In this document: positions 1 through 64,000 of the stretch, in pieces
Numbering within the stretch: position 1 is the stretch's first letter
How the letters are laid out: the number at the start of each line of letters is the position of its first letter
Assembly (NCBI GenBank): GCA_022841745.1
Contig: JALHQW010000008.1
Coordinates: forward strand, 14,074 to 78,073
DNA length: 64,000 bases
Source of the DNA: Saprospiraceae bacterium
Lineage (GTDB): Bacteria; Bacteroidota; Bacteroidia; Chitinophagales; Saprospiraceae
Direction of reading: 5' to 3'
Translations under genes and position numbers: made by a program
The notes under the pieces: generated by a model
Told to the model about the DNA's origin: nothing
Databases searched by the model: none
Seen by the model: the letters and a program-made list of their open reading frames with translations, nothing else

Positions 1-3000
1 TCCAGCGACATTGGCTGCCCGACGCCGACGGTGACGCTGACGGCGACGCCCGCAGGTGCAACCTACCAGTGGAGCGCAGGGGCGACGCCGGTTCCCAACA
101 CAAACACGGCGACGGTCACGGCTGCGGGCAACTACACGGTGACGGTCACCACGCCCAACGGCTGCACGGACGACGCCACTATCAACGTGTCGGGGAACAC
201 GACGGCGCCAAATGCGGAAGCGGGAACTACGGCCACCATCACCTGTGCAAGTCCACAGGCAATTTTGAACGGTGTAGGTTCATCTACTGGGGTGGGCATT
301 ACCTACCAATGGGTGGCATCGAACGGCGGCAACATCGTGAGCGGATCGATGACGCTGACGCCCACTGTGAACGAGGGCGGCACGTACACGCTGACGGTGA
401 CGAACGCTAACAACGGCTGCTCGGCTTCCGACAACACCACGGTGACGGAGAATAACGCACTGCCGAACGCCGTGGCGGGCAACGACGCAACGGTATGCGC
501 AGGGGGTAGTACGCAACTGAACGCCGGGGGTAGCACGGGCCAAGGGACGCTATTGTACAGTTGGACTCCGACGATGGGGCTGAGCAACCCCAACATCCCA
601 AACCCTGTTGCAACGCCGACTTCGACGACGACGTACACGGTTAAGGTGACTAGCGGCAATGGCTGCACGGACACGGACAATATTATAGTCAATGTAGACC
701 AGCAGCCGAGCCAAGCCAACGTTGACCCTCCCACAATAAAGCAGTGCAACGATGCCAGCTTTACCATTTCGGCGACAATTCCTGCGGTAGGCACAGGAAC
801 GTGGTCGGTCGTTCCGGGTCCGGGCAGCGGTAGTGTAGTGGTGCAGATGCCGATGAGCGCAACTACAGCCGTGACGGGCGTTGCAGCAGGCACGAGCGTG
901 ACGCTCCGCTGGACGATAACGAGCGGGGTATGCCCCTCCACAACGGACGACGTAGTGCTGACGAACCATATTTTACCAACAGCAAACATCCAAGTCAGTA
1001 ATGATGCTACGGGAGTAGCAAACAATGATGGAATTGTATGCCTAAATGACCCGAGCATTACTTTAAGTGCCGGAACCAGTACGGGGCAAGCACCTCTTTC
1101 TTACGCATGGTCACAAGGAGGAAATAGCGCTACTATTCAAATCCCAACAAACCTAGTGCTGCTTAATACTCCCGTTACTGTCATCGTTACCGATGGTAAT
1201 GGCTGTACAAAAACACAGGTGAAAAACGTGACTGTGCATCCTCTTCCAATAGCATCAATTACCATTGACGAGTCTTCTGGCAACATGAATGATGACTTTG
1301 AAATATGCAAAGGAGATACTGCCACTTTGACTGCAAACGGAGCTGGAACGCAGGGTTCCTACGAATGGGAAAATGGAGATGCTAGTGCTATCAGGGACAT
1401 AACCCCTAACGCTATGCAGATATACTCAGTTATAGTTACTGATGTAAATAAATGCAAAGATGACCAGTCGAAAGAAGTCATGGTTAATGTCCCGCCAACT
1501 GCCGTTATTTTGCCAGATCCATTCAATGGTTTTGAATTTTCAAGTACATTAACACTATCCTTTTTGCCAACCCCCACTCAGGCAGGCTCTAGCAATATAA
1601 TATCGTACGACTGGTCTTTTTCAAATGCTGACCCTTCTGATACAACTACCTTTACCCCTACAAAAGTTAAGACAAGACCTCTTTCACCAGGCTTTTTAGA
1701 TGCTAATTTGAAAGTCACCGACTCAAAGGGATGTACCGATTGGGCTGTTACCGCCACCACTGAAATTATACTTGATGCTTCATGTACTATTGATGTTCAG
1801 CCCTTAGAGCCTGTCTGTACGGGAGACCCTGTTCAAATACTCGCAACTACAACATCTATTGTTGAGTCTGACACAAGCCTTGGCAGTAGAGTATATTACT
1901 GGAAGTTCAGTGATGGCACTAAAGACACTATTTTTGGAGCTATTAGCAATACCAAACTAACTACAACAAATCATACGTTTTACAACTCAGGCTCAACACC
2001 TATCACTGATACCGTGAGTGTTTATTTTACACAAATATTAGGTATAGGTGACACGTGCATGTCAAATACTGAGGTTGTTTACATAACTGTTAATCCATCT
2101 CCTTCTGTATCAATTTCCATGGACAGTACTGTTTGCTTTGGCGACAGCATTGAAATAAACTTCACTGGTATGCAAGCAGGACTATTTGATATAAGATTGA
2201 CTTATGACAACTCTGGTGATTTCACTACTTTCCCCGGAATAGAAAATAATCAAAAAGAAGCTGTTTCATCCAATCTCTTCGCACCAGGCAGCTATATTAT
2301 TTTTACGGTTGTTCAAATTGTAAACCACCCTGAAACTGGGTGCATAAACTTGGCCCCAAATGCGTCGGATACAATTTTAATAACTCCCTCTCCTACCATC
2401 AATTCATTCAGATACACCAAACCCTGTGTAGGCGGCGACCTCAGCGTAAGTTTTAGCACAACTTCAGACTTAGTAAGTTATGCTTGGCAAAACGCTTCGG
2501 GCTCGACGGTTTCCACGAATGATACCCTATTCATTGGTGATGTTATGAGCACGGATTCGGGCAGTTACACCTTGTTGGTCACGGATATAAATGGATGTAG
2601 TATTGAACGGGAGACAATGATAGAAATAAAAGAGCCACCACAACCGAATATTGTTGGATTAGCAGAACCCTGTTATAACCTATACAATGTGCTGTATTCC
2701 ATTGATGCTAAGCCTGAAGATAGCATTGTATGGAGTGTCACCAGGGGTAGTTTAATAGAAGGTCAATATACGGATTCCATTTTTGTACATTGGAAGGATG
2801 ATATTGCTGGCCCAGGCGATGGCCAAGTCAGCGTGATGGTGGACAATACACCCGGTGACATTGACGGATGCGAAGGTGTAGATGTGAAGTCTATTACTAT
2901 TACTAACGACGTAGAAGTGCTTGACACTACTGAAATAATTCTTTTCTATACCGATGATAATGGTGATTCGCTAAACTTCTTCCTTGTCAGTGTGGATACT

Positions 3001-3480
3001 GCACAATGCTATCGGTGGGGCAACGGGATTGACACATTACCAAATGGGTGGGCGAGATCGTATTTCTTAGGAGAAGACCTTCCATCTGACAACCCAACGC
3101 TTGACGGCTATTATGTGGAAATCTGGAATGGTGACTGCACCAATCCCCCTTCTTGTGTACAAAGGAGCAACTATAGGAATCAAACCGTAGCCCAGCCAAC
3201 GCCTCCAACGGAAGCATCCATCGTCGTCACCCTTTACCCCAACCCCGCCTCCAGCGAGTTCTTCGTCCGCATGACGGGGGCCAGCGAGGAGGATGCTTTC
3301 GACCTAAGCATTCACGACCTGAATGGGAGGGAATTGACGAGCGTGGATGCTGTACCAACGAACGGCAAGGTGGTACAAATTTTTGACGTGGAGCGTTTCC
3401 CGAATGGTTTTTATCTGCTGAGCGTTCAGGATAAGACCACTGGCAAAAAATGGCACCTCCCTTTGGTGGTTCATCATTGA
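1..3480 (+). CDS. T9SS-exported multi-domain Ig/PKD-like surface protein (5' end outside window)
   Basis: The reading frame is open from base 1, so the start and signal peptide lie upstream. About 1,160 residues are visible. They form a chain of Ig-like/PKD-type beta modules, recognisable by repeated YQW/YSW and NGC(T/S)D motifs with regularly placed cysteines. Roughly the last 80 residues form a type IX secretion sorting domain: an LYPNPA motif, an NG-rich core and a final strand of basic and hydrophobic residues. The protein is therefore expected to cross the outer membrane through T9SS and sit on the surface as an adhesin-like protein. The first ~960 bases are GC-rich with ACG/GCG codons, and the rest is clearly AT-richer, suggesting mosaic origin. 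The specific ligand is unknown. Confidence 0.9.
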   Translation, partial: SSDIGCPTPTVTLTATPAGATYQWSAGATPVPNTNTATVTAAGNYTVTVTTPNGCTDDATINVSGNTTAPNAEAGTTATITCASPQAILNGVGSSTGVGITYQWVASNGGNIVSGSMTLTPTVNEGGTYTLTVTNANNGCSASDNTTVTENNALPNAVAGNDATVCAGGSTQLNAGGSTGQGTLLYSWTPTMGLSNPNIPNPVATPTSTTTYTVKVTSGNGCTDTDNIIVNVDQQPSQANVDPPTIKQCNDASFTISATIPAVGTGTWSVVPGPGSGSVVVQMPMSATTAVTGVAAGTSVTLRWTITSGVCPSTTDDVVLTNHILPTANIQVSNDATGVANNDGIVCLNDPSITLSAGTSTGQAPLSYAWSQGGNSATIQIPTNLVLLNTPVTVIVTDGNGCTKTQVKNVTVHPLPIASITIDESSGNMNDDFEICKGDTATLTANGAGTQGSYEWENGDASAIRDITPNAMQIYSVIVTDVNKCKDDQSKEVMVNVPPTAVILPDPFNGFEFSSTLTLSFLPTPTQAGSSNIISYDWSFSNADPSDTTTFTPTKVKTRPLSPGFLDANLKVTDSKGCTDWAVTATTEIILDASCTIDVQPLEPVCTGDPVQILATTTSIVESDTSLGSRVYYWKFSDGTKDTIFGAISNTKLTTTNHTFYNSGSTPITDTVSVYFTQILGIGDTCMSNTEVVYITVNPSPSVSISMDSTVCFGDSIEINFTGMQAGLFDIRLTYDNSGDFTTFPGIENNQKEAVSSNLFAPGSYIIFTVVQIVNHPETGCINLAPNASDTILITPSPTINSFRYTKPCVGGDLSVSFSTTSDLVSYAWQNASGSTVSTNDTLFIGDVMSTDSGSYTLLVTDINGCSIERETMIEIKEPPQPNIVGLAEPCYNLYNVLYSIDAKPEDSIVWSVTRGSLIEGQYTDSIFVHWKDDIAGPGDGQVSVMVDNTPGDIDGCEGVDVKSITITNDVEVLDTTEIILFYTDDNGDSLNFFLVSVDTAQCYRWGNGIDTLPNGWARSYFLGEDLPSDNPTLDGYYVEIWNGDCTNPPSCVQRSNYRNQTVAQPTPPTEASIVVTLYPNPASSEFFVRMTGASEEDAFDLSIHDLNGRELTSVDAVPTNGKVVQIFDVERFPNGFYLLSVQDKTTGKKWHLPLVVHH

Positions 3481-3493
3481 GAAGAGACGTGCC

Positions 3494-4123
3494 ATGAAAT
3501 CAAATATTGTTATCGCACCATTGCTTTTTCTTCTTCTGATGAAATGCATGTTGAGTTGTGCTTTGCCGCCTAAGGTGAACTACATAGAAGAGGAAAACTG
3601 GTACGATAAAATGACGGAAGAGGATGTACAACGGTACAACCTCCACAGTGCAGTATTCAATAGGATAGTGTTCGTGGACTATGCCAATGCCATGAGCTTG
3701 CTGGACTCTACTGGAGCGGTCACCAGGGCATCGGTAAAAAAATTCTCAGATTTGTTCATGCCCCAGGCCACGGTGCTGAACGATATCCATCCAGATCCTC
3801 ACCCGTTAAGCCCTTCAGATTATGGGGCTTATGTGAAGCATTACATGTACAAGGGGGTGGATGCGGAACTGGCTATCTACGGGAACTTCGACCGGGGCAA
3901 TATTGACAAACGGTTCCACCGCTACTACCAAGTTGGAAGCGGAGAACACGAATACTATATGCACCGGGCTGTAGAGAAGCGGATACGCTATGGCTTGAAT
4001 GACGAACTGCAAGTAGTGGGATGGGGTGAAAAAGGAAAATCCTTGCTACTGGATTTTACGGTTTACATCAACGATGATACAAATACTGCCAAAATAGCAG
4101 ACATAAAACCAATTTTAAACTGA
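3494..4123 (+). CDS. Predicted lipoprotein, T6SS-locus associated, unknown function
   Basis: The product is 209 residues. It opens with a short basic start, a hydrophobic stretch and a cysteine near residue 22 in an MLSC context, which fits a lipoprotein signal. The mature part contains the pattern 'F.DLF...A.VLNDI', then a proline-rich turn and 'Y..Y....G'. The same order of motifs occurs in the N-terminal half of the next gene (4276-5835), so the two appear to share a domain. The gene begins 13 bases after the T9SS gene and precedes a strong palindromic element. A role as the outer-membrane lipoprotein (TssQ-like) of the T6SS envelope complex is possible but is inference from position only. 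Confidence 0.75.
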   Translation: MKSNIVIAPLLFLLLMKCMLSCALPPKVNYIEEENWYDKMTEEDVQRYNLHSAVFNRIVFVDYANAMSLLDSTGAVTRASVKKFSDLFMPQATVLNDIHPDPHPLSPSDYGAYVKHYMYKGVDAELAIYGNFDRGNIDKRFHRYYQVGSGEHEYYMHRAVEKRIRYGLNDELQVVGWGEKGKSLLLDFTVYINDDTNTAKIADIKPILN

Positions 4124-4126
4124 CGC

Positions 4127-4250
4127 AACTACTTAGGAGGGTTCGGTAGGATAAAGAAAAAATAGGATTTTTTCTTTATCCTACCGAAATGGGGTGTTTT
4201 TTGAGAAAAATTTCCAATTTTTCTCAAAAAATACCCCCAGCTAAGTAGTT
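4127..4250. repeat. Three-way-junction palindromic element
   Basis: Two long hairpins are enclosed by an outer stem. The outer 10-bp stem is perfect (4127-4136 with 4241-4250). Hairpin 1 is a perfect 21-bp stem (4142-4162 with 4168-4188) with a 5-base loop. Hairpin 2 is a 22-bp stem (4191-4212 with 4216-4237) with a single G:T pair and a 3-base loop. It fills most of the space between the lipoprotein gene and the barrel-protein gene. It could be a transcript-processing or attenuation structure, or a small non-autonomous mobile repeat. There is no simple hairpin plus T-run of the classic terminator kind. Confidence 0.85.
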
Positions 4251-4275
4251 CCTAACTGATACAATCTTAGTCATC

Positions 4276-5835
4276 ATGAGAACCAAAGAAATACTAACCT
4301 GCGGGCTTTTACTTTTTGCCAGTGTATGTCTAGCTCAAGTAAAGGTCGAGTTTTCACCTGCCTTCACTGCAGAAAAGCTATCGTCTATCCAGTTGGACGA
4401 GGGGGGGAAGCGCCAAGTGGAAGAAGCCCTGACGGAGCGGCTTTTGGAATACGTGAAGCGTGGGAAAATGATAAACCCGAAAACCAGAATCGTGGACAGT
4501 GAGTCTGCCTTAAGTTTCAAGGAACTGTTTTCCCTGGATGCCAAGCTAATCAACGACCTTCGAGAGGTGCCAGAAGCTTACCCTTATTCTGTTGATGAGT
4601 ACATTGATAGAGCAATGGAATATTTCCCCGCTTATGGCCTTTCATTCTACCTTGACGATATTGCGACCATAACGGATGGGGAACTCGACGAGGTTACCAA
4701 CCGATATACCTTCACCATTGCCTTGTACAAATCAGTGAACCAATACTACAAGGAAAATGGCTTGGTTGAAAATGGCACCAAAGCCTACCAACTGGACTTT
4801 GTATATAGCCTGAAAATGGATGAGTTGGAAAGCGCCCGCATCAATTTGATTCGGCGGTCAGCATTGGACGAGACAAAACCTGCCGACCTTTACACCAAGT
4901 TGTTTGACCTAAGCTTTGGGGTGGGCTATGGTTTGGCCAGCTATGATGAGACGTTTATGGACATGGACGCTCAAAAAGATAAATTTACCTTGAACCCAGG
5001 GCTGAACCTAAACATAGGGCTTAGTGCCTATACGAACGGTTTGGCAAGCAAGACCAGTCCAAACAAACGCTTGTTCCTGACGGGCGGGGTAATGGGTTTT
5101 TATCAGAAAATTTCGGCGGAACTTGATAATTATAGAACGAGCGGGCCACTTGGCAACATCAGGGCAAGCCTTCCTGGCTCTCCTCAAACCAATATCGCTG
5201 ATGGATCAATGCGAATGGCCGACAGTGTTTATGTAAAAGAAGAACAGACCATTATCGGAATGAGAATTCCTGTGGGGATTGGCGTGCGGCTTCACAACAA
5301 GAATACCAGCTTTAGTATGTTGAAAATTCAGTATGCACCCTCTTTTGCCTTGTCAACCTTGGGCAGCATGGCAGGGTCTGGGAAATACGACATGAAAAAT
5401 GATTTCACGATTCCGTACAATCCAAATACCCAAGGCAATTCATCTTACAGTGGCAACTTCAATACATCGGAAGGGAAGTCCTATTCTGATACGGAATTTG
5501 CCAAAGCCTATGAGCTAGGTAAGCTAGGTTTTGACGCAGACCCAAAACTTGAGACTGCCCTGACCCACGGCATCATGTTATCTGGGCTTTATTTCAAAGA
5601 TTTTGTTGACGATGGAAAAACCTTTGGGGTAGCATTCGGGCTGCAGTATTACCTACCTTTTACGGGTCTTTGGAACTTCAACGATGAAGTTGCTGACAAG
5701 CCGTTTTGGTATTCCACAGATGAAAAAGCCAACTATGTGAAGCATGGCATACTGACCCCATTTGTCGAGGGAGCTAAGCTAAGCTATTTCGGGATTAGCC
5801 TCAATATTTACTACAAAAAAACAGATCAGCCATGA
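4276..5835 (+). CDS. Secreted, probable outer-membrane-associated protein of the T6SS locus
   Basis: The product is 519 residues with a clean signal peptide ending in an LAQ-type site near residue 20. Residues ~60-190 contain 'FKELFSLDAKLINDL', 'Y.D.A..YFPAYGL' and a beta-rich tail, matching the motif order of the preceding lipoprotein. From ~residue 200 onward there are alternating aromatic/glycine strands ('GVGYGLASYD', 'NPGLNLNIGLSAY', 'GVAFGLQYYLPF') typical of Bacteroidetes outer-membrane barrel-like proteins. It overlaps the start of tssR by 4 bases (ATGA), so the two are almost certainly co-translated. A T6SS envelope or cell-surface role is inferred from this linkage; no named family was recognised. 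Confidence 0.75.
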   Translation: MRTKEILTCGLLLFASVCLAQVKVEFSPAFTAEKLSSIQLDEGGKRQVEEALTERLLEYVKRGKMINPKTRIVDSESALSFKELFSLDAKLINDLREVPEAYPYSVDEYIDRAMEYFPAYGLSFYLDDIATITDGELDEVTNRYTFTIALYKSVNQYYKENGLVENGTKAYQLDFVYSLKMDELESARINLIRRSALDETKPADLYTKLFDLSFGVGYGLASYDETFMDMDAQKDKFTLNPGLNLNIGLSAYTNGLASKTSPNKRLFLTGGVMGFYQKISAELDNYRTSGPLGNIRASLPGSPQTNIADGSMRMADSVYVKEEQTIIGMRIPVGIGVRLHNKNTSFSMLKIQYAPSFALSTLGSMAGSGKYDMKNDFTIPYNPNTQGNSSYSGNFNTSEGKSYSDTEFAKAYELGKLGFDADPKLETALTHGIMLSGLYFKDFVDDGKTFGVAFGLQYYLPFTGLWNFNDEVADKPFWYSTDEKANYVKHGILTPFVEGAKLSYFGISLNIYYKKTDQP

Positions 5836-8423
5836 GCATTTTAAGCACTGCATTAAAATCAAAAATTAATCTGATGAACCGTATTCTATTACTCGTCGTG
5901 TTTTCAATATTGACGCAGGCCACCAATAGCCTTTATGGTCAAAAGGTGCTTGGCTACCCTATGGAGTACATCCGCCCGATGAATCCCTATGAAACTAGTT
6001 CCATCAGTACTTTTACAAGCCCCAACACCCAAAAGGACAAGGACCCCAACAACGGTTGGTGGGTAGTCGTTGACCGGGATGATGTAAAAGCCTACACCAA
6101 GCCAAATTCCAGCTCATCGGTAAAGAACAAGCTAGAATTTGGCAGGGCCCTATACGTAAAAGAGACACAAGACGGATATGCCTATTTGATAGATGCCATC
6201 GTGGATAAGACGCAGGTAAAGCAATTGAAAGAAGAGATTGGATGGGTCAAAATGGAAAACCTGCTGCTTTGGAATGCGAGTTTATTGAACCCACGCACCA
6301 AGATACACCTAAAGGCTTTGTTGCTCAATAAATTCAGTGATTTCAAGGCCATACCATGCGATAAAAAAGAAATCGTTAAGGTCTATACGGCCCCCACAGG
6401 CGATAATCTTCGGCAAACCATCAATATTTACCGCTTTTACTTTGTCTATAAGATACAGGGGTCAAGGTATTTGTTGGCAGAAACCCCTCAGTTAGGCTAT
6501 GGCAACGCAAAAGATAGGATATTGGGATGGGTAAACAAGGATAGGATAGCGGAATGGAACACCCGCATCGCACTTGAGCCTAATTTCACGGAGGCTGGTT
6601 ACAATGAACGGAAAAACGATCCTGATTTACAAATAACAGGTTTTTCGGACCAATTTCTTGCAAAAAGCTATGCCGAAACGGGAACGAAAGGAGGAGCTAT
6701 ATTTCAACGAGACCCTGTTTCGGAAAAAAAGGTCAACCTTTCAAAATCAGATGCGAAGCGCTTTCGGGGAGACTATATGCGGTATCCGCTGTTGAGCGTT
6801 GGGGAGCAGAAAGGAGCGCAGAAGGTATTGCCCTATTACAAAAGTGCTGTTTGTGAAGAAATGCTGGTAAAAGTCAAGTGCGTGGATGGCGTTACCGTGG
6901 CAGTCAAGGTACCCATGAACGTGGCAGAAGATGCAAAAGACTACCTGGAGAAATTTCAGGCGGCTGGAGACAACTTCAATGTGTTTTTTATGATTGAGGC
7001 AAGTGCCGACTTGAAGCCCTACAAAGAGCAAATAGCGACCTTGCCGGATGAAATTGAGGGCATTATTAGGGGGCTTAACAACAAAGCGAAGATTAAATAC
7101 GGAGCGTTAACCTATAAAGACATCACGGAGTCAACTAAAGTAGAGTCGCTCGTAAAATCTACCGAACTATCTGCCGACAAATCCGTGTTTGAGCGTTTCA
7201 TTCGGAATGCTGACTTTTCCAATGAAAAGGGCAATGGTGACTATCCTGTACAAAATTACGCTTTGTCCAAAAGCTTAGAAGTTGCGCAATTCCCCCGGTT
7301 CCAAACCAATATAATATTTGTCATCGGTAAAAGGGGTGATTTTAGCCAAGACCCGCTACTCCGCAAACAATACACTAGCAGCTTGGCCAACAAGGACATG
7401 AGCAAGTTATCAAGTGCCATCAATGCCAGCAACATAAACTTGATTGGCATCCAGTGTGTTGGGGGTGATTCCGAATCAGACAAGGCTTTTTCAAGAAACT
7501 TACGGGGCATTATGCTTGAATCTGCCAAGAAGAATTTCAACCTCAAGTTCGAAAGTGAAAAAATAGATCCTCGTGCAGAGAGTGCCTTCAAAAAAGTGGG
7601 GTATGAACTAACATCACCAGAGATGGACGACCCTGATGAAAGTACGGAACCCCTTTTATCACTGCAAAACGGTAAACTGAAAGGCAGCATTTTTCGCATC
7701 CCGGTAGATGGTGCAGCTGTTTCGCCAGAAGATTTCAACCAATTCGCCACAAATATCACCCATAAGATTGCCGAAGCTAATATTCAACTCTATCTGGAAC
7801 TGGAAAAATGGAAATACGGCGAGATAGAGCCTGAGAAGGGTTTTTCCCCAGCCATGGCACAGATACTCGTGGATCTCTATAAAGAGACCAAATTGTCAGC
7901 TGATGTTGATTGGTCTGAAGAAAAATTTGAGCTGTACAGCGAGACTTATTTTGCCAAACAACCCTCTAAGGCCAAGCAAGCGCCATTCAGTTTTGTGCTT
8001 TTTTGGCCACAGGGAGACCTCTTAGACTACTATGCAACCCTAAAAAAATTAGTCACTAACATGGGGAGTAGTTCAGCCTCAACGAGACGGAGTAGCCTAA
8101 AGGATGCTTATTGTAGTTTGCTGGGTCAGTTTACAGGAGGTGAGTATGAAAAGGATTGCACGGAATATACCCCTGAAGAAATTTTTCAGATAATACAAGG
8201 AGTACAGGCAGAGGGTATTAATTTCGAACTTAGCAAAAAAACAATAGGATGCATTCTGGATGAAAGGTGTACCTCTGACAAAGAGATAGAAGACATGACC
8301 AATCGGTTTATTAAAATCGAAAAACAGCTAAAAGAGCTTGTTAACACTACTGGTAAAAACGAATTTGTTTTTAGTCGGGGTGGAGAATTTTTCTTTTGGA
8401 TTAAGGTGGAAGACGTCTATTAG
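5832..8423 (+). CDS. tssR: Type VI secretion system envelope protein TssR-like
   Basis: The product is 863 residues (849 if the ATG at 5874 is used, which gives a cleaner signal peptide). It is predicted to be periplasmic. After the signal sequence comes 'KVLGYPMEYIRP' and then an SH3-like segment (~residues 60-125; 'VDRDDVKAYTKPNSSS'). A von Willebrand A-like region follows ('FNVFFMIEASADLKPY' near residue 380, 'NIIFVIGKRGD' near 495). The MIDAS-type aspartate position is degenerate. Size, signal peptide, SH3-like and VWA-like layout fit TssR, one of the Bacteroidetes-specific envelope components that replace TssJLM. It is translationally coupled to the gene before it and sits 3 bases before the ABC ATPase gene. 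Confidence 0.7.
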   Translation: MSILSTALKSKINLMNRILLLVVFSILTQATNSLYGQKVLGYPMEYIRPMNPYETSSISTFTSPNTQKDKDPNNGWWVVVDRDDVKAYTKPNSSSSVKNKLEFGRALYVKETQDGYAYLIDAIVDKTQVKQLKEEIGWVKMENLLLWNASLLNPRTKIHLKALLLNKFSDFKAIPCDKKEIVKVYTAPTGDNLRQTINIYRFYFVYKIQGSRYLLAETPQLGYGNAKDRILGWVNKDRIAEWNTRIALEPNFTEAGYNERKNDPDLQITGFSDQFLAKSYAETGTKGGAIFQRDPVSEKKVNLSKSDAKRFRGDYMRYPLLSVGEQKGAQKVLPYYKSAVCEEMLVKVKCVDGVTVAVKVPMNVAEDAKDYLEKFQAAGDNFNVFFMIEASADLKPYKEQIATLPDEIEGIIRGLNNKAKIKYGALTYKDITESTKVESLVKSTELSADKSVFERFIRNADFSNEKGNGDYPVQNYALSKSLEVAQFPRFQTNIIFVIGKRGDFSQDPLLRKQYTSSLANKDMSKLSSAINASNINLIGIQCVGGDSESDKAFSRNLRGIMLESAKKNFNLKFESEKIDPRAESAFKKVGYELTSPEMDDPDESTEPLLSLQNGKLKGSIFRIPVDGAAVSPEDFNQFATNITHKIAEANIQLYLELEKWKYGEIEPEKGFSPAMAQILVDLYKETKLSADVDWSEEKFELYSETYFAKQPSKAKQAPFSFVLFWPQGDLLDYYATLKKLVTNMGSSSASTRRSSLKDAYCSLLGQFTGGEYEKDCTEYTPEEIFQIIQGVQAEGINFELSKKTIGCILDERCTSDKEIEDMTNRFIKIEKQLKELVNTTGKNEFVFSRGGEFFFWIKVEDVY

Positions 8424-8426
8424 CCA

Positions 8427-9251
8427 ATGACACCAATATTGAACATTGAGGACTTGAAATGTGGTTATATAGCAGGCAGTCCTGTACTAGATATCCCGGC
8501 ATTAAGCATCCCAAGCGGAGAGCTGGTATTCGTAGTTGGCGCCTCAGGGGGAGGTAAAAGCACCTTGTTGGAAGCATTGGGGCTAATGAATAATACCATA
8601 CTGGAAGCGTCCAATGTCTCTTTTCAGTCACCTGATGAAAATCGGGTGGCATTGGATAAATTATGGGATGCTGCTGATGTGGAAATTGATAGCTTTAGAA
8701 AAAGGCATTACAGCTTTATTTTTCAAAAAACGAACCTGATGCCCAACTTCACCTGTGGCGAAAACATGGTACTACCCGCCTTGTTCAAGGGGCAATCTTA
8801 TGAAAATGTGAGAGAAAAAGTTTTTGACTACATGGCCAAACTCGGCCTTGATTCAGCAATATTCAACAAAAAGATTTCCAATATTTCTGGCGGTCAAAGA
8901 CAACGATTGGCTTTTATCAGGGCTATGGTTGCCGATTTCACCATTCTGTTCGGCGATGAGCCAACAGGCAACCTTGACCCAGGTACTGCAAGGACGGTGA
9001 TGACTGTGCTCAAATCACACCTGAAAACACATGGTAAAACGGGCATCGTCGTTTCACATGATATTGGGCTTGCTACTGAATTCGCAGACATGGTCATTCC
9101 TATTACCATGCATGGAAAGGGTGAAGAAAGGATAGGGGTTGTAAAAAACGAAAACCTCCTTTACCGAAAAAACGAGGAAAGTTGGGCGGACAAGCACTCA
9201 ATTTATGACAAAGCAAAGATGGAAAACCACCTAAAACAGTTGATTTCATGA
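8427..9251 (+). CDS. ABC transporter ATP-binding protein (MacB/LolD/TagT-like)
   Basis: The product is 274 residues and a complete nucleotide-binding domain. Walker A is GASGGGKST (38-46), the signature ISGGQRQRL lies near 153, Walker B is ILFGDEPTGNLD near 173, and the switch histidine is in SHD. This set is typical of the MacB/LolD/FtsE group, which drives mechanical work on periplasmic substrates rather than ordinary transport. The gene overlaps the permease by 4 bases and follows tssR by 3 bases, so it belongs to the T6SS block A operon. In proteobacteria TagT plays this part in a T6SS signalling module; equivalence here is inferred from context. Confidence 0.9.
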   Translation: MTPILNIEDLKCGYIAGSPVLDIPALSIPSGELVFVVGASGGGKSTLLEALGLMNNTILEASNVSFQSPDENRVALDKLWDAADVEIDSFRKRHYSFIFQKTNLMPNFTCGENMVLPALFKGQSYENVREKVFDYMAKLGLDSAIFNKKISNISGGQRQRLAFIRAMVADFTILFGDEPTGNLDPGTARTVMTVLKSHLKTHGKTGIVVSHDIGLATEFADMVIPITMHGKGEERIGVVKNENLLYRKNEESWADKHSIYDKAKMENHLKQLIS

Positions 9252-10798
9252 GACCCGAAAAAGCCTCTTTCACAAGTATGTTCTTTGCCAACGAGTACAA
9301 AGACTTGTCAGGGAACAAGGGGTCAGTTGTCAAGCGCTTAATCGTGCTTCTTTCCCTCACATTCATTGCGCTTGGGTTTGCCATCGGTGGATTGGAACAG
9401 TTGGGGAAGCGCATGGACAATCCATTTACCAATTGGGTGGACTTGGTGGTTAATTATCGTGTAGAAAAGCAACTAAAGCCGCTTAAAGAACATTTTTTGA
9501 GCCAAGATAGCCTTGACAAGTATCACTTAGGAGGTTTGATTGGATGGAGTGCTTACCACCTGACATTTAACCACAAAAGTCACAACCCTATTTCATCCCA
9601 GAAAGATGGTCCATCGTACATACGAAGGGGAAGAACTGTTGATTTTGACGGCGATTTTTTCCGGGAAATAATCAACCCCAATACTGGCAACATACAGTAC
9701 TTCGATGAGTCGGCATTTGATGAAAATCGTATTCCTGAATGGCCGTGCGGAATTGTTGTAACAACGTCTCTAATGGACAAGCTAGGTTATGAGCCAAGTG
9801 AATACCCATTTGTAAAACATTTAAGCGTAAGCCTTGAAGATGGAAGGGACTTAGTCTTCCTGAAAGTATTGGCGGTAGTTGAAAAATTGCCTTCCTTATG
9901 TGACTTCATCACCACAAACAGGGTTTACGGCATAACACAAGGTAATTTTGCGCATTACTTGATGAGGAATTCGATAAGTGACTCTACGGCCATCCGGCTC
10001 ATTTCATCAAAGGCTGGTCAAGCCGAAACACTCAAGGAAAAAGCCATCAAAGCGCTTGGGGTTACAGATTTGGGGGTTACAGAGGACAGTTTATCCATGG
10101 ACGCTGAAAGAGATATATACTCCTACATTATTAAGATTTCCTCTGAATATGCACCGCCAACCAGTACAGCCGTCAAGGCGTACATGCAGTCCTGCAAGCA
10201 AGGTGAAGATTTTGCGGATTACAGCTATTTGGATTGCGGTGACGATGCCGAAAGAAACGATATTCCACACAATATCACCTTTAGCTTCAAAGACTTGGAT
10301 ATGATTAGGCCGTTTCAGCAGTCAATATTTGCAGCACATGGTGTTGAATTGACAATGGAACAAGTAGAGTCAAGTGAAAATTTCCGGCTAGTAACCCGAC
10401 TCACGACCATCATGGGTACCATTCTCTTCGGGTTCGGGCTATTGAGCATTCTGCTGTACTTGGGCAACCTCATTCATGGCCACATCCTAAAAATCAAAAC
10501 AAATTTAGGAACCTTCAAGGCGATGGGATTGCCAAACTCGGCGCTTATAAAAACCTATACGCTAATTGCGCTCAAACTATTGGCAGTTGCTCTGTCTATT
10601 TCCCTGCCCAGCGCATTTATGGCTGGATGGCTTGCCGATAAATATTGGCTGGCGGTTGGGTTTAGCTTTTTGCACTGGGCCATACCTGTTGTCATTGTTT
10701 TAGTTTTCGGGGTTACTTATATTTTGATTCAATTAATCTTGAATAAAATATTGACAGCAACCCCAGGTGACTTAATTTATGAAAGACTATCCGAGTAA
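9248..10798 (+). CDS. ABC transporter permease, FtsX/MacB (TagS-like) fold
   Basis: The product is 516 residues. One transmembrane helix lies near residues 35-55 ('RLIVLLSLTFIALGFAIG'). A long extracytoplasmic domain of ~320 residues follows. Three C-terminal helices come next ('TIMGTILFGFGLLSILLYLG', 'IALKLLAVALSISL', 'WAIPVVIVLVFGVTYIL'). This 1+3 helix arrangement with a large periplasmic insert is the type VII (MacB/LolCE/FtsX) topology. It is coupled to its ATPase by a 4-base overlap. The periplasmic domain would be the part that contacts TssR or the downstream lipoprotein. No substrate can be named. Confidence 0.85.
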   Translation: MRPEKASFTSMFFANEYKDLSGNKGSVVKRLIVLLSLTFIALGFAIGGLEQLGKRMDNPFTNWVDLVVNYRVEKQLKPLKEHFLSQDSLDKYHLGGLIGWSAYHLTFNHKSHNPISSQKDGPSYIRRGRTVDFDGDFFREIINPNTGNIQYFDESAFDENRIPEWPCGIVVTTSLMDKLGYEPSEYPFVKHLSVSLEDGRDLVFLKVLAVVEKLPSLCDFITTNRVYGITQGNFAHYLMRNSISDSTAIRLISSKAGQAETLKEKAIKALGVTDLGVTEDSLSMDAERDIYSYIIKISSEYAPPTSTAVKAYMQSCKQGEDFADYSYLDCGDDAERNDIPHNITFSFKDLDMIRPFQQSIFAAHGVELTMEQVESSENFRLVTRLTTIMGTILFGFGLLSILLYLGNLIHGHILKIKTNLGTFKAMGLPNSALIKTYTLIALKLLAVALSISLPSAFMAGWLADKYWLAVGFSFLHWAIPVVIVLVFGVTYILIQLILNKILTATPGDLIYERLSE

Positions 10799-10813
10799 AA
10801 CAAAAAAAACAGC

Positions 10814-11254
10814 ATGAAAAAATACCAATACCTACTGCTATTTTCATTATCACTTTTAGGACTGACGGGGTGTAAACCTGACGCACCAGACGGAAGCAAT
10901 TTAGCAGCGGAGGAGTGCATTGACGAAGTGGTAATGCCATCGAAAATTGAAGTCGAGGGAGGTACTGTCAATATCACAGCCGCTCCTCCAATCACGGATG
11001 CCAAAACACTGGAGGGGATAAAAAAAAGAACAGTGGAAAGCAAATTGAAGAATGATGAATGTTGTCCTGCCCCAGAAAGCATTAAGCCCTGCTGCTGCGA
11101 TGAAGTGTTGGAAAAATTTGAAGCCTTGCTGAAAAAAAATGACTTCAAAGGTGCGGGAGATTTGAAAGCAAAAGACCCTTTCTACGATTCATGTAAAAAC
11201 AAATACGATGATTTCGAAGGAAAAATATCGGCCACCCAAAAAAAGTACTTGTGA
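10814..11254 (+). CDS. Small predicted lipoprotein at the end of T6SS block A
   Basis: The product is 146 residues. The signal is of lipoprotein type, with 'LLGLTGC' placing the acylated cysteine near residue 20. The mature part is acidic at first, then carries cysteine pairs ('NDECCPAPESIKPCCCDEV') and a lysine-rich C-terminal segment. The gene follows the permease by 15 bases and ends 6 bases before the convergent phosphatase gene. Its position after an ABC pair recalls TagQ, the lipoprotein of the proteobacterial TagQRST module, but no sequence similarity to TagQ is claimed. The run of cysteines in a lipoprotein is unusual and may bind metal or form disulfides. Confidence 0.75.
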   Translation: MKKYQYLLLFSLSLLGLTGCKPDAPDGSNLAAEECIDEVVMPSKIEVEGGTVNITAAPPITDAKTLEGIKKRTVESKLKNDECCPAPESIKPCCCDEVLEKFEALLKKNDFKGAGDLKAKDPFYDSCKNKYDDFEGKISATQKKYL

Positions 11255-11260
11255 GGCTTC

Positions 11261-12148
11261 TCATTGCAAGGAACGTACCGTAAAAACAACGGCCGCTATC
11301 GTAATGATGGAAAGGATTATAAGCAAGTAAGAAACCCATTTGGGCATGAATCCCTCATTGCTCGATGATTCCTGTACTTGATGTGATTTAGGTTCGGTGG
11401 AACTTTGTTCAATTTCCTTTATTTGAACGAGGTATGCCGAAAAATTGTCTTTCGAATATTGGTGACAGTAATTCCCTATCGTCGTAATCTTGGCCTCATT
11501 CGCAATATCCTGCCTTAATAGTTCCACCAGGTTAGCATCCGTAACGCTTTCTGGCACCCCATCCGAGCAAAGAAAAAAATAGTCACCAGGCCGGACATCG
11601 GTTATCAAATTAACATCCATCTTAGTAGGGCGCCCCCTCCCAGCTATGGCCCTTGAAATGATATTCCTCTTGGGATGGTTGACAGCCTCTTCTGGTGTGA
11701 TGATGTTGCTGCTGACCATCTCGTTCACCAAGGAATGGTCTTTGGTCTTAAAGCAAATTTCACCTTCCCGAATATGGTACACCCGGCTATCTCCAACATG
11801 CGCTGCTTTGGCACCTTCTTTATCAAGAATGAGCATGGCCAGGGTTGTGGCCATACCTTCGGCATCAGGATGGGCTTCAACATATTCGTCCAAGCGCAAC
11901 TCGGCCAGTTCAAGTGCCCTGTCCAAATCATATCCGAAGACAGCATCCAAGTCTTTGAGGCTTGTTGCGAATGTTTCGCAAACAATTCTACTGGCCTCTT
12001 CCCCTTTTTCTGCGCCACCTAACCCATCACAAACGATAAATAGCCGGTCACTGGATGATGCAGTGCTGTTGGGATAGATGGAATCTTCGTTTTCCAGGCG
12101 TTGCCCCTTCTCGTTCAGGGAATGGGGAGGGTAGATTTCAACAGTCAT
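11261..12148 (-). CDS. PP2C-family protein phosphatase, C-terminally membrane-anchored (PppA-like)
   Basis: The product is 295 residues. The PP2C motifs appear in order: ENEDS near residue 20, CDGLGGA near 40, MATTLAM, HVGDSRVYHI, CSDGVPE and a late KDNFSA, so the metal-binding aspartates are kept. A proline/serine-rich linker leads to one C-terminal helix ('YLLIILSIITIAAVVF'), which anchors the enzyme with its catalytic domain in the cytoplasm. It is the last gene of the tssF-tssG-tssN-tssK-FHA run. In subtype-i T6SS, PppA removes phosphates placed on Fha by the kinase PpkA; a similar antagonistic role with the neighbouring FHA protein is inferred. No Ser/Thr kinase gene is present in the window. 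Confidence 0.92.
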   Translation of the reverse strand: MTVEIYPPHSLNEKGQRLENEDSIYPNSTASSSDRLFIVCDGLGGAEKGEEASRIVCETFATSLKDLDAVFGYDLDRALELAELRLDEYVEAHPDAEGMATTLAMLILDKEGAKAAHVGDSRVYHIREGEICFKTKDHSLVNEMVSSNIITPEEAVNHPKRNIISRAIAGRGRPTKMDVNLITDVRPGDYFFLCSDGVPESVTDANLVELLRQDIANEAKITTIGNYCHQYSKDNFSAYLVQIKEIEQSSTEPKSHQVQESSSNEGFMPKWVSYLLIILSIITIAAVVFTVRSLQ

Positions 12149-12224
12149 ATGGATGTTTGTTAGGAGCAGTTAGGTTGCAAACTAACGTTTTGGTACTTGG
12201 ATAATACTTTGTCGCTGTGGTGAA

Positions 12225-12857
12225 TTAAACAGGGCTGTGTAAGGTCAACTTGACATTTCCCAGGCTGAAAACCGTCCCGTTATAAATGGGTATCCTTTCT
12301 GACATTCCAAGCGGGAGGCTTCTGCCGAAAATATAGACCTTGTTCAAACTGCCATTTCCTTCAATGACCCCGATATCGTAAAGCAGATAAATCCAGCCTT
12401 TGCCATCAGCTGCCGGGCTTACTTCGATTACGCAGTGTTTCCTGCTTACGGTGGGTTCCGCATTGGGCAGGTCATTCCTACCTATGATGTTCTTGCCTAC
12501 CCTCAGTTGTAACTTGGAACCATTGGGAAGTACCACACATCCAATGGTGGTTTTTTCCTTTGCCCTTTCCGGTTCCGGTTGGTGAAAAGTGGGTTCAAAA
12601 GACGGGATCCCCACCCCATCATGGGTCTGGTATTGTGGAAAAGGGGAGTCTTTGGGTGGCTGGGGGGCGGGTGCTGGCGCAACATGAGGGTCTGCTGGAA
12701 GTCCATAATCTATATTGCCCAGCAGCGAATTGTCCGCTGCATTATCAAAATCAGAAGGGAAATGCCAGGTATTGCAAACCGGGCAAACAACATACGATGA
12801 GCCGTCAGGCACGGGTATCGAATTCTTACAGGTTGGGTTCGTGCATTGAATAATCAT
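12225..12857 (-). CDS. FHA-domain protein with N-terminal zinc ribbon
   Basis: The product is 210 residues. The N-terminus has cysteines at 5, 10, 25 and 28, an apparent zinc ribbon. A proline-rich linker follows, then an FHA domain from about residue 105 with the phosphothreonine-reading residues GR, S-R-K-H and N-G-S. FHA domains bind phosphothreonine, so this is a candidate signal reader controlled by a kinase/phosphatase pair. It lies between tssK and the PP2C phosphatase gene on the same strand. Proteobacterial Fha proteins of T6SS usually lack a zinc ribbon, so this fusion is atypical. Confidence 0.88.
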   Translation of the reverse strand: MIIQCTNPTCKNSIPVPDGSSYVVCPVCNTWHFPSDFDNAADNSLLGNIDYGLPADPHVAPAPAPQPPKDSPFPQYQTHDGVGIPSFEPTFHQPEPERAKEKTTIGCVVLPNGSKLQLRVGKNIIGRNDLPNAEPTVSRKHCVIEVSPAADGKGWIYLLYDIGVIEGNGSLNKVYIFGRSLPLGMSERIPIYNGTVFSLGNVKLTLHSPV

Positions 12858-12895
12858 AGTTTACAATTGAAGTGAAACATGGATTGAACTCGGCA

Positions 12896-13957
12896 TCAAC
12901 CACCACCACTGCTGATGATGATATTACGGTCACCCGATTGGACAGTAGGTGCAACGAAGGCCGTCAAATGCTTGAAGGTAAGCAAAAGCGCCTCCCCAAA
13001 CCTGTTCATGATTGCAATGACCCTTGCCATTTCTTCCATTGGGATAGATTTCAATTTGGTCAATTCGTGCATGGTGGGCCGCAAGTTGTTTACCATGCCA
13101 TCCTTGAGGTGGTTGCGCACGAAATCACGGTCGGTCGTGTCAATCAGGCTTTCCAAAAGGCCCGCCAAATTCCCGTAATAGACTGCCATTTCAATGGGCG
13201 CCTGCCCTGGCAGGTACCACCTGAAATAGCCTTGTGAACTGCGGATAAAATGGACCACCGGCGCACAGAAGTTCACTCTCAAAGGGTCTTTGGTCCGGTG
13301 TTCGTGGATGACTTGTATGCCTACACGGGTAATGTTTTCCAACTGGTTTTGAAAAAGTTGGTGCCATTTGTCCAAAAGGGAGAACCCTTTTATCGTTAAT
13401 GTTGCTGGAATATAGCCTTCCATGATCTTTCCGTTTTGCCACTCGGCAATCTTCATCCGGTTCGGTGCAAGGTTGGCCGTTGCGGAAAGCTTGTTGTGGG
13501 GGATGCACTCCAAGGCGTATTCAGGGGAGAGGTGCGGGTGCCGGATTGGCCGAACCTGCGGGATGCCAGCAGGTATGCGACGTTTTTCATTTACAATCAG
13601 ATAGACATGGTACAACATGCCCGGCGTCGGGACAAACTCAACCGTTGGCAGCTTCAAAGGTAGTTGGAGCTGGTGCATGTTTTCGGGCAAAACCTCTACC
13701 CTATAGCCCCCGGGCATGATGGCCCTGCAGGCTTCGAGCATGACCCTTACCGATTGGGGGCTTGACCCTTCTGCGTTCCTGACCACGAACTCACTTCCCG
13801 GCAAAAGCCCAAAAGCGTGGCCACCAGCCAATGCCAACGCCCTCGTGTCCCGTACTGCATCTTCAATGCTCTCTTCGAGGTGTTGAAAATGCTCCGCCGA
13901 GAGTTTCATCCCGTTCTCCCAGAAAAGCGGGAAGTTGTTTATTTTAGGAAATATCAT
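12896..13957 (-). CDS. tssK: T6SS baseplate subunit TssK
   Basis: The product is 353 residues. The N-terminus has the typical TssK pattern 'W..GM.LSAEHFQHLEE', followed by 'FGLLPGSEF' and a beta-rich middle region (~70-180). The second half is helical with 'LLDKWHQLFQNQLENITRVG' and a C-terminal head. TssK is the baseplate trimer that links the sheath end to the envelope complex. At ~350 residues it is shorter than proteobacterial TssK (~440), as expected for subtype iii. The partner genes tssF and tssG lie upstream in the same block and tssN directly before it. Confidence 0.85.
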   Translation of the reverse strand: MIFPKINNFPLFWENGMKLSAEHFQHLEESIEDAVRDTRALALAGGHAFGLLPGSEFVVRNAEGSSPQSVRVMLEACRAIMPGGYRVEVLPENMHQLQLPLKLPTVEFVPTPGMLYHVYLIVNEKRRIPAGIPQVRPIRHPHLSPEYALECIPHNKLSATANLAPNRMKIAEWQNGKIMEGYIPATLTIKGFSLLDKWHQLFQNQLENITRVGIQVIHEHRTKDPLRVNFCAPVVHFIRSSQGYFRWYLPGQAPIEMAVYYGNLAGLLESLIDTTDRDFVRNHLKDGMVNNLRPTMHELTKLKSIPMEEMARVIAIMNRFGEALLLTFKHLTAFVAPTVQSGDRNIIISSGGG

Positions 13958-14004
13958 TTTATAGATTTAATGATGATATTGATTGGCTGTATGATGGCCA
14001 AGAA

Positions 14005-15006
14005 TCAACGGGCTAGCAATGTAGTCCTATCAGGGTCGAAATCCCGATTGCCTTCCCAAGGCCGATTGGCTGGCAACATGTCTTTTTCCGCTGGCACCCT
14101 CGTGGCAATAATGATGTCCCCTCCCCGCACACGGTTTTCCTGAATGGACAACTCTGGATTAAGGTACCGGGGTTTCCTGCGCCAAGTAGAGGGTTTCCAA
14201 GGTACAATCTTCACCCTGAACAACCACCAGAATTGAGGTTCGCCCCCGTACTCACTTCCAAGGTCCTGCACGATGGTTAGTCCCTGCTTCTTTCGCCTTT
14301 CCTGCACCATGAAGCGGAATGCTTTTTCAAGCTGTATCTCGTTGGGTATCTCTATCCAAGGGTGCGACCTCCTGCCGATGATGCGGTACTCATCCCGCAG
14401 GGTGTTGGAAACAACAAAGTTCACCCTGATGAGGTCTCGCCAAGGTATCTTCTCGGCGCTCAACAGTTCTTGGGGGTAATACCAGATTTTCTCAACATAT
14501 CGGTAAGGTATCTGGCTGGCGAAATCGGCCAATTTGTACGCCAAAAAAGGCAAAAGGAAAACCACAGGGGCATCCCACATGGTATAATCAACGGGTATGC
14601 GGGGGATGCGTATGCTCACAAATGGCAATGAAAACAGGCGTGGCGACAATACAAATGCCATGGAACAGGCCAATGCCAAGGTCACGGTCGAAGCCAATTC
14701 GGGCCACATCGAATCTTTCAAGAACACATAAGGGTTCCGCTTCACCCATTTCATCCGATAAAGGCTCCATACATGAAAACTGCCCAGCACGATAAGCGCC
14801 AACCGGGTAGCCCAAACAACATGAAGGGAAGCTTTCAGGGTGTATTGAAGTGTCAGGCCAATGATGGAACTCACGATTACAAAAACGACGATATGGATGG
14901 ACATCTTCGAGTCCATGCTCCGCTGATATCGCCTCATGCACCACCGGAACCAAAATCCCGCTAACACAACTGCGATTGTCCATGCTATTACGAGTGGGTC
15001 TCTCAT
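14005..15006 (-). CDS. tssN: T6SS inner-membrane protein TssN
   Basis: The product is 333 residues. The first ~190 residues contain about five hydrophobic helices ('VIAWTIAVVLAGFWF', 'IHIVVFVIVSSIIGLTL', 'LALIVLGSFHVW', 'LASTVTLALACSMAFVL', 'APVVFLLPFLAYKLA'). A soluble cytoplasmic domain follows with 'KIWYYPQELLSAEKIPWRDL'. This layout and size match TssN, one of the Bacteroidetes-specific envelope proteins (TssNOPQR) that take the place of TssJLM. It lies between tssG and tssK, and a 227-base gap before it carries a repeated motif array. Confidence 0.8.
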   Translation of the reverse strand: MRDPLVIAWTIAVVLAGFWFRWCMRRYQRSMDSKMSIHIVVFVIVSSIIGLTLQYTLKASLHVVWATRLALIVLGSFHVWSLYRMKWVKRNPYVFLKDSMWPELASTVTLALACSMAFVLSPRLFSLPFVSIRIPRIPVDYTMWDAPVVFLLPFLAYKLADFASQIPYRYVEKIWYYPQELLSAEKIPWRDLIRVNFVVSNTLRDEYRIIGRRSHPWIEIPNEIQLEKAFRFMVQERRKKQGLTIVQDLGSEYGGEPQFWWLFRVKIVPWKPSTWRRKPRYLNPELSIQENRVRGGDIIIATRVPAEKDMLPANRPWEGNRDFDPDRTTLLAR

Positions 15007-15085
15007 ACCATTATATAAAGAAATTTATAGCCAGCACCGCCAAATTTCATGCATGACTGATGGATTTGAAAAGGGTTTATAAAAC

Positions 15086-15127
15086 GTTGATAATCAACCC
15101 ATATCAACTTCATCAACCCTTATCAAC
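15086..15127. promoter_or_regulatory. Phased ATCAAC direct-repeat array upstream of tssN
   Basis: Four copies of ATCAAC start at 15093, 15103, 15112 and 15122, a spacing of 10, 9 and 10 bases. The first forms a palindrome with an inverted copy (GTTGAT, 15086-15091). Helical spacing places all sites on one face of the DNA, as for cooperative regulator binding. The array lies 80-121 bases upstream of the tssN start codon, in the only sizeable gap within the tssF-to-phosphatase block. A binding array controlling tssN-tssK-FHA-PP2C is inferred. Confidence 0.5.
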
Positions 15128-15233
15128 AATGCACTACTTGTCCCGCATGGCGGGAAGACTTGGCGACTTTCAGCTTAATTTGTCAATTTGCGGATACCAC
15201 CGCATTTATTTTTAGCCTTTTTATTGGCTTAAC

Positions 15234-16133
15234 CTACGATTTGGCAGGGTTAAACCGAACATTGTACCCCAATACTGCCTGCCCAAACGTAAATCCCCAA
15301 GCGTCCTCCGTTACATTGATTCGGGTGATGACAGTAGCATCCAAAGGTAAAAAATAGTTGTACAACAATTCTTCTAAAACCCTGCGCCTTTTGCCGTCGG
15401 GCAAATAGTCATCCAAATCGTCCAATGTGACGCCGTTCACACTGACCTCCAATGCCGGGATATCGTCCCGAAACGATTCGCCGATGACCAAATCACCTAA
15501 GTCCATTGTCTGCGTATCGGCAGGTATCTCGTACATCAGCGGTTCCATGAACTTCAGCGTCACCGCTTTGCGGAGCACTGCTTCGAAACAGAGTTTTGTA
15601 AGCACCCAGTCACCACTGATTCGGTGAGCCTCTGGCAACAAGTAGCTCAAAAGGAATCGCTGCCTGTGCGAAAGGCAGTCGGCGAAAGCTGGAAAGCCCC
15701 ATATTTTTTCAATAAAAGCAGGAAAGCCTTCTGTCCATTGTTGCTCATGCCTTTCAGCATCAATCCTTGGCTGGTACATGGCCTGCTCGAAAGGCAGAAA
15801 AAACTTGCGAGCTTCGTTTATCTGCTGGTCAATGGCCTTTGCCTTTGCCTTTGAATCTGGGTAATCATCATCAATACGCAAAAATAGATTTTCCGGCAAT
15901 GTGTCAAACAGCCCTTTCCTGTTTATTTCTACCAGCCAGACCTCATCGTATTCATATTTGCGCTTCCTGATTTCCCGCACCTCATGGTTGCTCCTGCGTT
16001 GGCCAGCTCCTCTTGGCGAGATGACAAGCTGCTCTACATGCAATTCGGTATCTTGGGCCATCAAGGTAGCCGCCACTGCCTCAGCCTTTATATCGAATAT
16101 AGTGGCCGTTCGTAAATCCTTCAATTCTTTCAT
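15234..16133 (-). CDS. tssG: T6SS baseplate subunit TssG-like
   Basis: The product is 299 residues. It begins with a helical and charged N-terminal part and has 'FLLSYLLPEAHRISGDWVLTKLCFEAVL' in the middle. A beta domain follows with 'SVNGVTLDDLDDYLPDGKRRRVLEELLYNYFLP', and the end is 'VLGYNVRF'. A glycine-aromatic ending of this type and the position directly after tssF (4-base ATGA overlap) fit TssG, which with TssF builds the baseplate wedge. Sequence similarity to proteobacterial TssG is weak by eye, so the assignment leans on context. Confidence 0.75.
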   Translation of the reverse strand: MKELKDLRTATIFDIKAEAVAATLMAQDTELHVEQLVISPRGAGQRRSNHEVREIRKRKYEYDEVWLVEINRKGLFDTLPENLFLRIDDDYPDSKAKAKAIDQQINEARKFFLPFEQAMYQPRIDAERHEQQWTEGFPAFIEKIWGFPAFADCLSHRQRFLLSYLLPEAHRISGDWVLTKLCFEAVLRKAVTLKFMEPLMYEIPADTQTMDLGDLVIGESFRDDIPALEVSVNGVTLDDLDDYLPDGKRRRVLEELLYNYFLPLDATVITRINVTEDAWGFTFGQAVLGYNVRFNPAKS

Positions 16134-18034
16134 GGCCTTTGCAATTTAGTGTTTGGGGAAACTTGGACGTGAATCGGCACGTTGGACGACGATTTTTGCT
16201 CCAACAGCCGTTGCACCTGCTGGCAAATGGCCTCCCAATCTTCTTCTTTGGATTCCTGGGATGGTGTGAACCAGACTTCGAGCCGACGGGTCATGCCAAA
16301 ATCAAAGCGGGGGTCGGTTCCTACCCCATCCCGCACCATTACCTCCACCAATCGGTCCCTCAACAGCTCTTTGCAAAAAATCTTTACGTCTTCTCGGGTA
16401 ACTATCCTACCACGGGTCATCAAGGCCAGTTTCATAGCATCCAGTTGTTCCGTTGCTTCCAAGGGATCTCCCCCACCCTCGCTGATGGAGACCATTTCTA
16501 TGGTGTCGGCCTCCAGTTCGCTTGCCTCCTTTGAGGTGCATTTCAGCGATGTCTTGGCGGCAACGCCATTGGCAGCTTCGCCCACGGAAGTCCAGTATTC
16601 CACCCGCACCCTCATGCTGCCCGTGGCACCAGTGTGAAGCAGCACATAAATGTCTGAAATGGGTTTATGCTCCTCGCTTGTCTCCTTGATTTTTTTGCCC
16701 AATAAATGATGGATGTCCTCAAGGGAAAGGGAGGCAGCCGCCTTCATGACCAGTTCTTCGTGGCCATAGTTTTCTTGTAAAATGGACACCACGTAAGCCA
16801 TTCGCTTCCAGGCATTGAAATCGTCCCAGCGCCCTACCCCGCCGAGGCGCATGGTATAGCTTGGCTTGTTTTCCTCCTTGAAGTCGGCAAAAGGCTTGAA
16901 CGTGAATATTGGGTACATCGGAGGCTTCTCCTCGAACACCCTTCTGATGGATACAAATGGTTCTTCCGGTTGCAGGTGTATCCATTTGATGGCATTGTTG
17001 GCAATATAATGGTGCTCGCCACTGGTATGGCCGCAAAGCCGGCGGTTCACGACCGGGAATACGTTGAGCTTGACAACGAGGCGGGAGGAGAATTGAACCA
17101 GTTCCACGGGGTACCCAAAATGCACTTCCAGCCAAATCATGGGGGTTTTCGCTACCTCTTTTTCAAGGCGGGTCATCTGTTTGTCTGCCTCCTCTTGGCT
17201 CATGTCCTGTGCCATGAGCCATTTCGGCAAGAAATCCCTGGCTTGTATCATGCCACCCACCGGGGCTTTTTCATCTTGTATCGTAAGGAAATGCCGCTCG
17301 TAGCGAAGCCGGACCCGGTTTTGCAGCCGTTCGTTGCCGTTCAGGTAATCCTCTAAAATGAAATCGGACGGCGGCAGCCCACTTTCCACCCTGATTGGCT
17401 CGCCGTTCAACAGGCACCTGCTCTTGGCCAGCGAAGCATAGAAACGGGCTTTCTCAGATTCGTTCTGGCTGCTCCCACGTATCTCGAAATAGAGGCAAAA
17501 GTCCTTCCAGTTGATTTCCTCCGCCTTGGTCTCGATGCCCAACAACACTTTGCCGATGCGTTCCCCCACATTCGAGCCAGCCCTCATGCGCAGCGGGGCA
17601 CGTTGCCCCGCATCCAAAATCTTACCGGGTATGGCCATCACTTTTAGTTCCCCCGGAATCAGGCGGGATGGAAAAACCGGGGAAAAAGCAATATCGCCCT
17701 CTTTTTCACCCAAATAGCGGATAAAACCCGCTGTCTCGTCTATCGGCAGCGACTCGGTAGATGGCGTAGCCGTTGCAAGGGCATGGGCTGGCGTGGGCAG
17801 GTGGTAATATTCTGGGAGTAAGGTCTTGGCTAATCGTTCCTGTATCCGGGTCTCCGTATCGTGCAGCCGTTGGTAAACCAGCTCCATCTCAGAGGCAACT
17901 GCGCCAGCCATGAAGCGCACCACAGGGTCGTACTGCTGGCCAATGTCCCGCTCGACATCCTCGTAATCCACGTCCCATTCATCGGCGGCACGCTGGAGGA
18001 TGGACTGGTATATCTGAAGGTGGGTGGGTTGCAT
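16130..18034 (-). CDS. tssF: T6SS baseplate subunit TssF
   Basis: The product is 634 residues from the ATG at 18034; an in-frame TTG nine codons upstream is less likely. The N-terminus 'DYEDVERDIGQQYDPVVRFM...ASEMELVYQRLHDTE' followed by 'LAKTLLPEYYHLPTPAHALA' is characteristic of TssF. The C-terminal ~150 residues carry 'TRGRIVTREDVKIFCKELL', as in the gp6-like fold of baseplate wedge proteins. It overlaps tssG by 4 bases, giving a coupled wedge pair, and it is the first gene of block B. The promoter should lie within the 150-base AT-rich gap upstream. Confidence 0.85.
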   Translation of the reverse strand: MQPTHLQIYQSILQRAADEWDVDYEDVERDIGQQYDPVVRFMAGAVASEMELVYQRLHDTETRIQERLAKTLLPEYYHLPTPAHALATATPSTESLPIDETAGFIRYLGEKEGDIAFSPVFPSRLIPGELKVMAIPGKILDAGQRAPLRMRAGSNVGERIGKVLLGIETKAEEINWKDFCLYFEIRGSSQNESEKARFYASLAKSRCLLNGEPIRVESGLPPSDFILEDYLNGNERLQNRVRLRYERHFLTIQDEKAPVGGMIQARDFLPKWLMAQDMSQEEADKQMTRLEKEVAKTPMIWLEVHFGYPVELVQFSSRLVVKLNVFPVVNRRLCGHTSGEHHYIANNAIKWIHLQPEEPFVSIRRVFEEKPPMYPIFTFKPFADFKEENKPSYTMRLGGVGRWDDFNAWKRMAYVVSILQENYGHEELVMKAAASLSLEDIHHLLGKKIKETSEEHKPISDIYVLLHTGATGSMRVRVEYWTSVGEAANGVAAKTSLKCTSKEASELEADTIEMVSISEGGGDPLEATEQLDAMKLALMTRGRIVTREDVKIFCKELLRDRLVEVMVRDGVGTDPRFDFGMTRRLEVWFTPSQESKEEDWEAICQQVQRLLEQKSSSNVPIHVQVSPNTKLQRP

Positions 18035-18212
18035 GGTAGATTTTAGGTGAAATTTAGGCAAAGTTTACAAAAAATCTCTTAATGATTTTTTTTTGCACCA
18101 CATTGTAAAAATCAGCAAATATTTAAAACGAGGTGGTAAAAAGTCTTATCTATCCTTATTAACATCCAAAAGATGGTAAAATTGGACCGAGGTTATGGTG
18201 ATTATGGCCCAT

Positions 18213-19910
18213 CTATTTTTGTATCAAAAACTTTCCACTGAGGTTCATAAGGCCATTTTCGCCCCTCAAATGGTAAAAGTAAATCCCGTGTGGCAAGCCT
18301 TCCGTCTCTATATCAAGTAGGTTATATCCTACCTGAAGTTGTTTGGAGAGGGATAACAGCCGCCGCCCTTTACCATCGTAAGCCACCAACTGAACATTGG
18401 TAATGGTTGGACTGCTGAGCGCAATGTTAATACGGTCAGTTGCAGGATTAGGATATAGCTTCAGGCCATATTGTGAGGCTGTCTCCTGTAGGCCGGTGAG
18501 GCTGACATCGTTAATGCTCTGGGCATAAATGGCAATGCCATTGGCTTTGTCCTCTGTCCATACAGCAACCGCTTGGCCACCCATGGGGGCGGTCAGGAAA
18601 ATATTTAACTTGGGGGCTTGGAAGGTTCCCACAGGCTTTGTCTTACCTGGCCATGCAAAAAAGCCGGTTTCATTCAGCAACACGGCATGCAAAGTAGCTG
18701 CGGAAAAGAAGTCATCGCTGGATTTCAGTAGAAAGAAGGGTTTATTATTGATAATGTGCAGGTTGCCTGAGTGGGTGTTATAGCCACCGTCGTTGGGATT
18801 AAAAAGCAACTTGGCGTCATTTGTAAGTTGCCTCTCCCCAGTTTCACTGTCGAACCTCTGGACGTACTCACCTGCGGCACTCCCAAGAAAATATTTATAA
18901 TAAGAGCATACAGCCCATACATTGCCAGTGTTTGGTGAAACGGCGATGCTGATGTCTTTTTCATCATCCGTCACCTCAACATCAAAATCTGACCCGTTTT
19001 CTCCCCAAGGCAGTGTGCCATCCGGGTTTATGCGCTGGACATAGGCATCGGACCGTGGAGAGCCAGAACCATTGTTACCATAATAACCCCAGTAGATGGT
19101 ATCTCCTATTTGTGCCCCACTATAACCGATTTGATAACCGTTGGAAGCATTATCAAACTTAGTTATTTTTTCGGATAGTCTAACAGATTCCACCCACATC
19201 GGGGTGCCATCTGTATCGTATCTTTGGGCATATAGCGTCGAATTTGGGAACCCAGAATAGTTGTGGAAAATCATAGTACAATCCCCATTGGACAATTCGA
19301 ACATCTGGCCAGGAGCTGTCTGGAGCATGCCTATGTCTATGGGCTTAGCAACGGTCCAAACGGCAGCGCCATTGGTGTTGTATTTTTGCATCAGGGCTTT
19401 TTGTAATGAATATGACCGCCAAGCGAGGATAAAATCGCCAGTCGTAAGCGGCAAAAGAGTGACCATGCCAGCGTCAGGGACGATAATGCCGTCTTGTCCC
19501 CAGAGGTGGTTGCCCTGTATGTCCATTTTGAAAATACGGCAATCGCCTTCGAAGGATGCGACGCCAATAATGAGGTTCTCCTCCACATCTGTGGCTGCCG
19601 ACGAAAGGGGTGCCACGTTGATGGGGCCGATGACCTGTCCAACATTGTTGCTTACAAGGACACCGTTGGGGCCTAGCTCCTTATTGCCGAGAGAATCCAG
19701 CACCTGTAGCCAGACTTCATTATAGGGAGGTGTCTCCAGCTTTTTCCAATATACGACATAAGTTTTTCCATCAGTGGTGCTGATAGCGTTTATTACTATG
19801 TTTGGTAAACTCCCGACTTCGGTGTTCACGGCCGTGTCAGTTGTCCACTGCGCATGCAAGGGAGCAGTAATAAGAATTGCAACAATAAGGATGATGTTTT
19901 TCATGTTCAA
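18213..19910 (-). CDS. T9SS type A sorting-domain secreted protein
   Basis: The product is 565 residues with a signal peptide ending 'APLHAQW'. The body is repetitive with a motif of the type 'W..DG', 'GNHLWGQDG', 'GTLPWGENG', 'GAAVWTV', which resembles beta-propeller-like narrative repeats common in Bacteroidetes secreted proteins. The last ~80 residues form a T9SS sorting domain (LYPNPATDR, then 'LLDIETEGLPHGIYFYHLRG'). It is expected to be exported to the cell surface. It sits between block B and the effector region of block C, but nothing in the sequence links it to T6SS function. Confidence 0.88.
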   Translation of the reverse strand: MNMKNIILIVAILITAPLHAQWTTDTAVNTEVGSLPNIVINAISTTDGKTYVVYWKKLETPPYNEVWLQVLDSLGNKELGPNGVLVSNNVGQVIGPINVAPLSSAATDVEENLIIGVASFEGDCRIFKMDIQGNHLWGQDGIIVPDAGMVTLLPLTTGDFILAWRSYSLQKALMQKYNTNGAAVWTVAKPIDIGMLQTAPGQMFELSNGDCTMIFHNYSGFPNSTLYAQRYDTDGTPMWVESVRLSEKITKFDNASNGYQIGYSGAQIGDTIYWGYYGNNGSGSPRSDAYVQRINPDGTLPWGENGSDFDVEVTDDEKDISIAVSPNTGNVWAVCSYYKYFLGSAAGEYVQRFDSETGERQLTNDAKLLFNPNDGGYNTHSGNLHIINNKPFFLLKSSDDFFSAATLHAVLLNETGFFAWPGKTKPVGTFQAPKLNIFLTAPMGGQAVAVWTEDKANGIAIYAQSINDVSLTGLQETASQYGLKLYPNPATDRINIALSSPTITNVQLVAYDGKGRRLLSLSKQLQVGYNLLDIETEGLPHGIYFYHLRGENGLMNLSGKFLIQK

Positions 19911-19936
19911 TTTGATTTAAAAAAATTGAGCCGCTA

Positions 19937-20458
19937 TCAGCTTTTCTGCCAAAATTTCCACCAACTCCTGCGCTTCTTCAATGGCCCAAACACAGGCTCC
20001 GGCTCATGGAACTCCACTGGAATTTCGGCAAAGCCACCTGCCCGCAACCCAGAGACAATTTTAATATAGTCTTGGTATGATAGCCGGTGCCGGTTGCCGA
20101 AGATGATTTGCAGCCGCCGGGGCTTCATCTTCAGTTTCTGCACGAGTATCCACTCCTCCGCATCGTTCACGAGGTTTCCGTCCAGCACGTCGAGGCCCAT
20201 GGCGGGGGTGAAGGTGCAGGGCGCTTCGATGAAGTACCGCCCGGTTGCCAGCACCACCTCCACGATGAAGCGACGGTTGCCCGGCTCCTCGGTCAGGTGG
20301 ACCTTGGTCAGTTTGTGCCCGTCGCAAAGCCCTGCATGCTCCTCCACCTCCCGGGTGGGCAGCATCTTGAAATGCTCCAACGGCATCTGCTCGCTGAGCT
20401 GTGGGTGGTTGAAGTACTGCGGGTACTCCCGGTTGCGTATATAGCCGCTGTTGGGCAT
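19937..20458 (-). CDS. Unknown protein in the T6SS effector region
   Basis: The product is 173 residues from the ATG at 20458 ('MPNSGYIRNREYPQYF'); a start 10 codons upstream is also open. There is no signal peptide or membrane helix. The sequence is beta-rich in the middle ('RRFIVEVVLATGRYFIEAPCTF'), then 'KLKMKPRRLQIIFGNRHRLSYQDYIKI', and ends in a strongly basic and aromatic tail ('KKRRSWWKFWQKS'). The GC-rich codon use resembles the RHS core and DUF4123 genes. It could be an accessory or adaptor protein for secreted cargo, but no family was recognised. Confidence 0.65.
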   Translation of the reverse strand: MPNSGYIRNREYPQYFNHPQLSEQMPLEHFKMLPTREVEEHAGLCDGHKLTKVHLTEEPGNRRFIVEVVLATGRYFIEAPCTFTPAMGLDVLDGNLVNDAEEWILVQKLKMKPRRLQIIFGNRHRLSYQDYIKIVSGLRAGGFAEIPVEFHEPEPVFGPLKKRRSWWKFWQKS

Positions 20459-20547
20459 GGTGGCGTTTTTTTGAAAAACTCCGGCCAAAACAAGCCCAGA
20501 CTATTGACTGGAAAGCTTTCAGCCGGAGTTTTACCCTCAATAACTTC

Positions 20548-22947
20548 TTATTTGCCTGCCGATGCCTGAATATCCTTCAACAGGTTTTCAATGGCATCCA
20601 TCTTGGCAGAAAGCGCTCCGATTTGAGCGTCCCTGTTTTGTAGCTGGCCCTTAAGTTCCTCTATTTGGGCTTGTTGCTCTTGAATGGCTTTGACGAGGAT
20701 GGGGGTGATTTCCGCATAGTTCATTGTCCGAACTTTTTCAGCGTTAGGATCAACAAGCTTTTGGGGGTTCGACGCCCCTTCTTGCTTAGCAGTTGACTCA
20801 TTTTCTTCTTTGGGTACATCAACAAGATCTGGAACTACAACCTCCATTTCTTGGGCAATAAAACCTAGCGTCTTTTTGGTACCTTCTTCATCGGTTTTCC
20901 ACAGATAGGACACAGGCCTCATCTTTAAGACGTCTTTCAAGCCATACTGTAGGGTTCTTATATCTTTCTTCAACCTGACATCCGACACCGTCTGTACACC
21001 ATTCCAATTGTACCTTGTATGTGATTGGCTGGCCCAATTGGCCATCTGCGTGGAATTAAGGGTGTTCGTCACGATTATCCTGCCGTTATAAAGCCCTGCA
21101 CCTTCTACCGTTGGATTGCCGCTAAAGCCTACGACTCCCCAACCCGTATTTGAGGTGCCGAACACACCCCATGCCTCACTTCCACTGTTGCACTCTCCCC
21201 AAGCACCATTACCGTCAAAGCCACCAGCAATGCCCTTGACCGCTGCACCTGGCCCTGCCGAAGAACCTGACACCCCCTCAATAGCTGTTCCGTCGCAATT
21301 GTTCTGCACCCTGAAAGATGGGAAACCTGGGCTGCATTGCGTACAATCGAAAGGTAAAAACCCAGTACCGCAAGTCGTGCCTGGGTTGTTGTTGTTGTTT
21401 TGGACAATATAGGAACCCGGCAAAACAACACTGCCTCCGTTAGGAGTAAGTGACAGTATCGAATTGTTCAATTGCAATTGCTGGATTTCATTGGAAGGAC
21501 TCGGGTCATTGGCACTAATGGTCGTCCCATTGATTGTAATACCATTACCCGCTTGGTAGTTGGAGCCACCTGTTGTTGGAAGCGTCACCGTATTGCCATT
21601 GGACAAGGTTAGCTGATTGCCCGAAACAGATAGCATCTGCAATTCATTGCTTGTAGAATTGTCGCCATCTCCTGTATTGGAGATAATATTGCCGTTGATG
21701 CCGATGCCTGTGCCCGCCGTGTAGGTCGTACCGGTCGGCAGGGTCACTGTATTGCCGTTCTCGATGCTCAACTGGTTGCCGTTAAGGGTCAATGCCTGAT
21801 TGTCATCCAAGGTGACCGAACCACCACTGGGGTTCAATGTCAGCGTATTGCCGCTCAAAGACAATGACTGTATCTCATTGGTGGACGAAAGGTCGCCCGT
21901 ATTGGCGATGGTGGTGCCATTGATGGCAATGCCAGTTCCGGCAATATAGGTAACACCGGTCGGGAGGGTAACAGTATTGCCATTTTCGATGGTCAATTGG
22001 TTGCCGATAACCGTCAAATTCTGGTCGTCGCTCCCGCCAGATGGCAAGGTAATCGTGCCGCCGTTGGGGTTGAGGGACAACTGGTTGCCACCCGTCAGCA
22101 CCAAGGTCTGCAGCTCGTTGGTGGGGTTGGCATCAATCGTAACAGCATTGCCATTCTCAATACCCAGCACATTGCCATTGAGTGTCAGCAATTGGTCATC
22201 GGTACCTGGAGGGGCGGTAGGTAGTGTGACGGAACCACCCCCTGGTTGAAGCGTCAAGGTATTGCCATTCAAGGTCAAGGTCTGTATTTCATTGGTGGCA
22301 CTGTTGTCGTTGTTTGGCGGCAGTGTTATCGTGTTGCCATTGGATATGGTAATCTGGTTGCCGCTGATGGACAATTGCTGAGCATCGGTTCCCAAAGGAA
22401 GCATGACAGAATTGCCGCTCGGAAGGATGCTCAACTGGTTGCCCGTTAGCTGCAAGCTCTGCAACTCGTTGGTGGTGCTGTTGTCATTATCGCCCGTGTT
22501 GGAAATGACATTGCCACTGATGGCAATGCCCTGCCCTGCCGTGTAGGTTTGGCTGCCGCCGTTGCCCGATGTTTCGGCGTACAAAGCATAGGGCACGCTC
22601 AGTAGTTGGGTAAGCGGTCCAACCTCACCGTTGATAGTAGTCCGCAGGTATTTCGGGCCATCCACCCAATTGATATTGTCAAACCCAGCCTGGTTTTGGG
22701 AACCAATCTTCAAATTGAACAAGCCCGTAATAGGGTCGGAAGTGGCCGACTGCTCCTCCGTGAACTCCGGCTGGCCAACGCCCAGGGAATTGGTAAAAAT
22801 CTCAAACTTGACAATAAGCGATTCGTTCCCCAGCGGCTCCCCATTAGCCGCCCTCGCAATGGCTTGGTAGTTCATTACTTGGGGCGCCTGCGCGTATAAG
22901 GATGCGCCTAAAAGTCCTAAACAGATGATGATAAATATCTTTTTCAT
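20548..22947 (-). CDS. Fibre-like protein with C-terminal S74 intramolecular chaperone domain
   Basis: The product is 799 residues. A signal peptide (ending near 'LYAQAPQVMNYQAIARA') is followed by the N-terminal domain usual for Bacteroidetes fibre-like proteins ('YLRTTINGEVGPLTQLLSVPYALYAETSG'). Residues ~120-520 are short repeats of the form 'GNQLSIENGNTVTLP.GTTYTAGTGI.INGN'. The C-terminal region has 'SDVRLKKDIRTLQYGLKDVLKMRPVSYLWK', the Peptidase_S74/tail-fibre chaperone signature, followed by a coiled-coil end. S74 domains trim themselves from trimeric fibres. The product is probably a trimeric surface fibre. It overlaps the next upstream gene by 4 bases. Confidence 0.9.
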   Translation of the reverse strand: MKKIFIIICLGLLGASLYAQAPQVMNYQAIARAANGEPLGNESLIVKFEIFTNSLGVGQPEFTEEQSATSDPITGLFNLKIGSQNQAGFDNINWVDGPKYLRTTINGEVGPLTQLLSVPYALYAETSGNGGSQTYTAGQGIAISGNVISNTGDNDNSTTNELQSLQLTGNQLSILPSGNSVMLPLGTDAQQLSISGNQITISNGNTITLPPNNDNSATNEIQTLTLNGNTLTLQPGGGSVTLPTAPPGTDDQLLTLNGNVLGIENGNAVTIDANPTNELQTLVLTGGNQLSLNPNGGTITLPSGGSDDQNLTVIGNQLTIENGNTVTLPTGVTYIAGTGIAINGTTIANTGDLSSTNEIQSLSLSGNTLTLNPSGGSVTLDDNQALTLNGNQLSIENGNTVTLPTGTTYTAGTGIGINGNIISNTGDGDNSTSNELQMLSVSGNQLTLSNGNTVTLPTTGGSNYQAGNGITINGTTISANDPSPSNEIQQLQLNNSILSLTPNGGSVVLPGSYIVQNNNNNPGTTCGTGFLPFDCTQCSPGFPSFRVQNNCDGTAIEGVSGSSAGPGAAVKGIAGGFDGNGAWGECNSGSEAWGVFGTSNTGWGVVGFSGNPTVEGAGLYNGRIIVTNTLNSTQMANWASQSHTRYNWNGVQTVSDVRLKKDIRTLQYGLKDVLKMRPVSYLWKTDEEGTKKTLGFIAQEMEVVVPDLVDVPKEENESTAKQEGASNPQKLVDPNAEKVRTMNYAEITPILVKAIQEQQAQIEELKGQLQNRDAQIGALSAKMDAIENLLKDIQASAGK
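21430..22540 (-). repeat. Degenerate internal repeats within the fibre gene
   Basis: This coding segment is built from many imperfect copies of a unit encoding 'GN.L.IENGNTVTLP' and 'AGTGI.INGN.ISNTGD'. Copies share long nucleotide stretches, for example the repeated codons for ENGNTVTLP near 21750, 21980 and 22170. Such repeats allow length change by recombination and are typical for the stalk of fibre proteins. Confidence 0.75.
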
Positions 22948-23423
22948 TGCTTGATGATTTTGATGTTTTTAAGAAGTTGGTTGTCCTCGGATGAAAGTGA
23001 CAGGAAGAAAGTGCCTGCTGGCAGCCAGCTGATGTCCATTGGTGCATACTTGAACTTGCCATCGGTGATGTGCCGACCGAGCACATCGGTGATGGCAAAA
23101 CCAGTGAAACCCGTATAGTCCGTCTCGATAGTCAGCCGCCCGTCGGTCGGGTTGGGAAAGACCTTTAACTGGTACTGCTCGTCGAATACCTCATTGGCAC
23201 CTACCAGGAAATGGTAGTTCGGCTGGATGACCCCCGCTGTGGTGTATTTCTCATTGCCAGGACTGCCGACCGTGGCCGTGGCCAGCTCCCCCACCGAGTA
23301 CTCGACAAAGCTGCCGTTCGCCAAGGTGACCATGCCACCGTTGGTGTTCAGCGCAGCTTGCGCCCGTAATAGAAGCGGTGACCCATAAAGCACGAGGAAA
23401 AAAAAGAGGATTGTTCTTTTCAT
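22944..23423 (-). CDS. Small T9SS sorting-domain protein paired with the fibre gene
   Basis: The product is 159 residues. A signal peptide ('FFFLVLYGSPLLLRAQA') is followed by a short beta region 'GSFVEYSVGELATATVG...TTAGVIQPNY', and then a T9SS sorting domain with 'VFPNPTDGRLTIE' and a final 'LLKNIKIIKQ' strand. Its stop overlaps the start of the S74 fibre gene by 4 bases, so the two are co-translated. Small proteins of this kind next to S74 fibre genes are a recurring arrangement in Bacteroidetes. A direct partnership (surface anchor for the fibre) is an inference. Confidence 0.85.
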   Translation of the reverse strand: MKRTILFFFLVLYGSPLLLRAQAALNTNGGMVTLANGSFVEYSVGELATATVGSPGNEKYTTAGVIQPNYHFLVGANEVFDEQYQLKVFPNPTDGRLTIETDYTGFTGFAITDVLGRHITDGKFKYAPMDISWLPAGTFFLSLSSEDNQLLKNIKIIKQ

Positions 23424-23514
23424 AGGGTGTGGGTTTGTTTTTTGCCTACTTCTCGCTTTCGGCGGTGCGCCCTGATTTTTGGTGGAGCAGGTGAGGGAGG
23501 CCTGCTGGTTGTTT

Positions 23515-23913
23515 TTAACTCGGCCTTAGCCAAGCATCTATTTGTGAGGAGATAGTGTTGTACCTGCTCCAGTAAATTAAATTGATTTTTGATTGCACAA
23601 CGCTACATAAGATAAGAAAATAGGCCAATCCAGTCCAAAATTGTTTCCCATCATCATCTAAAAAATTTAAAAAGATACCTGCTCCTATAATAACATAGCC
23701 CCAATAGTTGAAATTCGTAGCCTTTTTAAGGTTGTGGTTTGCTAATCCAGTTAAATTGTTCCAACTCCTCAATTGAGTATCAATTTTGTAGGAATTATCC
23801 ACAAAAGAAACAATTACATGCAAGTTGAAAAAATCCTTGATAATAACCTGCTCCCCTTTTTCCTCAAACTCCCAGTTCACTCGTTTTAAGTTGGCAATCA
23901 GTTGTTCTTTCAT
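23515..23913 (-). CDS. Small membrane protein, unknown; possible immunity protein
   Basis: The product is 132 residues. A soluble N-terminal part of ~68 residues precedes two hydrophobic helices ('YWGYVIIGAGIFLNFL' and 'TGLAYFLILCSVVQ'). The DNA is distinctly AT-richer than the neighbouring genes at 24.0-25.8 kb. A small, compositionally foreign membrane protein placed downstream of a muramidase effector fits an immunity protein, but muramidase immunity is usually periplasmic and no family was recognised. The call stays open. Confidence 0.6.
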   Translation of the reverse strand: MKEQLIANLKRVNWEFEEKGEQVIIKDFFNLHVIVSFVDNSYKIDTQLRSWNNLTGLANHNLKKATNFNYWGYVIIGAGIFLNFLDDDGKQFWTGLAYFLILCSVVQSKINLIYWSRYNTISSQIDAWLRPS

Positions 23914-23951
23914 AATGGTTGGCTTTCGTTTTGTGATGAAATTATCGTGAT

Positions 23952-24593
23952 TTAAAATACCCGCTGATACCTATCCCCCGTATAATCCGTCAGGCGGCAC
24001 TCGCAGCGGGCCATCACTGTGGTCTTCAACTCCCACTGTGGTACGCCCCAGCCAGCACCCATTGGGTACAGTTCGTCGTTGATGTTTTGGCGCTGATAAA
24101 TCTCGCTGCTGCGGGCAAAATCCCGCTCGATTTTGGTCACCATATCTGGGTTTTTGGCGAAGACCCGCTTCCATTCGGCCATCGTCTCCTTGGCAGTCTT
24201 TCCCGATACGTAGGTATCCTTTAGCAGTATGTATTCCGGCTCGGTAAGGAAGCGGCGCATAGCCTCCAAGTGAATCGTCAACGGCACCACCTTGGCCAGC
24301 CTTTTCCGTTGGAAAATTTTCATATCGTGCTCCTTTTTCTCGTCGCCATTGATAGCTTGCTGAAGCTTGCTGCCGCCGAAGCGGTGGCCGGGAAACACGC
24401 TGGTACCCATCCTATCGAAGTCGTAGGTGTGCGCTGGTGGCTGCAGGATGAAAATGTCCGCCCCCTGCCGCAGGCGGCCCTTGTTGTAGCCCAAGAGGCT
24501 TTCGATTTCGGAAAGCGAATGGTCGAGCAGGTGCTCTTCGAGGGTAAAGAACCCACGGACGGGGAGTTGTATGTCGAGGCCGAGTTGTACCAT
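23952..24593 (-). CDS. Unknown protein directly downstream of the muramidase effector
   Basis: The product is 213 residues with no signal peptide or membrane helix. Visible features are an N-terminal 'EEHLLDHSLSEIESLLGYNKGRLRQGADIFIL', a central basic helical region ('KIFQRKRLAKVVPLTIHLEAMRRF') and a C-terminal 'WGVPQWELKTTVMARCECRLTDY'. It follows the muramidase gene by 42 bases on the same strand. It may be an effector-associated or structural accessory protein of the VgrG/PAAR tip, since it is too large and too soluble for a typical membrane immunity protein. No family was recognised. Confidence 0.65.
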   Translation of the reverse strand: MVQLGLDIQLPVRGFFTLEEHLLDHSLSEIESLLGYNKGRLRQGADIFILQPPAHTYDFDRMGTSVFPGHRFGGSKLQQAINGDEKKEHDMKIFQRKRLAKVVPLTIHLEAMRRFLTEPEYILLKDTYVSGKTAKETMAEWKRVFAKNPDMVTKIERDFARSSEIYQRQNINDELYPMGAGWGVPQWELKTTVMARCECRLTDYTGDRYQRVF

Positions 24594-24635
24594 AGGGTGC
24601 GTGGATTATGGTTAATTTATTGTTCAGTTAGTACA

Positions 24636-25259
24636 TCATTTTATACCAGTTTCCAAAAACTTGATTCGCCTATCATGCCTATCCTTCGGCACCTTGGCCG
24701 AAACTTGAATCCGCTCCAAGGCTTTGATGATTCTTTTCAAATCACCGGAAAGCAGGTCCTTCTGGATTTCCTGCCGCATATAAGGCGAATAATCGCCCCG
24801 GAAGTGCATATCCGTTATTAATTCCCTGACCCTCGCATCCATCTTGCCCCAGTCGCACTCACCATATTTTTTCACGACATCCTTTTTCATGCAGAGCCTG
24901 TGTGCATCCGCATAGTATTTGGCATAGGCCATCTCGAAAAGCCGTACCTGCTGCTCTTCCGAAATCTCGATGGCCTTGACGTCGTCCCGCTCGACAAAAG
25001 TCTTTGCGATTCCGCCCGAAAGCCCGGCACCCTCCGCCAATATGTTTGCATTGGCCGTGGAAAGGCCCGCCGTAATCAGGTCCGTCTTCACGATTTCCCG
25101 TTGCCGCAGCTTCATGTCGTAGCCACGCCCGATGGTCACGCCGGATGCCCCGCCCGGCCAGTGCGCCCGCCGGGAATAGTAGATGCTGTCTGCGTCGTTG
25201 TTGCCTTCTGAGTTCCAGGTCAACAATCCTCTTGATGGTTGTAAAGTACCGCCAGCCAT
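24636..25259 (-). CDS. Pesticin-like muramidase, probable T6SS antibacterial effector
   Basis: The product is 207 residues with no signal peptide. The N-terminal part carries the phage-lysozyme/pesticin active-site pattern: Glu18 in 'WNSEGN', and 'SGVTIGRGYDMK' with Thr42 and Asp48. The E-T-D spacing closely follows that of pesticin. The rest is helical, as in lysozyme folds ('EISEEQQVRLFEMAYAKYY'). Such proteins cleave the peptidoglycan glycan backbone. Without a signal peptide it needs another route to the periplasm of a target cell, and the surrounding VgrG, PAAR and DUF4123 genes point to T6SS delivery. Confidence 0.82.
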   Translation of the reverse strand: MAGGTLQPSRGLLTWNSEGNNDADSIYYSRRAHWPGGASGVTIGRGYDMKLRQREIVKTDLITAGLSTANANILAEGAGLSGGIAKTFVERDDVKAIEISEEQQVRLFEMAYAKYYADAHRLCMKKDVVKKYGECDWGKMDARVRELITDMHFRGDYSPYMRQEIQKDLLSGDLKRIIKALERIQVSAKVPKDRHDRRIKFLETGIK

Positions 25260-25290
25260 TTGCCTGCCATTGAATGGTTATCTGTGTCGG

Positions 25291-25327
25291 ATACCGATAC
25301 GATTGCTTAAAGCAATCGTATCGGTAT
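25291..25327. promoter_or_regulatory. 17-bp perfect hairpin between adaptor and muramidase genes
   Basis: Bases 25291-25307 pair perfectly with 25311-25327 around a 3-base TAA loop. The hairpin lies in the 77-base gap between the DUF4123 stop (25337) and the muramidase start (25259), both on the minus strand. There is no T-run after it, so full termination is unlikely. It could reduce read-through or protect the upstream transcript end, making effector level differ from adaptor level. Confidence 0.7.
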
Positions 25328-25336
25328 TCCAGCTAT

Positions 25337-25837
25337 TTACAATTTCAACGTATTCTCAAACCTATCCACCTTCAACTGCCCTTGAAAATGCGAGAAAACA
25401 ATCAAGCTCTCCTCGTGTACATCCTCGCAGATGAACAGCTTCACCGGGCCGAAGAACTCCTTGACCTGCGCCGCATCGCAGGTGGGCAGGAAGGTACGCA
25501 TCACCCGTGGGTCGTAGAAGCGGAAGTAGAGCTTTTCCCCGTCTTCCGTTTTCACCATCAGGAACTTGCGGAAATGCCGATACACCTCCTCGAACGGCGC
25601 AGATGCAAACACGGGTACCCCCCACGACTGCCCCCAGCCATGCTGGAAGTACCAGGCTGCCAAGGGCGTGCCCGCCCGCAGCTCGAACAGGTACGGCGAT
25701 GCCCGGCGGTTCTCCTCCTTGTCCCCTTTGTAAAAGGACTCGTGCTTGGCGCCCAGCACCAATGCCTCGTCTTGGCGCTGGCCTGCGGAGGCGGCGTCGA
25801 GGAGGAGGAAGTTGAAGGGGGGGGAGGGAGTACCCAT
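25337..25837 (-). CDS. DUF4123-family T6SS effector adaptor
   Basis: The product is 166 residues from the ATG at 25837, which lies 11 bases after the SUFU gene stop; a longer frame upstream would overlap that gene. It opens with 'NFLLLDAAS' and continues with 'ASPYLFELRAGTPLAAWYF' and 'YRHFRKFLMVKTEDGEKLYFRFYDPRVMRTFLP', the characteristic DUF4123 pattern. DUF4123 proteins are chaperones that load a specific effector onto VgrG or PAAR and are usually encoded just before that effector. The next gene downstream is the muramidase, which is therefore the most likely client. Confidence 0.85.
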   Translation of the reverse strand: MGTPSPPFNFLLLDAASAGQRQDEALVLGAKHESFYKGDKEENRRASPYLFELRAGTPLAAWYFQHGWGQSWGVPVFASAPFEEVYRHFRKFLMVKTEDGEKLYFRFYDPRVMRTFLPTCDAAQVKEFFGPVKLFICEDVHEESLIVFSHFQGQLKVDRFENTLKL

Positions 25838-25847
25838 TAATGAATGA

Positions 25848-26423
25848 TTAAATAGCTGATTCCCTGTTGAGGTCATAAAAATCAATGCCTTTTCTTTCAA
25901 AAAGGTCTTCAAGCGCATCACTTCCATTCTCCATTTCGTATTGATTTTCTTCCTCGGAAATAGGGATTGCCATCACCCATGCTACTGTCTTAGTTTCCAA
26001 ATAAACTGTTTCTAAATTCTCCCAAAGGAAAGGAGACATAAAATACAAATGCTTCATTTTCAATTCAGGATAATAATCGGCGATAGCATTCAACAATATT
26101 GAACCTGGAGAGCAAAACCAAGGTTTATTTATACAATAAAATGCTGCTGAAACCAGTATGTTTGGGAACATTTCGTAGTTCTTATACGAAGCTCCAACAA
26201 TCTCAAATCTAATAGGGTATTCTACCCCATCTTGATAAAGTGGAAAATCGGAAAGTCCAATTGTTCCATAATGCATTACCTTGGTATTCAAAGGATAAGG
26301 ACAAAACAAAACAGCCATATGCTGGATGTGGTTATCATCCCAAAATCCTTGAACTTCTGCTTTAGGGCAAAAAACCCCTTGAAGTCTTTTAGCTAAAATT
26401 TTATTATCCACTGAAACTGCCAT
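25848..26423 (-). CDS. SUFU-family immunity protein for the RHS toxin
   Basis: The product is 191 residues, cytosolic. It contains 'MHYGTIGLSDFPLY', 'YPIRFEIVGASYKNYEMFPNILVSAAFY', 'GSILLNAIADYYPELKMKHLYFMSPFLWENL' and 'VAWVMAIPISEEE', a pattern of the suppressor-of-fused domain. SUFU-type proteins are known immunity partners of bacterial polymorphic nuclease toxins. The gene starts 10 bases after the RHS stop and shares the AT-rich composition of the toxin tip, so the two probably arrived together. It would neutralise the GH-E nuclease in the producing cell and in sisters. Confidence 0.85.
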   Translation of the reverse strand: MAVSVDNKILAKRLQGVFCPKAEVQGFWDDNHIQHMAVLFCPYPLNTKVMHYGTIGLSDFPLYQDGVEYPIRFEIVGASYKNYEMFPNILVSAAFYCINKPWFCSPGSILLNAIADYYPELKMKHLYFMSPFLWENLETVYLETKTVAWVMAIPISEEENQYEMENGSDALEDLFERKGIDFYDLNRESAI

Positions 26424-26433
26424 GTTAAAATTT

Positions 26434-29160
26434 TTATGGTCCTAAATAATCATCGCTCTCCATTTCCCCTTTGTGAGACCGATTTGATTCTGGTAATTCC
26501 ATTCGGTATTTCTTTGGGTCGTTATGTTCATCCAAAAATTCTTTTCTGCTAATACCTCGTTCAGCAGCGCTTTTTTGGTGTTTCCTAAATTCAAATCCAG
26601 GTTTATGCCCCATATCCCAAGGCTCATTTGGATTGATTCTTTTTTTTGTTACTGGGTCTTTAATATTTCCCCTACTACTTTTATTTGCATTCTCTATTAC
26701 TTTTTCTTTAACCCCTTTTCTGAAACCACTTGGTCTTTCATAGTACCATTTTCCATATTCAGTTAGATTCCCATCTTTATCAACTGTTGGCTCCTTTGGC
26801 ATTGATGGCCTTTTACCACTATACTTTGATTTTGGTTTCGAATCTTTGGCTTTGCTTTTTGAAGCATCAGTTTTTTTACCCGCTTTAGTCTTCCCAGCTT
26901 TTGGGGAAGCTTTTGGTGTTGCCTTTGGTTTTATAGCTTTCGGCCCAGGCCCTTTTTTACCCGGTACCGGGATTAAAGCATTTAAGGCACCTTGCAATGC
27001 GGCACTTGCGAGGCAAGGCCAACAATCACTTTCACCATTTGCAATTGCATCAAGAACCCCCTGCGCTGCGCCTTGCAGAGCGTCTTTTACTTTTTGTCTT
27101 ACTACAGGTGACTTTGCTGCCTGAACCGCTGCTCTAGCCACAATACCAATGGCTATTCTGGCTGCTGCAACTATTAAAGGTGCAAAGTTCCCATCCTCAT
27201 CAACCCTATTATACGGGTCATTCCCTGCATAACTGTAGTTCGATGCCTCGTACTCCTCCAACCAATACCTATCCAGCGACAAAAACGATTTCAAATGCGG
27301 GCTGTAGTAGCGGGCCGTGCTGTAGTGCAGCCCTGTCTCGGCATCGTGGTACTGCCCTGTCAGTCGCCAGGGCTGCCGTATGCTGCCCCGGTGGATGGTG
27401 GCCTCGCCGAATGCACTGTACTCGGCGCTCCAAACCACCTGCCCAAAGGTATCAAAAACCTGTGTGACCGCACCCCGTACATCGCTGTGCAGCCAAAATA
27501 ATTGCCCATTTTCCCGGAAGGCCACGGGCACGGCGGCATTGTGGCCATAGAGGTATTCCCGCAGGGTGGTGCCTTCGGGGGTGCGCAATTCCTCGGTCAA
27601 CAGTTTCTCGCTGCCCCAGCAGAATTTATAGGCTTCCCTGCCGTTCGACTTGCCCACCCGGCGGCCAAGGCCGTCGTACCAGTATTCCCAAGTGTCTTCG
27701 CCGATACGGGCGAGCTTGAGCTCGTTGTTGTCGTTGAAGGTGAGCGACACGGTGCGGCCCTGGGCGTTCACGAAGGAGCGCACGTTGCCGTTGGCATCGT
27801 ACTGTACCGTGCTGCTGCCCATGCTCAGCACTTCGTCCATGCGGCCCACCGTCACGGGCGAGCCGTTCACGGAGTTCAGGTTGCCCTTGTGGTCGTATTC
27901 GAATTTCTCCAGCCGCTGGGAATTGGCTTCGAGGCTGCTGAGCAGGCGCCACTCGTCGTCGTAGCGCAACTGCCACTCCTTGCTGGGGGACTGGCTCGAT
28001 GCATCGAAATTGTTGTAGCGGGTGAGGCGGTAGAGGTTGTCGTACTGGTAGGTCTGCTGCGACAGCACCGTGCCGGATGGGTTGACCACTTGGGTGCCTT
28101 GCAGCCCGCCCAGCACTTTTTCGCTGCGCTTTTGCGTGAGGCCATTCGGGTAATAGACTTCGGCCACGGTATCGTTCGGGCCGTATTTGTAGGTGCAGGT
28201 ATCGTCGCCGACCTTCAGCGACTGCAAGCGGCCGTCCTCGTCGTAGCTGTATTTGACCACCAGCCCGGAGGGGTAGGCCATTTCGAGCAGGTTGCCGTCC
28301 TTGTCGTAGGTGTAGCGGGTTTTGTTGCCTTGAAAGTCCTCGCTCAGCACCCGCCCCTTGTCGTCGTACTCGAAGCGGAGGCTGCCAGCGGGGTTTTCGA
28401 TGGCCTTTACCTGTTCGCCGTTGAGTTCGAGGTTTTGGAAATTGCCGTCCTCCCACTCCACCCTACTGGGGCTGGCACCATCGTAGTAGGTATGCACTTT
28501 TGCGCCGCTGCGCAAAGTGGTGACGAGCGCATCGAGGTCGTCGTCGTAAACGGAGGTCTGCTCCGTGCCGTCGGGGAAGCTGATTTTATCGCCGTCCTCA
28601 CCCATGGGGTCGGTCTCTACCTGCGTCACCCGGCCCAGCGAGTCCTTCATGCTGTGTACGAGGTGGCTGCCCTTGATGGCCGAGTCGAAGCGGCGGGTCT
28701 CGTTCGCCCGGTTGGTGATGGTCTCCACCTGTGCGCTGACGTTGTAGCCAATCTTGTAGCTTTTATCGTCCTGCGAAATGACCTCGGTGATGCGGCCTTT
28801 GTCGTCGTAGTTCAGGCCGATGCGGCCCTCGTTGAGCAGAATGGCCTTCAGCAGGTCGTCGTGGTAGCTGAAGCCGATGGATTCGTTGCCGGGAAAGCTG
28901 AACTTAACGAGGTGGCCATTGCTGTCGAAGGTGAAGGCGTATTCCAGCCCGGAGGGCTTAACGATTTTCTGGGGGATGTATTTTTCGTCAAAAACGAGGC
29001 AGGTCTTGTTGCCCCGGCTGTCCTCAATCACCAAGTCCTTGCCCTCGCCCTCCTTCACATTGAAGCCATTTGCCCGCAGTTGGGCAAGCATCCGCTCCCT
29101 GTTCCGCTGGCGGATGGGGAGCTTCATGGCTTCCAGTTGGCTGTTCTTGATGACAAACAC
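26434..29160 (-). CDS. RHS-repeat effector with C-terminal GH-E (HNH/EndoVII) nuclease tip
   Basis: The product is 908 residues. Residues ~50-600 are tandem RHS/YD repeats ('YDDKGRITEV', 'YDKDGNLLEM', 'YDANGNVRSF'), followed by the RHS core end ('GLHYSTARYYSPHLKSFLSLD', 'YAGNDPYNRVDEDGN') near 625-655. A linker rich in Lys, Pro and Ala follows. The C-terminal ~100 residues contain 'WDMGHKPGFEF' and 'ELPESNRSHKGE', matching the GH-E nuclease family. RHS shells enclose the toxin until delivery. There is no PAAR domain at the N-terminus, but a separate PAAR gene ends 12 bases upstream. DNA composition changes sharply near 27.2-27.3 kb, where core meets tip. Confidence 0.92.
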   Translation of the reverse strand: MFVIKNSQLEAMKLPIRQRNRERMLAQLRANGFNVKEGEGKDLVIEDSRGNKTCLVFDEKYIPQKIVKPSGLEYAFTFDSNGHLVKFSFPGNESIGFSYHDDLLKAILLNEGRIGLNYDDKGRITEVISQDDKSYKIGYNVSAQVETITNRANETRRFDSAIKGSHLVHSMKDSLGRVTQVETDPMGEDGDKISFPDGTEQTSVYDDDLDALVTTLRSGAKVHTYYDGASPSRVEWEDGNFQNLELNGEQVKAIENPAGSLRFEYDDKGRVLSEDFQGNKTRYTYDKDGNLLEMAYPSGLVVKYSYDEDGRLQSLKVGDDTCTYKYGPNDTVAEVYYPNGLTQKRSEKVLGGLQGTQVVNPSGTVLSQQTYQYDNLYRLTRYNNFDASSQSPSKEWQLRYDDEWRLLSSLEANSQRLEKFEYDHKGNLNSVNGSPVTVGRMDEVLSMGSSTVQYDANGNVRSFVNAQGRTVSLTFNDNNELKLARIGEDTWEYWYDGLGRRVGKSNGREAYKFCWGSEKLLTEELRTPEGTTLREYLYGHNAAVPVAFRENGQLFWLHSDVRGAVTQVFDTFGQVVWSAEYSAFGEATIHRGSIRQPWRLTGQYHDAETGLHYSTARYYSPHLKSFLSLDRYWLEEYEASNYSYAGNDPYNRVDEDGNFAPLIVAAARIAIGIVARAAVQAAKSPVVRQKVKDALQGAAQGVLDAIANGESDCWPCLASAALQGALNALIPVPGKKGPGPKAIKPKATPKASPKAGKTKAGKKTDASKSKAKDSKPKSKYSGKRPSMPKEPTVDKDGNLTEYGKWYYERPSGFRKGVKEKVIENANKSSRGNIKDPVTKKRINPNEPWDMGHKPGFEFRKHQKSAAERGISRKEFLDEHNDPKKYRMELPESNRSHKGEMESDDYLGP

Positions 29161-29172
29161 GGCGTGCGGGGT

Positions 29173-29508
29173 TTAACAAGGTTTCATGAATGGGGCACCA
29201 GTGAAGGCATCGCCAATGAGCACCGTGGGGAGGCCCATCACGATTTTTCCGCCATGCGCACATTGGTCGCCCATGCGGGCAGCAGGCTTGCCGCCGATGA
29301 AGACGCTCATGCTGCCCTGCACGATGGTGTCGGGTGGTCCAACGCATACGCACATATCCCCTACGACGGCAGCGGGCAGGTTGCCGATGAGTACGGTTGG
29401 CACGCATGGCCCCATGATGGGGCCGCCCACATGCGGCACGGGCGGCAGGCCCGGCGTTACCATGGGGCAAGCGTGCATGTCTGTGATTCTTGCGGCTGGT
29501 TTACCCAT
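29173..29508 (-). CDS. PAAR-domain spike tip protein
   Basis: The product is 111 residues and nearly all PAAR domain. It shows 'GKPAARITDMHACPM', 'VGGPIMGPCVPTVLIGNLPAAVVGDMC', 'GSMSVFIGGKPAARMGDQCAHGG' and 'GLPTVLIGD', with histidines and cysteines able to hold the metal at the cone tip. PAAR proteins cap the VgrG spike and connect it to effectors. The gene lies between tssE and the RHS gene in one run, so the RHS protein is its likely cargo. Confidence 0.92.
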   Translation of the reverse strand: MGKPAARITDMHACPMVTPGLPPVPHVGGPIMGPCVPTVLIGNLPAAVVGDMCVCVGPPDTIVQGSMSVFIGGKPAARMGDQCAHGGKIVMGLPTVLIGDAFTGAPFMKPC

Positions 29509-29528
29509 AAATCTAATTTGATGTGGTT

Positions 29529-30011
29529 TTACAATTTCCCCACTGGTATCACCAGCGGAAACGCATCCAGTGCATCTTCCTCAATTTCGCTGTCGGGATA
29601 ATGGAACTGGTCACGACGGCCCAAGGTCAATTCCCCATAGACGTCCACCCTTGCCCTGACGACAGGTTTGTTGTCTTCCTTTTTCGGGAACTGCAAATCC
29701 ACCGTGACATCCGTGACTTCCAACCTGGTCTCGTACCGCATCAGCATGTCGAGGATGTTTTTTTGGATGGACTCCCGCATCTCCTCCCTCCATGCCCGTT
29801 CCGACCTTCTTTGTGGTGGGGTGCGGGCGTGGTATTTGTTCAGTAGGCTGCCAAATGTTGGGTCAAAACGGTAGCTCAATGACAGCGACTTGATGATGAG
29901 CCGGATATTTTGGTGGATGGACTTCCTGATTTCTACATGCTCCAATTGCTTCCCCTTCATCACCTGGTTCAGCTTCAATGGAAAAGAATAATAGGAGTCC
30001 TTTCGGCGCAT
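29529..30011 (-). CDS. tssE: T6SS baseplate subunit TssE (gp25-like)
   Basis: The product is 160 residues. It contains 'SIHQNIRLIIKSLSLSYRFDPTFGSLL', then 'MRESIQKNILDMLMRYETRLEVTDVTVDL' and a C-terminal beta hairpin, the layout of the GPW/gp25 family. TssE belongs to the baseplate wedge and nucleates sheath assembly. It is placed 3 bases after the vgrG stop and 20 bases before the PAAR gene, away from tssF and tssG, so spike and TssE are co-expressed. Confidence 0.88.
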   Translation of the reverse strand: MRRKDSYYSFPLKLNQVMKGKQLEHVEIRKSIHQNIRLIIKSLSLSYRFDPTFGSLLNKYHARTPPQRRSERAWREEMRESIQKNILDMLMRYETRLEVTDVTVDLQFPKKEDNKPVVRARVDVYGELTLGRRDQFHYPDSEIEEDALDAFPLVIPVGKL

Positions 30012-30014
30012 GGC

Positions 30015-31829
30015 TTAGTTCAGTTTGATGACCATTCCCTTGACATCCACCATGGCAGAGCCTTTGATGTTTACTTGGGCGCTTTTGGTATCCACTTTTG
30101 AAGTTCCCTCTGTTGTCACTTCATTGCTCTTTATTTCCACCAGACTTTGGCCATTGATTTTGACCTCCTTCCCTGATTTCAACTCAATCAGTTCTGTGGC
30201 TTCCAATATGATGGTTTTGGCCTTGATATGCACTTTGCCATCGCCCGCATCAATGGTGATGGTGCTTTCCCCAGTCAAATCGGTGGAAATCGTAATCGCT
30301 TTCCCCTCCTCCATCACGATGGAACTATCCTCCTTCTTCTTCCCCGTCCGTATTTGGGTCTTTTTCCCGGCGGTTTCTAGAATGGAATTGGGGGCGTGAA
30401 TTTGTATTTCCTCCTCCTTGTCATCGAACTTCCATTTGTTACCTCCCTTAGATTTGAAGCCCTTGAACTTGTTCTTGGGGTCGAACCATTCGGGCTTTTG
30501 CTTGCCGTGGTACATACCGCTGAGAACGTAAGGGCGCTCGGGGTGGTTGTTCTCGAAGGCTACCAGCACTTGGTCGCCCACTTCGGGTATGATGTAGAAG
30601 CCTTTGTCTTTGCCCATATAGGGGGAGGCCACTCGTATCCAAGGTGTTTTTTCGTCGGTGCCCTCCTGCCATTCAAACTTGACCTTGACCCGGCCCAGTG
30701 ATTTTTCGTCATCCACTTTTTCCACCTTGGCCAATTGCGTTTCGGCCACGGGTGCGGGCAGGGGCTGTAGGCTCGGCGGCATGTCCATTTCTACTGGTAT
30801 GGCTTCGAAATGGTTCAGGTAGTTGCCGCCCTCGGTAATCACATGGGTGAGGCCCACCACCACATAGTTGCCATAGTCGTCGGCCATGGAGTCCCGGATA
30901 TTGATTTTCCCGCCCAGCTTGAGTTTGGTATTGCGGGTAGTGCCCGTAGCCACCACCATTTCGCTGACGTGGGCCTGGGCCTTGCGCTTTATCAGGTGCT
31001 TGTACTCTTTTTCCCCGGTGGAGAAGTTGACGGGCAGCACGGGCGGCTTGCCGGTGAATATCTTCGATTCGGAGATGCCATAAACGGCACTGGCCAAGGC
31101 CGACATGCCCGGCTTTGGCGGTTTTTCCTTTTTGAAAGTCTTGTGGTCACGGTAATTGTAACTCTGCACGTCGAACTTGGGCGGCACGGCCCGCACCGAT
31201 ACGTCGAAGTTGACCACATCGTTAGTGGAGCAATCCAGTTTGACGGTTTCCCCGCCAGAGGGCTTTCCAAAGTACAGGTCCATTCCATCGTAGAAAAACC
31301 ACTCGCCGTACCAGCCAGCCAAGCGGTGGACGAAGTCATAATCGCTTTCCTTGTACTGGACGGTGTAAGGGATGGAGCCTTTGAAGTTCTTAGGACTAAC
31401 CTTTAAGCCACCAGGGAAACTGTAGGAGCCAAGAACCTCGTTCACAATTTCCTGTAGCCCTTTGTCGGTGAAGGAGCGGGTATTTGGGCCGCCGTCGGGC
31501 TTGATGGTCGGGCTGCGGCCCTGAATGACCAAACTGGCACCGCCTGCCTGCCTCACCAAAGATACGGAAGTAATCGTGCCTTTGAACACTTCTTTTGGTG
31601 GGCTGCCATCTATCGAAATATCTTCTTTTACCTCAAAACCAATGCTAAGGGTCTGCCCAATCCATTCCTTGGACTTTGCGTTCAGGTCGGCATTTTTGAC
31701 CTTCATCTGAACATGTACGCTAAAGTCATGGTGATCCCCAATCCGCTGGTTGAGCCTGACTTGGGCAAGTATATTCTCACTGACCCTTTTGCCATTTATT
31801 TTTACCCCGGTGCGTACGGTCGTTAACAT
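30015..31829 (-). CDS. tssI: T6SS spike protein VgrG (TssI)
   Basis: The product is 604 residues. The gp27-like part (~1-370) contains 'YKESDYDFVHRLAGWYGEWFFYDG'. The OB-fold of gp5 (~375-460) shows 'WIRVASPYMGKDKGFYIIPEVGDQVLVAFENNHPERPYVLSGMYHG'-type order. The rest is a beta-helical needle of short repeats ('ELIELKSGKEVKINGQSLVEIKS') ending near the last residue. There is no extra C-terminal effector domain, so cargo must attach through PAAR or adaptors. It heads the run vgrG-tssE-PAAR-RHS-SUFU-DUF4123-muramidase. Confidence 0.95.
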   Translation of the reverse strand: MLTTVRTGVKINGKRVSENILAQVRLNQRIGDHHDFSVHVQMKVKNADLNAKSKEWIGQTLSIGFEVKEDISIDGSPPKEVFKGTITSVSLVRQAGGASLVIQGRSPTIKPDGGPNTRSFTDKGLQEIVNEVLGSYSFPGGLKVSPKNFKGSIPYTVQYKESDYDFVHRLAGWYGEWFFYDGMDLYFGKPSGGETVKLDCSTNDVVNFDVSVRAVPPKFDVQSYNYRDHKTFKKEKPPKPGMSALASAVYGISESKIFTGKPPVLPVNFSTGEKEYKHLIKRKAQAHVSEMVVATGTTRNTKLKLGGKINIRDSMADDYGNYVVVGLTHVITEGGNYLNHFEAIPVEMDMPPSLQPLPAPVAETQLAKVEKVDDEKSLGRVKVKFEWQEGTDEKTPWIRVASPYMGKDKGFYIIPEVGDQVLVAFENNHPERPYVLSGMYHGKQKPEWFDPKNKFKGFKSKGGNKWKFDDKEEEIQIHAPNSILETAGKKTQIRTGKKKEDSSIVMEEGKAITISTDLTGESTITIDAGDGKVHIKAKTIILEATELIELKSGKEVKINGQSLVEIKSNEVTTEGTSKVDTKSAQVNIKGSAMVDVKGMVIKLN

Positions 31830-31883
31830 TGGACAAGGTTTAGTTTTTTAAGTTTTGAAGGGATGCGTTTAATGAGGGCGAGA

Positions 31884-32780
31884 TTAGCGCTTTTTAATAT
31901 GCCCATCGCCTTTGTCGTACATTATGGACTGCATTTCAGTACCGTCGAAGGTAAGCCCCGCCAAAGTGGCTCCTTCCCGAATCCAAGAATCAGCTGCCAT
32001 TGATTCTTGGATACAGTTTTCTGCTCTTTTTTTCCTATAGTCTGTGGTTGTAATCTCCACCAATGCAAAACCAACTGCACCTACCGCAAATGCATATTTG
32101 GGGTCTAAAGTGAGTTCTGTAGAGCAAGAATAATCATGCAAGGGTTCTCTGGGGCTAAAGTCAATAGCCCCTCCTGTGCCCCCATGGGAAGTGTTGAATG
32201 CCCGTTGGTGATACCAAGGGTATTTAGTTGACTCTCTATCATCTACTCGCACTGCATTGCCAAAGCTGATTCTTGAACTGTCCTTTCTCAGGGCATGATA
32301 AACGGTCTTAGGATGGTTTTGATTGGAAAGAAAATCTCTAACGTCCATCTCGTCACTTCTGTCAACAGCATCGAAAAGGCCCATAAAAACTGCTTTTTTA
32401 GATATGACCTTTGACAGTTCCATAACTACGGCTCCTCCCCTACTATGCCCAATAAAAACAAATTCAATATCTGTATCGTCTAACCTACCTAACGCAGCAG
32501 GAGCAAATGGTAAATCTTCTTGAAAAGATTGTGGCCCGAATTCCAAATTACCCCGCTCAGCGTTTATTTCTCTTATGCTCTCCTCTATGAATGCCAAAGC
32601 ATCATTAATTCTCTGCCTTGCATCTCGCCCGGTAACGACTTTGTCCGGGCCGTCCATGTAAATCTTTCGTCCACCGTACGTATTGAACTGCTCAAAAAAC
32701 TTGCGCGTATGACTGTTCCCACCATTGAACCATTCATGGGAACTTGTGCCGTCAACCGCAACCAAGATGTATTTTGGCAT
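31884..32780 (-). CDS. Tle1/DUF2235-like alpha/beta hydrolase, probable T6SS lipase effector
   Basis: The product is 298 residues without signal peptide. It starts 'YILVAVDGTSSHEWFNGG', typical of DUF2235 proteins. The nucleophile elbow is FIGHSRGGA with Ser113. An acid is likely in 'LFDAVDRSD' near 137-140, and a histidine lies in 'FNTSHGGTGG' near 199. This order is that of the Tle1-type phospholipase effectors. The gene lies between hcp and vgrG, which supports secretion as cargo. No neighbouring gene looks like its immunity protein, so either the target is not the producer's own compartment or the partner is elsewhere. Confidence 0.78.
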   Translation of the reverse strand: MPKYILVAVDGTSSHEWFNGGNSHTRKFFEQFNTYGGRKIYMDGPDKVVTGRDARQRINDALAFIEESIREINAERGNLEFGPQSFQEDLPFAPAALGRLDDTDIEFVFIGHSRGGAVVMELSKVISKKAVFMGLFDAVDRSDEMDVRDFLSNQNHPKTVYHALRKDSSRISFGNAVRVDDRESTKYPWYHQRAFNTSHGGTGGAIDFSPREPLHDYSCSTELTLDPKYAFAVGAVGFALVEITTTDYRKKRAENCIQESMAADSWIREGATLAGLTFDGTEMQSIMYDKGDGHIKKR

Positions 32781-32834
32781 ATCAACAGGTTTGGGTGTTA
32801 CCTACGAGAACGGATTTAATGAAGTGGTAGCCGA

Positions 32835-33004
32835 AGAATGGAAGCGAAGCGAACCCTAATGTACATCTCAATTCCAGCATGACGGATAGGCCATACCAAT
32901 AGGTGCACGACTTGTACTCATCAAGACAAAGCCTTGAAATTACACAAGCAACCATGCTTGAATTAGGTGATGAGCACAATAGGGATTCGCTTCGCCAGTA
33001 TTCT
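32835..33004. repeat. Long imperfect inverted repeat between hcp and the lipase gene
   Basis: The arms run inward from AGAAT at 32835 and its complement at 33000-33004. A perfect 10-bp core (32844-32853 with 32986-32995, GCGAAGCGAA) is followed by further pairing through CCCTAAT and CAATTCCAGCATG to their complements near 32960-32984. The pairing covers roughly 40 positions per side. It fills the gap between the hcp stop (33008) and the lipase start (32780), so it would form a large hairpin at the 3' end of hcp RNA. Confidence 0.7.
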
Positions 33005-33007
33005 TTC

Positions 33008-33430
33008 TTAAGACTCGCTGTCCGGCCAGCGCATCTTGAACTCGGCACCGCTGACCTTGATTTTTTCGGCAGTGATGCGGAAAGTCTCAAGGGTGTTGTC
33101 GGTATCGCCCTGGGAGTTGAAGCGCTCTTCGTAGCCGACCACATAGGAGTTCTCAAATTCAATCTTCTTGAGCTCCTTGGTCTGTTCCGCATCCCGCCAA
33201 ATGGTGAGCGAACCGGCCTTGGGAGTGTCCTGCTTGGACATCCAGTTGATGATTTTGCCGATCATCTCTTTTTCATCCGAGCGGATGGTGATGACGATCT
33301 GGCCGTTGCGGACGACTTTTACGGGCTGGCCCTTTTCAGGGTCTGTGGCACGGGTAAAAGAGTAGCCGAGGTCGAGAACTTGGGCTTTGGCACCTTCAAG
33401 TTCAAACACACAGGTATGTGCTGCAGACAT
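33008..33430 (-). CDS. tssD: T6SS tube protein Hcp (TssD)
   Basis: The product is 140 residues, the size of Bacteroidetes TssD. It is beta-rich, with 'CVFELEGAKAQVLDLGYSFTRATD', 'GQIVITIRSDEKEMIGKIINWM' and 'FENSYVVGYEERFNSQGDTDN'. Hcp hexamers stack into the inner tube that is pushed into target cells. The gene follows tssC on the same strand with a 143-base gap. Hairpin-forming sequences on both sides suggest that its transcript may be made or kept at a level different from its neighbours, as expected for the most abundant component. Confidence 0.9.
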   Translation of the reverse strand: MSAAHTCVFELEGAKAQVLDLGYSFTRATDPEKGQPVKVVRNGQIVITIRSDEKEMIGKIINWMSKQDTPKAGSLTIWRDAEQTKELKKIEFENSYVVGYEERFNSQGDTDNTLETFRITAEKIKVSGAEFKMRWPDSES

Positions 33431-33488
33431 TTTAATGAATTTTTAGGTTATAAAAAAAGGTTGATGTTTACGCTTTAGAAAGACACAA

Positions 33489-33559
33489 GAAATTAGACCG
33501 TAGATTTTAGATAAGGTATTGGCAAGCAATCATTTGCGTGCCATCAAATGTCTAATTCC
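33489..33559. promoter_or_regulatory. Nested hairpin between tssC and hcp
   Basis: An outer stem (33489-33498 with 33550-33559, 9 of 10 pairs) encloses an inner stem (33521-33529 with 33534-33542, 8 of 9 pairs). It lies in the gap between the tssC stop and the hcp start. On the minus strand a T-run follows about 40 bases later (33451-33457). It may act as a partial terminator or RNA-processing site separating tssC from hcp. Confidence 0.5.
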
Positions 33560-33573
33560 TAATGCCTAAGTAC

Positions 33574-34989
33574 TTATTTAACTTCATTCATCAGCTTGTC
33601 GGTAGCCGTCCTATCGGCAGCGTTGAGCTTGTACACGAAAGTACGAACTGCCCACAGTGGCACGATGGCGATGTCAATATCTATCCGGTCGGGCACACGG
33701 TGGTTCCAGTCGAAGTGGGTCACCTTGCCGCTGGTGATAATCTTCTGTTCGGCCAATTGGTCGAGGAAGTCCTGCACGATGTCACGCACCTTATTAGCAC
33801 GCTCCCGGTCGAGTTGCTGACCTGTTACCTTGCCTAGGTAGTGGCGCAGTACCCTGTTCACATAATCGAAAGTGCGAACCACGGCGTAACGTTTCAGTGC
33901 ATATTCATGCCCAGTGAAGGCAGTGCAAGCCTCGTAAACCATGTCCTTTTCGTAGGCGTGCATGGTGGCGTTTAGTCCCTCATCGGAAAGGTCGGCCACA
34001 GTATCCTGCACCGTATGGAAAGCCAAGCCAGCTGATCCTGTAAGAGAGCCGTTCATCTCGCCCATGATCGGCTGGGAAATACGCTCGGAGTACATTTTGC
34101 CAGCGACCGCCATACAGGGTGAACCTCTAAGGTCACCTTCTTCCCGCAGTTCCGTGTATTCTCCCCTTAGGGAAATATGGTTTGCGAACAAAGCGAGGTG
34201 TGCATGGTGCTCCTCAGGGCCAGTCACACCGAGCCAGCGGCGGGATTCCCGTTCTTTGAGGGCTTCCTCTACGCTGTCGCAGTCGGCAAAGTCCGTAAGG
34301 AACTGGAGCCTTGCCTTCAGTGCCAGCTTTGTATATCGTTCGATGATGTCCTTGGGTCGCTTGCTCCTCCAGAGGTAGGGTACTACCAGCAGTGCGTAGG
34401 CTTTTTTCTGGTCAACGGAACGGGACTCGTCGGTGAGCCGCTTTTCAATCTCGTTATAGACCAAGTTGCTATCGGCATCCAATAGTACGTCGGGGTGTAC
34501 TGACAATAGCGTTAAGTTCTTGACCTTGGTCGGTGCCGCATTGCGGAAAAAGTTTTCAAGGTCACGATAGGTCCGTTCCATATCACGGGATGCCGCTATG
34601 ATGGTGCCCAAGTTATCGTTGATGAGCGCCTCATTGGTGTCGAGTTTTTCCTGCGCCTCCTTTCGGATAACCTTGTGGGAATCCTTTTCAATACCGTTAC
34701 CCTTGCTCAAGATATTGAGATAAGCCTGAAGGCGGTTCCTTAGCTCGATTCTGCTATCCAAGGCGTCCTCATCCTGCAAGAAACGGCGCTTCTTGGAGGC
34801 AGCTTTTGGAGAAAAACGGTCAAGATTGTCGGCAAGCGGTGTTATGAGTTCGTCAAACCCATCGTATCTGCTCAGCCGTTCGTCAATCTCTTGGGCAGAC
34901 AGTTGTGGCGGTGGAGGTGGAGCCGTAACGACAACTGCCTTCTTTGCTGGTGCTTCTTTTTGACGGGTTTGTTTTTTAAGTTCTGCCAT
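33574..34989 (-). CDS. tssC: T6SS sheath large subunit TssC
   Basis: The product is 471 residues. After a basic, proline-rich N-terminal tail ('KKAVVVTAPPPPPQLSAQEIDERL') it has a helical segment. The sheath core follows with 'SRDMERTYRDLENFFRNA', 'KKAYALLVVPYLWRSKRPKDIIERY' and 'GSPCMAVAGKMYSERISQPIMGE', and the C-terminal end has 'VRTFDYVNRVLRHYLG' and 'IDIDIAIVPLWAVRTFVYKL'. TssC forms the contractile sheath with TssB. The proline-rich N-terminal tail is a Bacteroidetes trait. It lies after tssB, separated by a 273-base gap that contains an inverted-repeat element. Confidence 0.9.
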   Translation of the reverse strand: MAELKKQTRQKEAPAKKAVVVTAPPPPPQLSAQEIDERLSRYDGFDELITPLADNLDRFSPKAASKKRRFLQDEDALDSRIELRNRLQAYLNILSKGNGIEKDSHKVIRKEAQEKLDTNEALINDNLGTIIAASRDMERTYRDLENFFRNAAPTKVKNLTLLSVHPDVLLDADSNLVYNEIEKRLTDESRSVDQKKAYALLVVPYLWRSKRPKDIIERYTKLALKARLQFLTDFADCDSVEEALKERESRRWLGVTGPEEHHAHLALFANHISLRGEYTELREEGDLRGSPCMAVAGKMYSERISQPIMGEMNGSLTGSAGLAFHTVQDTVADLSDEGLNATMHAYEKDMVYEACTAFTGHEYALKRYAVVRTFDYVNRVLRHYLGKVTGQQLDRERANKVRDIVQDFLDQLAEQKIITSGKVTHFDWNHRVPDRIDIDIAIVPLWAVRTFVYKLNAADRTATDKLMNEVK

Positions 34990-35030
34990 AATTAAATAGC
35001 TTTTTATTCAATTTTGAATTGTCTTATTAA

Positions 35031-35184
35031 CAATGGTTCATCTGGTTTCACGTTTCAAGTTTCAGGGAAGCGTCTGCTGGAAACATTTTTAGTCGGCTGT
35101 TAAGACAAACCAATCATTCTAAAAATGCGATTCTTTTGCAATTGAGCAAGCAAACCTTAAACTTGAAACCTTCACGAACCATTG
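35031..35184. repeat. Terminal-inverted-repeat intergenic element, copy A (between tssB and tssC)
   Basis: The element begins CAATGGTTC (35031-35039) and ends with its complement inside CTTCACGAACCATTG (35170-35184). A second pair of arms (GTTTCAAG / CTTGAAAC) lies just inside. The centre holds another perfect 9-bp inverted pair (35084-35092 with 35119-35127). The 15-base right end is identical to that of the element at 43801-43961. No protein is encoded. It is either a small non-autonomous mobile repeat or a dispersed hairpin. Confidence 0.65.
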
Positions 35185-35262
35185 ATTAAATAGGCCGAAA
35201 ATTAGATGAAAAGGGAATGAGTTGCGCATGGCGCACCAAATCACTAACCTTCCGCTATTTGT

Positions 35263-35760
35263 TCAATCTTCGTCGTGCTCACTTGGCATTGACTCATCCA
35301 ATTGGGCAATAATATCGGCGATGGCAGCCAATATCGCTGAACGGGCTTCGGCGTCGTCAAGTGCTTTTCGGAACTTCACGTTCTTGTCAATCATATCCAC
35401 CAAGCTTTCAGCAGCTTTGAACTCCGCATCCAGGCTGCGCAGCAATGCTGAATTGCGCTTGATGGCATTGGGCGTAAAGGATTCTACCCCACCCTGAAAA
35501 CGGATGGTATCTTCTACCTCCATTTTTTCATGGTTGCCAGTTTTAAGTTTCACCTTAACCTTGGGGTCGGAGTACTTCATGACGGCTTCCGTGGAAGTTG
35601 AAAACTCCATAGGGACTTCTTCTGGTGCCCTTAAAGCATTCTCTCCTTTCAAAGGCAATGCGATATAAGTTCTGTTGGTTGGTAACAAGTCCAACCCCGA
35701 ATTGGTCTCCTGTGGGAGGTCTATCGGGCCGGGCATGTTGTAGCGTACGGTTGCTGCCAT
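35263..35760 (-). CDS. tssB: T6SS sheath small subunit TssB
   Basis: The product is 165 residues. It shows 'NRTYIALPLKGEN', 'VKVKLKTGNHEKMEVEDTIRFQGGVESFTPNAI' and 'LLRSLDAEFKAAESLVDMIDKNVKFRKALDD', the expected TssB layout of beta domain plus C-terminal helices. TssB and TssC interlock to form the sheath disassembled by ClpV. It follows tssO by 30 bases and precedes tssC. Confidence 0.85.
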   Translation of the reverse strand: MAATVRYNMPGPIDLPQETNSGLDLLPTNRTYIALPLKGENALRAPEEVPMEFSTSTEAVMKYSDPKVKVKLKTGNHEKMEVEDTIRFQGGVESFTPNAIKRNSALLRSLDAEFKAAESLVDMIDKNVKFRKALDDAEARSAILAAIADIIAQLDESMPSEHDED

Positions 35761-35790
35761 TTTTTGATTTTGTTAAGATGAATAGTTTAT

Positions 35791-36159
35791 CTATTTAGGT
35801 AGTTCTTGTTGGCATCTATTGTACTTTTTTTCAAGTATATCCAACTCGGTTTTCATCAGCCTAAGTTCTGCTTCAATCGCTATTTTTTCAGGATCTTTGC
35901 TTTTTAGCTGATTTTTCAGCTCTTTATCTTTTTCCTTAAGTGCATTTACCTTTACCTGTAAATCAGCTCGAACCCCTTGTAAAGTAGCCTTGCACTCCTC
36001 CAACTGCTTTTTCAAGCTGTTCGCATCGCCTGCGCCTTTATCCTGAAAAGCCTTGAAAGAAGCAAACATGATAAAAGCATTGGCCAAAAGCACCAGAAAG
36101 CCAAAGCCCACCAGCCGCCAAACGGCGGTTTCCCGTTGATTTTTGTTTAGTATTTCCAT
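35791..36159 (-). CDS. tssO: T6SS envelope protein TssO-like
   Basis: The product is 122 residues. A short cytoplasmic start is followed by one membrane helix ('LVGFGFLVLLANAFIMFASF', ~18-37). A long charged coiled coil runs to the end ('LKKQLEECKATLQGVRADLQ', 'KDPEKIAIEAELRLMKTEL'). Size, single helix and periplasmic coiled coil fit TssO, one of the proteins of the Bacteroidetes-specific T6SS envelope complex. The name also rests on its place next to tssB. Confidence 0.75.
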   Translation of the reverse strand: MEILNKNQRETAVWRLVGFGFLVLLANAFIMFASFKAFQDKGAGDANSLKKQLEECKATLQGVRADLQVKVNALKEKDKELKNQLKSKDPEKIAIEAELRLMKTELDILEKKYNRCQQELPK

Positions 36160-36203
36160 AGATGACTGTCTGTAAATATTGCCCTTTGACGACTTCGGAC
36201 AGC

Positions 36204-36776
36204 TTACCTAGTCCCAAGCGCTCCATTTGAGATTCGGCGCCGAACTTCCAAGAACACGTTCTTGGCAATTTGCTGCAAGACGGGATCGCCGGCATAGGCA
36301 TAATCGTACATGTGGGCAATTTTGAAGGCCCGGTCCGTGAACACTTTGCGCCAGTTCGGATTTCCCAAGGCTTCCTCCTTGGCAGAAATTTTGCGGGAGT
36401 TTTCGGCACCATAATCATTGCCAAAAAGATCCTTGGCTGATGAGGTGCGGAAAAGCTTCGTGTACATGGAGTGCTCTTCCTTGCCCCTTATGAGCACAAA
36501 GGGGAACTCATTTTCAAACGAAAGGGAAAGCGACGCATTGAAATCAAGGCTTTCTAGGTGGCCTCGTTCAACAACGGGCTGCCATTCCCATTCGGCGATG
36601 TTCTCGTGATGGCCCTGCCTCCTAAATTCGTTGAATATCTTCACCTTATGAACGTGGCCATCCACATTGGTGGATACCATGCGCCACTTACCCATTGGGT
36701 CAGGGATATAATAGATGGCGCCTACCAGACCGAAGTAATTTTTGAAGCGAACGGAGTCAAGATAATGGGTGTACAT
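36204..36776 (-). CDS. Unknown T6SS-locus protein between clpV and tssO
   Basis: The product is 190 residues, with no signal peptide or membrane helix, so probably cytoplasmic. It begins 'MYTHYLDSVRFKNYFGLVGAIYYIPD' and has a beta-rich middle ('LSLSFENEFPFVLIRGKEEH'). It ends with a helical part ('DRAFKIAHMYDYAYAGDPVLQQIAKNVFLEV'). It is in the same strand order as tssH, tssO, tssB and tssC, so it is probably a T6SS-specific component. It does not resemble the membrane-bound TssP. No family was recognised. Confidence 0.7.
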   Translation of the reverse strand: MYTHYLDSVRFKNYFGLVGAIYYIPDPMGKWRMVSTNVDGHVHKVKIFNEFRRQGHHENIAEWEWQPVVERGHLESLDFNASLSLSFENEFPFVLIRGKEEHSMYTKLFRTSSAKDLFGNDYGAENSRKISAKEEALGNPNWRKVFTDRAFKIAHMYDYAYAGDPVLQQIAKNVFLEVRRRISNGALGTR

Positions 36777-36891
36777 AGGGTATTTTTTAGGTTGTCTTAA
36801 AATAGTGCATCAATGCTGGTAGCATTGTAGCTGTTTTTTTATGTATGTAGCAAAGATAGCTATTCAATTTTTTCCTCCAAGTATATGGGTA

Positions 36892-39369
36892 TTATTTTTT
36901 TATTTCCCACAACAAATTGGCAGATTCATCAATATCCAAATGAACTTTGTCGCCATTCACTATGTCGCCGCTGATTATTTTGTCGGCGATTGGAGGTGTC
37001 AGGAACGATTTAATTGCGTTTTTGAGTGGCCTTGCACCAAACAACGGAGAGAATCCGATGGCCAGCAAATGGTTTATTACACCTTCCGATATGGTCAAAT
37101 CCACGTTGTGCTGCTGCTTGAGCAATTTGGCGAACTTGCCGAAGTGGATATGCAATATCATCCTTGCCACCGTTTCTGAAATAGGGGCAAACGGCAAGAT
37201 CTGCGAGTCCACCCTGCCCAAGAATTCGTCCTTGAATTTCCGGGTTTCCCGCAGGAAGGTTTTTAGCTGCTCAGGCGTGGGCTGTTGGCCAGCTTGGAAC
37301 ATGTCAACAATTTTCTCAGCACCAGCATTGGAGGTAAATATGATAATGCTGTTCGAGAAATCAGCCATTTTCCCCTGCTTGTCCTGGAGGCGGCTATCCG
37401 TCAGCATTTGCAGGAATATACCATATATATCAGGGTGGGCTTTTTCTATCTCGTCAAACAGCACCACAGAATAGGGTTGTTTCCTGACCTTATTCACAAG
37501 TAGGCCCCCTTCTTCATAGCCGACATAACCTGGTGGCGAACCAATCAACGCTGCAACGGAATGGGATTCCTGGAATTCCGACATGTCGAACCTAATGATG
37601 GCATCCTCGTCATCAAACAGTAGTTCTGCGATTGCCTTTGCCAATTCGGTCTTGCCCGTGCCAGTAGGACCAGTGAAAAAGAAAATGGCTCCAGGCTCGT
37701 TTGGGTCTTTCACATTTGCACGGAAAGTCTTGAGGGCACGGGAGACTGCTTCGATCACATGGTCCTGCCCAACTACCCTTTTTTGAAGCAACTCATGCGC
37801 ATTGCGGAATTTGTCCTGTTCTTTGGAGCGTAGCCGGCCCAAAGGTATCCCGGACCTATAAGCCACGATGGCCTCCACATCTTCTTGCAATATTTCGGAC
37901 TTTGGCTCTTCAGTCCATGACTTTAGCTTGGCGATTAAATTTTTTGCATCTATTTCTTTTTCCTCTAAATCATCCCCAATCCTCCCCAATAATAGTTCGC
38001 TCAAACGATCCTTTATCGCCTTTTTAAACGAATCTATATCCAGCCCTCCTTCCGGTCTTACAAACTCTTCTTCCAACCCTTTTAATATGGCCCCAGAAGT
38101 CGAATTCATCTGGCTGGCGCAAGCCATGGTGAAATCTATCAATTCGATAGCTGAAACTGGTAAGTTCTTGTCATTAACATATCGCTTTGCCAGCTTTACG
38201 GCTTGAGGAACTGCCGCGGCATCAACTTTTAGCCCATGAAATTCTTCGTATTTAGGCATAAGCCCTTTTAACATGATACTTGCTAAAATTTCATCGGGTT
38301 CGTTCACCACCAACCTGGAAAACCTCCTGTTGAAGGCGGTGTCTTTTTCAATGTATTTTTGATATTCTGCCTGTGTCGTAACGCCAACCAATGTCAACTC
38401 ACCACGGGCGAGTTCGGGCTTAAGCAAGTTTACAACACCTGAGCCAACTGGTCCACGCTCGTCCAGCAACACATGGATTTCATCAATGAACAGGATAGCT
38501 TTTCCTTCGTATCCTTTGATGGCCTTCAAGATTGATTTTAGCCTTTCTTCCACCTCGCCCTTGTAGGCTCCCGCTACCAATCTTCCACTGACATCTATCT
38601 CAAATATGGTGGCATCCTTTAGCTTTTCAGGCACATTTCCTTCCAAAATATTTTGGGCCAGGCCCCCTATGAGCGCCGTTTTCCCCACGCCAGGCTCCCC
38701 AACAATCAGCACATTGGGCGAGAGCCTTTTCCCTAAAATCTCCACCAACTGCTTCAATTCCCTATCCCTACCTATAAGTGGATCAATTTTGCCCTCCCGG
38801 GCCATGGCTGTTATATCGTCGCAATATTTTTGCAAGACTTGATGGGAAGAGACATCTGTACCATTTTCAGTAGTAACTGCGGGCTTGTCTCCAGCAACAT
38901 CATTGGATTTGAATGAATTTAAAACATTGGATAAGTTTTTGTTGCGCCAGTCTATTATTTCGTATAGTGCAACTGGCAGCCTCCTCAGCACTTCTGGTTT
39001 AAATGCCACTCCGGGCGTACAGATTGCCTCAAACAAGTCAGTTGGCGTTATTTCTTCATACCCGTAGCGCAAACATAGTTTTTGCGTTTCCTTGAAGACG
39101 GATAGCACTTCCTCACTTGGCGGTGGATTGGATCTAATTCTTAAAGACTTAGGATGCTTTTCGACTTGAGCCAATGCCCAACGATAAAGTTCAGATGGTT
39201 CTTTGTCTAGCTGATTGAACATTGGATGCAACCCCACATCTTCCTTGGTAAGGGAACATAGAAGGTGTTCTGGGCCATAGGTGGAGTGGCTATATTCGTA
39301 GGCAAGGCTTTCAGCCAAACGCAGGGCTAATTGTGTGGCGTCAGACAACAAATAGGATGGGGTGTTCAT
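36892..39369 (-). CDS. tssH: T6SS sheath-disassembly ATPase ClpV (TssH)
   Basis: The product is 825 residues and a two-ring Clp/Hsp100 AAA+ enzyme. A Clp N-domain (~1-140) precedes the first ATPase (Walker A GEPGVGKTA near 225; Walker B ILFIDEIH). The second ATPase has GPTGTGKTE near 565 and VVLFDEIEKAH. A C-terminal small domain ends the protein. The long coiled middle domain of the disaggregase ClpB is much reduced, in keeping with ClpV. It recycles contracted TssBC sheath. It is the first gene of block C, and its promoter must lie in the gap to 39751 shared with the divergent repair gene. Confidence 0.9.
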   Translation of the reverse strand: MNTPSYLLSDATQLALRLAESLAYEYSHSTYGPEHLLCSLTKEDVGLHPMFNQLDKEPSELYRWALAQVEKHPKSLRIRSNPPPSEEVLSVFKETQKLCLRYGYEEITPTDLFEAICTPGVAFKPEVLRRLPVALYEIIDWRNKNLSNVLNSFKSNDVAGDKPAVTTENGTDVSSHQVLQKYCDDITAMAREGKIDPLIGRDRELKQLVEILGKRLSPNVLIVGEPGVGKTALIGGLAQNILEGNVPEKLKDATIFEIDVSGRLVAGAYKGEVEERLKSILKAIKGYEGKAILFIDEIHVLLDERGPVGSGVVNLLKPELARGELTLVGVTTQAEYQKYIEKDTAFNRRFSRLVVNEPDEILASIMLKGLMPKYEEFHGLKVDAAAVPQAVKLAKRYVNDKNLPVSAIELIDFTMACASQMNSTSGAILKGLEEEFVRPEGGLDIDSFKKAIKDRLSELLLGRIGDDLEEKEIDAKNLIAKLKSWTEEPKSEILQEDVEAIVAYRSGIPLGRLRSKEQDKFRNAHELLQKRVVGQDHVIEAVSRALKTFRANVKDPNEPGAIFFFTGPTGTGKTELAKAIAELLFDDEDAIIRFDMSEFQESHSVAALIGSPPGYVGYEEGGLLVNKVRKQPYSVVLFDEIEKAHPDIYGIFLQMLTDSRLQDKQGKMADFSNSIIIFTSNAGAEKIVDMFQAGQQPTPEQLKTFLRETRKFKDEFLGRVDSQILPFAPISETVARMILHIHFGKFAKLLKQQHNVDLTISEGVINHLLAIGFSPLFGARPLKNAIKSFLTPPIADKIISGDIVNGDKVHLDIDESANLLWEIKK

Positions 39370-39750
39370 ACAATTGGCTTTTAGTCAGCTATTTAGGCAC
39401 TAAACAATGTTATATTTATGGGTAACTTAAGCGTATATCCTTCCTTACAATTTCCAAGGGGCAATACTTTACTTACAAAGCTTTTAAACAATACTTTTAG
39501 ACATTTAGGCCTCTTCGTAAATGACAGTATTGCAACTTCAACCAAATGGAAGAATTATGTTTAAGTGAGCAGCGGGCGAAAGGTAGTCACATTTTATATT
39601 TTACTATCAAAAAAAATTAAAAAAAATTAAAACCAGCTATTTTTCGTATATTTAAAGCCATTTCTCGGCTCCACATGGACTTTGATGTCAATTCTGCCTT
39701 GGCTTAGGTTTGTAATTTCACATCTAAGATATATCGGGCCTTTTACCAAA
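39370..39750. other. Divergent intergenic region between clpV and the AlkD-like gene
   Basis: About 380 bases without a convincing gene. It should contain the promoters of the large T6SS block C (leftward) and of the repair gene (rightward). Near 39609-39631 there is an A-rich tract with two copies of AAAAAATTAA, likely curved DNA. No exact TTG/TAnnTTTG promoter pair was found by eye on either strand. Confidence 0.55.
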
Positions 39751-40452
39751 ATGTCAAATCACCTATTGATGACATCCAAATCGTACTTGAGCCTAATCCA
39801 ATCCACCTTCCTCTCAAAAGGCGACCCCGAAACCGCACAGGGCCAGATAGCCTATTTACGCAACCATTTCGACTTCTACGGCCTTAAAGCTGCACAATGG
39901 ATGGCGATCTCCAAGGAAATCATGGAAGAAAACGGCGTTCCAACTGGAGCCGATATACAGGAACTTGCCCGCCTTTGCTTCGATGATGAGCACCGGGAAC
40001 TCCACTATTTCGCCTTGGAAATGGTGCAGAAAACGCTGAAAAAGCAACCCGCCGATTTTATTGATTTCTTGCAAGAACTCATCACCACCAAAAGCTGGTG
40101 GGACACCGTGGACTGGTTGGCAAAGCTCGTCGGCATCCATTTCAAAAAACATCCTCAACTAATTTCGCCACTCACGGAGCGTTGGATGGCTTCCGGCAAT
40201 TTTTGGCTCCAGCGGGTCTGCCTTATTTTCCAATTGGCTTACCATGATAAGACAGATTTTGAATTGATGAAACGGTACATCCTTCAAATCGCACACAGCA
40301 AGGAGTTTTTCTTGCAAAAAGGCGCTGGTTGGGCCTTGCGGCAATACTCACGTACTAACCCGACTGAAGTCATCCAATTTGTGGAGGAAAACCCTCAACT
40401 TGCCGCACTCACTAAAAGGGAAGCCTTGCGGCTGACCAAAAACACAGAATAA
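39751..40452 (+). CDS. DNA alkylation repair protein (AlkD-like HEAT-repeat glycosylase family)
   Basis: The product is 233 residues from the ATG at 39751; the frame is open upstream to a TTG at 39682. It contains 'LRNHFDFYGLKAAQWMAISKEI', 'ELHYFALEMVQKTLKK', 'TKSWWDTVDWLAKLVGIHF', 'MASGNFWLQRVCLIFQL' and 'FLQKGAGWALRQYSRTNP'. These are the conserved HEAT-like repeats and aromatic cleft motifs of the AlkD family, which removes bulky or cationic alkylated bases. The stop overlaps the start of the transporter gene by one base (TAATG). Confidence 0.9.
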   Translation: MSNHLLMTSKSYLSLIQSTFLSKGDPETAQGQIAYLRNHFDFYGLKAAQWMAISKEIMEENGVPTGADIQELARLCFDDEHRELHYFALEMVQKTLKKQPADFIDFLQELITTKSWWDTVDWLAKLVGIHFKKHPQLISPLTERWMASGNFWLQRVCLIFQLAYHDKTDFELMKRYILQIAHSKEFFLQKGAGWALRQYSRTNPTEVIQFVEENPQLAALTKREALRLTKNTE

Positions 40453-41450
40453 TGACAGCCGCTTCTTCAAAAGAAAACCTGAACATCCAAAAATTGGTCG
40501 TATTCGTAGGGCTGGCGTTGTTTGTCATGAAAATAGCCGCTTGGTACATCACCAATTCCGTGGCTATTCTGACCGATGCACTGGAGAGCACCGTGAACGT
40601 CGTTGCCAGTTTTATAGGGCTTTATAGCTTGTATTTATCCGCAAAACCCCGTGATGTTGAGCATCCTTACGGGCATGGAAAAATAGAGTTTATCTCGGCG
40701 GGCATAGAGGGGGCATTGATTGCGGTTGCGGGGTTTGTCATCATATACGAGGCTATCAACAACCTACGCCACCCCCACGAAATCGGCAGCTTGGACTATG
40801 GCATACTGCTGGTGGCAGGTGCGGCTGCCATCAATTTCATGGTGGGATACCTTGCCATTAAGCGGGGTAAAAAGAACAACTCCTTGGCGTTGATTGCAAG
40901 TGGAAAGCATTTACAATCAGACACTTATACGACCCTGGGCATCATAGCGGGCCTCATCTTGCTTAAGTTCACTGGCTGGACTTGGGTGGACAGCGTGGTG
41001 GCACTTATTTTTGCCTTTGTCATCATATTTACCGGAATAAAGATAGTGCGTAGCTCCATCGCTGGCATTATGGACGAGGTGGACACCGAACTGCTGGACA
41101 AGGTGGTAGCAAGCCTGAACGACCACCGACAAGAGAACTGGGTGGACATCCACAACCTCCGAATCATCAAATACGGCAGCGTGCTTCACCTCGATTTTCA
41201 CTTGACGGTGCCTTGGTTCCTCAACGTGCACGAGGCACATTCGGAAATTGACAAAATTGACAAATTGGTGAAGGAGGAATTTGGAGAGAGCGTGGAGATG
41301 TTTGTCCACACGGACGGCTGCCTTGATTTTTCTTGCCAGATCTGCGCTAAGGCCAACTGCCCAATGCGCAAAATGGTCTTCGTCAAAAAAATGGAATGGA
41401 CTGTGGCCAATATTGCCTCCAATAACAAACACAAGCTGGAAACGCCTTAG
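40452..41450 (+). CDS. Cation diffusion facilitator family transporter
   Basis: The product is 332 residues. About five to six helices fill the first 200 residues ('LVVFVGLALFVMKIAAWY', 'LIAVAGFVIIYEAI', 'TLGIIAGLILLKF', 'SVVALIFAFVIIFTG'). The CDF metal-site motifs are 'ILTDALESTVNVVASF' in helix 2 and 'HLQSDTYTTLG' in helix 5, with 'HPYGHGKIE' between. A cytoplasmic C-terminal domain carries 'LHLDFHLTVP' and a cysteine-rich end ('DFSCQICAKANCPMRK'). It exports Zn2+, Fe2+ or a similar divalent cation in exchange for protons. The cysteine-rich tail may bind metal. Its 3' end overlaps the convergent rpiB by 4 bases. Confidence 0.9.
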   Translation: MTAASSKENLNIQKLVVFVGLALFVMKIAAWYITNSVAILTDALESTVNVVASFIGLYSLYLSAKPRDVEHPYGHGKIEFISAGIEGALIAVAGFVIIYEAINNLRHPHEIGSLDYGILLVAGAAAINFMVGYLAIKRGKKNNSLALIASGKHLQSDTYTTLGIIAGLILLKFTGWTWVDSVVALIFAFVIIFTGIKIVRSSIAGIMDEVDTELLDKVVASLNDHRQENWVDIHNLRIIKYGSVLHLDFHLTVPWFLNVHEAHSEIDKIDKLVKEEFGESVEMFVHTDGCLDFSCQICAKANCPMRKMVFVKKMEWTVANIASNNKHKLETP

Positions 41451-41878
41451 ACACAAGCGATTTTCTTCACCCGGCCTTCGTGGCGTCCACCTTCAAAATT
41501 ACTGCCCAAAAATGCATTGACAATACTCAATGCCATCCGTTTGCTAATGAATCGAACAGGTAGCGCCAACATATTGGCATTGTTGTGCTGGCGGGCCAAT
41601 TTTGCCAACTCCGTTTTCCAGCAAACTGCCGCCCGTATGCCTTGGTGCTTGTTGGCAGTCATAGCCACACCGTTACCACTGCCGCACAGCAGTATGCCCA
41701 ATTGCGCCCTACCCGACTCCACCGCATTTGCTGCTGGGTGTACAAAATCAGGGTAATCAACCGAGGCTGGAGAGTTGGTGCCGAAGTCCAAAACTTCAAT
41801 GCTTCTTTTCTTCAATAAGCGGACTATGCTGTCCTTGTAGGGAAATCCTGCGTGGTCACAACCGATGGAAATGGTCAT
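41447..41878 (-). CDS. rpiB: Ribose-5-phosphate isomerase B
   Basis: The product is 143 residues. The family motifs are intact: 'IGCDHAGF' at the N-terminus, 'VDYPDFVHPAA', 'GILLCGSGNGVAMTANK' with the catalytic cysteine, and 'RAAVCWKTELAKLARQHNNANML'. RpiB interconverts ribose 5-phosphate and ribulose 5-phosphate in the pentose phosphate pathway. The gene is convergent with the transporter gene, overlapping it by 4 bases. Confidence 0.95.
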   Translation of the reverse strand: MTISIGCDHAGFPYKDSIVRLLKKRSIEVLDFGTNSPASVDYPDFVHPAANAVESGRAQLGILLCGSGNGVAMTANKHQGIRAAVCWKTELAKLARQHNNANMLALPVRFISKRMALSIVNAFLGSNFEGGRHEGRVKKIACV

Positions 41879-41886
41879 AGATGTTG

Positions 41887-41934
41887 GAAGATTAGGAAGT
41901 GGGAAATCAGGAAATCAGGAAATTAGGAAACTGA
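41887..41934. repeat. Degenerate short tandem repeat before rpiB
   Basis: A run of related 8-9-base units (GGAAATCA, GGAAATCA, GGAAATTA, GGAAACTG), preceded by AGGAAGTGG, occupies most of the gap between aroE and rpiB. It encodes nothing obvious. Confidence 0.6.
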
Positions 41935-41952
41935 AGAATCCCGCCAATTATT

Positions 41953-42705
41953 CTATGAATTCCAAATTTCCCATGCCTTTTCCGCCTGCAAATATAGCAT
42001 AGGCAATCCATTCAGCACCTTGGTTCCACTCACTTCTCCCATGGATAGGAATTTTGTTTTTGCTGGGTTGTAAACTAAGTCATACAAATAGTGACTTGGC
42101 GTCAATTGCTGATAAGACAAGGGCGGGAAAGCGTCCACTTGTGGGGCCATGCCAAGTGGTGTGGTATTGATGATCAATAAATGGGTTTGCAAAACTGAAT
42201 CAGTAATGGATGGATAATCAATGGATTCCGATGAAGCAGTGCGTGATACGAGGAGATAAGGCACTGCAATTTTCCGAAGGACAAACTGCACGGCCTTGGA
42301 GGCTCCGCCAGTACCAAGCACGAGTGCTCGCAGGTTCTCAGGAAGAGGGTCTGGCAAAAAATTGCGGAGCGAATGCTCAAACCCAAATACGTCTGAATTG
42401 TAGCCGATCAGCTGTCCGTCCTTGATTTTTATGACGTTCACAGCGCCAATTGACTGGGCTTCTTCGCTCAATGAATTGAGGAATGGAATGACCGCAGATT
42501 TGTAGGGTATGGTCACGTTCAGCCCTTGAAGGTTGGGGTTTTCGTTCAAAATTTGAGGCAGCAAATCAATGGATGCCAATGGGAAGGCATCGTACCGACA
42601 GTTGTCCAAGCCTTCATCGCTGAATTTCTTGGCGAAAAATCCAGGCGAAAAACTTTGGCTAAGTGGAAAGCCAATGATTCCGAAAAGACGATTATTTGCA
42701 GCCAT
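41953..42705 (-). CDS. aroE: Shikimate dehydrogenase
   Basis: The product is 250 residues from the ATG at 42705; an in-frame ATG three codons upstream is possible. Recognisable motifs are 'LFGIIGFPLSQSFSPGFF' (substrate site), 'GLNVTIPYKSAVIPFL' with the catalytic lysine, 'IGYNSDVFGFEHSL', the NADP-binding 'ALVLGTGGASKAVQFVL', and 'LIINTTPLGMAP'. The enzyme reduces 3-dehydroshikimate to shikimate in aromatic amino acid biosynthesis. It stands alone here and is not in an aro operon. Confidence 0.95.
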   Translation of the reverse strand: MAANNRLFGIIGFPLSQSFSPGFFAKKFSDEGLDNCRYDAFPLASIDLLPQILNENPNLQGLNVTIPYKSAVIPFLNSLSEEAQSIGAVNVIKIKDGQLIGYNSDVFGFEHSLRNFLPDPLPENLRALVLGTGGASKAVQFVLRKIAVPYLLVSRTASSESIDYPSITDSVLQTHLLIINTTPLGMAPQVDAFPPLSYQQLTPSHYLYDLVYNPAKTKFLSMGEVSGTKVLNGLPMLYLQAEKAWEIWNS

Positions 42706-43129
42706 TTGAAGCATTTCCGTTTCTTGGACGACTTGTCACATTGATAGAGAGGCAGGCGAACAAATAAGGTTCATTGAACTTGATTTGTCCGAACGCCGCT
42801 CTGTTTGCTTGTTTTAGCTTAAGTCATTTGTCCAATGAAGCGATTATTTTGCGCTGCAATTTGCACTAATTGTTTTTGTTCCGTATTTTTGCAAAGGATT
42901 TTTTTCACAGCGAGTTTACCTGCCCATTCTAATTTCAGCGGCTGTGAACTTTCCCCCTCTTCACTTAATTTTTCATTCTCCCCCGCGTACCCCAACTCGG
43001 AACAAATTCTGTTTAATCTCCGGGTTGTATTGGTACTTGTCTCACTTCACTATCTGCTTGCCAATTCATTGACACCCAATGTTTTGCGTTTTTATTTATT
43101 GAACCAGTCAAACACTAATAGCAATTGCT
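42706..43129. other. Intergenic region between aroE and the response regulator
   Basis: About 420 bases separating divergently transcribed genes. It must hold the promoters for both. One plus-strand frame (42835-43161) is open, but its translation is low-complexity, cysteine/phenylalanine-rich and overlaps the regulator, so it is not called as a gene. No clear hairpin, repeat or consensus promoter was found. Confidence 0.5.
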
Positions 43130-43798
43130 ATGAGCACAACACGTATTTTGTTGGCAGATGATCACCAGTTGTTCAGGATGGGTGTAGCTAACCTATTGCA
43201 AAAAGAAAAAGGATTTGAAATCGTTGGCGAGGCCAAGGATGGCGATCAGGCAGTACAAATGGCATGCGAGCTGAAACCCGATGTATTGGTATTGGACATT
43301 CACCTTCCGGGCATTGATGGAATAGCTGCAGCAAAGCAGATTCTGGAGGTTTGCCCCGATGCTAAAATTCTTGCCCTATCTTATGATGAAACAGAAGCCT
43401 ATGTGGTAAACATGCTCAAAGCTGGCGCAAAAGGGTATATTTTGAAGGACACCCCTTTTGAAGAGCTTGTTTTGGCCATCAAAGCCATTGCAAACGGGAG
43501 CAGTTATTTTTCCAAGGAAATAACCACGAAAATACTAGCGGTACTCGAAAACTTTGGCCGACCATCGGCCTCTAAAGAGCCGAGCTTCAAGTCCTCCTTG
43601 ACGGAACGGGAAATGGAAATCTTGCAGCATATTGCCGCAGAGCGAACCAACAAGGAGATTGCTTCCATGTTGTACATCAGCCCACGTACTGTAGAGACCC
43701 ACCGGCGAAACCTAATCCACAAGCTGAAAGTGAAGAACACGGCTGGCCTTGTCAGGTTCTACCTCGGTAATTTCAAGAACATGGAGGAGTACAGTTGA
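43130..43798 (+). CDS. NarL/FixJ-family response regulator
   Basis: The product is 222 residues. The receiver domain (~1-120) has 'ILLADDHQLFRMGV', the phosphoacceptor Asp in 'VLVLDIHLPGIDG' near residue 57, and 'GAKGYILKDTPFEEL'. The C-terminal LuxR-type helix-turn-helix (~155-220) has 'LTEREMEILQHIAAERTNKEIASMLYISPRTVETHRRNLIHKL'-type order. It is a two-component transcription regulator. No histidine kinase is adjacent, so its partner lies elsewhere. It is followed by a terminal-inverted-repeat element. Confidence 0.95.
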   Translation: MSTTRILLADDHQLFRMGVANLLQKEKGFEIVGEAKDGDQAVQMACELKPDVLVLDIHLPGIDGIAAAKQILEVCPDAKILALSYDETEAYVVNMLKAGAKGYILKDTPFEELVLAIKAIANGSSYFSKEITTKILAVLENFGRPSASKEPSFKSSLTEREMEILQHIAAERTNKEIASMLYISPRTVETHRRNLIHKLKVKNTAGLVRFYLGNFKNMEEYS

Positions 43799-43800
43799 AA

Positions 43801-43961
43801 CAATGATTCGTGAAGTTTTAAGGTTCTATGGTTTTTGGATTTGGGCAAAACCCAATCGTAAATCATTTTTGACAAGGTTGGAAAAGCAACCTATCTTTTC
43901 AAAAGCGGCTACTGTGCCACTACCTTAGAACCCGAAAACCCGAAAACTTCACGAACCATTG
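43801..43961. repeat. Terminal-inverted-repeat intergenic element, copy B
   Basis: The 161-base element has 19-base terminal inverted repeats (43801-43819 with 43943-43961) matching at 18 positions. It fills the gap between the response-regulator stop and the YciO-like gene stop, which are convergent. Its right terminal 15 bases are identical to those of the element at 35031-35184, while the interiors look unrelated. It encodes no protein. It may also act as a bidirectional transcript end. Confidence 0.7.
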
Positions 43962-43976
43962 TGAAAAAACGATTTG

Positions 43977-44597
43977 TCAAAACTTCAGTTCCTCGCTTCC
44001 TTGCCGTATTATTTCAATACCGTCGTTGGTGCAGTCTATCAGCCCTGATGGCTCGCTGCCGCCGATGCCCCCGTCAATGATGATGTCCGCCATATTTTCA
44101 TACTGCTCTCTGAGGTCGAGCGGGTCGGTCAGGTATTGGTCGAAATCGTCTTCCGAATCCAATTTGAGGGAAGTTGACAGCAATGGCCGCCCCATTTCTT
44201 CCACCAATGCCAGGGCTATCTTGTTGTTCGGAATGCGGATACCGATGGTACGCTTGCGGTTTTTGAACAGCTTGGGCACCGAATTGCCGGAACGGAGGAT
44301 AAAAGTGAATGGCCCCGGCAGGTTCTTCTTCATCACCCTGAACACTTCGTTGTCTATTTGCCAGGCATACTCGGCCACCTGGCTGATATCTTTGCAAACC
44401 AGTGTGAGCATGGCCTTCTCCGGGTCAAGCCGTTTAATCCTACAAATTTTGTCCACGGCATCGTGGTTGAAAATATCGCAGCCCAAACCATAGACCGTGT
44501 CCGTAGGATAGATAACGGTCTTACCTGCCTTTAAAAGGTCAGCAACCTGCTTGATTTTGCGCTGCTCTGGCGTTATTGGATGTATCTCTATAAACAT
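43977..44597 (-). CDS. YciO/Sua5 family threonylcarbamoyl-AMP synthase-like protein
   Basis: The product is 206 residues from the ATG at 44597. It contains 'IHPITPEQRKI', 'TVIYPTDTVYGLGCDI', 'KICRIKRLDPEKAMLTLVC', 'LPGPFTFIL', 'RTIGIRIPNN' and 'LLSTSLKL'. This is the YrdC/Sua5 fold that binds ATP, threonine and bicarbonate to make threonylcarbamoyl-AMP for tRNA t6A. The start 'IHP...PEQRKI' and the overall pattern are closest to the YciO branch, whose cellular role is less settled than TsaC. It is divergent from the TPR lipoprotein gene. Confidence 0.9.
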   Translation of the reverse strand: MFIEIHPITPEQRKIKQVADLLKAGKTVIYPTDTVYGLGCDIFNHDAVDKICRIKRLDPEKAMLTLVCKDISQVAEYAWQIDNEVFRVMKKNLPGPFTFILRSGNSVPKLFKNRKRTIGIRIPNNKIALALVEEMGRPLLSTSLKLDSEDDFDQYLTDPLDLREQYENMADIIIDGGIGGSEPSGLIDCTNDGIEIIRQGSEELKF

Positions 44598-44693
44598 GAG
44601 GGCAAAATAAACATTCTTCAAAGAGTAAATGGCTTGGTGAGTTAAGGTTTATCTTCGCCGCCACAATGATTCTTATCTTTCAAATCAAAAGTT

Positions 44694-45209
44694 ATGAAAA
44701 AATCAGCCACCCTCCTTTGTAGTGTACTGTTCTTTACCGCCTGTCAGTCCGGCCCAGACAAGGCCGAAATGGCGCAAAACATCCAAGCCATCCAATCGGA
44801 ATTGGCCAAAGAGGCTCAGCCTTCTCCAGAAAAGTTGGTCAACCTACAAAACTCGCTGCTGCTTTACGCCGATGCATTCCCAGAGGACAGTACTTCTGTG
44901 AAGTACCTTGCCAAGGCTGGTGAAACTGCAAGGTTGCTTGAGCAATTCGACAAGGCGTTGGAGGTGTTCGATAAAATCATCAAGTCTTACCCCAATACCA
45001 AAGCCGCCGCTGCTGCTATGTTCATGAAGGCATTTACCTTGGACAACGACCTCAAAAAATTCGACGAGGCTAAACCAGCTTACGAGGCGTTTTTGAAGCA
45101 ATATCCTAATGATGAATTTGCAGATGATGCGCAGTTTTTGCTACAGAACTTGGGCAAATCGCCAGAGGAGTTGATCAAGGAGTTTGAAAAGAATGCCCAA
45201 CCGGAGTGA
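44694..45209 (+). CDS. TPR-containing lipoprotein
   Basis: The product is 171 residues. The lipoprotein signal is 'LLCSVLFFTAC', with the modified Cys near residue 17. The mature part has TPR-like helix pairs ('AKAGETARLLEQFDKALEVFDKIIKSYPNTKAAAAAMFMKAFTL', read in segments; then 'KPAYEAFLKQYPNDEFADDAQFLL'). This resembles the BamD/YbgF-type repeat pattern with 'YP.....A'. It is probably anchored on the periplasmic side of the outer membrane. No specific partner can be named. Confidence 0.88.
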   Translation: MKKSATLLCSVLFFTACQSGPDKAEMAQNIQAIQSELAKEAQPSPEKLVNLQNSLLLYADAFPEDSTSVKYLAKAGETARLLEQFDKALEVFDKIIKSYPNTKAAAAAMFMKAFTLDNDLKKFDEAKPAYEAFLKQYPNDEFADDAQFLLQNLGKSPEELIKEFEKNAQPE

Positions 45210-45549
45210 TAGGGCCAAAAAGAGAACAGGGCACAGCTGTAAAGCTGCACCCTGTATTAACCCCAAAAAACCAAATGAAAACAATCTACATATATCTTGA
45301 AAGGGAAAAGCCCTTTTAGGTTCATGTTATATACGTTCTTTTCAAGAAACTCGGATTTAAGACGCTGGTTTTTTAGCAGGTCACATTTTTTCTTCCGTTT
45401 TTTCGGAAAACACCCCGTATAGCAATTAAGATGCTCAAATATTTAATTCATTGAATTTTTCAAATACCTTATAATCAATTACTTAAGCATTTTTAAGGTA
45501 AAAAATCTGCCAAATTAATATTTTTCAAAAAAATCAACGCTTAAAAATT
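45210..45549. other. Intergenic region before radA
   Basis: About 340 AT-rich bases. An imperfect hairpin (45226-45255, 10 of 12 pairs around a 6-base loop) shortly after the lipoprotein stop may end that transcript, although no T-run follows. A second A/T-rich hairpin-like stretch lies near 45390-45415. No gene is seen. The radA promoter should lie here, but no exact consensus was found. Confidence 0.5.
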
Positions 45550-46929
45550 TTGAACAAAGTCAAGAAAATATTCGTCTGCTCAAGCTGCGGGGCCACTTCC
45601 CCGAAATGGATGGGTCGCTGCCAAAGCTGTGGTGAATGGAATACCATCGTAGAAGAGGTGGTGCAAAAAGAAACAGCCCCAGAAGAACGCAGCCGAGCCT
45701 GGAAAAGCCCCGGCAGCAGCAGCCGTGACCCGCAGCCTGTCGCATTGCCCGATGTTAAAACGGGAGACACACACCGTATGCATACCACCGACGCCGAACT
45801 AAACAGGGTGCTTGGTGGTGGCATCGTCAGTGGCTCATTGATACTGATTGGTGGGCAGCCCGGCATCGGAAAATCAACCTTGATGCTGCAATTGGCGCTC
45901 CGAATCAAGGCCAAAATCCTCTACGTGAGCGGCGAGGAGAGCGAGGAGCAAATAAAGATGCGGGCCGACAGGCTTGGCGGCCAAGTGTCCGACTGCTACC
46001 TGCTGACCGAGACCAATACCTCCAAAATACTGAGCCATGCGCAGGCACTTGCACCAGACCTTGTCATCATTGATTCCATCCAAACCTTGTCATCGCCGCA
46101 TATTGATTCTACGCCGGGCAGCGTATCGCAAGTTCGAGAGTCTGCGGGCGATTTGCAGCGCTTCGCAAAAGAGACGAACATCCCAGTTTTCCTCATAGGC
46201 CATATCACCAAGGATGGCTCCATCGCCGGCCCCAAGCTGTTGGAGCATATCGTGGACGTGGTGCTGCAATTCGAGGGCGACCGTAATTATACTTACCGCA
46301 TCCTGCGCACTTTGAAGAACCGCTTTGGTTCCACCGATGAGCTTGGCATCTATGAAATGCAGGAAAGTGGGCTGCGTGAGGTCTCCAACCCTTCGGAACT
46401 ACTGCTTTCACAAACGGACGAAGAACTCAGCGGCAGCAGCGTCGCAGCTACGATGGAAGGAATGAGGGCCATGCTCATCGAGACACAAGCCTTGGTCAGC
46501 ACCGCCGTTTTTGGAACACCTCAGCGCACAGCCACGGGCTTCGACCTGCGCAGGCTCAGCATGTTGCTGGCCGTGCTGGAAAAGCGGGGCGGCTTTCCTT
46601 TTTCGCAAAACGATGTGTTCCTCAACCTCGCTGGCGGCATTCGGGTGGAAGACCCCGGCATTGACCTGGCCATCGTGGCAGCACTGATTTCCAGCTTGCA
46701 GGATGTGGCCGTTACGAAGGATACCTGCTTTGCTGGCGAGGTAGGTTTGAGCGGTGAAATCAGGGCCGTGAGCCGCATTGACCAGCGGATACAGGAGGCA
46801 GACAGGCTGGGCTTTAAGCAGATGTTCATTTCAAAGTACAACACCAAGGGCCTCGACACCAAGCGGTACAAGATTGAAATCAAGACGATTGGGAAGATTG
46901 AGGAGTTGTACAGGTTATTGTTTGCCTAA
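45550..46929 (+). CDS. radA: DNA repair/recombination ATPase RadA
   Basis: The product is 459 residues. The N-terminal zinc finger is C-x2-C...C-x2-C ('FVCSSCGATSPKW...CQSCGEW'). The RecA-like core has Walker A GQPGIGKST near 100, the RadA-specific KNRFG motif ('LRTLKNRFGSTDELG') and 'ESAGDLQRFAKET'. The C-terminal Lon-like domain is present. RadA drives branch migration in recombinational repair. The start is a TTG at 45550: it gives the expected 'MNKVKKIFVC' N-terminus immediately before the zinc finger, and no in-frame ATG is available at this position. Confidence 0.95.
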   Translation: MNKVKKIFVCSSCGATSPKWMGRCQSCGEWNTIVEEVVQKETAPEERSRAWKSPGSSSRDPQPVALPDVKTGDTHRMHTTDAELNRVLGGGIVSGSLILIGGQPGIGKSTLMLQLALRIKAKILYVSGEESEEQIKMRADRLGGQVSDCYLLTETNTSKILSHAQALAPDLVIIDSIQTLSSPHIDSTPGSVSQVRESAGDLQRFAKETNIPVFLIGHITKDGSIAGPKLLEHIVDVVLQFEGDRNYTYRILRTLKNRFGSTDELGIYEMQESGLREVSNPSELLLSQTDEELSGSSVAATMEGMRAMLIETQALVSTAVFGTPQRTATGFDLRRLSMLLAVLEKRGGFPFSQNDVFLNLAGGIRVEDPGIDLAIVAALISSLQDVAVTKDTCFAGEVGLSGEIRAVSRIDQRIQEADRLGFKQMFISKYNTKGLDTKRYKIEIKTIGKIEELYRLLFA

Positions 46930-46934
46930 GCAAC

Positions 46935-47357
46935 TCACTTTTCTTTGCACTGCATCAGTTCCACGTCCTGCACATAACCGTTGCAAATACACTTGAAGCG
47001 GACGTTTTGGCCTATTTCATATTCAGGGGATTCCCCGTTTGGCTGCCTGTCCAATCTGCACCGCACCCCGTACGCTGGGTCTTTGCTGCGCAACAAAATG
47101 GACGTGATGCCTTGCTCTTTCCTCACAGTAGTAACCACTCCTTCCACCTCGACCACCTTGTTCAGGTATTGTTCGTTAGCGCCTGCCTCATCGTGGATGA
47201 ATGCGTTGAACAGGTCAACCGCCTTGATTTGCACTTCGGTTTCCTGTTCCCAAACCATGGTGGGATTGGGTGTTTCGCTCGACCTGTTCCTCCTCAAAAA
47301 AAGGAAGAGGAGGATGACCACGGTCAGCAGCAATAAGATTGGCAACAGTTTTTTCAT
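46935..47357 (-). CDS. OB-fold (tRNA_anti-like) membrane-anchored protein
   Basis: The product is 140 residues from the ATG at 47357. A single N-terminal helix ('LLPILLLLTVVILLFLFL') anchors it in the inner membrane or serves as an uncleaved signal. The rest is 'AVDLFNAFIHDEAGANEQYLNKVVEVEGVV', 'SILLRSKDPAYGVRCRLD' and 'IGQNVRFKCICNGYVQDVELMQC', the pattern of the tRNA_anti-like OB-fold family. The ligand is unknown. It is convergent with radA, only 5 bases apart. Confidence 0.85.
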   Translation of the reverse strand: MKKLLPILLLLTVVILLFLFLRRNRSSETPNPTMVWEQETEVQIKAVDLFNAFIHDEAGANEQYLNKVVEVEGVVTTVRKEQGITSILLRSKDPAYGVRCRLDRQPNGESPEYEIGQNVRFKCICNGYVQDVELMQCKEK

Positions 47358-47428
47358 AAAAAACAAGTTCTTTGTTCCGAATCCCCGAAGGTCACAAGAA
47401 TTCGGTATTTCTAAATAAAAAAAGCAAA

Positions 47429-48754
47429 ATGCTTCAAAAGCGACTCACCCTATATGGCCTTACGATGATAGCCGTTGGCTCCTGCATCGGTTCCGGCATA
47501 TTTGCCACGCCATCGCAAATCGTTGGCGCAGTGCCCAATGCGACCTTGGTGCTCATGGTCTGGGCCTTGGGCGGGTTGGTGGCACTGACCGGGGCCTTGA
47601 CATTCAGTGAACTGGGCGGCCTGTTTCCAAAATCGGGCGGTGTCTATGTTTACCTGAAAGAAGCTTATGGCGAAATGGCCGGGTTCCTGTACGGCTGGGT
47701 CATCCTGTTGGTCATCAACACAGGAGCTTTGGCGGGTCTTTGTGCCGCATTTGCCGATTACATGAAGATTTTTGCTCCGCAAATGGGCGATGGTACCAAG
47801 ACCGCCATTGCCGCAGCGACCATGATAGTGTTGACGGCCATCAATGCACTTGGGGTGAATGTCAGCCAAGGGATTTCCAATTTTTTCACAGGGTTGAAAT
47901 TGGTCGCCATAGCGGCGATTGTGGTTGCCGGGTTCCTGTTTTTCGATAGCAGCAAAGTACCAGTTGATTTCAGCCTTGGGCAAAACCTGCCCACCAATCT
48001 CACCTCAGCCATGCTGACGGGCCTGATTGGTGTGCTGTTCTCGGTAGGTGGGTGGCACCACGCATCTTATGTGGCAGGGGAAGCCATAGACGCACCCAGA
48101 ACAGTACCGAAGGCCATGTTCTTCGGGGTGTTGATTGTCACGGCTATGTATTTATTGGTGAATGTGGCCTATATGCTCCTTTTGCCGCTCGACGCCATTG
48201 CCAGTACGAGGACGGTAGCGGGCGATGCAATAGCTACCCTTGCCCCATGGGGTGGCAAGGCCGTTGCCATCGCCATAGCCTTGTCCATTTTTGGAACCAT
48301 TAGCATCTACACCATGTCGGCACCTAGGATTTACTACGCAATGGCAGAGGACGGCATTTTCTTCAAGCAACTCGCTTGGGTACACCCCCGCTGGCGAACG
48401 CCCATCGTTGCAATGGGCGTACAGGTGGTTTGGGCCTTGGCAGTCCTGTTTTTCTTCCAAGGGCTTTTTGACAAGATTATCACCTTTGTCACCTTTATGG
48501 ACATTGCTTTCATGGGATTGGCCGGGGCAGCCATTTTTATTTTCAGGAAGAAAATGCCCAACGAACAACGCCCTGTAAAGACATGGGGATATCCCATAGT
48601 CCCCATCATTTTTGTGCTGATTTCTGCGGCTTTTGCAGGGAACACCTTGCTTGAAAAGCCCGAACAAGCCATCCCTGGCATTGTCTTGTTGCTCATTGGC
48701 GTTGGCGTTTTTTATCTAATGAGGGCCAATAGGCGAAATCAGCGGTTGAATTAA
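47429..48754 (+). CDS. APC-family amino acid permease
   Basis: The product is 441 residues from the ATG at 47429. About twelve hydrophobic helices are visible. Helix 1 carries the consensus 'SCIGSGIFATP' that coordinates substrate, and later helices include 'WALGGLVALTGALTFSELGG' and 'GVYVYLKEAYGEMAGFLYGW'. This is the APC/LAT group, which transports amino acids with protons or by exchange. It starts 71 bases from the divergent OB-fold gene. Specificity cannot be read from the sequence. Confidence 0.93.
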   Translation: MLQKRLTLYGLTMIAVGSCIGSGIFATPSQIVGAVPNATLVLMVWALGGLVALTGALTFSELGGLFPKSGGVYVYLKEAYGEMAGFLYGWVILLVINTGALAGLCAAFADYMKIFAPQMGDGTKTAIAAATMIVLTAINALGVNVSQGISNFFTGLKLVAIAAIVVAGFLFFDSSKVPVDFSLGQNLPTNLTSAMLTGLIGVLFSVGGWHHASYVAGEAIDAPRTVPKAMFFGVLIVTAMYLLVNVAYMLLLPLDAIASTRTVAGDAIATLAPWGGKAVAIAIALSIFGTISIYTMSAPRIYYAMAEDGIFFKQLAWVHPRWRTPIVAMGVQVVWALAVLFFFQGLFDKIITFVTFMDIAFMGLAGAAIFIFRKKMPNEQRPVKTWGYPIVPIIFVLISAAFAGNTLLEKPEQAIPGIVLLLIGVGVFYLMRANRRNQRLN

Positions 48755-49119
48755 CCATTTCTTAACGCTCCCTTCCTTCCAAGCTTACAACCATACTTGA
48801 TTTTTGTGGTCGTTGAGAAATTATTTCCACGCTTTGGCTTTTTAGTCAAATTTCAAACTTTTATTCTGAAATAGACAACCCATCTTTTTAATTCAAAATT
48901 TTATTTTCTATTGCATCGTAAAACTATTTTCCATAAGTTTGTGTTAAAATAACACTAAAGCCGCTCAAATGGAGTGGTATTTGAATACAACAGGCAATAT
49001 TAAAAGAAAGAAAAAACCTCTGACGAGAAAAAAGCGCCTCCTGTCGAATGAATTCAAGCAAACCTTCACTGACCAACAAAATTTGTGCTTGAAGCTGAAT
49101 GGTACAAACCTTAAGTTTT
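48755..49119. other. Intergenic region before the lipoprotein gene at 49120
   Basis: About 365 AT-rich bases. The only recognised signal is the promoter-like pair at 48911-48941. Small frames inside it overlap the downstream gene in other frames and have unconvincing composition, so none is called. Confidence 0.5.
48911..48941 (+). promoter_or_regulatory. Bacteroidetes-type promoter (TTG / TAAGTTTG)
   Basis: TTG at 48911-48913 and TAAGTTTG at 48934-48941, separated by 20 bases, match the -33/-7 consensus (TTG ... TAnnTTTG) of the primary sigma factor in this phylum. It would drive the lipoprotein gene at 49120 with an untranslated leader of roughly 170 bases. Confidence 0.55.
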
Positions 49120-50250
49120 ATGAAAACCCGATTTTTAGAATCCCACAGATTGTTCATTGCCATTTTCGCTTTGATGTTTCTGCAATCTTGCACTACTACC
49201 TCCTATTTGGAGGATGGCGAAAATGCAGCAGTTCCGCACTCAGACCGCAGCCTTTTCAGTTTACTGAATCAGCAAAAGGTGGTCGAGTTGACCCTTATAA
49301 CTGAAATAGACTCGCTGCTCCAAAAGCGGAAGGCAGAAGCATATCAAGATGCTGAATTCAGTTACGCCGACGAGCAAGGAGGTCAGCATAGTTTCCAAGC
49401 AAAGGTCAAGGTAAGAGGCAAGTTCCGCAGAATGACCTGTGATTTTCCTCCCCTGAAGCTCAAGTTTTCAAAAGAGGAGCTTGAGTCTGCTGGATTGACC
49501 GAGATGAACGAAATGAAATTGGTGACCCATTGCCTTGACGACAAGATGGTTTCGAAGGAGATGGTGTTACGTGAATATTTGGCCTATAAACTTTACAACG
49601 AGCTGACACCCAATAGTTTAAGGGTACAATTGGCCAAAATCACCTACCAGGACAAGGCAAACCCTGACTATCGAATGACCCGATATGGTTTTTTGATTGA
49701 GGACCAAGAGGAAATCACTTGGCGCACAGGGACTGAATCCATAGAAAAAATGGGTTACAATGCAAGCCAACTTAGTGCCTCTCATGAAAAATTGGCCTCC
49801 GTTTTCCAATACATGATAGGCAACACGGACTGGAGCATCGAGATGCTGCGCAATGTGGAGTTGCTGCAAAAGCAAGATGGAAAGTTGGTGCCCGTGCCTT
49901 ATGATTTCGATTTTTCGGGCCTTGTCAGTGCACCTTATGCCCGTCCAAACGTGGACGTTGGCCAAAAAAGAGTGGGTGAGCGGGTGTTCATGGGCAATGC
50001 TGCCAATGCCCAGGACCTGTACGCCACGCTCAACTATTTTCGCACAAAACAGGATGACTTAATTGAAATCGTGGAGCAGTTCGAATTGCTAACGCCAACA
50101 ACAAGGGAAAGCATTGTCGCTTACCTTATCGGCTTTTTTGAGGAAATAAAAACACAGGAAACTGCCCAAGAATACCTTTTCAAACTTCGTAATAAACAAA
50201 GTGGCACAGTTTTTCAGAATGTCGTCACAACTCCACCTGCTTCCAACTAA
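49120..50250 (+). CDS. Predicted lipoprotein with CotH-kinase-like pattern
   Basis: The product is 376 residues from the ATG at 49120. The signal 'LFIAIFALMFLQSC' gives a lipidated Cys near residue 19. The body contains 'AKVKVRGKFRRMTCDFPPLKLKF', 'LVTHCLDDKMVSKEMVLREYLAYKLYNEL', 'RYGFLIED', 'YMIGNTDWSI' and 'VPVPYDFDFSGLV'. This order (R-G-x-R, reading of a D-rich pocket, G-N-x-D-W, P-Y-D-F-D) recalls the CotH/atypical kinase-like family of secreted proteins. No enzyme activity is claimed. Two strong terminators follow. Confidence 0.75.
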   Translation: MKTRFLESHRLFIAIFALMFLQSCTTTSYLEDGENAAVPHSDRSLFSLLNQQKVVELTLITEIDSLLQKRKAEAYQDAEFSYADEQGGQHSFQAKVKVRGKFRRMTCDFPPLKLKFSKEELESAGLTEMNEMKLVTHCLDDKMVSKEMVLREYLAYKLYNELTPNSLRVQLAKITYQDKANPDYRMTRYGFLIEDQEEITWRTGTESIEKMGYNASQLSASHEKLASVFQYMIGNTDWSIEMLRNVELLQKQDGKLVPVPYDFDFSGLVSAPYARPNVDVGQKRVGERVFMGNAANAQDLYATLNYFRTKQDDLIEIVEQFELLTPTTRESIVAYLIGFFEEIKTQETAQEYLFKLRNKQSGTVFQNVVTTPPASN

Positions 50251-50289
50251 ACCAAAGAGCAGTTTTTTCATACTAATTCAATTTTCTGG

Positions 50290-50316
50290 GGGCGTCCATG
50301 TGACGCCCTTTTTTTT
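50290..50316 (+). terminator. Rho-independent terminator
   Basis: A 7-bp GC stem (GGGCGTC 50290-50296 with GACGCCC 50302-50308, loop CATGT) is followed by eight T. It lies 40 bases after the stop of the lipoprotein gene. Confidence 0.9.
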
Positions 50317-50322
50317 CCAAAC

Positions 50323-50363
50323 AAAAAAGCGGCTGATGATTCAGATTCATCAGCCGCTTTTTT
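50323..50363. terminator. Bidirectional terminator between convergent genes
   Basis: A perfect 17-bp stem (50323-50339 with 50347-50363, 7-base loop) is flanked by A6 and T6, so it can stop transcription from both the plus-strand lipoprotein gene and the minus-strand gene ending at 50384. Confidence 0.93.
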
Positions 50364-50383
50364 CTTGCCTCGGTCGCAGCATG

Positions 50384-51238
50384 TCATCCCCTGCGCCGTT
50401 TCCCTTGCACCGTCGTCTGCTTTGTTTTGGATTTAACTTGGCCTCGTTTCCCTCTCGTGGTAGTGGTAGTAGTGGACTTCTTCACGGTTCCATTGCGAGT
50501 TTTGACGACCGTGGTCCTGGTATGTACCGTTTGAGAACCAACCCGGCGTGGTGCATAAACGGCATGTGCCCTGGTTACTCGGTGCGTCGCAACTACCCGA
50601 TAATGGGGGCGATGCACAACCGTCAATGGATGCCAAACATGAAATGCCCTTGGCCGCCAAGGACTCCACCAAACCGGATAATGCCTCCAACGCCACGGCG
50701 AAACCCAAACCCTGTAACCGGGCGCATAGACGAAACGAACGCTCGGCCAGCCCCAAACATTAACGACGACCCTGTCAACGGTGATATTTGGCCCATGCTT
50801 CCCGTTTTCATTGGCTTCGCCTTCAAACGGCTCAACGATGGTCTGGTCGCCATAAACGTCCTCATCGCCAATGATTTGTAACAGTGCCTCTTCTGCACCC
50901 GTTTTTTCGATTTCGATGACCGCCACATCTTGCGACTCCGTTTCATTAATGGCTACTTGAAGTACAAGGGCGTGAACCTCTCCGTCCATGTTGTCAATGA
51001 CCTTTACATAGTCAATTTCGCCGTCGTCGTTCAGGTCAAGGTTGTTCACGTTGTTGGACTCCGTGTTGAGCAGTTTCTCGAAATCTTCGGGGGAGGTCGC
51101 TTTTTTGAAAAGTTCTAAAGCACCTTCCAAACTGAAGTTTTCTCCAGGTAAGCCGGTGCTTTCGGCTTCCTGCGCCAAGGTAAGACTGGTGGAAAAGACC
51201 ACCATTGCCAAACTGAGGATGATTGATTGAATTTTCAT
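50384..51238 (-). CDS. Exported protein with acidic N-terminal and very basic C-terminal halves
   Basis: The product is 284 residues from the ATG at 51238, which gives a good signal peptide (to 'TLAQEAES'). An acidic region follows, with a calcium-loop-like 'DLNDDGEIDYVKVID' near residue 60 and acidic segments to ~150. It then changes to a Trp/Tyr/Arg/His-rich part ('WGWPSVRFVYAPGYRVWV', 'WWSPWRPRAFHVWHP') and ends in a Lys/Arg/Thr-rich tail. The product resembles a family of unknown envelope proteins frequent in this phylum. The basic tail could bind polyanions such as LPS or DNA. Function unknown. Confidence 0.8.
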   Translation of the reverse strand: MKIQSIILSLAMVVFSTSLTLAQEAESTGLPGENFSLEGALELFKKATSPEDFEKLLNTESNNVNNLDLNDDGEIDYVKVIDNMDGEVHALVLQVAINETESQDVAVIEIEKTGAEEALLQIIGDEDVYGDQTIVEPFEGEANENGKHGPNITVDRVVVNVWGWPSVRFVYAPGYRVWVSPWRWRHYPVWWSPWRPRAFHVWHPLTVVHRPHYRVVATHRVTRAHAVYAPRRVGSQTVHTRTTVVKTRNGTVKKSTTTTTTRGKRGQVKSKTKQTTVQGKRRRG

Positions 51239-51354
51239 TTGCGCTAAGATGAGTTTTGAAATTGATTGAAAAACGATGGATAAGACCAAGGAAATTCCAC
51301 AAGGTTTAATTCGCTCCGCAATAAAACACCAAACCCATCTGGCAAAGAAAAACT

Positions 51355-53121
51355 TCATTTTATCAATACCGATTTCCTTTCTCCATCCACTTCAACTGTC
51401 ACGATGCCCATGCTTGTGTTCAAACCCAGGGCCTGCTTGGAAAAGAAAGACCGCCACTCATTTCCGCTGATTTTAAGTTCTTCGCTTTTGATTTCCCTGC
51501 CACTGGCATCTGCAAAGCTGATTCGGAGAGACCGCATAGGCTGTGGGCTTTTAACGATGACAAAAAAAGAGTCGGAAGCAGGATTGGGCACTATAGCAAC
51601 ACCAATCGGTTGGTTTTCAACCACTCCGACGCTAGTGGCAACTTGGTTCTCTGTAATAGTCAAGTATTGTCCCGCATAAATATCAGTATAAGTAGTATCC
51701 TTCCCACCTAAAAACTTTACCCTTACCTCCTCCACTTTTATCGCATCGCCAAGGCCAAAATGGGCGGCCAAGCTGTTTTGCCCACAGTGGCCAGATTGTG
51801 CGCTGATTTCCCGAAACTGTGTCACCGCTTGACCACCAATAGTGGCCGTAACCCAAAGCTTCGCACCGATGGCGGAACGGTTGCTCGTTTCACCTACCAG
51901 CTTGATTTTCAACCAGTTGTTGGCGTTACCGTTGTTCAGGTAGAAAAGGTTATTTGGCAGCGGGGATGCCGCTGCGCTTTTGCACGTAGCTATAGCGAGG
52001 TCAAGGAATCCGTCATTGTTCACATCGCCCCAAGCGAGGCCATAGCTGCATGGTGTGGAAAGGTCTTCGATACTGTTCAGGTCACGGGTGAAGTTGCCAA
52101 GGCCGTTATTTTGATAGAGAAAATTCTTGATGCTCCCATTGCAAAAGCCATTGGATACGGCAAGGTCGAGGTCGCCATCGTTGTCATAGTCTGCGAAATT
52201 GGAGCTGTAGGAACAGCCGCCATCCGTCACCAAATTGCCTGTCGTCACTGCCGTAAAAACGCCGTCCTCTTGTAGGAACAATTGGTTGTTTTGCGCAGCG
52301 AAATAAAGGGCATTTGCAAGAAATAGGTCGAGGTCGCCATCGTTGTCCACGTCTGCCCAACTGCTGCTCATGGTGCTGTGGTTGGTCTGGCCGGGGGCAC
52401 CAGCCTCAACCTTTATTAGCGTCCCATTTTGGTTTTCATAGAAATCATCTTTTTGATTGGACTCATTGGAAACAAATAGGTCGAGGTCGTCGTCCAGATC
52501 GAAATCAACCCAGTTCACCGAGCGGGAGGCGTTGGCATCGGTTACCACGGCCCCCATATCGGTTATCAAGGTGAAATTTTGGCTGCCGTCGTTCCTGTAG
52601 AGCAGGTTCTTCTTGTTGCCGCCAGAATTGGTCACATACAAGTCGAGATCGCCATCCGTATCGTAATCACCCCAAGCTGTGGTTTCCGAGTAAGTACCCA
52701 ATTGAGAAGGTGCCGCATTGCCGAGGTAGGTAAAACTGCCGTCGCCATTGCCTGCATACAGGAAGTTATTTACGCCATACCACGTGACAACAAAAGCATC
52801 AAGGTCACCATCGTTGTCGAAATCGGCGAAACTGGCCCCGTCGAAAGGCTTACTGTCCGAAACGATGGGGTCGCCTGTCACAGCTGTGAAACTCCCCGTG
52901 CCATCGTTGAGGTAGAGCAGGTTTTTGGCTCCAGACTCTGGCCCATTGCTGATGAACAGGTCTTCCCAGCCGTCGTTGTTCACGTCCACGAAATTGACGC
53001 TGCGGCTATCTGATGGTGTGGTGACGTGTGGGCCTTCGGTGATTTTTTGAAAAAGGGGCGTTTGAGCTGCACCTTGCCATGCGATAGACAAGCAAATCAA
53101 AATGCTAAATGAATTTTTCAT
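51355..53121 (-). CDS. VCBS/FG-GAP repeat protein with ASPIC/UnbV domain (CRTAC1-like)
   Basis: The product is 588 residues with a signal peptide. Six or more repeats of the form 'DVNNDGWEDLFISN', 'DFDNDGDLDAFVV', 'DYDTDGDLDLYVT' form a seven-bladed FG-GAP/VCBS propeller with calcium-binding D-x-D-x-D loops. Residues ~400-480 ('RSAIGAKLWVTATIGGQAVTQFREI', 'HFGLGDAIKVEEVRVKFLGG') are the ASPIC/UnbV domain. The final ~80 residues have 'VPNPASDSFFV', a T9SS sorting domain. It is expected to be a secreted cell-surface protein. Its role in this organism is unknown. Confidence 0.92.
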   Translation of the reverse strand: MKNSFSILICLSIAWQGAAQTPLFQKITEGPHVTTPSDSRSVNFVDVNNDGWEDLFISNGPESGAKNLLYLNDGTGSFTAVTGDPIVSDSKPFDGASFADFDNDGDLDAFVVTWYGVNNFLYAGNGDGSFTYLGNAAPSQLGTYSETTAWGDYDTDGDLDLYVTNSGGNKKNLLYRNDGSQNFTLITDMGAVVTDANASRSVNWVDFDLDDDLDLFVSNESNQKDDFYENQNGTLIKVEAGAPGQTNHSTMSSSWADVDNDGDLDLFLANALYFAAQNNQLFLQEDGVFTAVTTGNLVTDGGCSYSSNFADYDNDGDLDLAVSNGFCNGSIKNFLYQNNGLGNFTRDLNSIEDLSTPCSYGLAWGDVNNDGFLDLAIATCKSAAASPLPNNLFYLNNGNANNWLKIKLVGETSNRSAIGAKLWVTATIGGQAVTQFREISAQSGHCGQNSLAAHFGLGDAIKVEEVRVKFLGGKDTTYTDIYAGQYLTITENQVATSVGVVENQPIGVAIVPNPASDSFFVIVKSPQPMRSLRISFADASGREIKSEELKISGNEWRSFFSKQALGLNTSMGIVTVEVDGERKSVLIK

Positions 53122-53305
53122 GTTGATATTAATTTAGTTGAGCGCAAACCTATCCAGCAAATAAAGGAGGCTATTCCAAATGGTAAAAACACCATTTCGC
53201 AACCTATAGAAAGCTGATTTCGAAGCAAAACGCTATTGGTGGGTAGCAAAACCTCCCTCGTAGCTTTTAAAAGCGTTGGACAATGAATTTTGTGAAATTT
53301 GCTCC

Positions 53306-54376
53306 ATGAACCACCGCCGAATCCTGCTCCACCTTGCTTTTTGGCTGGCTTATGGCCTGTACGACGGCTATTTGAACGCCCCTATTTCAGGTAGCTCCTA
53401 TGAGTATCTGAGCTTTGGGGAAAAAATGATGCTTGCCTATTCGGCGGAACTGGTGGTGCTGCTCTACAAAGTCCCTATCACCTATTTTGTCTTGTATTTC
53501 CTTGTTCCTCAATATTTTAAGAAAAGGAACCTCCCATTGTTGGTTGTGTCAATTTTTGGGGTGGCTATCGTTGGCACCCTGCTCGCAAAATTGGTTTGGT
53601 TCACCGTGATTTACCCATACATCTACGAAGTGCCCAGCCCTGAACCAGTGACCAACCTCGCCCGCAGCTTGCTCCGCTGGCTATGGAACTCGCTCGACAT
53701 CCTTCCCCTACTGAGTGTGGCATCGGCCATCAAGTTTTTCCGGCTCGGACTGGCCAGCGCAGAGCGGGAGAAACAATTGGTCGCCGAAAAACTCCAATCG
53801 GAACTCAACTTCCTGCGGGCACAAACCAATCCGCATTTCTTGTTCAACACGCTTAACAACCTCTACCACCTCGCCCGCAAACGCAGCGAGGACACGCCTG
53901 ACGCCATCCTCAAATTATCGGAATTGCTGCGTTTTATGCTCTACGAATGCACGGCTTCGCAAATTCAAATTTCAAAAGAAGTGAAGGTAATTCGGGACTA
54001 CCTCGAACTGGAACGGCTGCGCTATGGCGAACGGTTGAAGGCCAATTTCCAAGTAGAAATGGATAATGAAAACTGCGCCATTGCGCCACTTTTGTTGTTG
54101 CCATTCGTTGAAAACGCCTTCAAACATGGTGCATCGGAAACCCGTGGCGACACTTGGGTTTCGATTTTCTTGCAGGTAAAAAATGGCCAGCTTCAGCTTA
54201 GGGTAGAAAACCCCAAAGCGCCATCGAACGGGGAAATCGTGGAAGGCATCGGCTTGAAAAATGTGAAACGACAGTTGGAATTGCTTTACCCTAAGCACTC
54301 ATTAACCCTTGACAACCAAGGAGATAAGTTTGTCGCAAACCTAAACCTCCCCCTAGAACCATTGCCCCATGACTAA
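53306..54376 (+). CDS. LytS-type sensor histidine kinase
   Basis: The product is 356 residues from the ATG at 53306. Four hydrophobic helices fill the first ~150 residues. The His_kinase domain follows with 'LRAQTNPHFLFNTLNNLYHLA', the phosphorylated histidine lying in NPHFLFN near residue 180. The ATP-binding part has 'LLLPFVENAFKHGASE' and 'GIGLKNVKRQLELLYP'. It is coupled to the LytTR regulator by an 8-base overlap, forming a two-component pair. There is no periplasmic sensor domain of size, so the stimulus is probably sensed in the membrane. Confidence 0.93.
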   Translation: MNHRRILLHLAFWLAYGLYDGYLNAPISGSSYEYLSFGEKMMLAYSAELVVLLYKVPITYFVLYFLVPQYFKKRNLPLLVVSIFGVAIVGTLLAKLVWFTVIYPYIYEVPSPEPVTNLARSLLRWLWNSLDILPLLSVASAIKFFRLGLASAEREKQLVAEKLQSELNFLRAQTNPHFLFNTLNNLYHLARKRSEDTPDAILKLSELLRFMLYECTASQIQISKEVKVIRDYLELERLRYGERLKANFQVEMDNENCAIAPLLLLPFVENAFKHGASETRGDTWVSIFLQVKNGQLQLRVENPKAPSNGEIVEGIGLKNVKRQLELLYPKHSLTLDNQGDKFVANLNLPLEPLPHD

Positions 54377-55082
54377 ACTAAAATGTATTGTCATCGAAGA
54401 TGAGCCTCTTGCAGCGGAGGGCTTGGAGGCTTTCATCCGGGAGGTGCCGTCCTTGGAGTTTATGGCGACATTCCCCGATGCACTGTCCGCCTTGGAACTG
54501 ATGAACAAGCAACAGACGGACGTGATTTTCCTCGACATCCATTTGCCAAAATTAAAAGGGCTTGATTTTCTGAGGTCGCTCAAGCACCCGCCACAAGTCA
54601 TCCTCACTACTGCCTACCACCAATACGCCCTGGAAAGCTATGAACTAAACGTCGTTGACTACCTCTTGAAGCCATTTGGATTTCCCCGCTTCCTTGCCGC
54701 CGTGAATAAGTTAGCTGCAAATAATGTGCAATCAAAAGTTGAACTGACACCAGCCGTCAACCGTCAACCGTCAACCGTCAACCGTCCACACCATTTCTTC
54801 AATGAAAACAAGCGCCAGGTCAAGGTTTACAACGATGAAATCCTTTATGTGGAGAGCCTAAAAGAGTATGTGAAAATCGTGATTTTGGGAGGCAAAACGG
54901 TCGTGACCCGGTTCCAACTCGGCGAATTTGATTCACACCTGAACGACCCAAACCTCGTGCGCATCCATCGTTCCTACTTGGTGGCAAGGGATAAAATCGA
55001 GGCATTCACAGCGGCGGAGGTAGAGATTGGTGGCATGAAATTGCCCATTGGCAGGATTTACCAAGGGCAAGTCCAATTTTGA
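54369..55082 (+). CDS. LytTR-family response regulator
   Basis: The product is 237 residues. The receiver domain (~1-120) has 'CIVIEDEPLAAEGL', phosphoacceptor Asp in 'VIFLDIHLPKLKG' and 'VVDYLLKPFGFPRFL'. A linker near residues 128-140 is encoded by a 7-base tandem repeat. The LytTR DNA-binding domain (~140-237) carries 'ILYVESLKEYVKIVI', 'VVTRFQLGEFDSHL' and 'LVRIHRSYLVARDKIEAF'. It acts with the histidine kinase encoded just upstream. Copy-number change of the repeat would shift the frame before the DNA-binding domain. Confidence 0.94.
   Translation: MTKLKCIVIEDEPLAAEGLEAFIREVPSLEFMATFPDALSALELMNKQQTDVIFLDIHLPKLKGLDFLRSLKHPPQVILTTAYHQYALESYELNVVDYLLKPFGFPRFLAAVNKLAANNVQSKVELTPAVNRQPSTVNRPHHFFNENKRQVKVYNDEILYVESLKEYVKIVILGGKTVVTRFQLGEFDSHLNDPNLVRIHRSYLVARDKIEAFTAAEVEIGGMKLPIGRIYQGQVQF
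54754..54786 (+). repeat. 7-bp tandem repeat (CCGTCAA) inside the LytTR regulator gene
   Basis: Four perfect copies of CCGTCAA (54754-54781) and a fifth partial copy (54782-54786) lie in the linker codons between the receiver and DNA-binding domains. Because the unit is not a multiple of three, loss or gain of one copy shifts the frame. Confidence 0.9.
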
Positions 55083-55170
55083 AAAAACAGGTAGGCCAAC
55101 CCTGAATTTTCTCCTTGCCGTTTGGAAAATACTTCGGTCATTTGCGCCAGCACATCAAATTTTCCAACTA

Positions 55171-55647
55171 ATGAAAATTCAGCAAATCGAGCATAATTTA
55201 GCCGAAATGGGCCTTCACTTTCCCGTTTTGCCCTCCTCAAAGGGCATTTACCAACGCTGCCTCACCGTGGGCAACCTTGTTTACTTTTCCGGCCACGTCT
55301 CCGTGAACACCGACGGCAGCTTAATCACTGGAAAGCTCGGTGCCGACCTCAATGAGGAACAAGGCAAGGCAGCCGCCCAGCAATGTGGCTTGGCCATTCT
55401 AGCCGCCCTGAAAGCGCATTTGGGCAGCCTCGACAAGGTCAAACGGGTCGTCAAATTGCTGGGCATGGTGAACGCCACACCCGATTACCAACAGCACCCC
55501 GTTGTCATCAATGGATGCAGCGAATTATTTGCCTCGCTTTGGGGCCATGAACATGGCGTCGGGGTGCGCAGTGCCGTGGGCATGGGTTCCTTGCCAGGCA
55601 ATGTGGCGGTGGAGATTGAAGGGATTGTGGAGATTGGTGATTCGTGA
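55171..55647 (+). CDS. RidA/YjgF-family protein
   Basis: The product is 158 residues from the ATG at 55171. It contains 'YQRCLTVGNLVYFSGHVSVNTDGSLITGKLGADLNEEQGKAAAQQCGLAILAALKAHLGSLDKVKRVVKLLGMVNATPDY' in that order (read in parts) and ends with 'GVRSAVGMGSLPGNVAVEIEGI'. This is the YjgF-like endoribonuclease/RidA fold, the longer ~150-residue subgroup. RidA enzymes hydrolyse reactive enamine/imine intermediates of PLP enzymes. It lies 44 bases upstream of a PLP-dependent enzyme gene, which fits a RidA role. Confidence 0.9.
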   Translation: MKIQQIEHNLAEMGLHFPVLPSSKGIYQRCLTVGNLVYFSGHVSVNTDGSLITGKLGADLNEEQGKAAAQQCGLAILAALKAHLGSLDKVKRVVKLLGMVNATPDYQQHPVVINGCSELFASLWGHEHGVGVRSAVGMGSLPGNVAVEIEGIVEIGDS

Positions 55648-55669
55648 TTGGTGATGCGTGATTGGTTGG
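55632..55669. repeat. Degenerate short repeat over the RidA stop codon
   Basis: Imperfect units of GTGATTGGTGAT/GTGATTCGTGAT type span the last codons of the RidA gene and the gap before the next gene. They overlap the stop codon at 55645-55647. Confidence 0.55.
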
Positions 55670-55691
55670 CATTTTTTCATCGCAATATTTC

Positions 55692-56792
55692 ATGATATTT
55701 CAAATCAAAAACATCGAGAAACTCGACTCGCCCGCCTTAGTGGTATTTAAAGAACAGGTGGAGCAAAACATCGCCCAAGCAGTGCGCATGGTAGGTGAGG
55801 TGGGCAGGTTGCGACCGCATGTTAAGACCAATAAATCAGCCGATGCTTGCAAGCTGATGTTGGCGGCGGGCATTTCCAAGTTCAAATGCGCCACCATTGC
55901 CGAGGCAGAAATGTTGGCCAATTGCGGAGCAAAAGACGTACTGCTGGCCTACCAACCCATTGGGCCGAAGGCCGAACGATTTGCTGCACTCATCCAAAAA
56001 TACCCTGACACGAGCTACTCCTGCCTGACCGATGACCTGTCTGCTGCTACCGCAATGGCGGCTGTTTTCCACAAAAATGGCTTGGAAGTCCCTGTATTTA
56101 TTGACCTGAACGTAGGCATGAACCGCACGGGCATTGCGCCAGCAAAAGCTTTTGAACTTTACCAAGCCTGTTCAAAATTGCACGGCATCCGCCCAGTTGG
56201 CATTCAGGCTTATGATGGGCACATCCGAGACATGGATTTTGAGCTGCGCAAAGCCAAAAGCGACGCTGCTTTTCAAATCGTATCGGCATTGGCAGCCACC
56301 CTAAAAAATGCCGGATTCACTGCCCCTACCATTATCGCTGGCGGCTCCCCGACCTTTCCCATCCATGCAGTACGGCAGGAGGTGGAATGCAGCCCCGGCA
56401 CCTTTATCTATTGGGACAAAGGCTATTCCGACCTATGTGCTGAGCAACCATTTCGGCCAGCCGCCGCCTTGGTGACAAGGGTCATTTCCTTGCCGGACAG
56501 CACCAAAATCTGCCTCGACCTTGGCCATAAATCCGTGGCAGCAGAGAACGAAATAGTCAAGCGGGTCTATTTTCCCGATGCTCCTGAATTAAAGCCCATC
56601 GGCCAGAGCGAGGAACATCTGGTCATGGAAGCTGGGGAAGGCCACCCCTATAAAGTCGGGGATGTTTTGATGGGTATTCCTTACCATATTTGCCCAACCG
56701 TGGCCCTGTACGAACGGGTTTTTATAATCGAGAACAGCCAAATGACGGGCGAATGGAAAACGTCCAGCCGGGACAGGAGGCTAACGGTTTAG
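55692..56792 (+). CDS. D-threonine aldolase-like PLP enzyme (alanine racemase fold)
   Basis: The product is 366 residues from the ATG at 55692. The N-terminal barrel has 'SPALVVFKEQVEQNI', then 'LRPHVKTNKSADACKLM' with the PLP-binding lysine, 'VFIDLNVGMNRTGI' and 'TIIAGGSPTFPIHA'. The C-terminal domain contains 'ICLDLGHKSVAAE', 'SEEHLVMEAGEGHPYKVGD' and 'IPYHICPTVALYERVFII', with the H-x-C-P metal site typical of D-threonine aldolase/DSD1 enzymes. It probably cleaves or dehydrates D-hydroxy amino acids. It lies between RidA and a dipeptidase, forming an amino-acid handling cluster. Confidence 0.92.
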   Translation: MIFQIKNIEKLDSPALVVFKEQVEQNIAQAVRMVGEVGRLRPHVKTNKSADACKLMLAAGISKFKCATIAEAEMLANCGAKDVLLAYQPIGPKAERFAALIQKYPDTSYSCLTDDLSAATAMAAVFHKNGLEVPVFIDLNVGMNRTGIAPAKAFELYQACSKLHGIRPVGIQAYDGHIRDMDFELRKAKSDAAFQIVSALAATLKNAGFTAPTIIAGGSPTFPIHAVRQEVECSPGTFIYWDKGYSDLCAEQPFRPAAALVTRVISLPDSTKICLDLGHKSVAAENEIVKRVYFPDAPELKPIGQSEEHLVMEAGEGHPYKVGDVLMGIPYHICPTVALYERVFIIENSQMTGEWKTSSRDRRLTV

Positions 56793-56795
56793 CTG

Positions 56796-56853
56796 CGAGT
56801 TGCGAGCTACGAGATGCTTGTAGTTCAACTCGAAGCTCTTAGCTCGTAACTCG
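56796..56853. repeat. Imperfect hairpin between the PLP enzyme and dipeptidase genes
   Basis: Bases 56796-56813 pair with 56836-56853 at 16 of 18 positions around a 22-base loop. The surrounding sequence up to 56878 continues with degenerate GTAACTC/GATAACTC units. It occupies the whole gap between the two genes. Confidence 0.65.
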
Positions 56854-56881
56854 AAACTGGTAACTGATAACTCTTATAATC

Positions 56882-57349
56882 ATGTTCATCTTCGATGCCC
56901 ACCTCGACCTCGCCATGAACGCCATGGAATGGAACCGGGACGTTCGCCTGCCTATTGCCGATATCAACCAACGGGAGGCTGGCCTGACTGACAAACCCGA
57001 CCGTGGCAATGCGACCGTCTGCCTTCCTGAACTCCGCAGGGGAAATATCGGGATGGTCGTTGCTACACAAATCGCCCGCTACGTGGCGCTGGACAACCAG
57101 CTGCCAGGCTGGCACTCCCCGGAGCAGGCCTGGGCGCATACACAAGGCCAATTGGCTTGGTACAAGGCGATGGAAGCTGCTGGCGAATTGGTGCAAGTCG
57201 CTGATTTGCAAGGACTTGAAGCACATCTTGCCCGCTGGAACGACCACACCATTGCGCAAGCAGACAAACCCATCGGCTACGTCCTCAGCTTGGAAGGTGC
57301 CGACTCGCTCGTGTCGGTAGAGCATGTGGAAATTGCCTATCAATACTAA
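56882..57349 (+). pseudogene. Membrane dipeptidase (renal dipeptidase family), 3' truncated
   Basis: Only 155 residues remain of a family that is usually ~320-400. The N-terminus is intact: 'FDAHLDLAMNAMEW' with the first zinc ligands (H-x-D), then 'PELRRGNIGMVVATQIARY' and 'GYVLSLEGADSLVSVEHVEIAYQY', which includes the E-G zinc-ligand motif. The frame then stops, and the following DNA shows no dipeptidase similarity in any frame, so the missing half is not frameshifted but absent. Family members normally continue with G-L-R after AYQY. The catalytic fragment cannot be functional. The break marks one edge of the accessory region to the right. Confidence 0.85.
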
Positions 57350-57357
57350 GGGGGCAA

Positions 57358-57485
57358 ACGCCAAAAGTACAAAGTGGGGTGCAAAAGCCCATGTAAATGC
57401 TGGCATTTCAGCGTAGCGCCCAAATACCAAAAGTACAATTGAAGGCAAATGTAGAGTCAATAATAAAGCGAAACACGCCAAAAGT
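57358..57485 (+). repeat. Three short direct repeats next to the dipeptidase break
   Basis: CCAAAAGTACAA occurs at 57361-57372 and 57427-57438. The related CGCCAAAAGT is at 57359-57368 and 57476-57485. The three sites lie 66 and 51 bases apart, all in the same direction, within 140 bases of the gene break. Spaced repeats at the end of an element are typical binding sites of transposases. Confidence 0.6.
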
Positions 57486-57620
57486 CGCCGATTTACTTCA
57501 ATTCTACCAGTAATAAACTGGTAAAAGGTGTCAGGAATTAAAGATTAGGTGTACAGAAAAGGGTGTCGAATAAAAAATTAGCACAATCTTTGTTCTTCAA
57601 TTATTACTAAAAATAGCAGT

Positions 57621-58643
57621 ATGAAAACCCTTCTGAAAACAATCGCAACCGTCCTCGCAATTGCTGTATTCTTACAGCCATCAGCCGTCACAGCCCAAGG
57701 TTCTTACGTTTACGGCTTGGCCTCGCAGATATTAGATGCTTCCAGTCAAAAGTCGAAGAGCAAAAAAGCCCAAAAAATAGCGACAGACCATACCCAATAC
57801 TTCAGCACGTTTGATGGTGATGTGCCAATGATGAGAGTGCCGGAAGAGTCCATAAAAAGTGCAGCCAAGTCGGATATAAAGCAGGTTCAAAACGAACTTG
57901 AAAAGGCACATGATAACTTCGTGAAAGGTGATGAAACCAAGTTGCCAGTTGGCTTTGTGAACGTCATGGAACGGATTGCCGAGTACGACCCTGATTGGGT
58001 AGTTACAAGCTATTGGAGAGAGGCAAATTTCTACGCCCTGAACGAACGGAAAATGGCAGAGGCGAGGCGCATAAAACAGCAGCAAGAACAACTCGACAAA
58101 CAAGAAGAAAAGCGCCAAGAGAGCAAACGCCTCGAAGAGCTTGCCCGTGCCAAGACCGCCCAAAAAGACAGCCTCGAAAGAGTGCAACGGCTTCAGCGCA
58201 TCAACGATGGAAAACGGGCTGACAGCCTCGCTTACGTCTCTCGAACCAAGGGCTTCCACTTCGTCAACACAGAAATGCTAAATCTCAGAGAGAACCCGAA
58301 TGTAAGCAGCAAAGTGATAGCTCAAGTTGGTGCTTGCTCCTACGTGACCATCATTCCTGGGCACGAGTCAAACGGCTGGACAAAGATTGACGCTGGCAAC
58401 TACCAAGGCTATGTCAACGAGGACTATCTCGTGGACAACCTTGACGACATCACCGTCACGGGAGCCGATGTAGCCTTCGCCAAAAAAACCTACTTCACTT
58501 CAGTGGAAACCGCAGCTACCTACGCTGCGCCGTACCGTCGAGCAGTGGACACCAGGATATATTACACTGGGCCAAGAGGCGGGTGCTATTACATCAACGG
58601 GAACGGAAGAAAGGAATATGTTGACCACAGTTTCTGCAACTAA
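57621..58643 (+). CDS. Secreted protein with coiled coil, SH3-like domain and PBCV-type basic adaptor end
   Basis: The product is 340 residues with a signal peptide (to 'SAVTAQGSY'). Residues ~150-205 are a Lys/Glu/Arg/Gln-rich coiled coil ('RIKQQQEQLDKQEEKRQESK'). An SH3b domain follows near 210-280 ('MLNLRENPNVSSKVIAQVG', 'GWTKIDAGNYQGYVNEDYL'). The last ~28 residues 'IYYTGPRGGCYYINGNGRKE...' match the short PBCV-specific basic adaptor motif. It is predicted to act outside the cytoplasm, perhaps bound to peptidoglycan. It is the only leading gene on the plus strand near the element border and may be cargo. Confidence 0.85.
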   Translation: MKTLLKTIATVLAIAVFLQPSAVTAQGSYVYGLASQILDASSQKSKSKKAQKIATDHTQYFSTFDGDVPMMRVPEESIKSAAKSDIKQVQNELEKAHDNFVKGDETKLPVGFVNVMERIAEYDPDWVVTSYWREANFYALNERKMAEARRIKQQQEQLDKQEEKRQESKRLEELARAKTAQKDSLERVQRLQRINDGKRADSLAYVSRTKGFHFVNTEMLNLRENPNVSSKVIAQVGACSYVTIIPGHESNGWTKIDAGNYQGYVNEDYLVDNLDDITVTGADVAFAKKTYFTSVETAATYAAPYRRAVDTRIYYTGPRGGCYYINGNGRKEYVDHSFCN

Positions 58644-58644
58644 A

Positions 58645-58670
58645 AAGCCCCAGCATCTCTGCCGGGGCTT
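58645..58670. terminator. Terminator between convergent genes
   Basis: AAGCCCC (58645-58651) pairs with GGGGCTT (58664-58670), preceded by A5 and followed by a T-rich stretch. It lies immediately after the SH3 protein stop and just before the stop of the minus-strand gene at 58678, so it can serve both. Confidence 0.7.
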
Positions 58671-58677
58671 CTTGTTT

Positions 58678-58944
58678 CTAACCGTATGGTTGCTGCGAGA
58701 TTAAAGGCTCAGAAGGCGGCAGCGAGGCCGCCATGCCCTTTATCTGATGCTCGTCCGGCAACATTTGCTCTATCACGTTCAAAAGGAAGTACAATCCAGT
58801 CTCGGCATAGCTCGGAATCCCGCCTTCCAGGCCCATCAATGCCATTGTAAGCTGGCCGGGAGCCGCTATAAAAGCCGCATAATCCTCCGGCAATACCTTC
58901 ACGGTGATGTGGAGGTTGCCCTCCAAGTCCTTGGTCGCTATCAT
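58678..58944 (-). CDS. Small hypothetical protein of the phage-like operon
   Basis: The product is 88 residues. It begins 'IATKDLEGNLHITVKVLPEDYAAFI' and continues with 'GQLTMALMGLEGGIPSYAETGLYFLLNVIEQML'. There is no signal peptide and no recognised family. Its start overlaps the stop of the BRO-N gene by 4 bases (ATGA), which supports it as a real, co-translated gene. Confidence 0.65.
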   Translation of the reverse strand: MIATKDLEGNLHITVKVLPEDYAAFIAAPGQLTMALMGLEGGIPSYAETGLYFLLNVIEQMLPDEHQIKGMAASLPPSEPLISQQPYG

Positions 58945-59711
58945 GCCAGTGCGGTTTTAGAAGGTGAAACCATCAAAAGCCGCTCGTTCAGTTCCTGCGC
59001 CGCTGTGAACAGGGCGGTAAGCAATGGCTCATCGGGCGTGTAAAAGCCCTTTTTCTGCTCGTAGGCGTAGGCCATCACCTGCGCAGGCGTGAACCGCTCC
59101 AGCAGCGGCAGCCATGCACGGCCAAGCTCGTCGGCGTGGCGGTGCAGCGCCAGCAGGTAGCGCACCCGTTGGTGCAGCTTCGCCGCCTGCTTCTCCGTCA
59201 GTTGCCGCTTGCCGTTCAGGAACTCCTGCACGTACGCCCGGTTGATGGCACCGCTCTCCAGCAAAGCCTCGCACAGCCTGCCCTTGGCCCCGTGACCGCC
59301 CAGCTCGAAAAGCGCCGACAGGTCGGCCCTCAGCTGCACGCTACCGTCCGCCAACGGCGGCGGCGCTGCCGCCGCCGCCTCGTACTTGCCGGTCTTGCGG
59401 ATGGCGGGAAGCACCTCTGCCGTCACCCACTTGCGGAATGGCTTGGCCTCTGGCTTGTTGCTCCTGATAATTAATGTGTATAAACCGCTCTCTCTAACTC
59501 CTGAAACTTCACGGATTTGACCTGACCTTAAAATTTTTAAGGTCAGCTTTTCATCGTCGTCTAGTTTTGTTAAAGCTCGATTTACATTGTCTAGACCCAA
59601 GACATTGCAGACATCTGCCGCAATGAAACAAGGTTCGCCGTCGTGTATTACGACTTCAATGGATTGGTTGCCATACTCGAAGGGTATGACAGATTCTTGT
59701 GCGCTTCGCAT
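58941..59711 (-). CDS. BRO-N family phage antirepressor-like protein
   Basis: The product is 256 residues. The N-terminal BRO domain (~1-115) has 'FEYGNQSIEVVIHDGEPCFIAADVCNVLGLDNVNRALTKLDDDE', 'ESGLYTLIIRSNKPEAKPFRKWVTAEVLPAIRKTGKY', read in segments. The C-terminal half is a different, helical domain. BRO-N proteins are DNA-binding regulators found mainly in phages and viruses, often antirepressors. The alanine-rich linker after residue 115 separates the two domains. It is read together with the 88-residue gene downstream. Confidence 0.92.
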   Translation of the reverse strand: MRSAQESVIPFEYGNQSIEVVIHDGEPCFIAADVCNVLGLDNVNRALTKLDDDEKLTLKILRSGQIREVSGVRESGLYTLIIRSNKPEAKPFRKWVTAEVLPAIRKTGKYEAAAAAPPPLADGSVQLRADLSALFELGGHGAKGRLCEALLESGAINRAYVQEFLNGKRQLTEKQAAKLHQRVRYLLALHRHADELGRAWLPLLERFTPAQVMAYAYEQKKGFYTPDEPLLTALFTAAQELNERLLMVSPSKTALA

Positions 59712-59790
59712 AAAACTAAAATTAAAAAGTTAAAAAAACCCTGGCGCTGCGAAACGCACAATACATCCAATGAAGGACACAAGCGGAGTT

Positions 59791-59820
59791 GCCGGTCGCC
59801 CTGTTGCAACAGGGTCCGGC
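59791..59820. promoter_or_regulatory. Perfect palindrome upstream of the BRO-N gene
   Basis: A perfect 16-bp palindrome (CCCTGTTGCAACAGGG, 59799-59814) is enclosed by GCCGG (59791-59795) and CCGGC (59816-59820). It lies 80 bases upstream of the BRO-N start. It could be a dimeric repressor operator, or a strong hairpin in RNA. Confidence 0.65.
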
Positions 59821-59934
59821 TCGCCAGGGCTGGCTCTTGCAGACTTGTGAATGGATTTCTCCGTTCATTGATAAAATATTATACATTTCGCATCGCAAAG
59901 ATGGAATGAATATTTGAAAAAAACAAGTGGGTGT

Positions 59935-60177
59935 TCAATTGCACCCTGCGTTCATGGCCGAGAACTCCCGCAGCATGTCGGGGTTCATCTTCAGGCACTC
60001 GTCGAGGCTCTGGTAGCCGAGGCATTTGGCCACGTCGTCCATGTTGAAAAACACCTCGCCAGTAACCTTGTGCTTGGCCACCCGCAGCGGGGTATTGCCG
60101 TAGTGGAAGGTCTGCCAGTCAAAGGTCTCGGTGTCGTTCAGGTCGGCCTTGACCATCTGGTTTGGAAAATTTTGCAT
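59935..60177 (-). CDS. Small BRO-N-like protein
   Basis: The product is 80 residues. It contains 'FDWQTFHYGNTPLRVAKHKVTGEVFFNMDDVAKCLGY', the same order as the BRO-N start (short beta strands, then 'F...DVA..LGY'). It ends soon after the 'ECLKMNPDML' helix, so it is a shortened BRO domain, perhaps a remnant or a minimal regulator. It is divergent from the plus-strand gene at 60241 with a 63-base gap. Confidence 0.7.
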   Translation of the reverse strand: MQNFPNQMVKADLNDTETFDWQTFHYGNTPLRVAKHKVTGEVFFNMDDVAKCLGYQSLDECLKMNPDMLREFSAMNAGCN

Positions 60178-60240
60178 TGCATTTTTATTTTAAAAATTTA
60201 CATTTGTCACCGTAAGGAATCACCCACAGCAGCAGGACAC

Positions 60241-60573
60241 ATGAGGCAAAGAATCTATTATGTAAGGACGCTTACTTGCGACCTCGTTACGTCGGCCAAT
60301 TCGTCCCAGGAGGCTAAAAAGTACCTCAAGAAGGGGCTTAGTGCAGCGAAGAAAATGTCAGAGGCTTTCCTTACCACCTTCGATATAGAAGAACGTTCAT
60401 CTCACAGGGAGGGCGACCCCGTCAACAGACACGATTATTTTTTCAAGCTTACTTTCAAGGTTACGGGCGACACTCTTGTGCATTGCCACTATGCCATCCT
60501 TTTCAGGCTTTTCGTTGCCCTCTATAAGGCCGTGAATGCACAACAAAAAGTGGATTTTATAAGCAGGGATTGA
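60241..60573 (+). CDS. Small hypothetical protein on the opposite strand of the phage-like operon
   Basis: The product is 110 residues from the ATG at 60241, with AGGA five bases upstream. It begins 'RQRIYYVRTLTCDLV', has a charged helical part ('SSQEAKKYLKKGLSAAKKMSEAFLT'), and ends 'YKAVNAQQKVDFISRD'. Composition looks like a real coding sequence, but no family was recognised. It ends one base before the stop of the convergent gene. Confidence 0.6.
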   Translation: MRQRIYYVRTLTCDLVTSANSSQEAKKYLKKGLSAAKKMSEAFLTTFDIEERSSHREGDPVNRHDYFFKLTFKVTGDTLVHCHYAILFRLFVALYKAVNAQQKVDFISRD

Positions 60574-60574
60574 A

Positions 60575-61186
60575 CTACTTGTTGCTCGCCCTAACGCTCT
60601 CCGCCTTCCCGCTCCGCTCCCTGTCCAGCTCGGCTCTGTACTTGCCCAGCCACTCGTGCAGTACGGCCATGTCCAGTCGGTTGTAGATGGTGCCGTAGCC
60701 GCCACGGAGCGCCGTCCGGAAGCAAATCAAAACATCCTCCAAACGGAAGCTGCCGTAAGCGCCCAGGATGTCCACGGCCATCGTGCGCATCTGCGCCTCG
60801 TTCATGCCGGGCACGTTCAGTTGCTCACCCAGCCAGACGATGATGAGCAGCAGGGCATCCGTGCAGTCCTGCTCGTTCTTATCGGCGTGTACCCGGAGCG
60901 TCGGGTATTCGGGCAGGGCGGCCAGTTCGGCCTTCAGTGCCTCGCCCTTTTTGTGGATGCCGCTGAGCAGGCGTTCCTGCTCGGCTGGGTCGTTGAAAAG
61001 CTTTGTCCACCACTTGTACCTTCGGCGCTCCTCGTCGAGCTGCGCCTCCAATCGTTGCCTATCGTCGAGGATGCGCTCCATGCGCTGTACGCTCTGGTCA
61101 TTGATCACTTTCATTAAGGTCGCCCCGCCCTGCTCTAATGCCTTCCCTAATGTTTGAGGCTGCTTGCTCACCAGTTGTTTTGCCAT
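60575..61186 (-). CDS. Phage-type helical protein (unknown)
   Basis: The product is up to 203 residues. The start is uncertain: 61186 overlaps the upstream gene by 89 bases, while ATGs at 61114 and 61081 reduce or remove the overlap. The N-terminal part is a coiled coil ('DDRQRLEAQLDEERRRYKWWTKLFNDPAEQERLL'). The C-terminal part has 'MAVDILGAYGSFRLEDVLICFRTALRGGYGTIYNRLDMAVLHEWLGKYRAE', read in segments, a pattern I associate with a family from Bacteroidetes prophages and mobile elements. Function unknown, possibly replication-related. Confidence 0.75.
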   Translation of the reverse strand: MAKQLVSKQPQTLGKALEQGGATLMKVINDQSVQRMERILDDRQRLEAQLDEERRRYKWWTKLFNDPAEQERLLSGIHKKGEALKAELAALPEYPTLRVHADKNEQDCTDALLLIIVWLGEQLNVPGMNEAQMRTMAVDILGAYGSFRLEDVLICFRTALRGGYGTIYNRLDMAVLHEWLGKYRAELDRERSGKAESVRASNK

Positions 61187-61625
61187 TGCGTCGTAGTTGC
61201 ATGAGGATTTCTGGCAGGTTCTTGTTTATCTGGAGCAGGCTAACCTGGTTCTGGATGAAGGGCGTCAGCTTGTCCCAATTCAGCAGGATGTACATCCACG
61301 CCTCCAGCGCCCCTGCTTCGTCCTTCGATGAGGCCTCTTGCGTCAAAAAAGCGATGATGGTCTTCAGTGCCTTGCCATTGGCCCCGTCCATCTTGGCACC
61401 CGCCTTGGTCTTCATCCGGCAGAAAGTATCGTAGGCCCGCACGAAAGCACGGTACATGCCCTTTGCCTCCTCCTGAACTGGCTGCGCCACCTCTTCGATG
61501 AGCCGCTTGTAGTCCTTCAGCGTGAGCTTGATGGACTCCAACGCCGTCAATGCTTCAGTGTCTTGGTGGAAATATTGCCACCTGCCTATCCATACGAGTT
61601 GTTCGTCAATGCTCATGCCATCCAT
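61098..61625 (-). CDS. Hypothetical helical protein of the phage-like operon
   Basis: The product is 175 residues. It is helical and charged: 'SIDEQLVWIGRWQYFHQDTEALTALESIKLTLKDY', 'AFVRAYDTFCRMKTKAGAKMDG', 'ALEAWMYILLNWDKLTPFIQNQVSLLQINKNL', read in segments. No signal peptide or membrane helix is seen. It overlaps the MazG-like gene by 13 bases and the 203-residue gene by up to 89 bases. No family was recognised. Confidence 0.7.
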   Translation of the reverse strand: MDGMSIDEQLVWIGRWQYFHQDTEALTALESIKLTLKDYKRLIEEVAQPVQEEAKGMYRAFVRAYDTFCRMKTKAGAKMDGANGKALKTIIAFLTQEASSKDEAGALEAWMYILLNWDKLTPFIQNQVSLLQINKNLPEILMQLRRNGKTTGEQAASNIREGIRAGRGDLNESDQ

Positions 61626-62128
61626 TCTTTTAAACTGTTAATGGTAGATGGTTTAAATGGGGCATCAACATGTTTTATCAGCCTGATGCAAGTGGCCGCT
61701 GTCTGGGTGGCCTCATGGCTGACTTCACGTATGTCGCCGCCTTCGTAGGCGGCGTTAATGGCAGCTCTGATGGTCTCTCCGGCCTCCTCCGCCACGATGG
61801 CCGCTCCGTGGATGATGTCGTCCGGCCAGGTTGGGTGCTTTGTGCAAGCCCTTTCGTACTCGCCGACAATCAATTGCACCTCATCAAGAATCCGTAGCTC
61901 CCTGAGTTTCAGGATAATTTGAGTTTCAAATTCGTTCATATCACCAATGGTTGAAAGAAAATTATCGTAAGCATCATGGCACTTGCTACCTTCACATCCT
62001 GCCACGTATCCACCATCTACTGAATAAACACCCTTCTTTTCAAGTGGACAGAAGTTGCACAGGTCATCGCCTAATTCTGTTTTTGACAACGCCCCTTGTG
62101 TTATAATGGGGGGGGTATCCTCTTTCAT
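61613..62128 (-). CDS. MazG-like nucleotide pyrophosphohydrolase family protein
   Basis: The product is 171 residues. An N-terminal cysteine-containing segment ('LCNFCPLEKKGVY...CEGSKC') is followed by a helical region. The C-terminal half has 'YERACTKHPTWPDDIIHGAAIVAEEAGETIRAAINAAYEGGD' and 'EATQTAATCIRLI', read in parts. The E-E-x-x-E with a later E of the all-alpha NTP pyrophosphohydrolase (MazG/dUTPase) fold is visible. Such phage enzymes trim nucleotide pools. The cysteine-rich front is unusual for MazG. It overlaps the GemA-like gene by 4 bases. Confidence 0.75.
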   Translation of the reverse strand: MKEDTPPIITQGALSKTELGDDLCNFCPLEKKGVYSVDGGYVAGCEGSKCHDAYDNFLSTIGDMNEFETQIILKLRELRILDEVQLIVGEYERACTKHPTWPDDIIHGAAIVAEEAGETIRAAINAAYEGGDIREVSHEATQTAATCIRLIKHVDAPFKPSTINSLKEWMA

Positions 62129-62532
62129 GCCGCCTTCTTTTTGCCCCCAATACTGGCCTTGTGTACCTGCTCCACTTGCGTCACCACCCGGTTCAGTTCC
62201 GTCCGGTTCAGCTTGAAGAGGTCTTTCTGGTGGTGGTTGTTGCTGCCGATGCCCTTCACGAAGGCATTGATGCGGTCGAAGTCCAGCTTGCCATCGAGCT
62301 TGGTGTAGCCCATCAGCCCCAGCAGGTGCATCACCTTGCCACGGCTCGGCTTCATGAGCCTATCCTCCTCGTTGCGCAGCCAGTGCAGCAGCTTGGCTGC
62401 CTCGTGGCCGGTCATGTCGGCGCTGCTGCTGGTGCGCCCGTTCGTGATGGACTCCACGAGCGCCGCCTTCTGAGGCGTCATGTCCAATATCGTGAGCAGA
62501 AGGTGGATTGCTTTATTTTGTTGTGGTTGCAT
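62125..62532 (-). CDS. GemA/Mu gp16-like regulatory protein
   Basis: The product is 135 residues. The first half 'NKAIHLLLTILDMTPQKAALVESITNGRTSSSADMTGHEAAKLLHWL' and second half 'RGKVMHLLGLMGY...LDFDRINAFVKGIG...FKLNRTELNRVVTQVEQV', read in segments, follow the two-part helical layout of the GemA/gp16 (DUF1018) family known from Mu-like phages. Similarity is by pattern only. If right, it argues for a transposable-phage origin of the region. Confidence 0.6.
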   Translation of the reverse strand: MQPQQNKAIHLLLTILDMTPQKAALVESITNGRTSSSADMTGHEAAKLLHWLRNEEDRLMKPSRGKVMHLLGLMGYTKLDGKLDFDRINAFVKGIGSNNHHQKDLFKLNRTELNRVVTQVEQVHKASIGGKKKAA

Positions 62533-62607
62533 AAATCTGGTTTTAAACAGGTTTAAAGAACCCTCCCAGCCTTGGCCAGAAGGGCCGTACAGTTATGAAC
62601 ATCCAAG

Positions 62608-62680
62608 CTCCTGTTGCCGGACTTGAACCAGCGCCGTTCGGGCTTATGAGGCCCGTGCTCTACCGTTAAGCTAAACAGGA
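62608..62680 (-). tRNA. tRNA-Met (anticodon CAU)
   Basis: The minus-strand sequence folds into a complete 73-base cloverleaf: 7-bp acceptor stem (TCCTGTT with AACAGGA), 4-bp D stem with GG in the loop, perfect 5-bp anticodon stem (CGGGC with GCCCG) around CTCATAA, a 6-base variable loop and a 5-bp T stem (GCTGG with CCGGC, one G:T) around TTCAAGT. The discriminator is G and CCA is not encoded. CAU reads AUG, or AUA if the first base is changed to lysidine. It sits between phage-like genes. Confidence 0.88.
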
Positions 62681-62779
62681 TACCAGCGGTCGGCAAGTTG
62701 ACCGCACATCTGCCTTGCGTTGGTGAAAGCAGCGAGGCCAAGCGGCCCCGCCCAGATGACCATTTTTCACCAAAAAAAA

Positions 62780-63196
62780 TCATACGGCCTTGAAGGAAGC
62801 CGACGACTCCTGCACTATCTGCAACCCGGTCACTTGTAGTTGCGCCTTCAGCGCCGGGTCGGAGTCGAGGCTCGCCAGTATCAGCCCAAGGTCGAGCGTT
62901 GCCGATTCCTTGATGTACATCTTGGGGAGTTCGGTGACGAGCTTGTTCTTCAGGGCTTCCAGGCGTTTGCCATCGGCGCCCACCAGCTTTGGCGGGTTCA
63001 GGCGTTCAACGAGCTTCACGAGGCCGCCCACTTCCTTTTCGCCGCTCTCCTGGCAGTACGCCTTCAGGCGCTCGATGACCTCTGCCTCCAACTCGGCCAA
63101 GTCCTTCATTTCCTGCCGGATGTCGAGCAGTTGTTGCGCATCCTTTGCCGCTTGCTCCGCTGGCGTCCGCTCAGCGGTGTTTCTTGATTTTGCCAT
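62780..63196 (-). CDS. Hypothetical phage-type protein (Gam-like possibility)
   Basis: The product is 138 residues. A charged coiled-coil N-terminal half ('EQAAKDAQQLLDIRQEMKDL', 'LEAEVIERLKAYCQESGEKE') is followed by 'LVERLNPPKLVGADGKRLEALKNKLVTELP'. The coiled-coil start and position near a GemA-like gene make a host-nuclease inhibitor (Gam-like) role conceivable, but the second half does not match Gam by eye. Cytoplasmic, with no signal peptide. Confidence 0.65.
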   Translation of the reverse strand: MAKSRNTAERTPAEQAAKDAQQLLDIRQEMKDLAELEAEVIERLKAYCQESGEKEVGGLVKLVERLNPPKLVGADGKRLEALKNKLVTELPKMYIKESATLDLGLILASLDSDPALKAQLQVTGLQIVQESSASFKAV

Positions 63197-63215
63197 AACA
63201 GTTAAGATGATTTAG

Positions 63216-63632
63216 TTAAAAAAATACACGTCGGTATTGCCCTTCGGGGCTGCCGTCCATCCAGTCGCACATGGCGTTGAGCTTGCGCTCGGTCAGCCGC
63301 CACAGCTTCCCGGTGTAGGTGTTCGTCAGTTCCGGTTTCTGTGTCCTGGCCCAGCGTATGAGCAGGTACTGCTCGGCCAGTGCCTTGATCCAGAACAATT
63401 GGTCGTCGTCCACGAAGTCGAACACATCGGTGTTGGCGATGTAGTCCCGCAGCTTCACGGTGTTCTCGTAGCGCTTGGGATCCAGCACCCAAGCGGGCGG
63501 CCCCGTCAGTGCGAGCACCGATTGATGGCCCGTGCGGTGCGCCAGCTTGCGCAACTGGAAGTGGGTGCCAGCCTCCAGGTTCTGGAGCTTTGCCCGGTTG
63601 TTCGTAAGTTCATCAGTAGGTGTGCCTTGCAT
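63216..63632 (-). CDS. Hypothetical protein of the phage-like operon
   Basis: The product is 138 residues, with no signal peptide or membrane helix. It contains 'NLEAGTHFQLRKLAHRTGHQSVLALTGPPAWVLDP' and a helical end ('ALAEQYLLIRWARTQKPELTNTYTGKLWRLTERKL'), read in segments. It is spaced 19 bases from the next gene and has the same GC-rich codon use. No family was recognised. Confidence 0.65.
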   Translation of the reverse strand: MQGTPTDELTNNRAKLQNLEAGTHFQLRKLAHRTGHQSVLALTGPPAWVLDPKRYENTVKLRDYIANTDVFDFVDDDQLFWIKALAEQYLLIRWARTQKPELTNTYTGKLWRLTERKLNAMCDWMDGSPEGQYRRVFF

Positions 63633-63659
63633 GATGTTGTGGTTATGTTGCGGGCGCTA

Positions 63660-63998
63660 TCAAACCTCCTCCAATTTCACGCCCAGGTTTTCAGATTTTA
63701 TGTGCCATTTGCAGCTTTCCGTATCGTGGTGGTACTCGTATGGGACGGCCTCCTCCGGCAGCCTGGCCGAGGCGAGGTGGGCGAGCCAACGGCGGTCGTT
63801 GATGTGCCACACCTGCCTCCACCATTGCCAGAAGGCAGGGCTGTCCTGTACCTTCTTCCTGTCTGTGGCCCTTGGGTATCGCTCACGCAGGTAGTCCTGC
63901 CCGATTTCCACCCTGAGCCAGAACAGCCGCTCCTTGTCCCAGTCCCTGCCCATCCACCGCAGCACCTCGGCCTCGGTGTCGGCCATGCGTTTATCCAT
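63660..63998 (-). CDS. Hypothetical protein at the right edge of the window
   Basis: The product is 112 residues from the ATG at 63998 (or 108 from 63986); since the start lies only two bases from the window edge, a longer frame cannot be ruled out. It is rich in Trp, Arg and Tyr: 'VLRWMGRDWDKERLFWLRVEIGQDYLRERYPRATD', 'FWQWWRQVWHINDRRWLAHLA'. This aromatic and basic composition suggests nucleic-acid or protein binding. No family was recognised. It belongs to the same minus-strand run as the genes to its left. Confidence 0.6.
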   Translation of the reverse strand: MDKRMADTEAEVLRWMGRDWDKERLFWLRVEIGQDYLRERYPRATDRKKVQDSPAFWQWWRQVWHINDRRWLAHLASARLPEEAVPYEYHHDTESCKWHIKSENLGVKLEEV

Positions 63999-64000
63999 TT

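Follow-up and report, generated by a model that had tools for sequence, protein, structure and literature searches.

Gene content and homologous loci show that the window (the whole stretch of DNA analysed, 64,000 nucleotides from a Saprospiraceae bacterium) carries part of a Bacteroidota envelope module, predicted to include a small outer-membrane barrel, TssR, and a type VII ATPase and permease. The TssR–ABC module, often with a kinase, a PP2C phosphatase and an FHA protein, exists without a recognisable T6SS. In this lineage (G000, G008 and G490) it is contiguous with T6SSiii genes and holds the only TssR found, so in these genomes it most likely serves in the membrane complex of that T6SS. 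With a little more confidence than doubt, we infer that it works as an envelope machine driven by ATP and switched by phosphorylation, which here is wired into T6SSiii. A literature search found no description of a TssR–ABC machine. The features of the window are:

1..3480, +, PKD/Ig-repeat surface protein, 3' part, with a T9SS sorting tail (PKD_4, Ig_7, Por_Secre_tail)
3494..4123, +, putative lipoprotein, 209 aa, its N-terminal domain in common with that of the next gene
4276..5835, +, outer-membrane protein, NTF2-like N-domain and small beta-barrel
5832..8423, +, TssR, T6SSiii membrane-complex protein (PF17643, PF20780, PF20782 above cut-off)
8427..9251, +, ABC ATPase of the TssR-linked family (PF00005, ABC_tran, E 1.7e-20)
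9248..10798, +, type VII (MacB/LolCE-fold) permease, 4 TM, periplasmic domain of ~330 residues
10814..11254, +, Cys-rich lipoprotein, 146 aa (lipobox LTGC by eye)
11261..12148, -, PP2C phosphatase (PP2C_2, PF13672, 8.5e-15; NF033484 below its cut-off)
12225..12857, -, FHA protein (PF00498, 7.2e-7; motif GR..SRKH)
12896..13957, -, TssK, baseplate, divergent (TIGR03353, E 6.5e-8, below cut-off)
14005..15006, -, TssN, membrane complex (PF17555, E 4.1e-14, above cut-off)
15234..16133, -, TssG, divergent (PF06996, E 2.2e-3, below cut-off)
16130..18061, -, TssF, divergent (PF05947, E 2.1e-3, below cut-off)
29529..30011, -, gp25-like TssE (PF04965)
30015..31829, -, VgrG (PF04717, PF05954)
33574..34989, -, TssC sheath (PF17541, E 1.8e-64)
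35263..35760, -, TssB-like, from its place before TssC (PF05591, E 0.049, below cut-off)
36892..39369, -, ClpV (AAA_2, ClpB_D2-small; homologues in T6SS control loci)

The ATPase, permease, lipoprotein, PP2C and FHA genes named in a preliminary description of this DNA are confirmed at these positions by ORFs and domain matches. TssR and ATPase are separated by 3 bp, ATPase and permease overlap by 4 bp, permease and lipoprotein are 15 bp apart, and the convergent PP2C gene ends 6 bp from the lipoprotein gene; a promoter and terminator scan gave counts near those of shuffled controls (27 promoters vs 21.4, 13 terminators vs 17.4). The full ORF of the PKD/Ig-repeat protein is 1667 aa and starts upstream of the window (L003:12550). 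The 209-aa putative lipoprotein has the lipobox MLSC (by eye) and matches a home-made OMP profile at E 5e-16. The model of the 4276..5835 protein (pLDDT 72.6, pTM 0.53) resembles OmpA/OpcA/OmpW-type barrels in Foldseek, its N-domain resembling PhzA/B at E 0.035. Three of four Pfam domains of TssR, a T6SSiii component, are above cut-off, and the fourth, PF20781 (TssR_C), is below. The 146-aa lipoprotein has no family match in Pfam or NCBIfam; homologues lie 3' of the permease in G008 (phmmer 2.3e-6) and G490 (phmmer), and G007 has a protein similar to it by eye.

The window ATPase has intact Walker A, Walker B and signature motifs and is 34, 33 and 28% identical to E. coli MacB, LolD and FtsE, respectively. 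A tree, proposed earlier as a check, does not group the 79 module ATPases (L117, L125 and L132 omitted) with E. coli LolD, MacB and FtsE, from which, as three outgroup rows, they are separated with support 100. The NCBIfam ATPase matches listed (25 of 192) are to generic LolD, MacB, FtsE and DevA models, all below cut-off. The permease had been described as a four-helix protein with a large periplasmic domain, and this holds: its hydrophobic segments fit four TM helices, and a structure model (pLDDT 85.7) gives the same topology. In the model TM1, a large periplasmic domain and TM2-4 follow one another, a predicted fold of the type VII (MacB/LolCDE) superfamily; Foldseek and VIA match it to MacB, LolCDE, BceB, YtrF and FtsX, with LolCDE and MacB chains best. 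PF02687 (FtsX) is matched by 38 of 46 permease family members at E 1e-3 (the window permease alone matches weakly, E 1.4e-3, below cut-off), and MacB_PCD by none of the 46. A PDB sequence search found nothing with the permease and chance matches with profile A2 (E 0.5-1), and hhalign of the permease profile with single E. coli LolC, LolE, MacB and FtsX stayed short of significance (E 0.05-0.24); kinship to type VII is shown on two lines, structural comparison and the Pfam match to FtsX. The pair is an FtsX-type permease with an ABC ATPase, as in TagQRST.

The order on the minus strand is TssK, TssN, TssG, TssF, then PAAR and gp25, VgrG, TssC and ClpV, and a T6SSiii core is present at the locus (PF17541, PF17555, VgrG, gp25, ClpV and PAAR). 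TssK, TssG and TssF are identified by weak matches and synteny: TssK has the same position in G008 and G490, and TssG and TssF have homologues in G008, G490, G492 and seven of nine control loci. Homologues of the TssB-like protein adjoin TssC in 7/9 control loci. Upstream of the window is the gene for a 480-aa PKD protein that scores 3e-18 against a home-made TssP profile, a match partly owed to its generic PKD domain; the profile also matches PKD repeats of giant proteins, whose labels were left uncounted. Neither TssO nor TssQ was recognised at the window locus, and the published T6SSiii survey, in its own account, likewise often missed them (PMC10781749).

The preliminary description is right that the window itself contains no kinase gene, but the window edge leaves one just outside: a protein with a Pkinase match (E 1.9e-51) is encoded on the strand of TssR and the ABC genes and ends 3,194 bp short of position 1. 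Its 607-aa ORF has one hydrophobic segment and lies beside the TssP-like gene. Catalytic motifs of the kinase (VALK, HRDLK, DFG and APE) are intact, as are PP2C and FHA motifs; the PP2C has a C-terminal hydrophobic segment (residues 272-290), and the FHA protein begins with a four-Cys zinc-ribbon-like stretch (Cys pairs by eye). The suggested signalling set within a T6SSiii locus is thereby borne out, with genes for a Ser/Thr kinase, a PP2C and an FHA protein accompanying the T6SS core at the window locus and in relatives, and beside the ABC genes in G008 and G490 too. The kinase domains of G008 (86% identical to that of the window over 204 columns) and G490 (68%) have the same place in the locus.

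All recognised genes of G490 (L075) lie on one strand, in the order ClpV-TssB-TssC…TssF-TssG-TssN-TssK-FHA-PP2C-kinase, continued by TssP-like-giant-OMP-TssR-ATPase-permease-lipoprotein. In G000, G008 and G490 the kinase, TssP-like, giant, OMP, TssR, ATPase, permease and lipoprotein genes are contiguous with those from PP2C to TssF (PP2C, FHA, TssK, TssN, TssG and TssF). In G008, G490, G241 and G360 a giant ORF separates tssR from the TssP-like or kinase gene, and one precedes tssR in G029. Of the 71 loci with adjacent tssR, 55 have an OMP-profile ORF in the 5 kb that precede this gene; seven of the other 16 have less than 1.5 kb of sequence upstream of tssR.

With window and G007 proteins as phmmer queries, kinase, PP2C and FHA were found in none of nine canonical T6SSiii control loci that have TssR and lack the permease (20-40 kb each); in control G329, one ORF matches only the kinase-PKD fusion query. 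Among 17 genomes with both T6SS and permease, switch genes occur only in G487 (= G008) and G490, within the stretches read. Since the switch genes are unmatched in 9/9 canonical loci, and 11 of 12 T6SS-positive genomes with fused ABC genes have no kinase match at E 1e-15, T6SSiii does not need them. The preliminary description had proposed a search for conserved T6SS linkage, which is seen in G008 and G490 but not in the nine canonical loci, where the ABC genes are absent and the switch genes unmatched. Absence of the ABC genes from related T6SS loci, named there as counter-evidence, applies to the nine canonical genomes and not to other T6SS loci, which have them.

A scan of 84,980 species with one degenerate peptide pattern, insensitive to far kin, kept 80 of 98 confirmed loci, 78 of them from Bacteroidota, and the distribution figures are lower bounds. 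Some loci are from genomes also numbered otherwise (L068=G007, L072=G008, L079=G025, L121=G029, L126=G103, L143=G369, L070=G241 and L073=G360). TssC and TssN are both missing from 63 of the 80 permease-carrying genomes; genomes without recognisable T6SS in this number (63/80) had not been foreseen earlier. The TssC search had no match in the first 50 genomes, its validity resting on positive controls and the TssN search, which matched all 12 TssC-positive genomes. Close relatives of the ABC/switch machine are present in numerous Bacteroidota, both gut and environmental, that yielded no T6SS, and the neighbours of the module are often giant Ig/PKD/BACON proteins, a Ser/Thr kinase, a PP2C phosphatase and FHA proteins. 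G007 is without TssC, and its congener G008 has it. A weak match in G014 (E 3.8e-4, 1086-aa ORF, no adjacent TssR or ATPase) was excluded before counting.

The gene directly upstream of the ABC pair is tssR in 71 of 80 loci; seven of the other nine begin at a contig end, and L134 and L143 are real exceptions. In T6SS-free genomes tssR and the pair occur together in 57 of 63, the remaining six being cut by contig ends. The permease was found in 8 of 395 genomes of the class, all among the 17 with TssR above cut-off (the matches of G146 and G286, below the Pfam cut-off, were not counted), a co-occurrence with a chance of 1.8e-12 if genomes are taken as independent, which they are not. The partner of the ABC pair is TssR in genomes with and without T6SS alike. 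The TagQRST-type reading of the preliminary description keeps its kinase/PP2C/FHA triad in the locus, but loses ground in that the ABC partner is TssR, in T6SS-free genomes too. A single PF17643 match above cut-off is found in 13 of the 17 genomes with T6SS and ABC genes, including G008 and G490, and one also in G000. The VWA metal site (MIDAS) is intact in 41/55 T6SS-free TssRs vs 0/9 canonical ones, and is degenerate in the window TssR. In an unrooted TssR tree, without proteins below 700 aa and eight near-duplicates (L105, L120, L127, L129, L135, L137, L139 and L146), the TssRs of canonical T6SSiii make up a single clade inside a mostly T6SS-linked, ABC-bearing group; one clade of all T6SS-linked TssRs is rejected for a hand-picked 41 of 84 TssRs.

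Kinase genes lie in the 10-kb flanks of 28 of 63 T6SS-free loci vs none of 17 T6SS-positive loci, two kinases of the latter sitting outside these flanks. In the 28 genomes, 46 of 72 genome-wide kinase matches lie no more than 25 kb from the permease; 17 of the 28 have all their matches there. The kinase tree places window, G008 and G490 in one clade among kinases from other contigs ('unlinked' rows may reflect contig breaks) and the other module kinases elsewhere. A single ancestral association was dropped because the tree splits the module kinases; as the window-type kinase is not their sister, the wiring was apparently recruited more than once, and separate recruitments may serve different ends. 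In G007, one kinase is fused to the TssP-like PKD region and another to FHA. Searches for the other switch genes found 35 FHA and 15 PP2C proteins, of which 48 were scanned, leaving out short FHA fragments (L122:3-251 and L131:2-259).

The locus resembles the H1-T6SS TagQRST-PpkA-PppA-Fha1 set in having an ABC ATPase and permease, a putative outer-membrane-type lipoprotein, a transmembrane kinase, PP2C and FHA, and in the linkage of all these to T6SS genes. In P. aeruginosa, TagQ, TagR and PpkA are reported to be needed for TssK assembly, which TagS/TagT raise (PMC6657622), and PpkA is described as spanning the membrane, its VWA domain being extracellular (PMC3224232). Both systems place a VWA domain outside the cytoplasm, in PpkA for the Pseudomonas H1-T6SS and in TssR here. 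Unlike TagQRST, the module has its VWA and PKD parts in TssR and the TssP-like protein, and is tied to TssR in mostly T6SS-free genomes. TagR is FGE-sulfatase-like, and no such Pfam match was found among the subset of locus ORFs scanned. TssN, TssR and the TssP-like PKD protein resemble parts of the T6SSiii membrane complex TssNQOPR as described by Bongiovanni et al. (2024, PMC10781749), and tssN lies between tssK and tssG, as in the T6SSiii order given there. In that survey, membrane-complex components are reported from T6SSiii alone, and no word in the main text starts with 'ABC transporter' or 'kinase'; in contrast to its account, TssR here goes with an ABC pair and occurs in 57 genomes without TssC and TssN. 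Kaur et al. (2020, PMC7159879) report triads of vWA, PP2C and kinase genes from conflict systems centred on GTPases; here, by contrast, the vWA protein is TssR, which belongs to the envelope and is accompanied by an ABC transporter. Type VII ABC systems (MacAB-TolC, LolCDE, FtsEX, BceAB and YbbAP) share permease fold and topology and intact ATPase motifs with the module, which differs in having no MacB_PCD, a separate ATPase clade and TssR as genomic partner. Their usual genomic partners are MacA, EnvC and LolA.

In the phosphorylation-switched machine preferred here, the giant T9SS-tailed protein, the outer-membrane barrel and the TssP-like PKD protein would sense contact or envelope disturbance outside, and TssR with the ABC pair would assemble or set a trans-envelope complex. 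In type VII transporters, ATP hydrolysis and the movement of a periplasmic domain are coupled. The transmembrane kinase would then phosphorylate a cytoplasmic partner, the zinc-ribbon FHA protein would bind the phosphate and recruit the TssK-TssN baseplate, and the membrane-tethered PP2C would reset the switch. Such a pathway would be analogous to Pseudomonas TagQRST-PpkA-PppA-Fha, but with a sensor and ABC part specific to Bacteroidota. More tentatively, and with doubt slightly the stronger, Bacteroidota may have a new T6SS-independent trans-envelope machine from which the T6SSiii membrane complex was built. This machine would comprise the type VII ABC pair, TssR with a working VWA metal site, the NTF2-barrel outer-membrane protein, giant Ig-like surface proteins and repeated wiring to kinase/PP2C/FHA switches. 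TssR (and a PKD partner) would have been co-opted into the T6SSiii membrane complex; the ABC pair would have been kept and fused at first and would later have disappeared from canonical T6SSiii, with decay of the VWA metal site there, and the window would represent a lineage with the whole machine, switch included, still in the T6SS locus. If true, this is where the membrane complex originated, a source that the 2024 survey, as far as its text goes, sought and did not find (PMC10781749).

In a rival reading, the ABC pair would act like LolCDE, as a loader or extractor that serves the structure or biogenesis of TssR and the giant surface protein, and the triad would regulate something else or only the neighbouring T6SS. 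The best structural matches of the permease, LolCDE and MacB chains, are consistent with this, as are the near-universal tssR-ABC adjacency set beside kinases in the flanks of 28/63 T6SS-free and 0/17 T6SS-positive loci, and the fused-ABC genomes without kinase match (11/12). However, kinases cluster at the module far beyond chance (46/72), were apparently recruited more than once, and in one case are fused to the TssP-like PKD region; we consider a loader unlikely, though it has some claim. The T6SS-free loci could also be remnants of T6SSs without tail genes and no separate system. Repeated T6SS loss is permitted by the unrooted TssR tree, and TssC is absent in G007 and present in its congener, but relics should decay, whereas MIDAS is kept in 41/55 T6SS-free and 0/9 canonical TssRs, tssR and the ABC pair are found together in 57/63 T6SS-free genomes of many families, and kinase, PP2C and FHA genes lie beside many of these loci; this account is improbable.

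Descent of the module from TagQRST, by transfer from Pseudomonadota, would explain the same parts (FtsX-type permease, ATPase, lipoprotein, kinase, phosphatase and FHA), yet 78/80 loci are from Bacteroidota (in a one-pattern scan insensitive to far kin), the partner is TssR, and no TagR-type protein is among the locus proteins scanned, leaving this origin very improbable. Hardest to credit is an ordinary MacB/LolD-type exporter with an ordinary PP2C/FHA pair, neighbours by chance: the NCBIfam ATPase matches listed (25 of 192) are to generic models, all below cut-off, but the linkage is conserved, and a node of support 100 sets the ATPase family apart from its E. coli counterparts LolD, MacB and FtsE.

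The analysis touches on two questions, how Bacteroidota time the firing of their T6SS and what gave rise to their unusual membrane complex. With kinase, phosphatase and FHA genes contiguous in a T6SSiii locus, the firing question becomes directly testable, and TssR with an ATP-driven partner in genomes that lack both T6SS markers, TssC and TssN, makes the origin of the membrane complex testable. TssR alone should not count as a T6SS marker. Gut Bacteroidales (Alistipes, Muribaculaceae and others) have a conserved kinase-wired gene set. A TM protein of gut Bacteroidales, X1, is encoded before tssR at 25 loci; it aligned in place with the C-terminal part of TssP, at only E 0.017, and is not claimed as TssP. 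Another protein, X2 (~210 aa), is also encoded before tssR, with 33 rows from T6SS-free genomes and 13 others.

The genes that the preliminary description had likened to the Pseudomonas TagQRST/PpkA/PppA/Fha phosphorylation pathway were borne out in coordinates and families by an ORF and Pfam check of the window. The intergenic gaps along TssR, ATPase, permease and lipoprotein are 3, -4 and 15 bp, and PP2C, FHA, TssK, TssN, TssG and TssF lie on the opposite strand, converging on the TssR-ABC genes; the remaining T6SSiii genes in the window (PAAR, gp25, VgrG, TssC, TssB-like and ClpV) follow beyond TssF. The 8.4-Mb host genome contains two PF00069 matches, one of which is on the window's contig (9212-9994). 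The ORF around this match encodes 607 aa with a single hydrophobic segment and stops 3.2 kb short of the window. The genes between this kinase and TssR encode a PKD protein of 480 aa whose start resembles a signal peptide, a PKD/Ig protein of 1667 aa carrying a T9SS tail, a putative lipoprotein of 209 aa and an outer-membrane (OM) protein. The ATPase, kinase, PP2C and FHA all retain intact catalytic motifs, and the signalling triad of kinase, PP2C and FHA is real and complete, within a rare T6SSiii lineage. The ABC pair is at most a candidate TagST. Facts on TagQRST are from parts of PMC6657622, those on PpkA topology from parts of PMC3224232, and the vWA-PP2C-kinase comparison from parts of PMC7159879.

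The ABC pair is the partner of TssR, and the family was mostly retrieved from T6SS-free genomes. Seven of the 40 relative genomes searched matched the permease (the window's own counted); the match in G014 was weak and a false lead, and in each of the other six tssR adjoins the ABC pair. Class-wide, two profiles of different depth found the permease in the same 8/395 genomes, each of which also belongs to the 17 genomes whose TssR passes the Pfam cut-off. In one genome, G369, tssR and a fused ABC protein are on separate contigs. The remaining nine TssR genomes of the class have canonical T6SSiii loci without this permease; TssC is present in all nine, and phmmer gave no kinase, PP2C or FHA match across the 20-40 kb covered at each locus. 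Scanning 84,980 species yielded 98 confirmed relatives; 80 of these were kept, 78 of them under Bacteroidota titles. The exceptions, recorded as Caldiserica (L083) and Thioalkalivibrio (L091), have ATPases that group with those of Bacteroidales sediment MAGs in the ATPase tree and are most likely mis-binned or misnamed. Two or three TssR-profile ORFs occur before or around one ABC pair in six loci (L093, L102, L130, L124, L142 and L020 of genome G016). Three loci from Prolixibacteraceae/Bacteroidales (L096, L108 and L119) have permease-ATPase fusions of ~1030 aa and a second ABC protein of ~606 aa immediately upstream of tssR.

The available portion of PMC10781749 describes a TssNQOPR membrane complex whose genes were found only with T6SSiii, and reports that an ancestral source was sought and none found; the terms "ABC transporter" and "kinase" are absent from its main text. 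In titles and abstract openings, a coverage with subscription journals and bioRxiv mostly outside, no report of TssR with an ABC transporter, of a T6SSiii kinase switch, or of TssR without a T6SS was recognised. TssC is present in 17 of the 80 module genomes and absent from 63 (50/50 in the first batch and 13/30 in the second). The zero matches of the first batch are controlled by the second search, in which 29/46 matched, including 9/9 canonical genomes. TssN was found in 0/63 TssC-minus genomes versus 12/12 TssC-positive genomes tested. Portibacter, a cultured carrier of the module, has neither TssC nor TssN by these searches. The module genomes are mostly MAGs of unstated completeness, so that one absence alone means little; incompleteness is nevertheless hard to accept as the explanation, because two markers are gone from all 63, among them G241 and G360 (100% complete), G103 (99%) and G007 (98%). 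None of the 63 T6SS-free loci has a match to a T6SS gene of the profile set. In 57 of them tssR is directly before the ABC pair, and the remaining six begin at a contig end. These 57 TssRs match the Pfam families TssR_VWA (54), TssR N-terminal barrel (51) and TssR_C (43) at E 1e-3. The TssC of genome G493 (E 1e-236, contig C109) is of the canonical type, yet the TssR-ABC module of this genome (L078) is in a mostly T6SS-free group of the tree; perhaps both systems are in one cell, and a second TssR was found only as a broken match below the cut-off.

Of the 63 T6SS-free loci, 28 have a kinase within flanks of up to 10 kb, 15 a PP2C and 24 an FHA gene; 13 have the full set. Pfam confirmed PP2C in 15/15 and FHA in 33/33 proteins scanned. 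At E 1e-15, PF00069 gave 143 matches across 53/80 genomes. In the 28 genomes with a locus kinase, 46 of the 72 matches are within 25 kb of the permease, as are all matches in 17 of them; since these genomes were selected for carrying a locus kinase, the fair base is 46/138 matches of all T6SS-free genomes, which greatly exceeds even so the few per cent expected of a 50-kb stretch in a 2-5 Mb genome. Kinases of two further loci (L084 and L092) are 12-19 kb off, on contigs matching in length. The kinase tree speaks against a single ancient kinase wiring: module kinases are scattered among kinases from other contigs, and this scatter is read as probable repeated recruitment to the module. Among T6SS-positive genomes with the fused ABC protein, 11/12 have no kinase match (PF00069, E 1e-15). 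Other module neighbours are BACON-repeat, PKD_3 and WG-repeat giant proteins, the T9SS tail of the PKD_3 giant being below the cut-off, and FHA-trypsin fusions. Trypsin_2 was found in 8/48 PP2C/FHA proteins scanned; beside a kinase and PP2C, FHA is fused to a trypsin-like protease domain at L118:14763-16283 and L086:3-1490, the latter just below the Pfam cut-off.

Two genomes, G008 and G007, belong to the same genus as the window genome. The gene order in G008 is that of the window, with two converging halves. All recognised genes of G490 are on a single strand, in the order ClpV, TssB, TssC, VgrG, gp25, TssF, TssG, TssN, TssK, FHA, PP2C, kinase, TssP-like, giant protein, OM protein, TssR, ATPase, permease and lipoprotein. 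The kinases of the window, G008 and G490 form one clade (support 99). A search of G007 found no TssC, and its locus (L015) encodes a zinc-ribbon protein, a kinase-FHA fusion, a TolQ-like protein (by eye), PP2C and a kinase-PKD fusion, then the OM protein, TssR, ATPase and permease. The two fusions are:

L015:8406-9695, kinase-FHA fusion
L015:12834-15206, kinase-PKD (TssP-like) fusion

TolQ-like and OmpA/TolR-like genes, recognised by eye, are between them. In 7/9 canonical loci, the product of the gene immediately 5' of tssR, TssP by place, is matched by the kinase-PKD fusion (phmmer, 6e-6 to 2e-12), partly via the PKD domain. B. fragilis TssP is a transmembrane protein with PKD-like domains, according to part of PMC10781749. 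In canonical genome G329, a 655-aa ORF matches only the kinase-PKD fusion query.

The anatomy of the module and its distribution stand firm, and its mechanism and the direction of its evolution are matters of inference. In the TssR tree (77 rows; midpoint-rooted for display, in effect unrooted), the nine canonical TssRs form one clade (support 100), which joins the T6SS-positive, ABC-bearing rows G369 and L130 (89). The enclosing group of 24 rows (100) comprises these nine, 11 T6SS-positive rows with the ABC pair, one TssC-minus row (L126) and three ABC-bearing rows without T6SS status. The window TssR is in a separate group of 15 rows (100) that mixes T6SS-positive and T6SS-negative Saprospirales. 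A single clade of all T6SS-linked TssRs is rejected (p-AU 1.2e-31; 18 versus 23 rows) in a test of 41 hand-picked rows, grouped by T6SS presence after the larger tree had been seen. Gain and loss of the T6SS are indistinguishable because the TssR tree is unrooted. In a fast alignment, the metal site (MIDAS, D.[ST].S) is intact in 41/55 T6SS-free TssRs (paralogues counted), 4/16 from T6SS-positive genomes with the ABC pair, and 0/9 canonical TssRs, and that of the window TssR is degenerate; it is also intact in 0/4 further ABC-bearing rows, namely G025 (a repeat of T6SS-positive L079) and three without T6SS status. Since VWA domains usually start out with a metal site, decay in the T6SS lineages would be the simpler reading, and a hint of polarity. 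A single TssR passes the cut-off in 13/17 T6SS-positive genomes with the ABC pair, so this TssR would be the only candidate there for the T6SS membrane complex.

Amid the T6SS genes of the window, T9SS-tailed proteins and an S74 endosialidase-chaperone protein are encoded at 18213-19910, 20548-22947 and 22944-23423. An effector-like island within the T6SS run (25337-29508) encodes PAAR, Rhs with a GH-E nuclease end, SUFU-family and DUF4123 proteins, and the SUFU-family protein is guessed to be an immunity protein.
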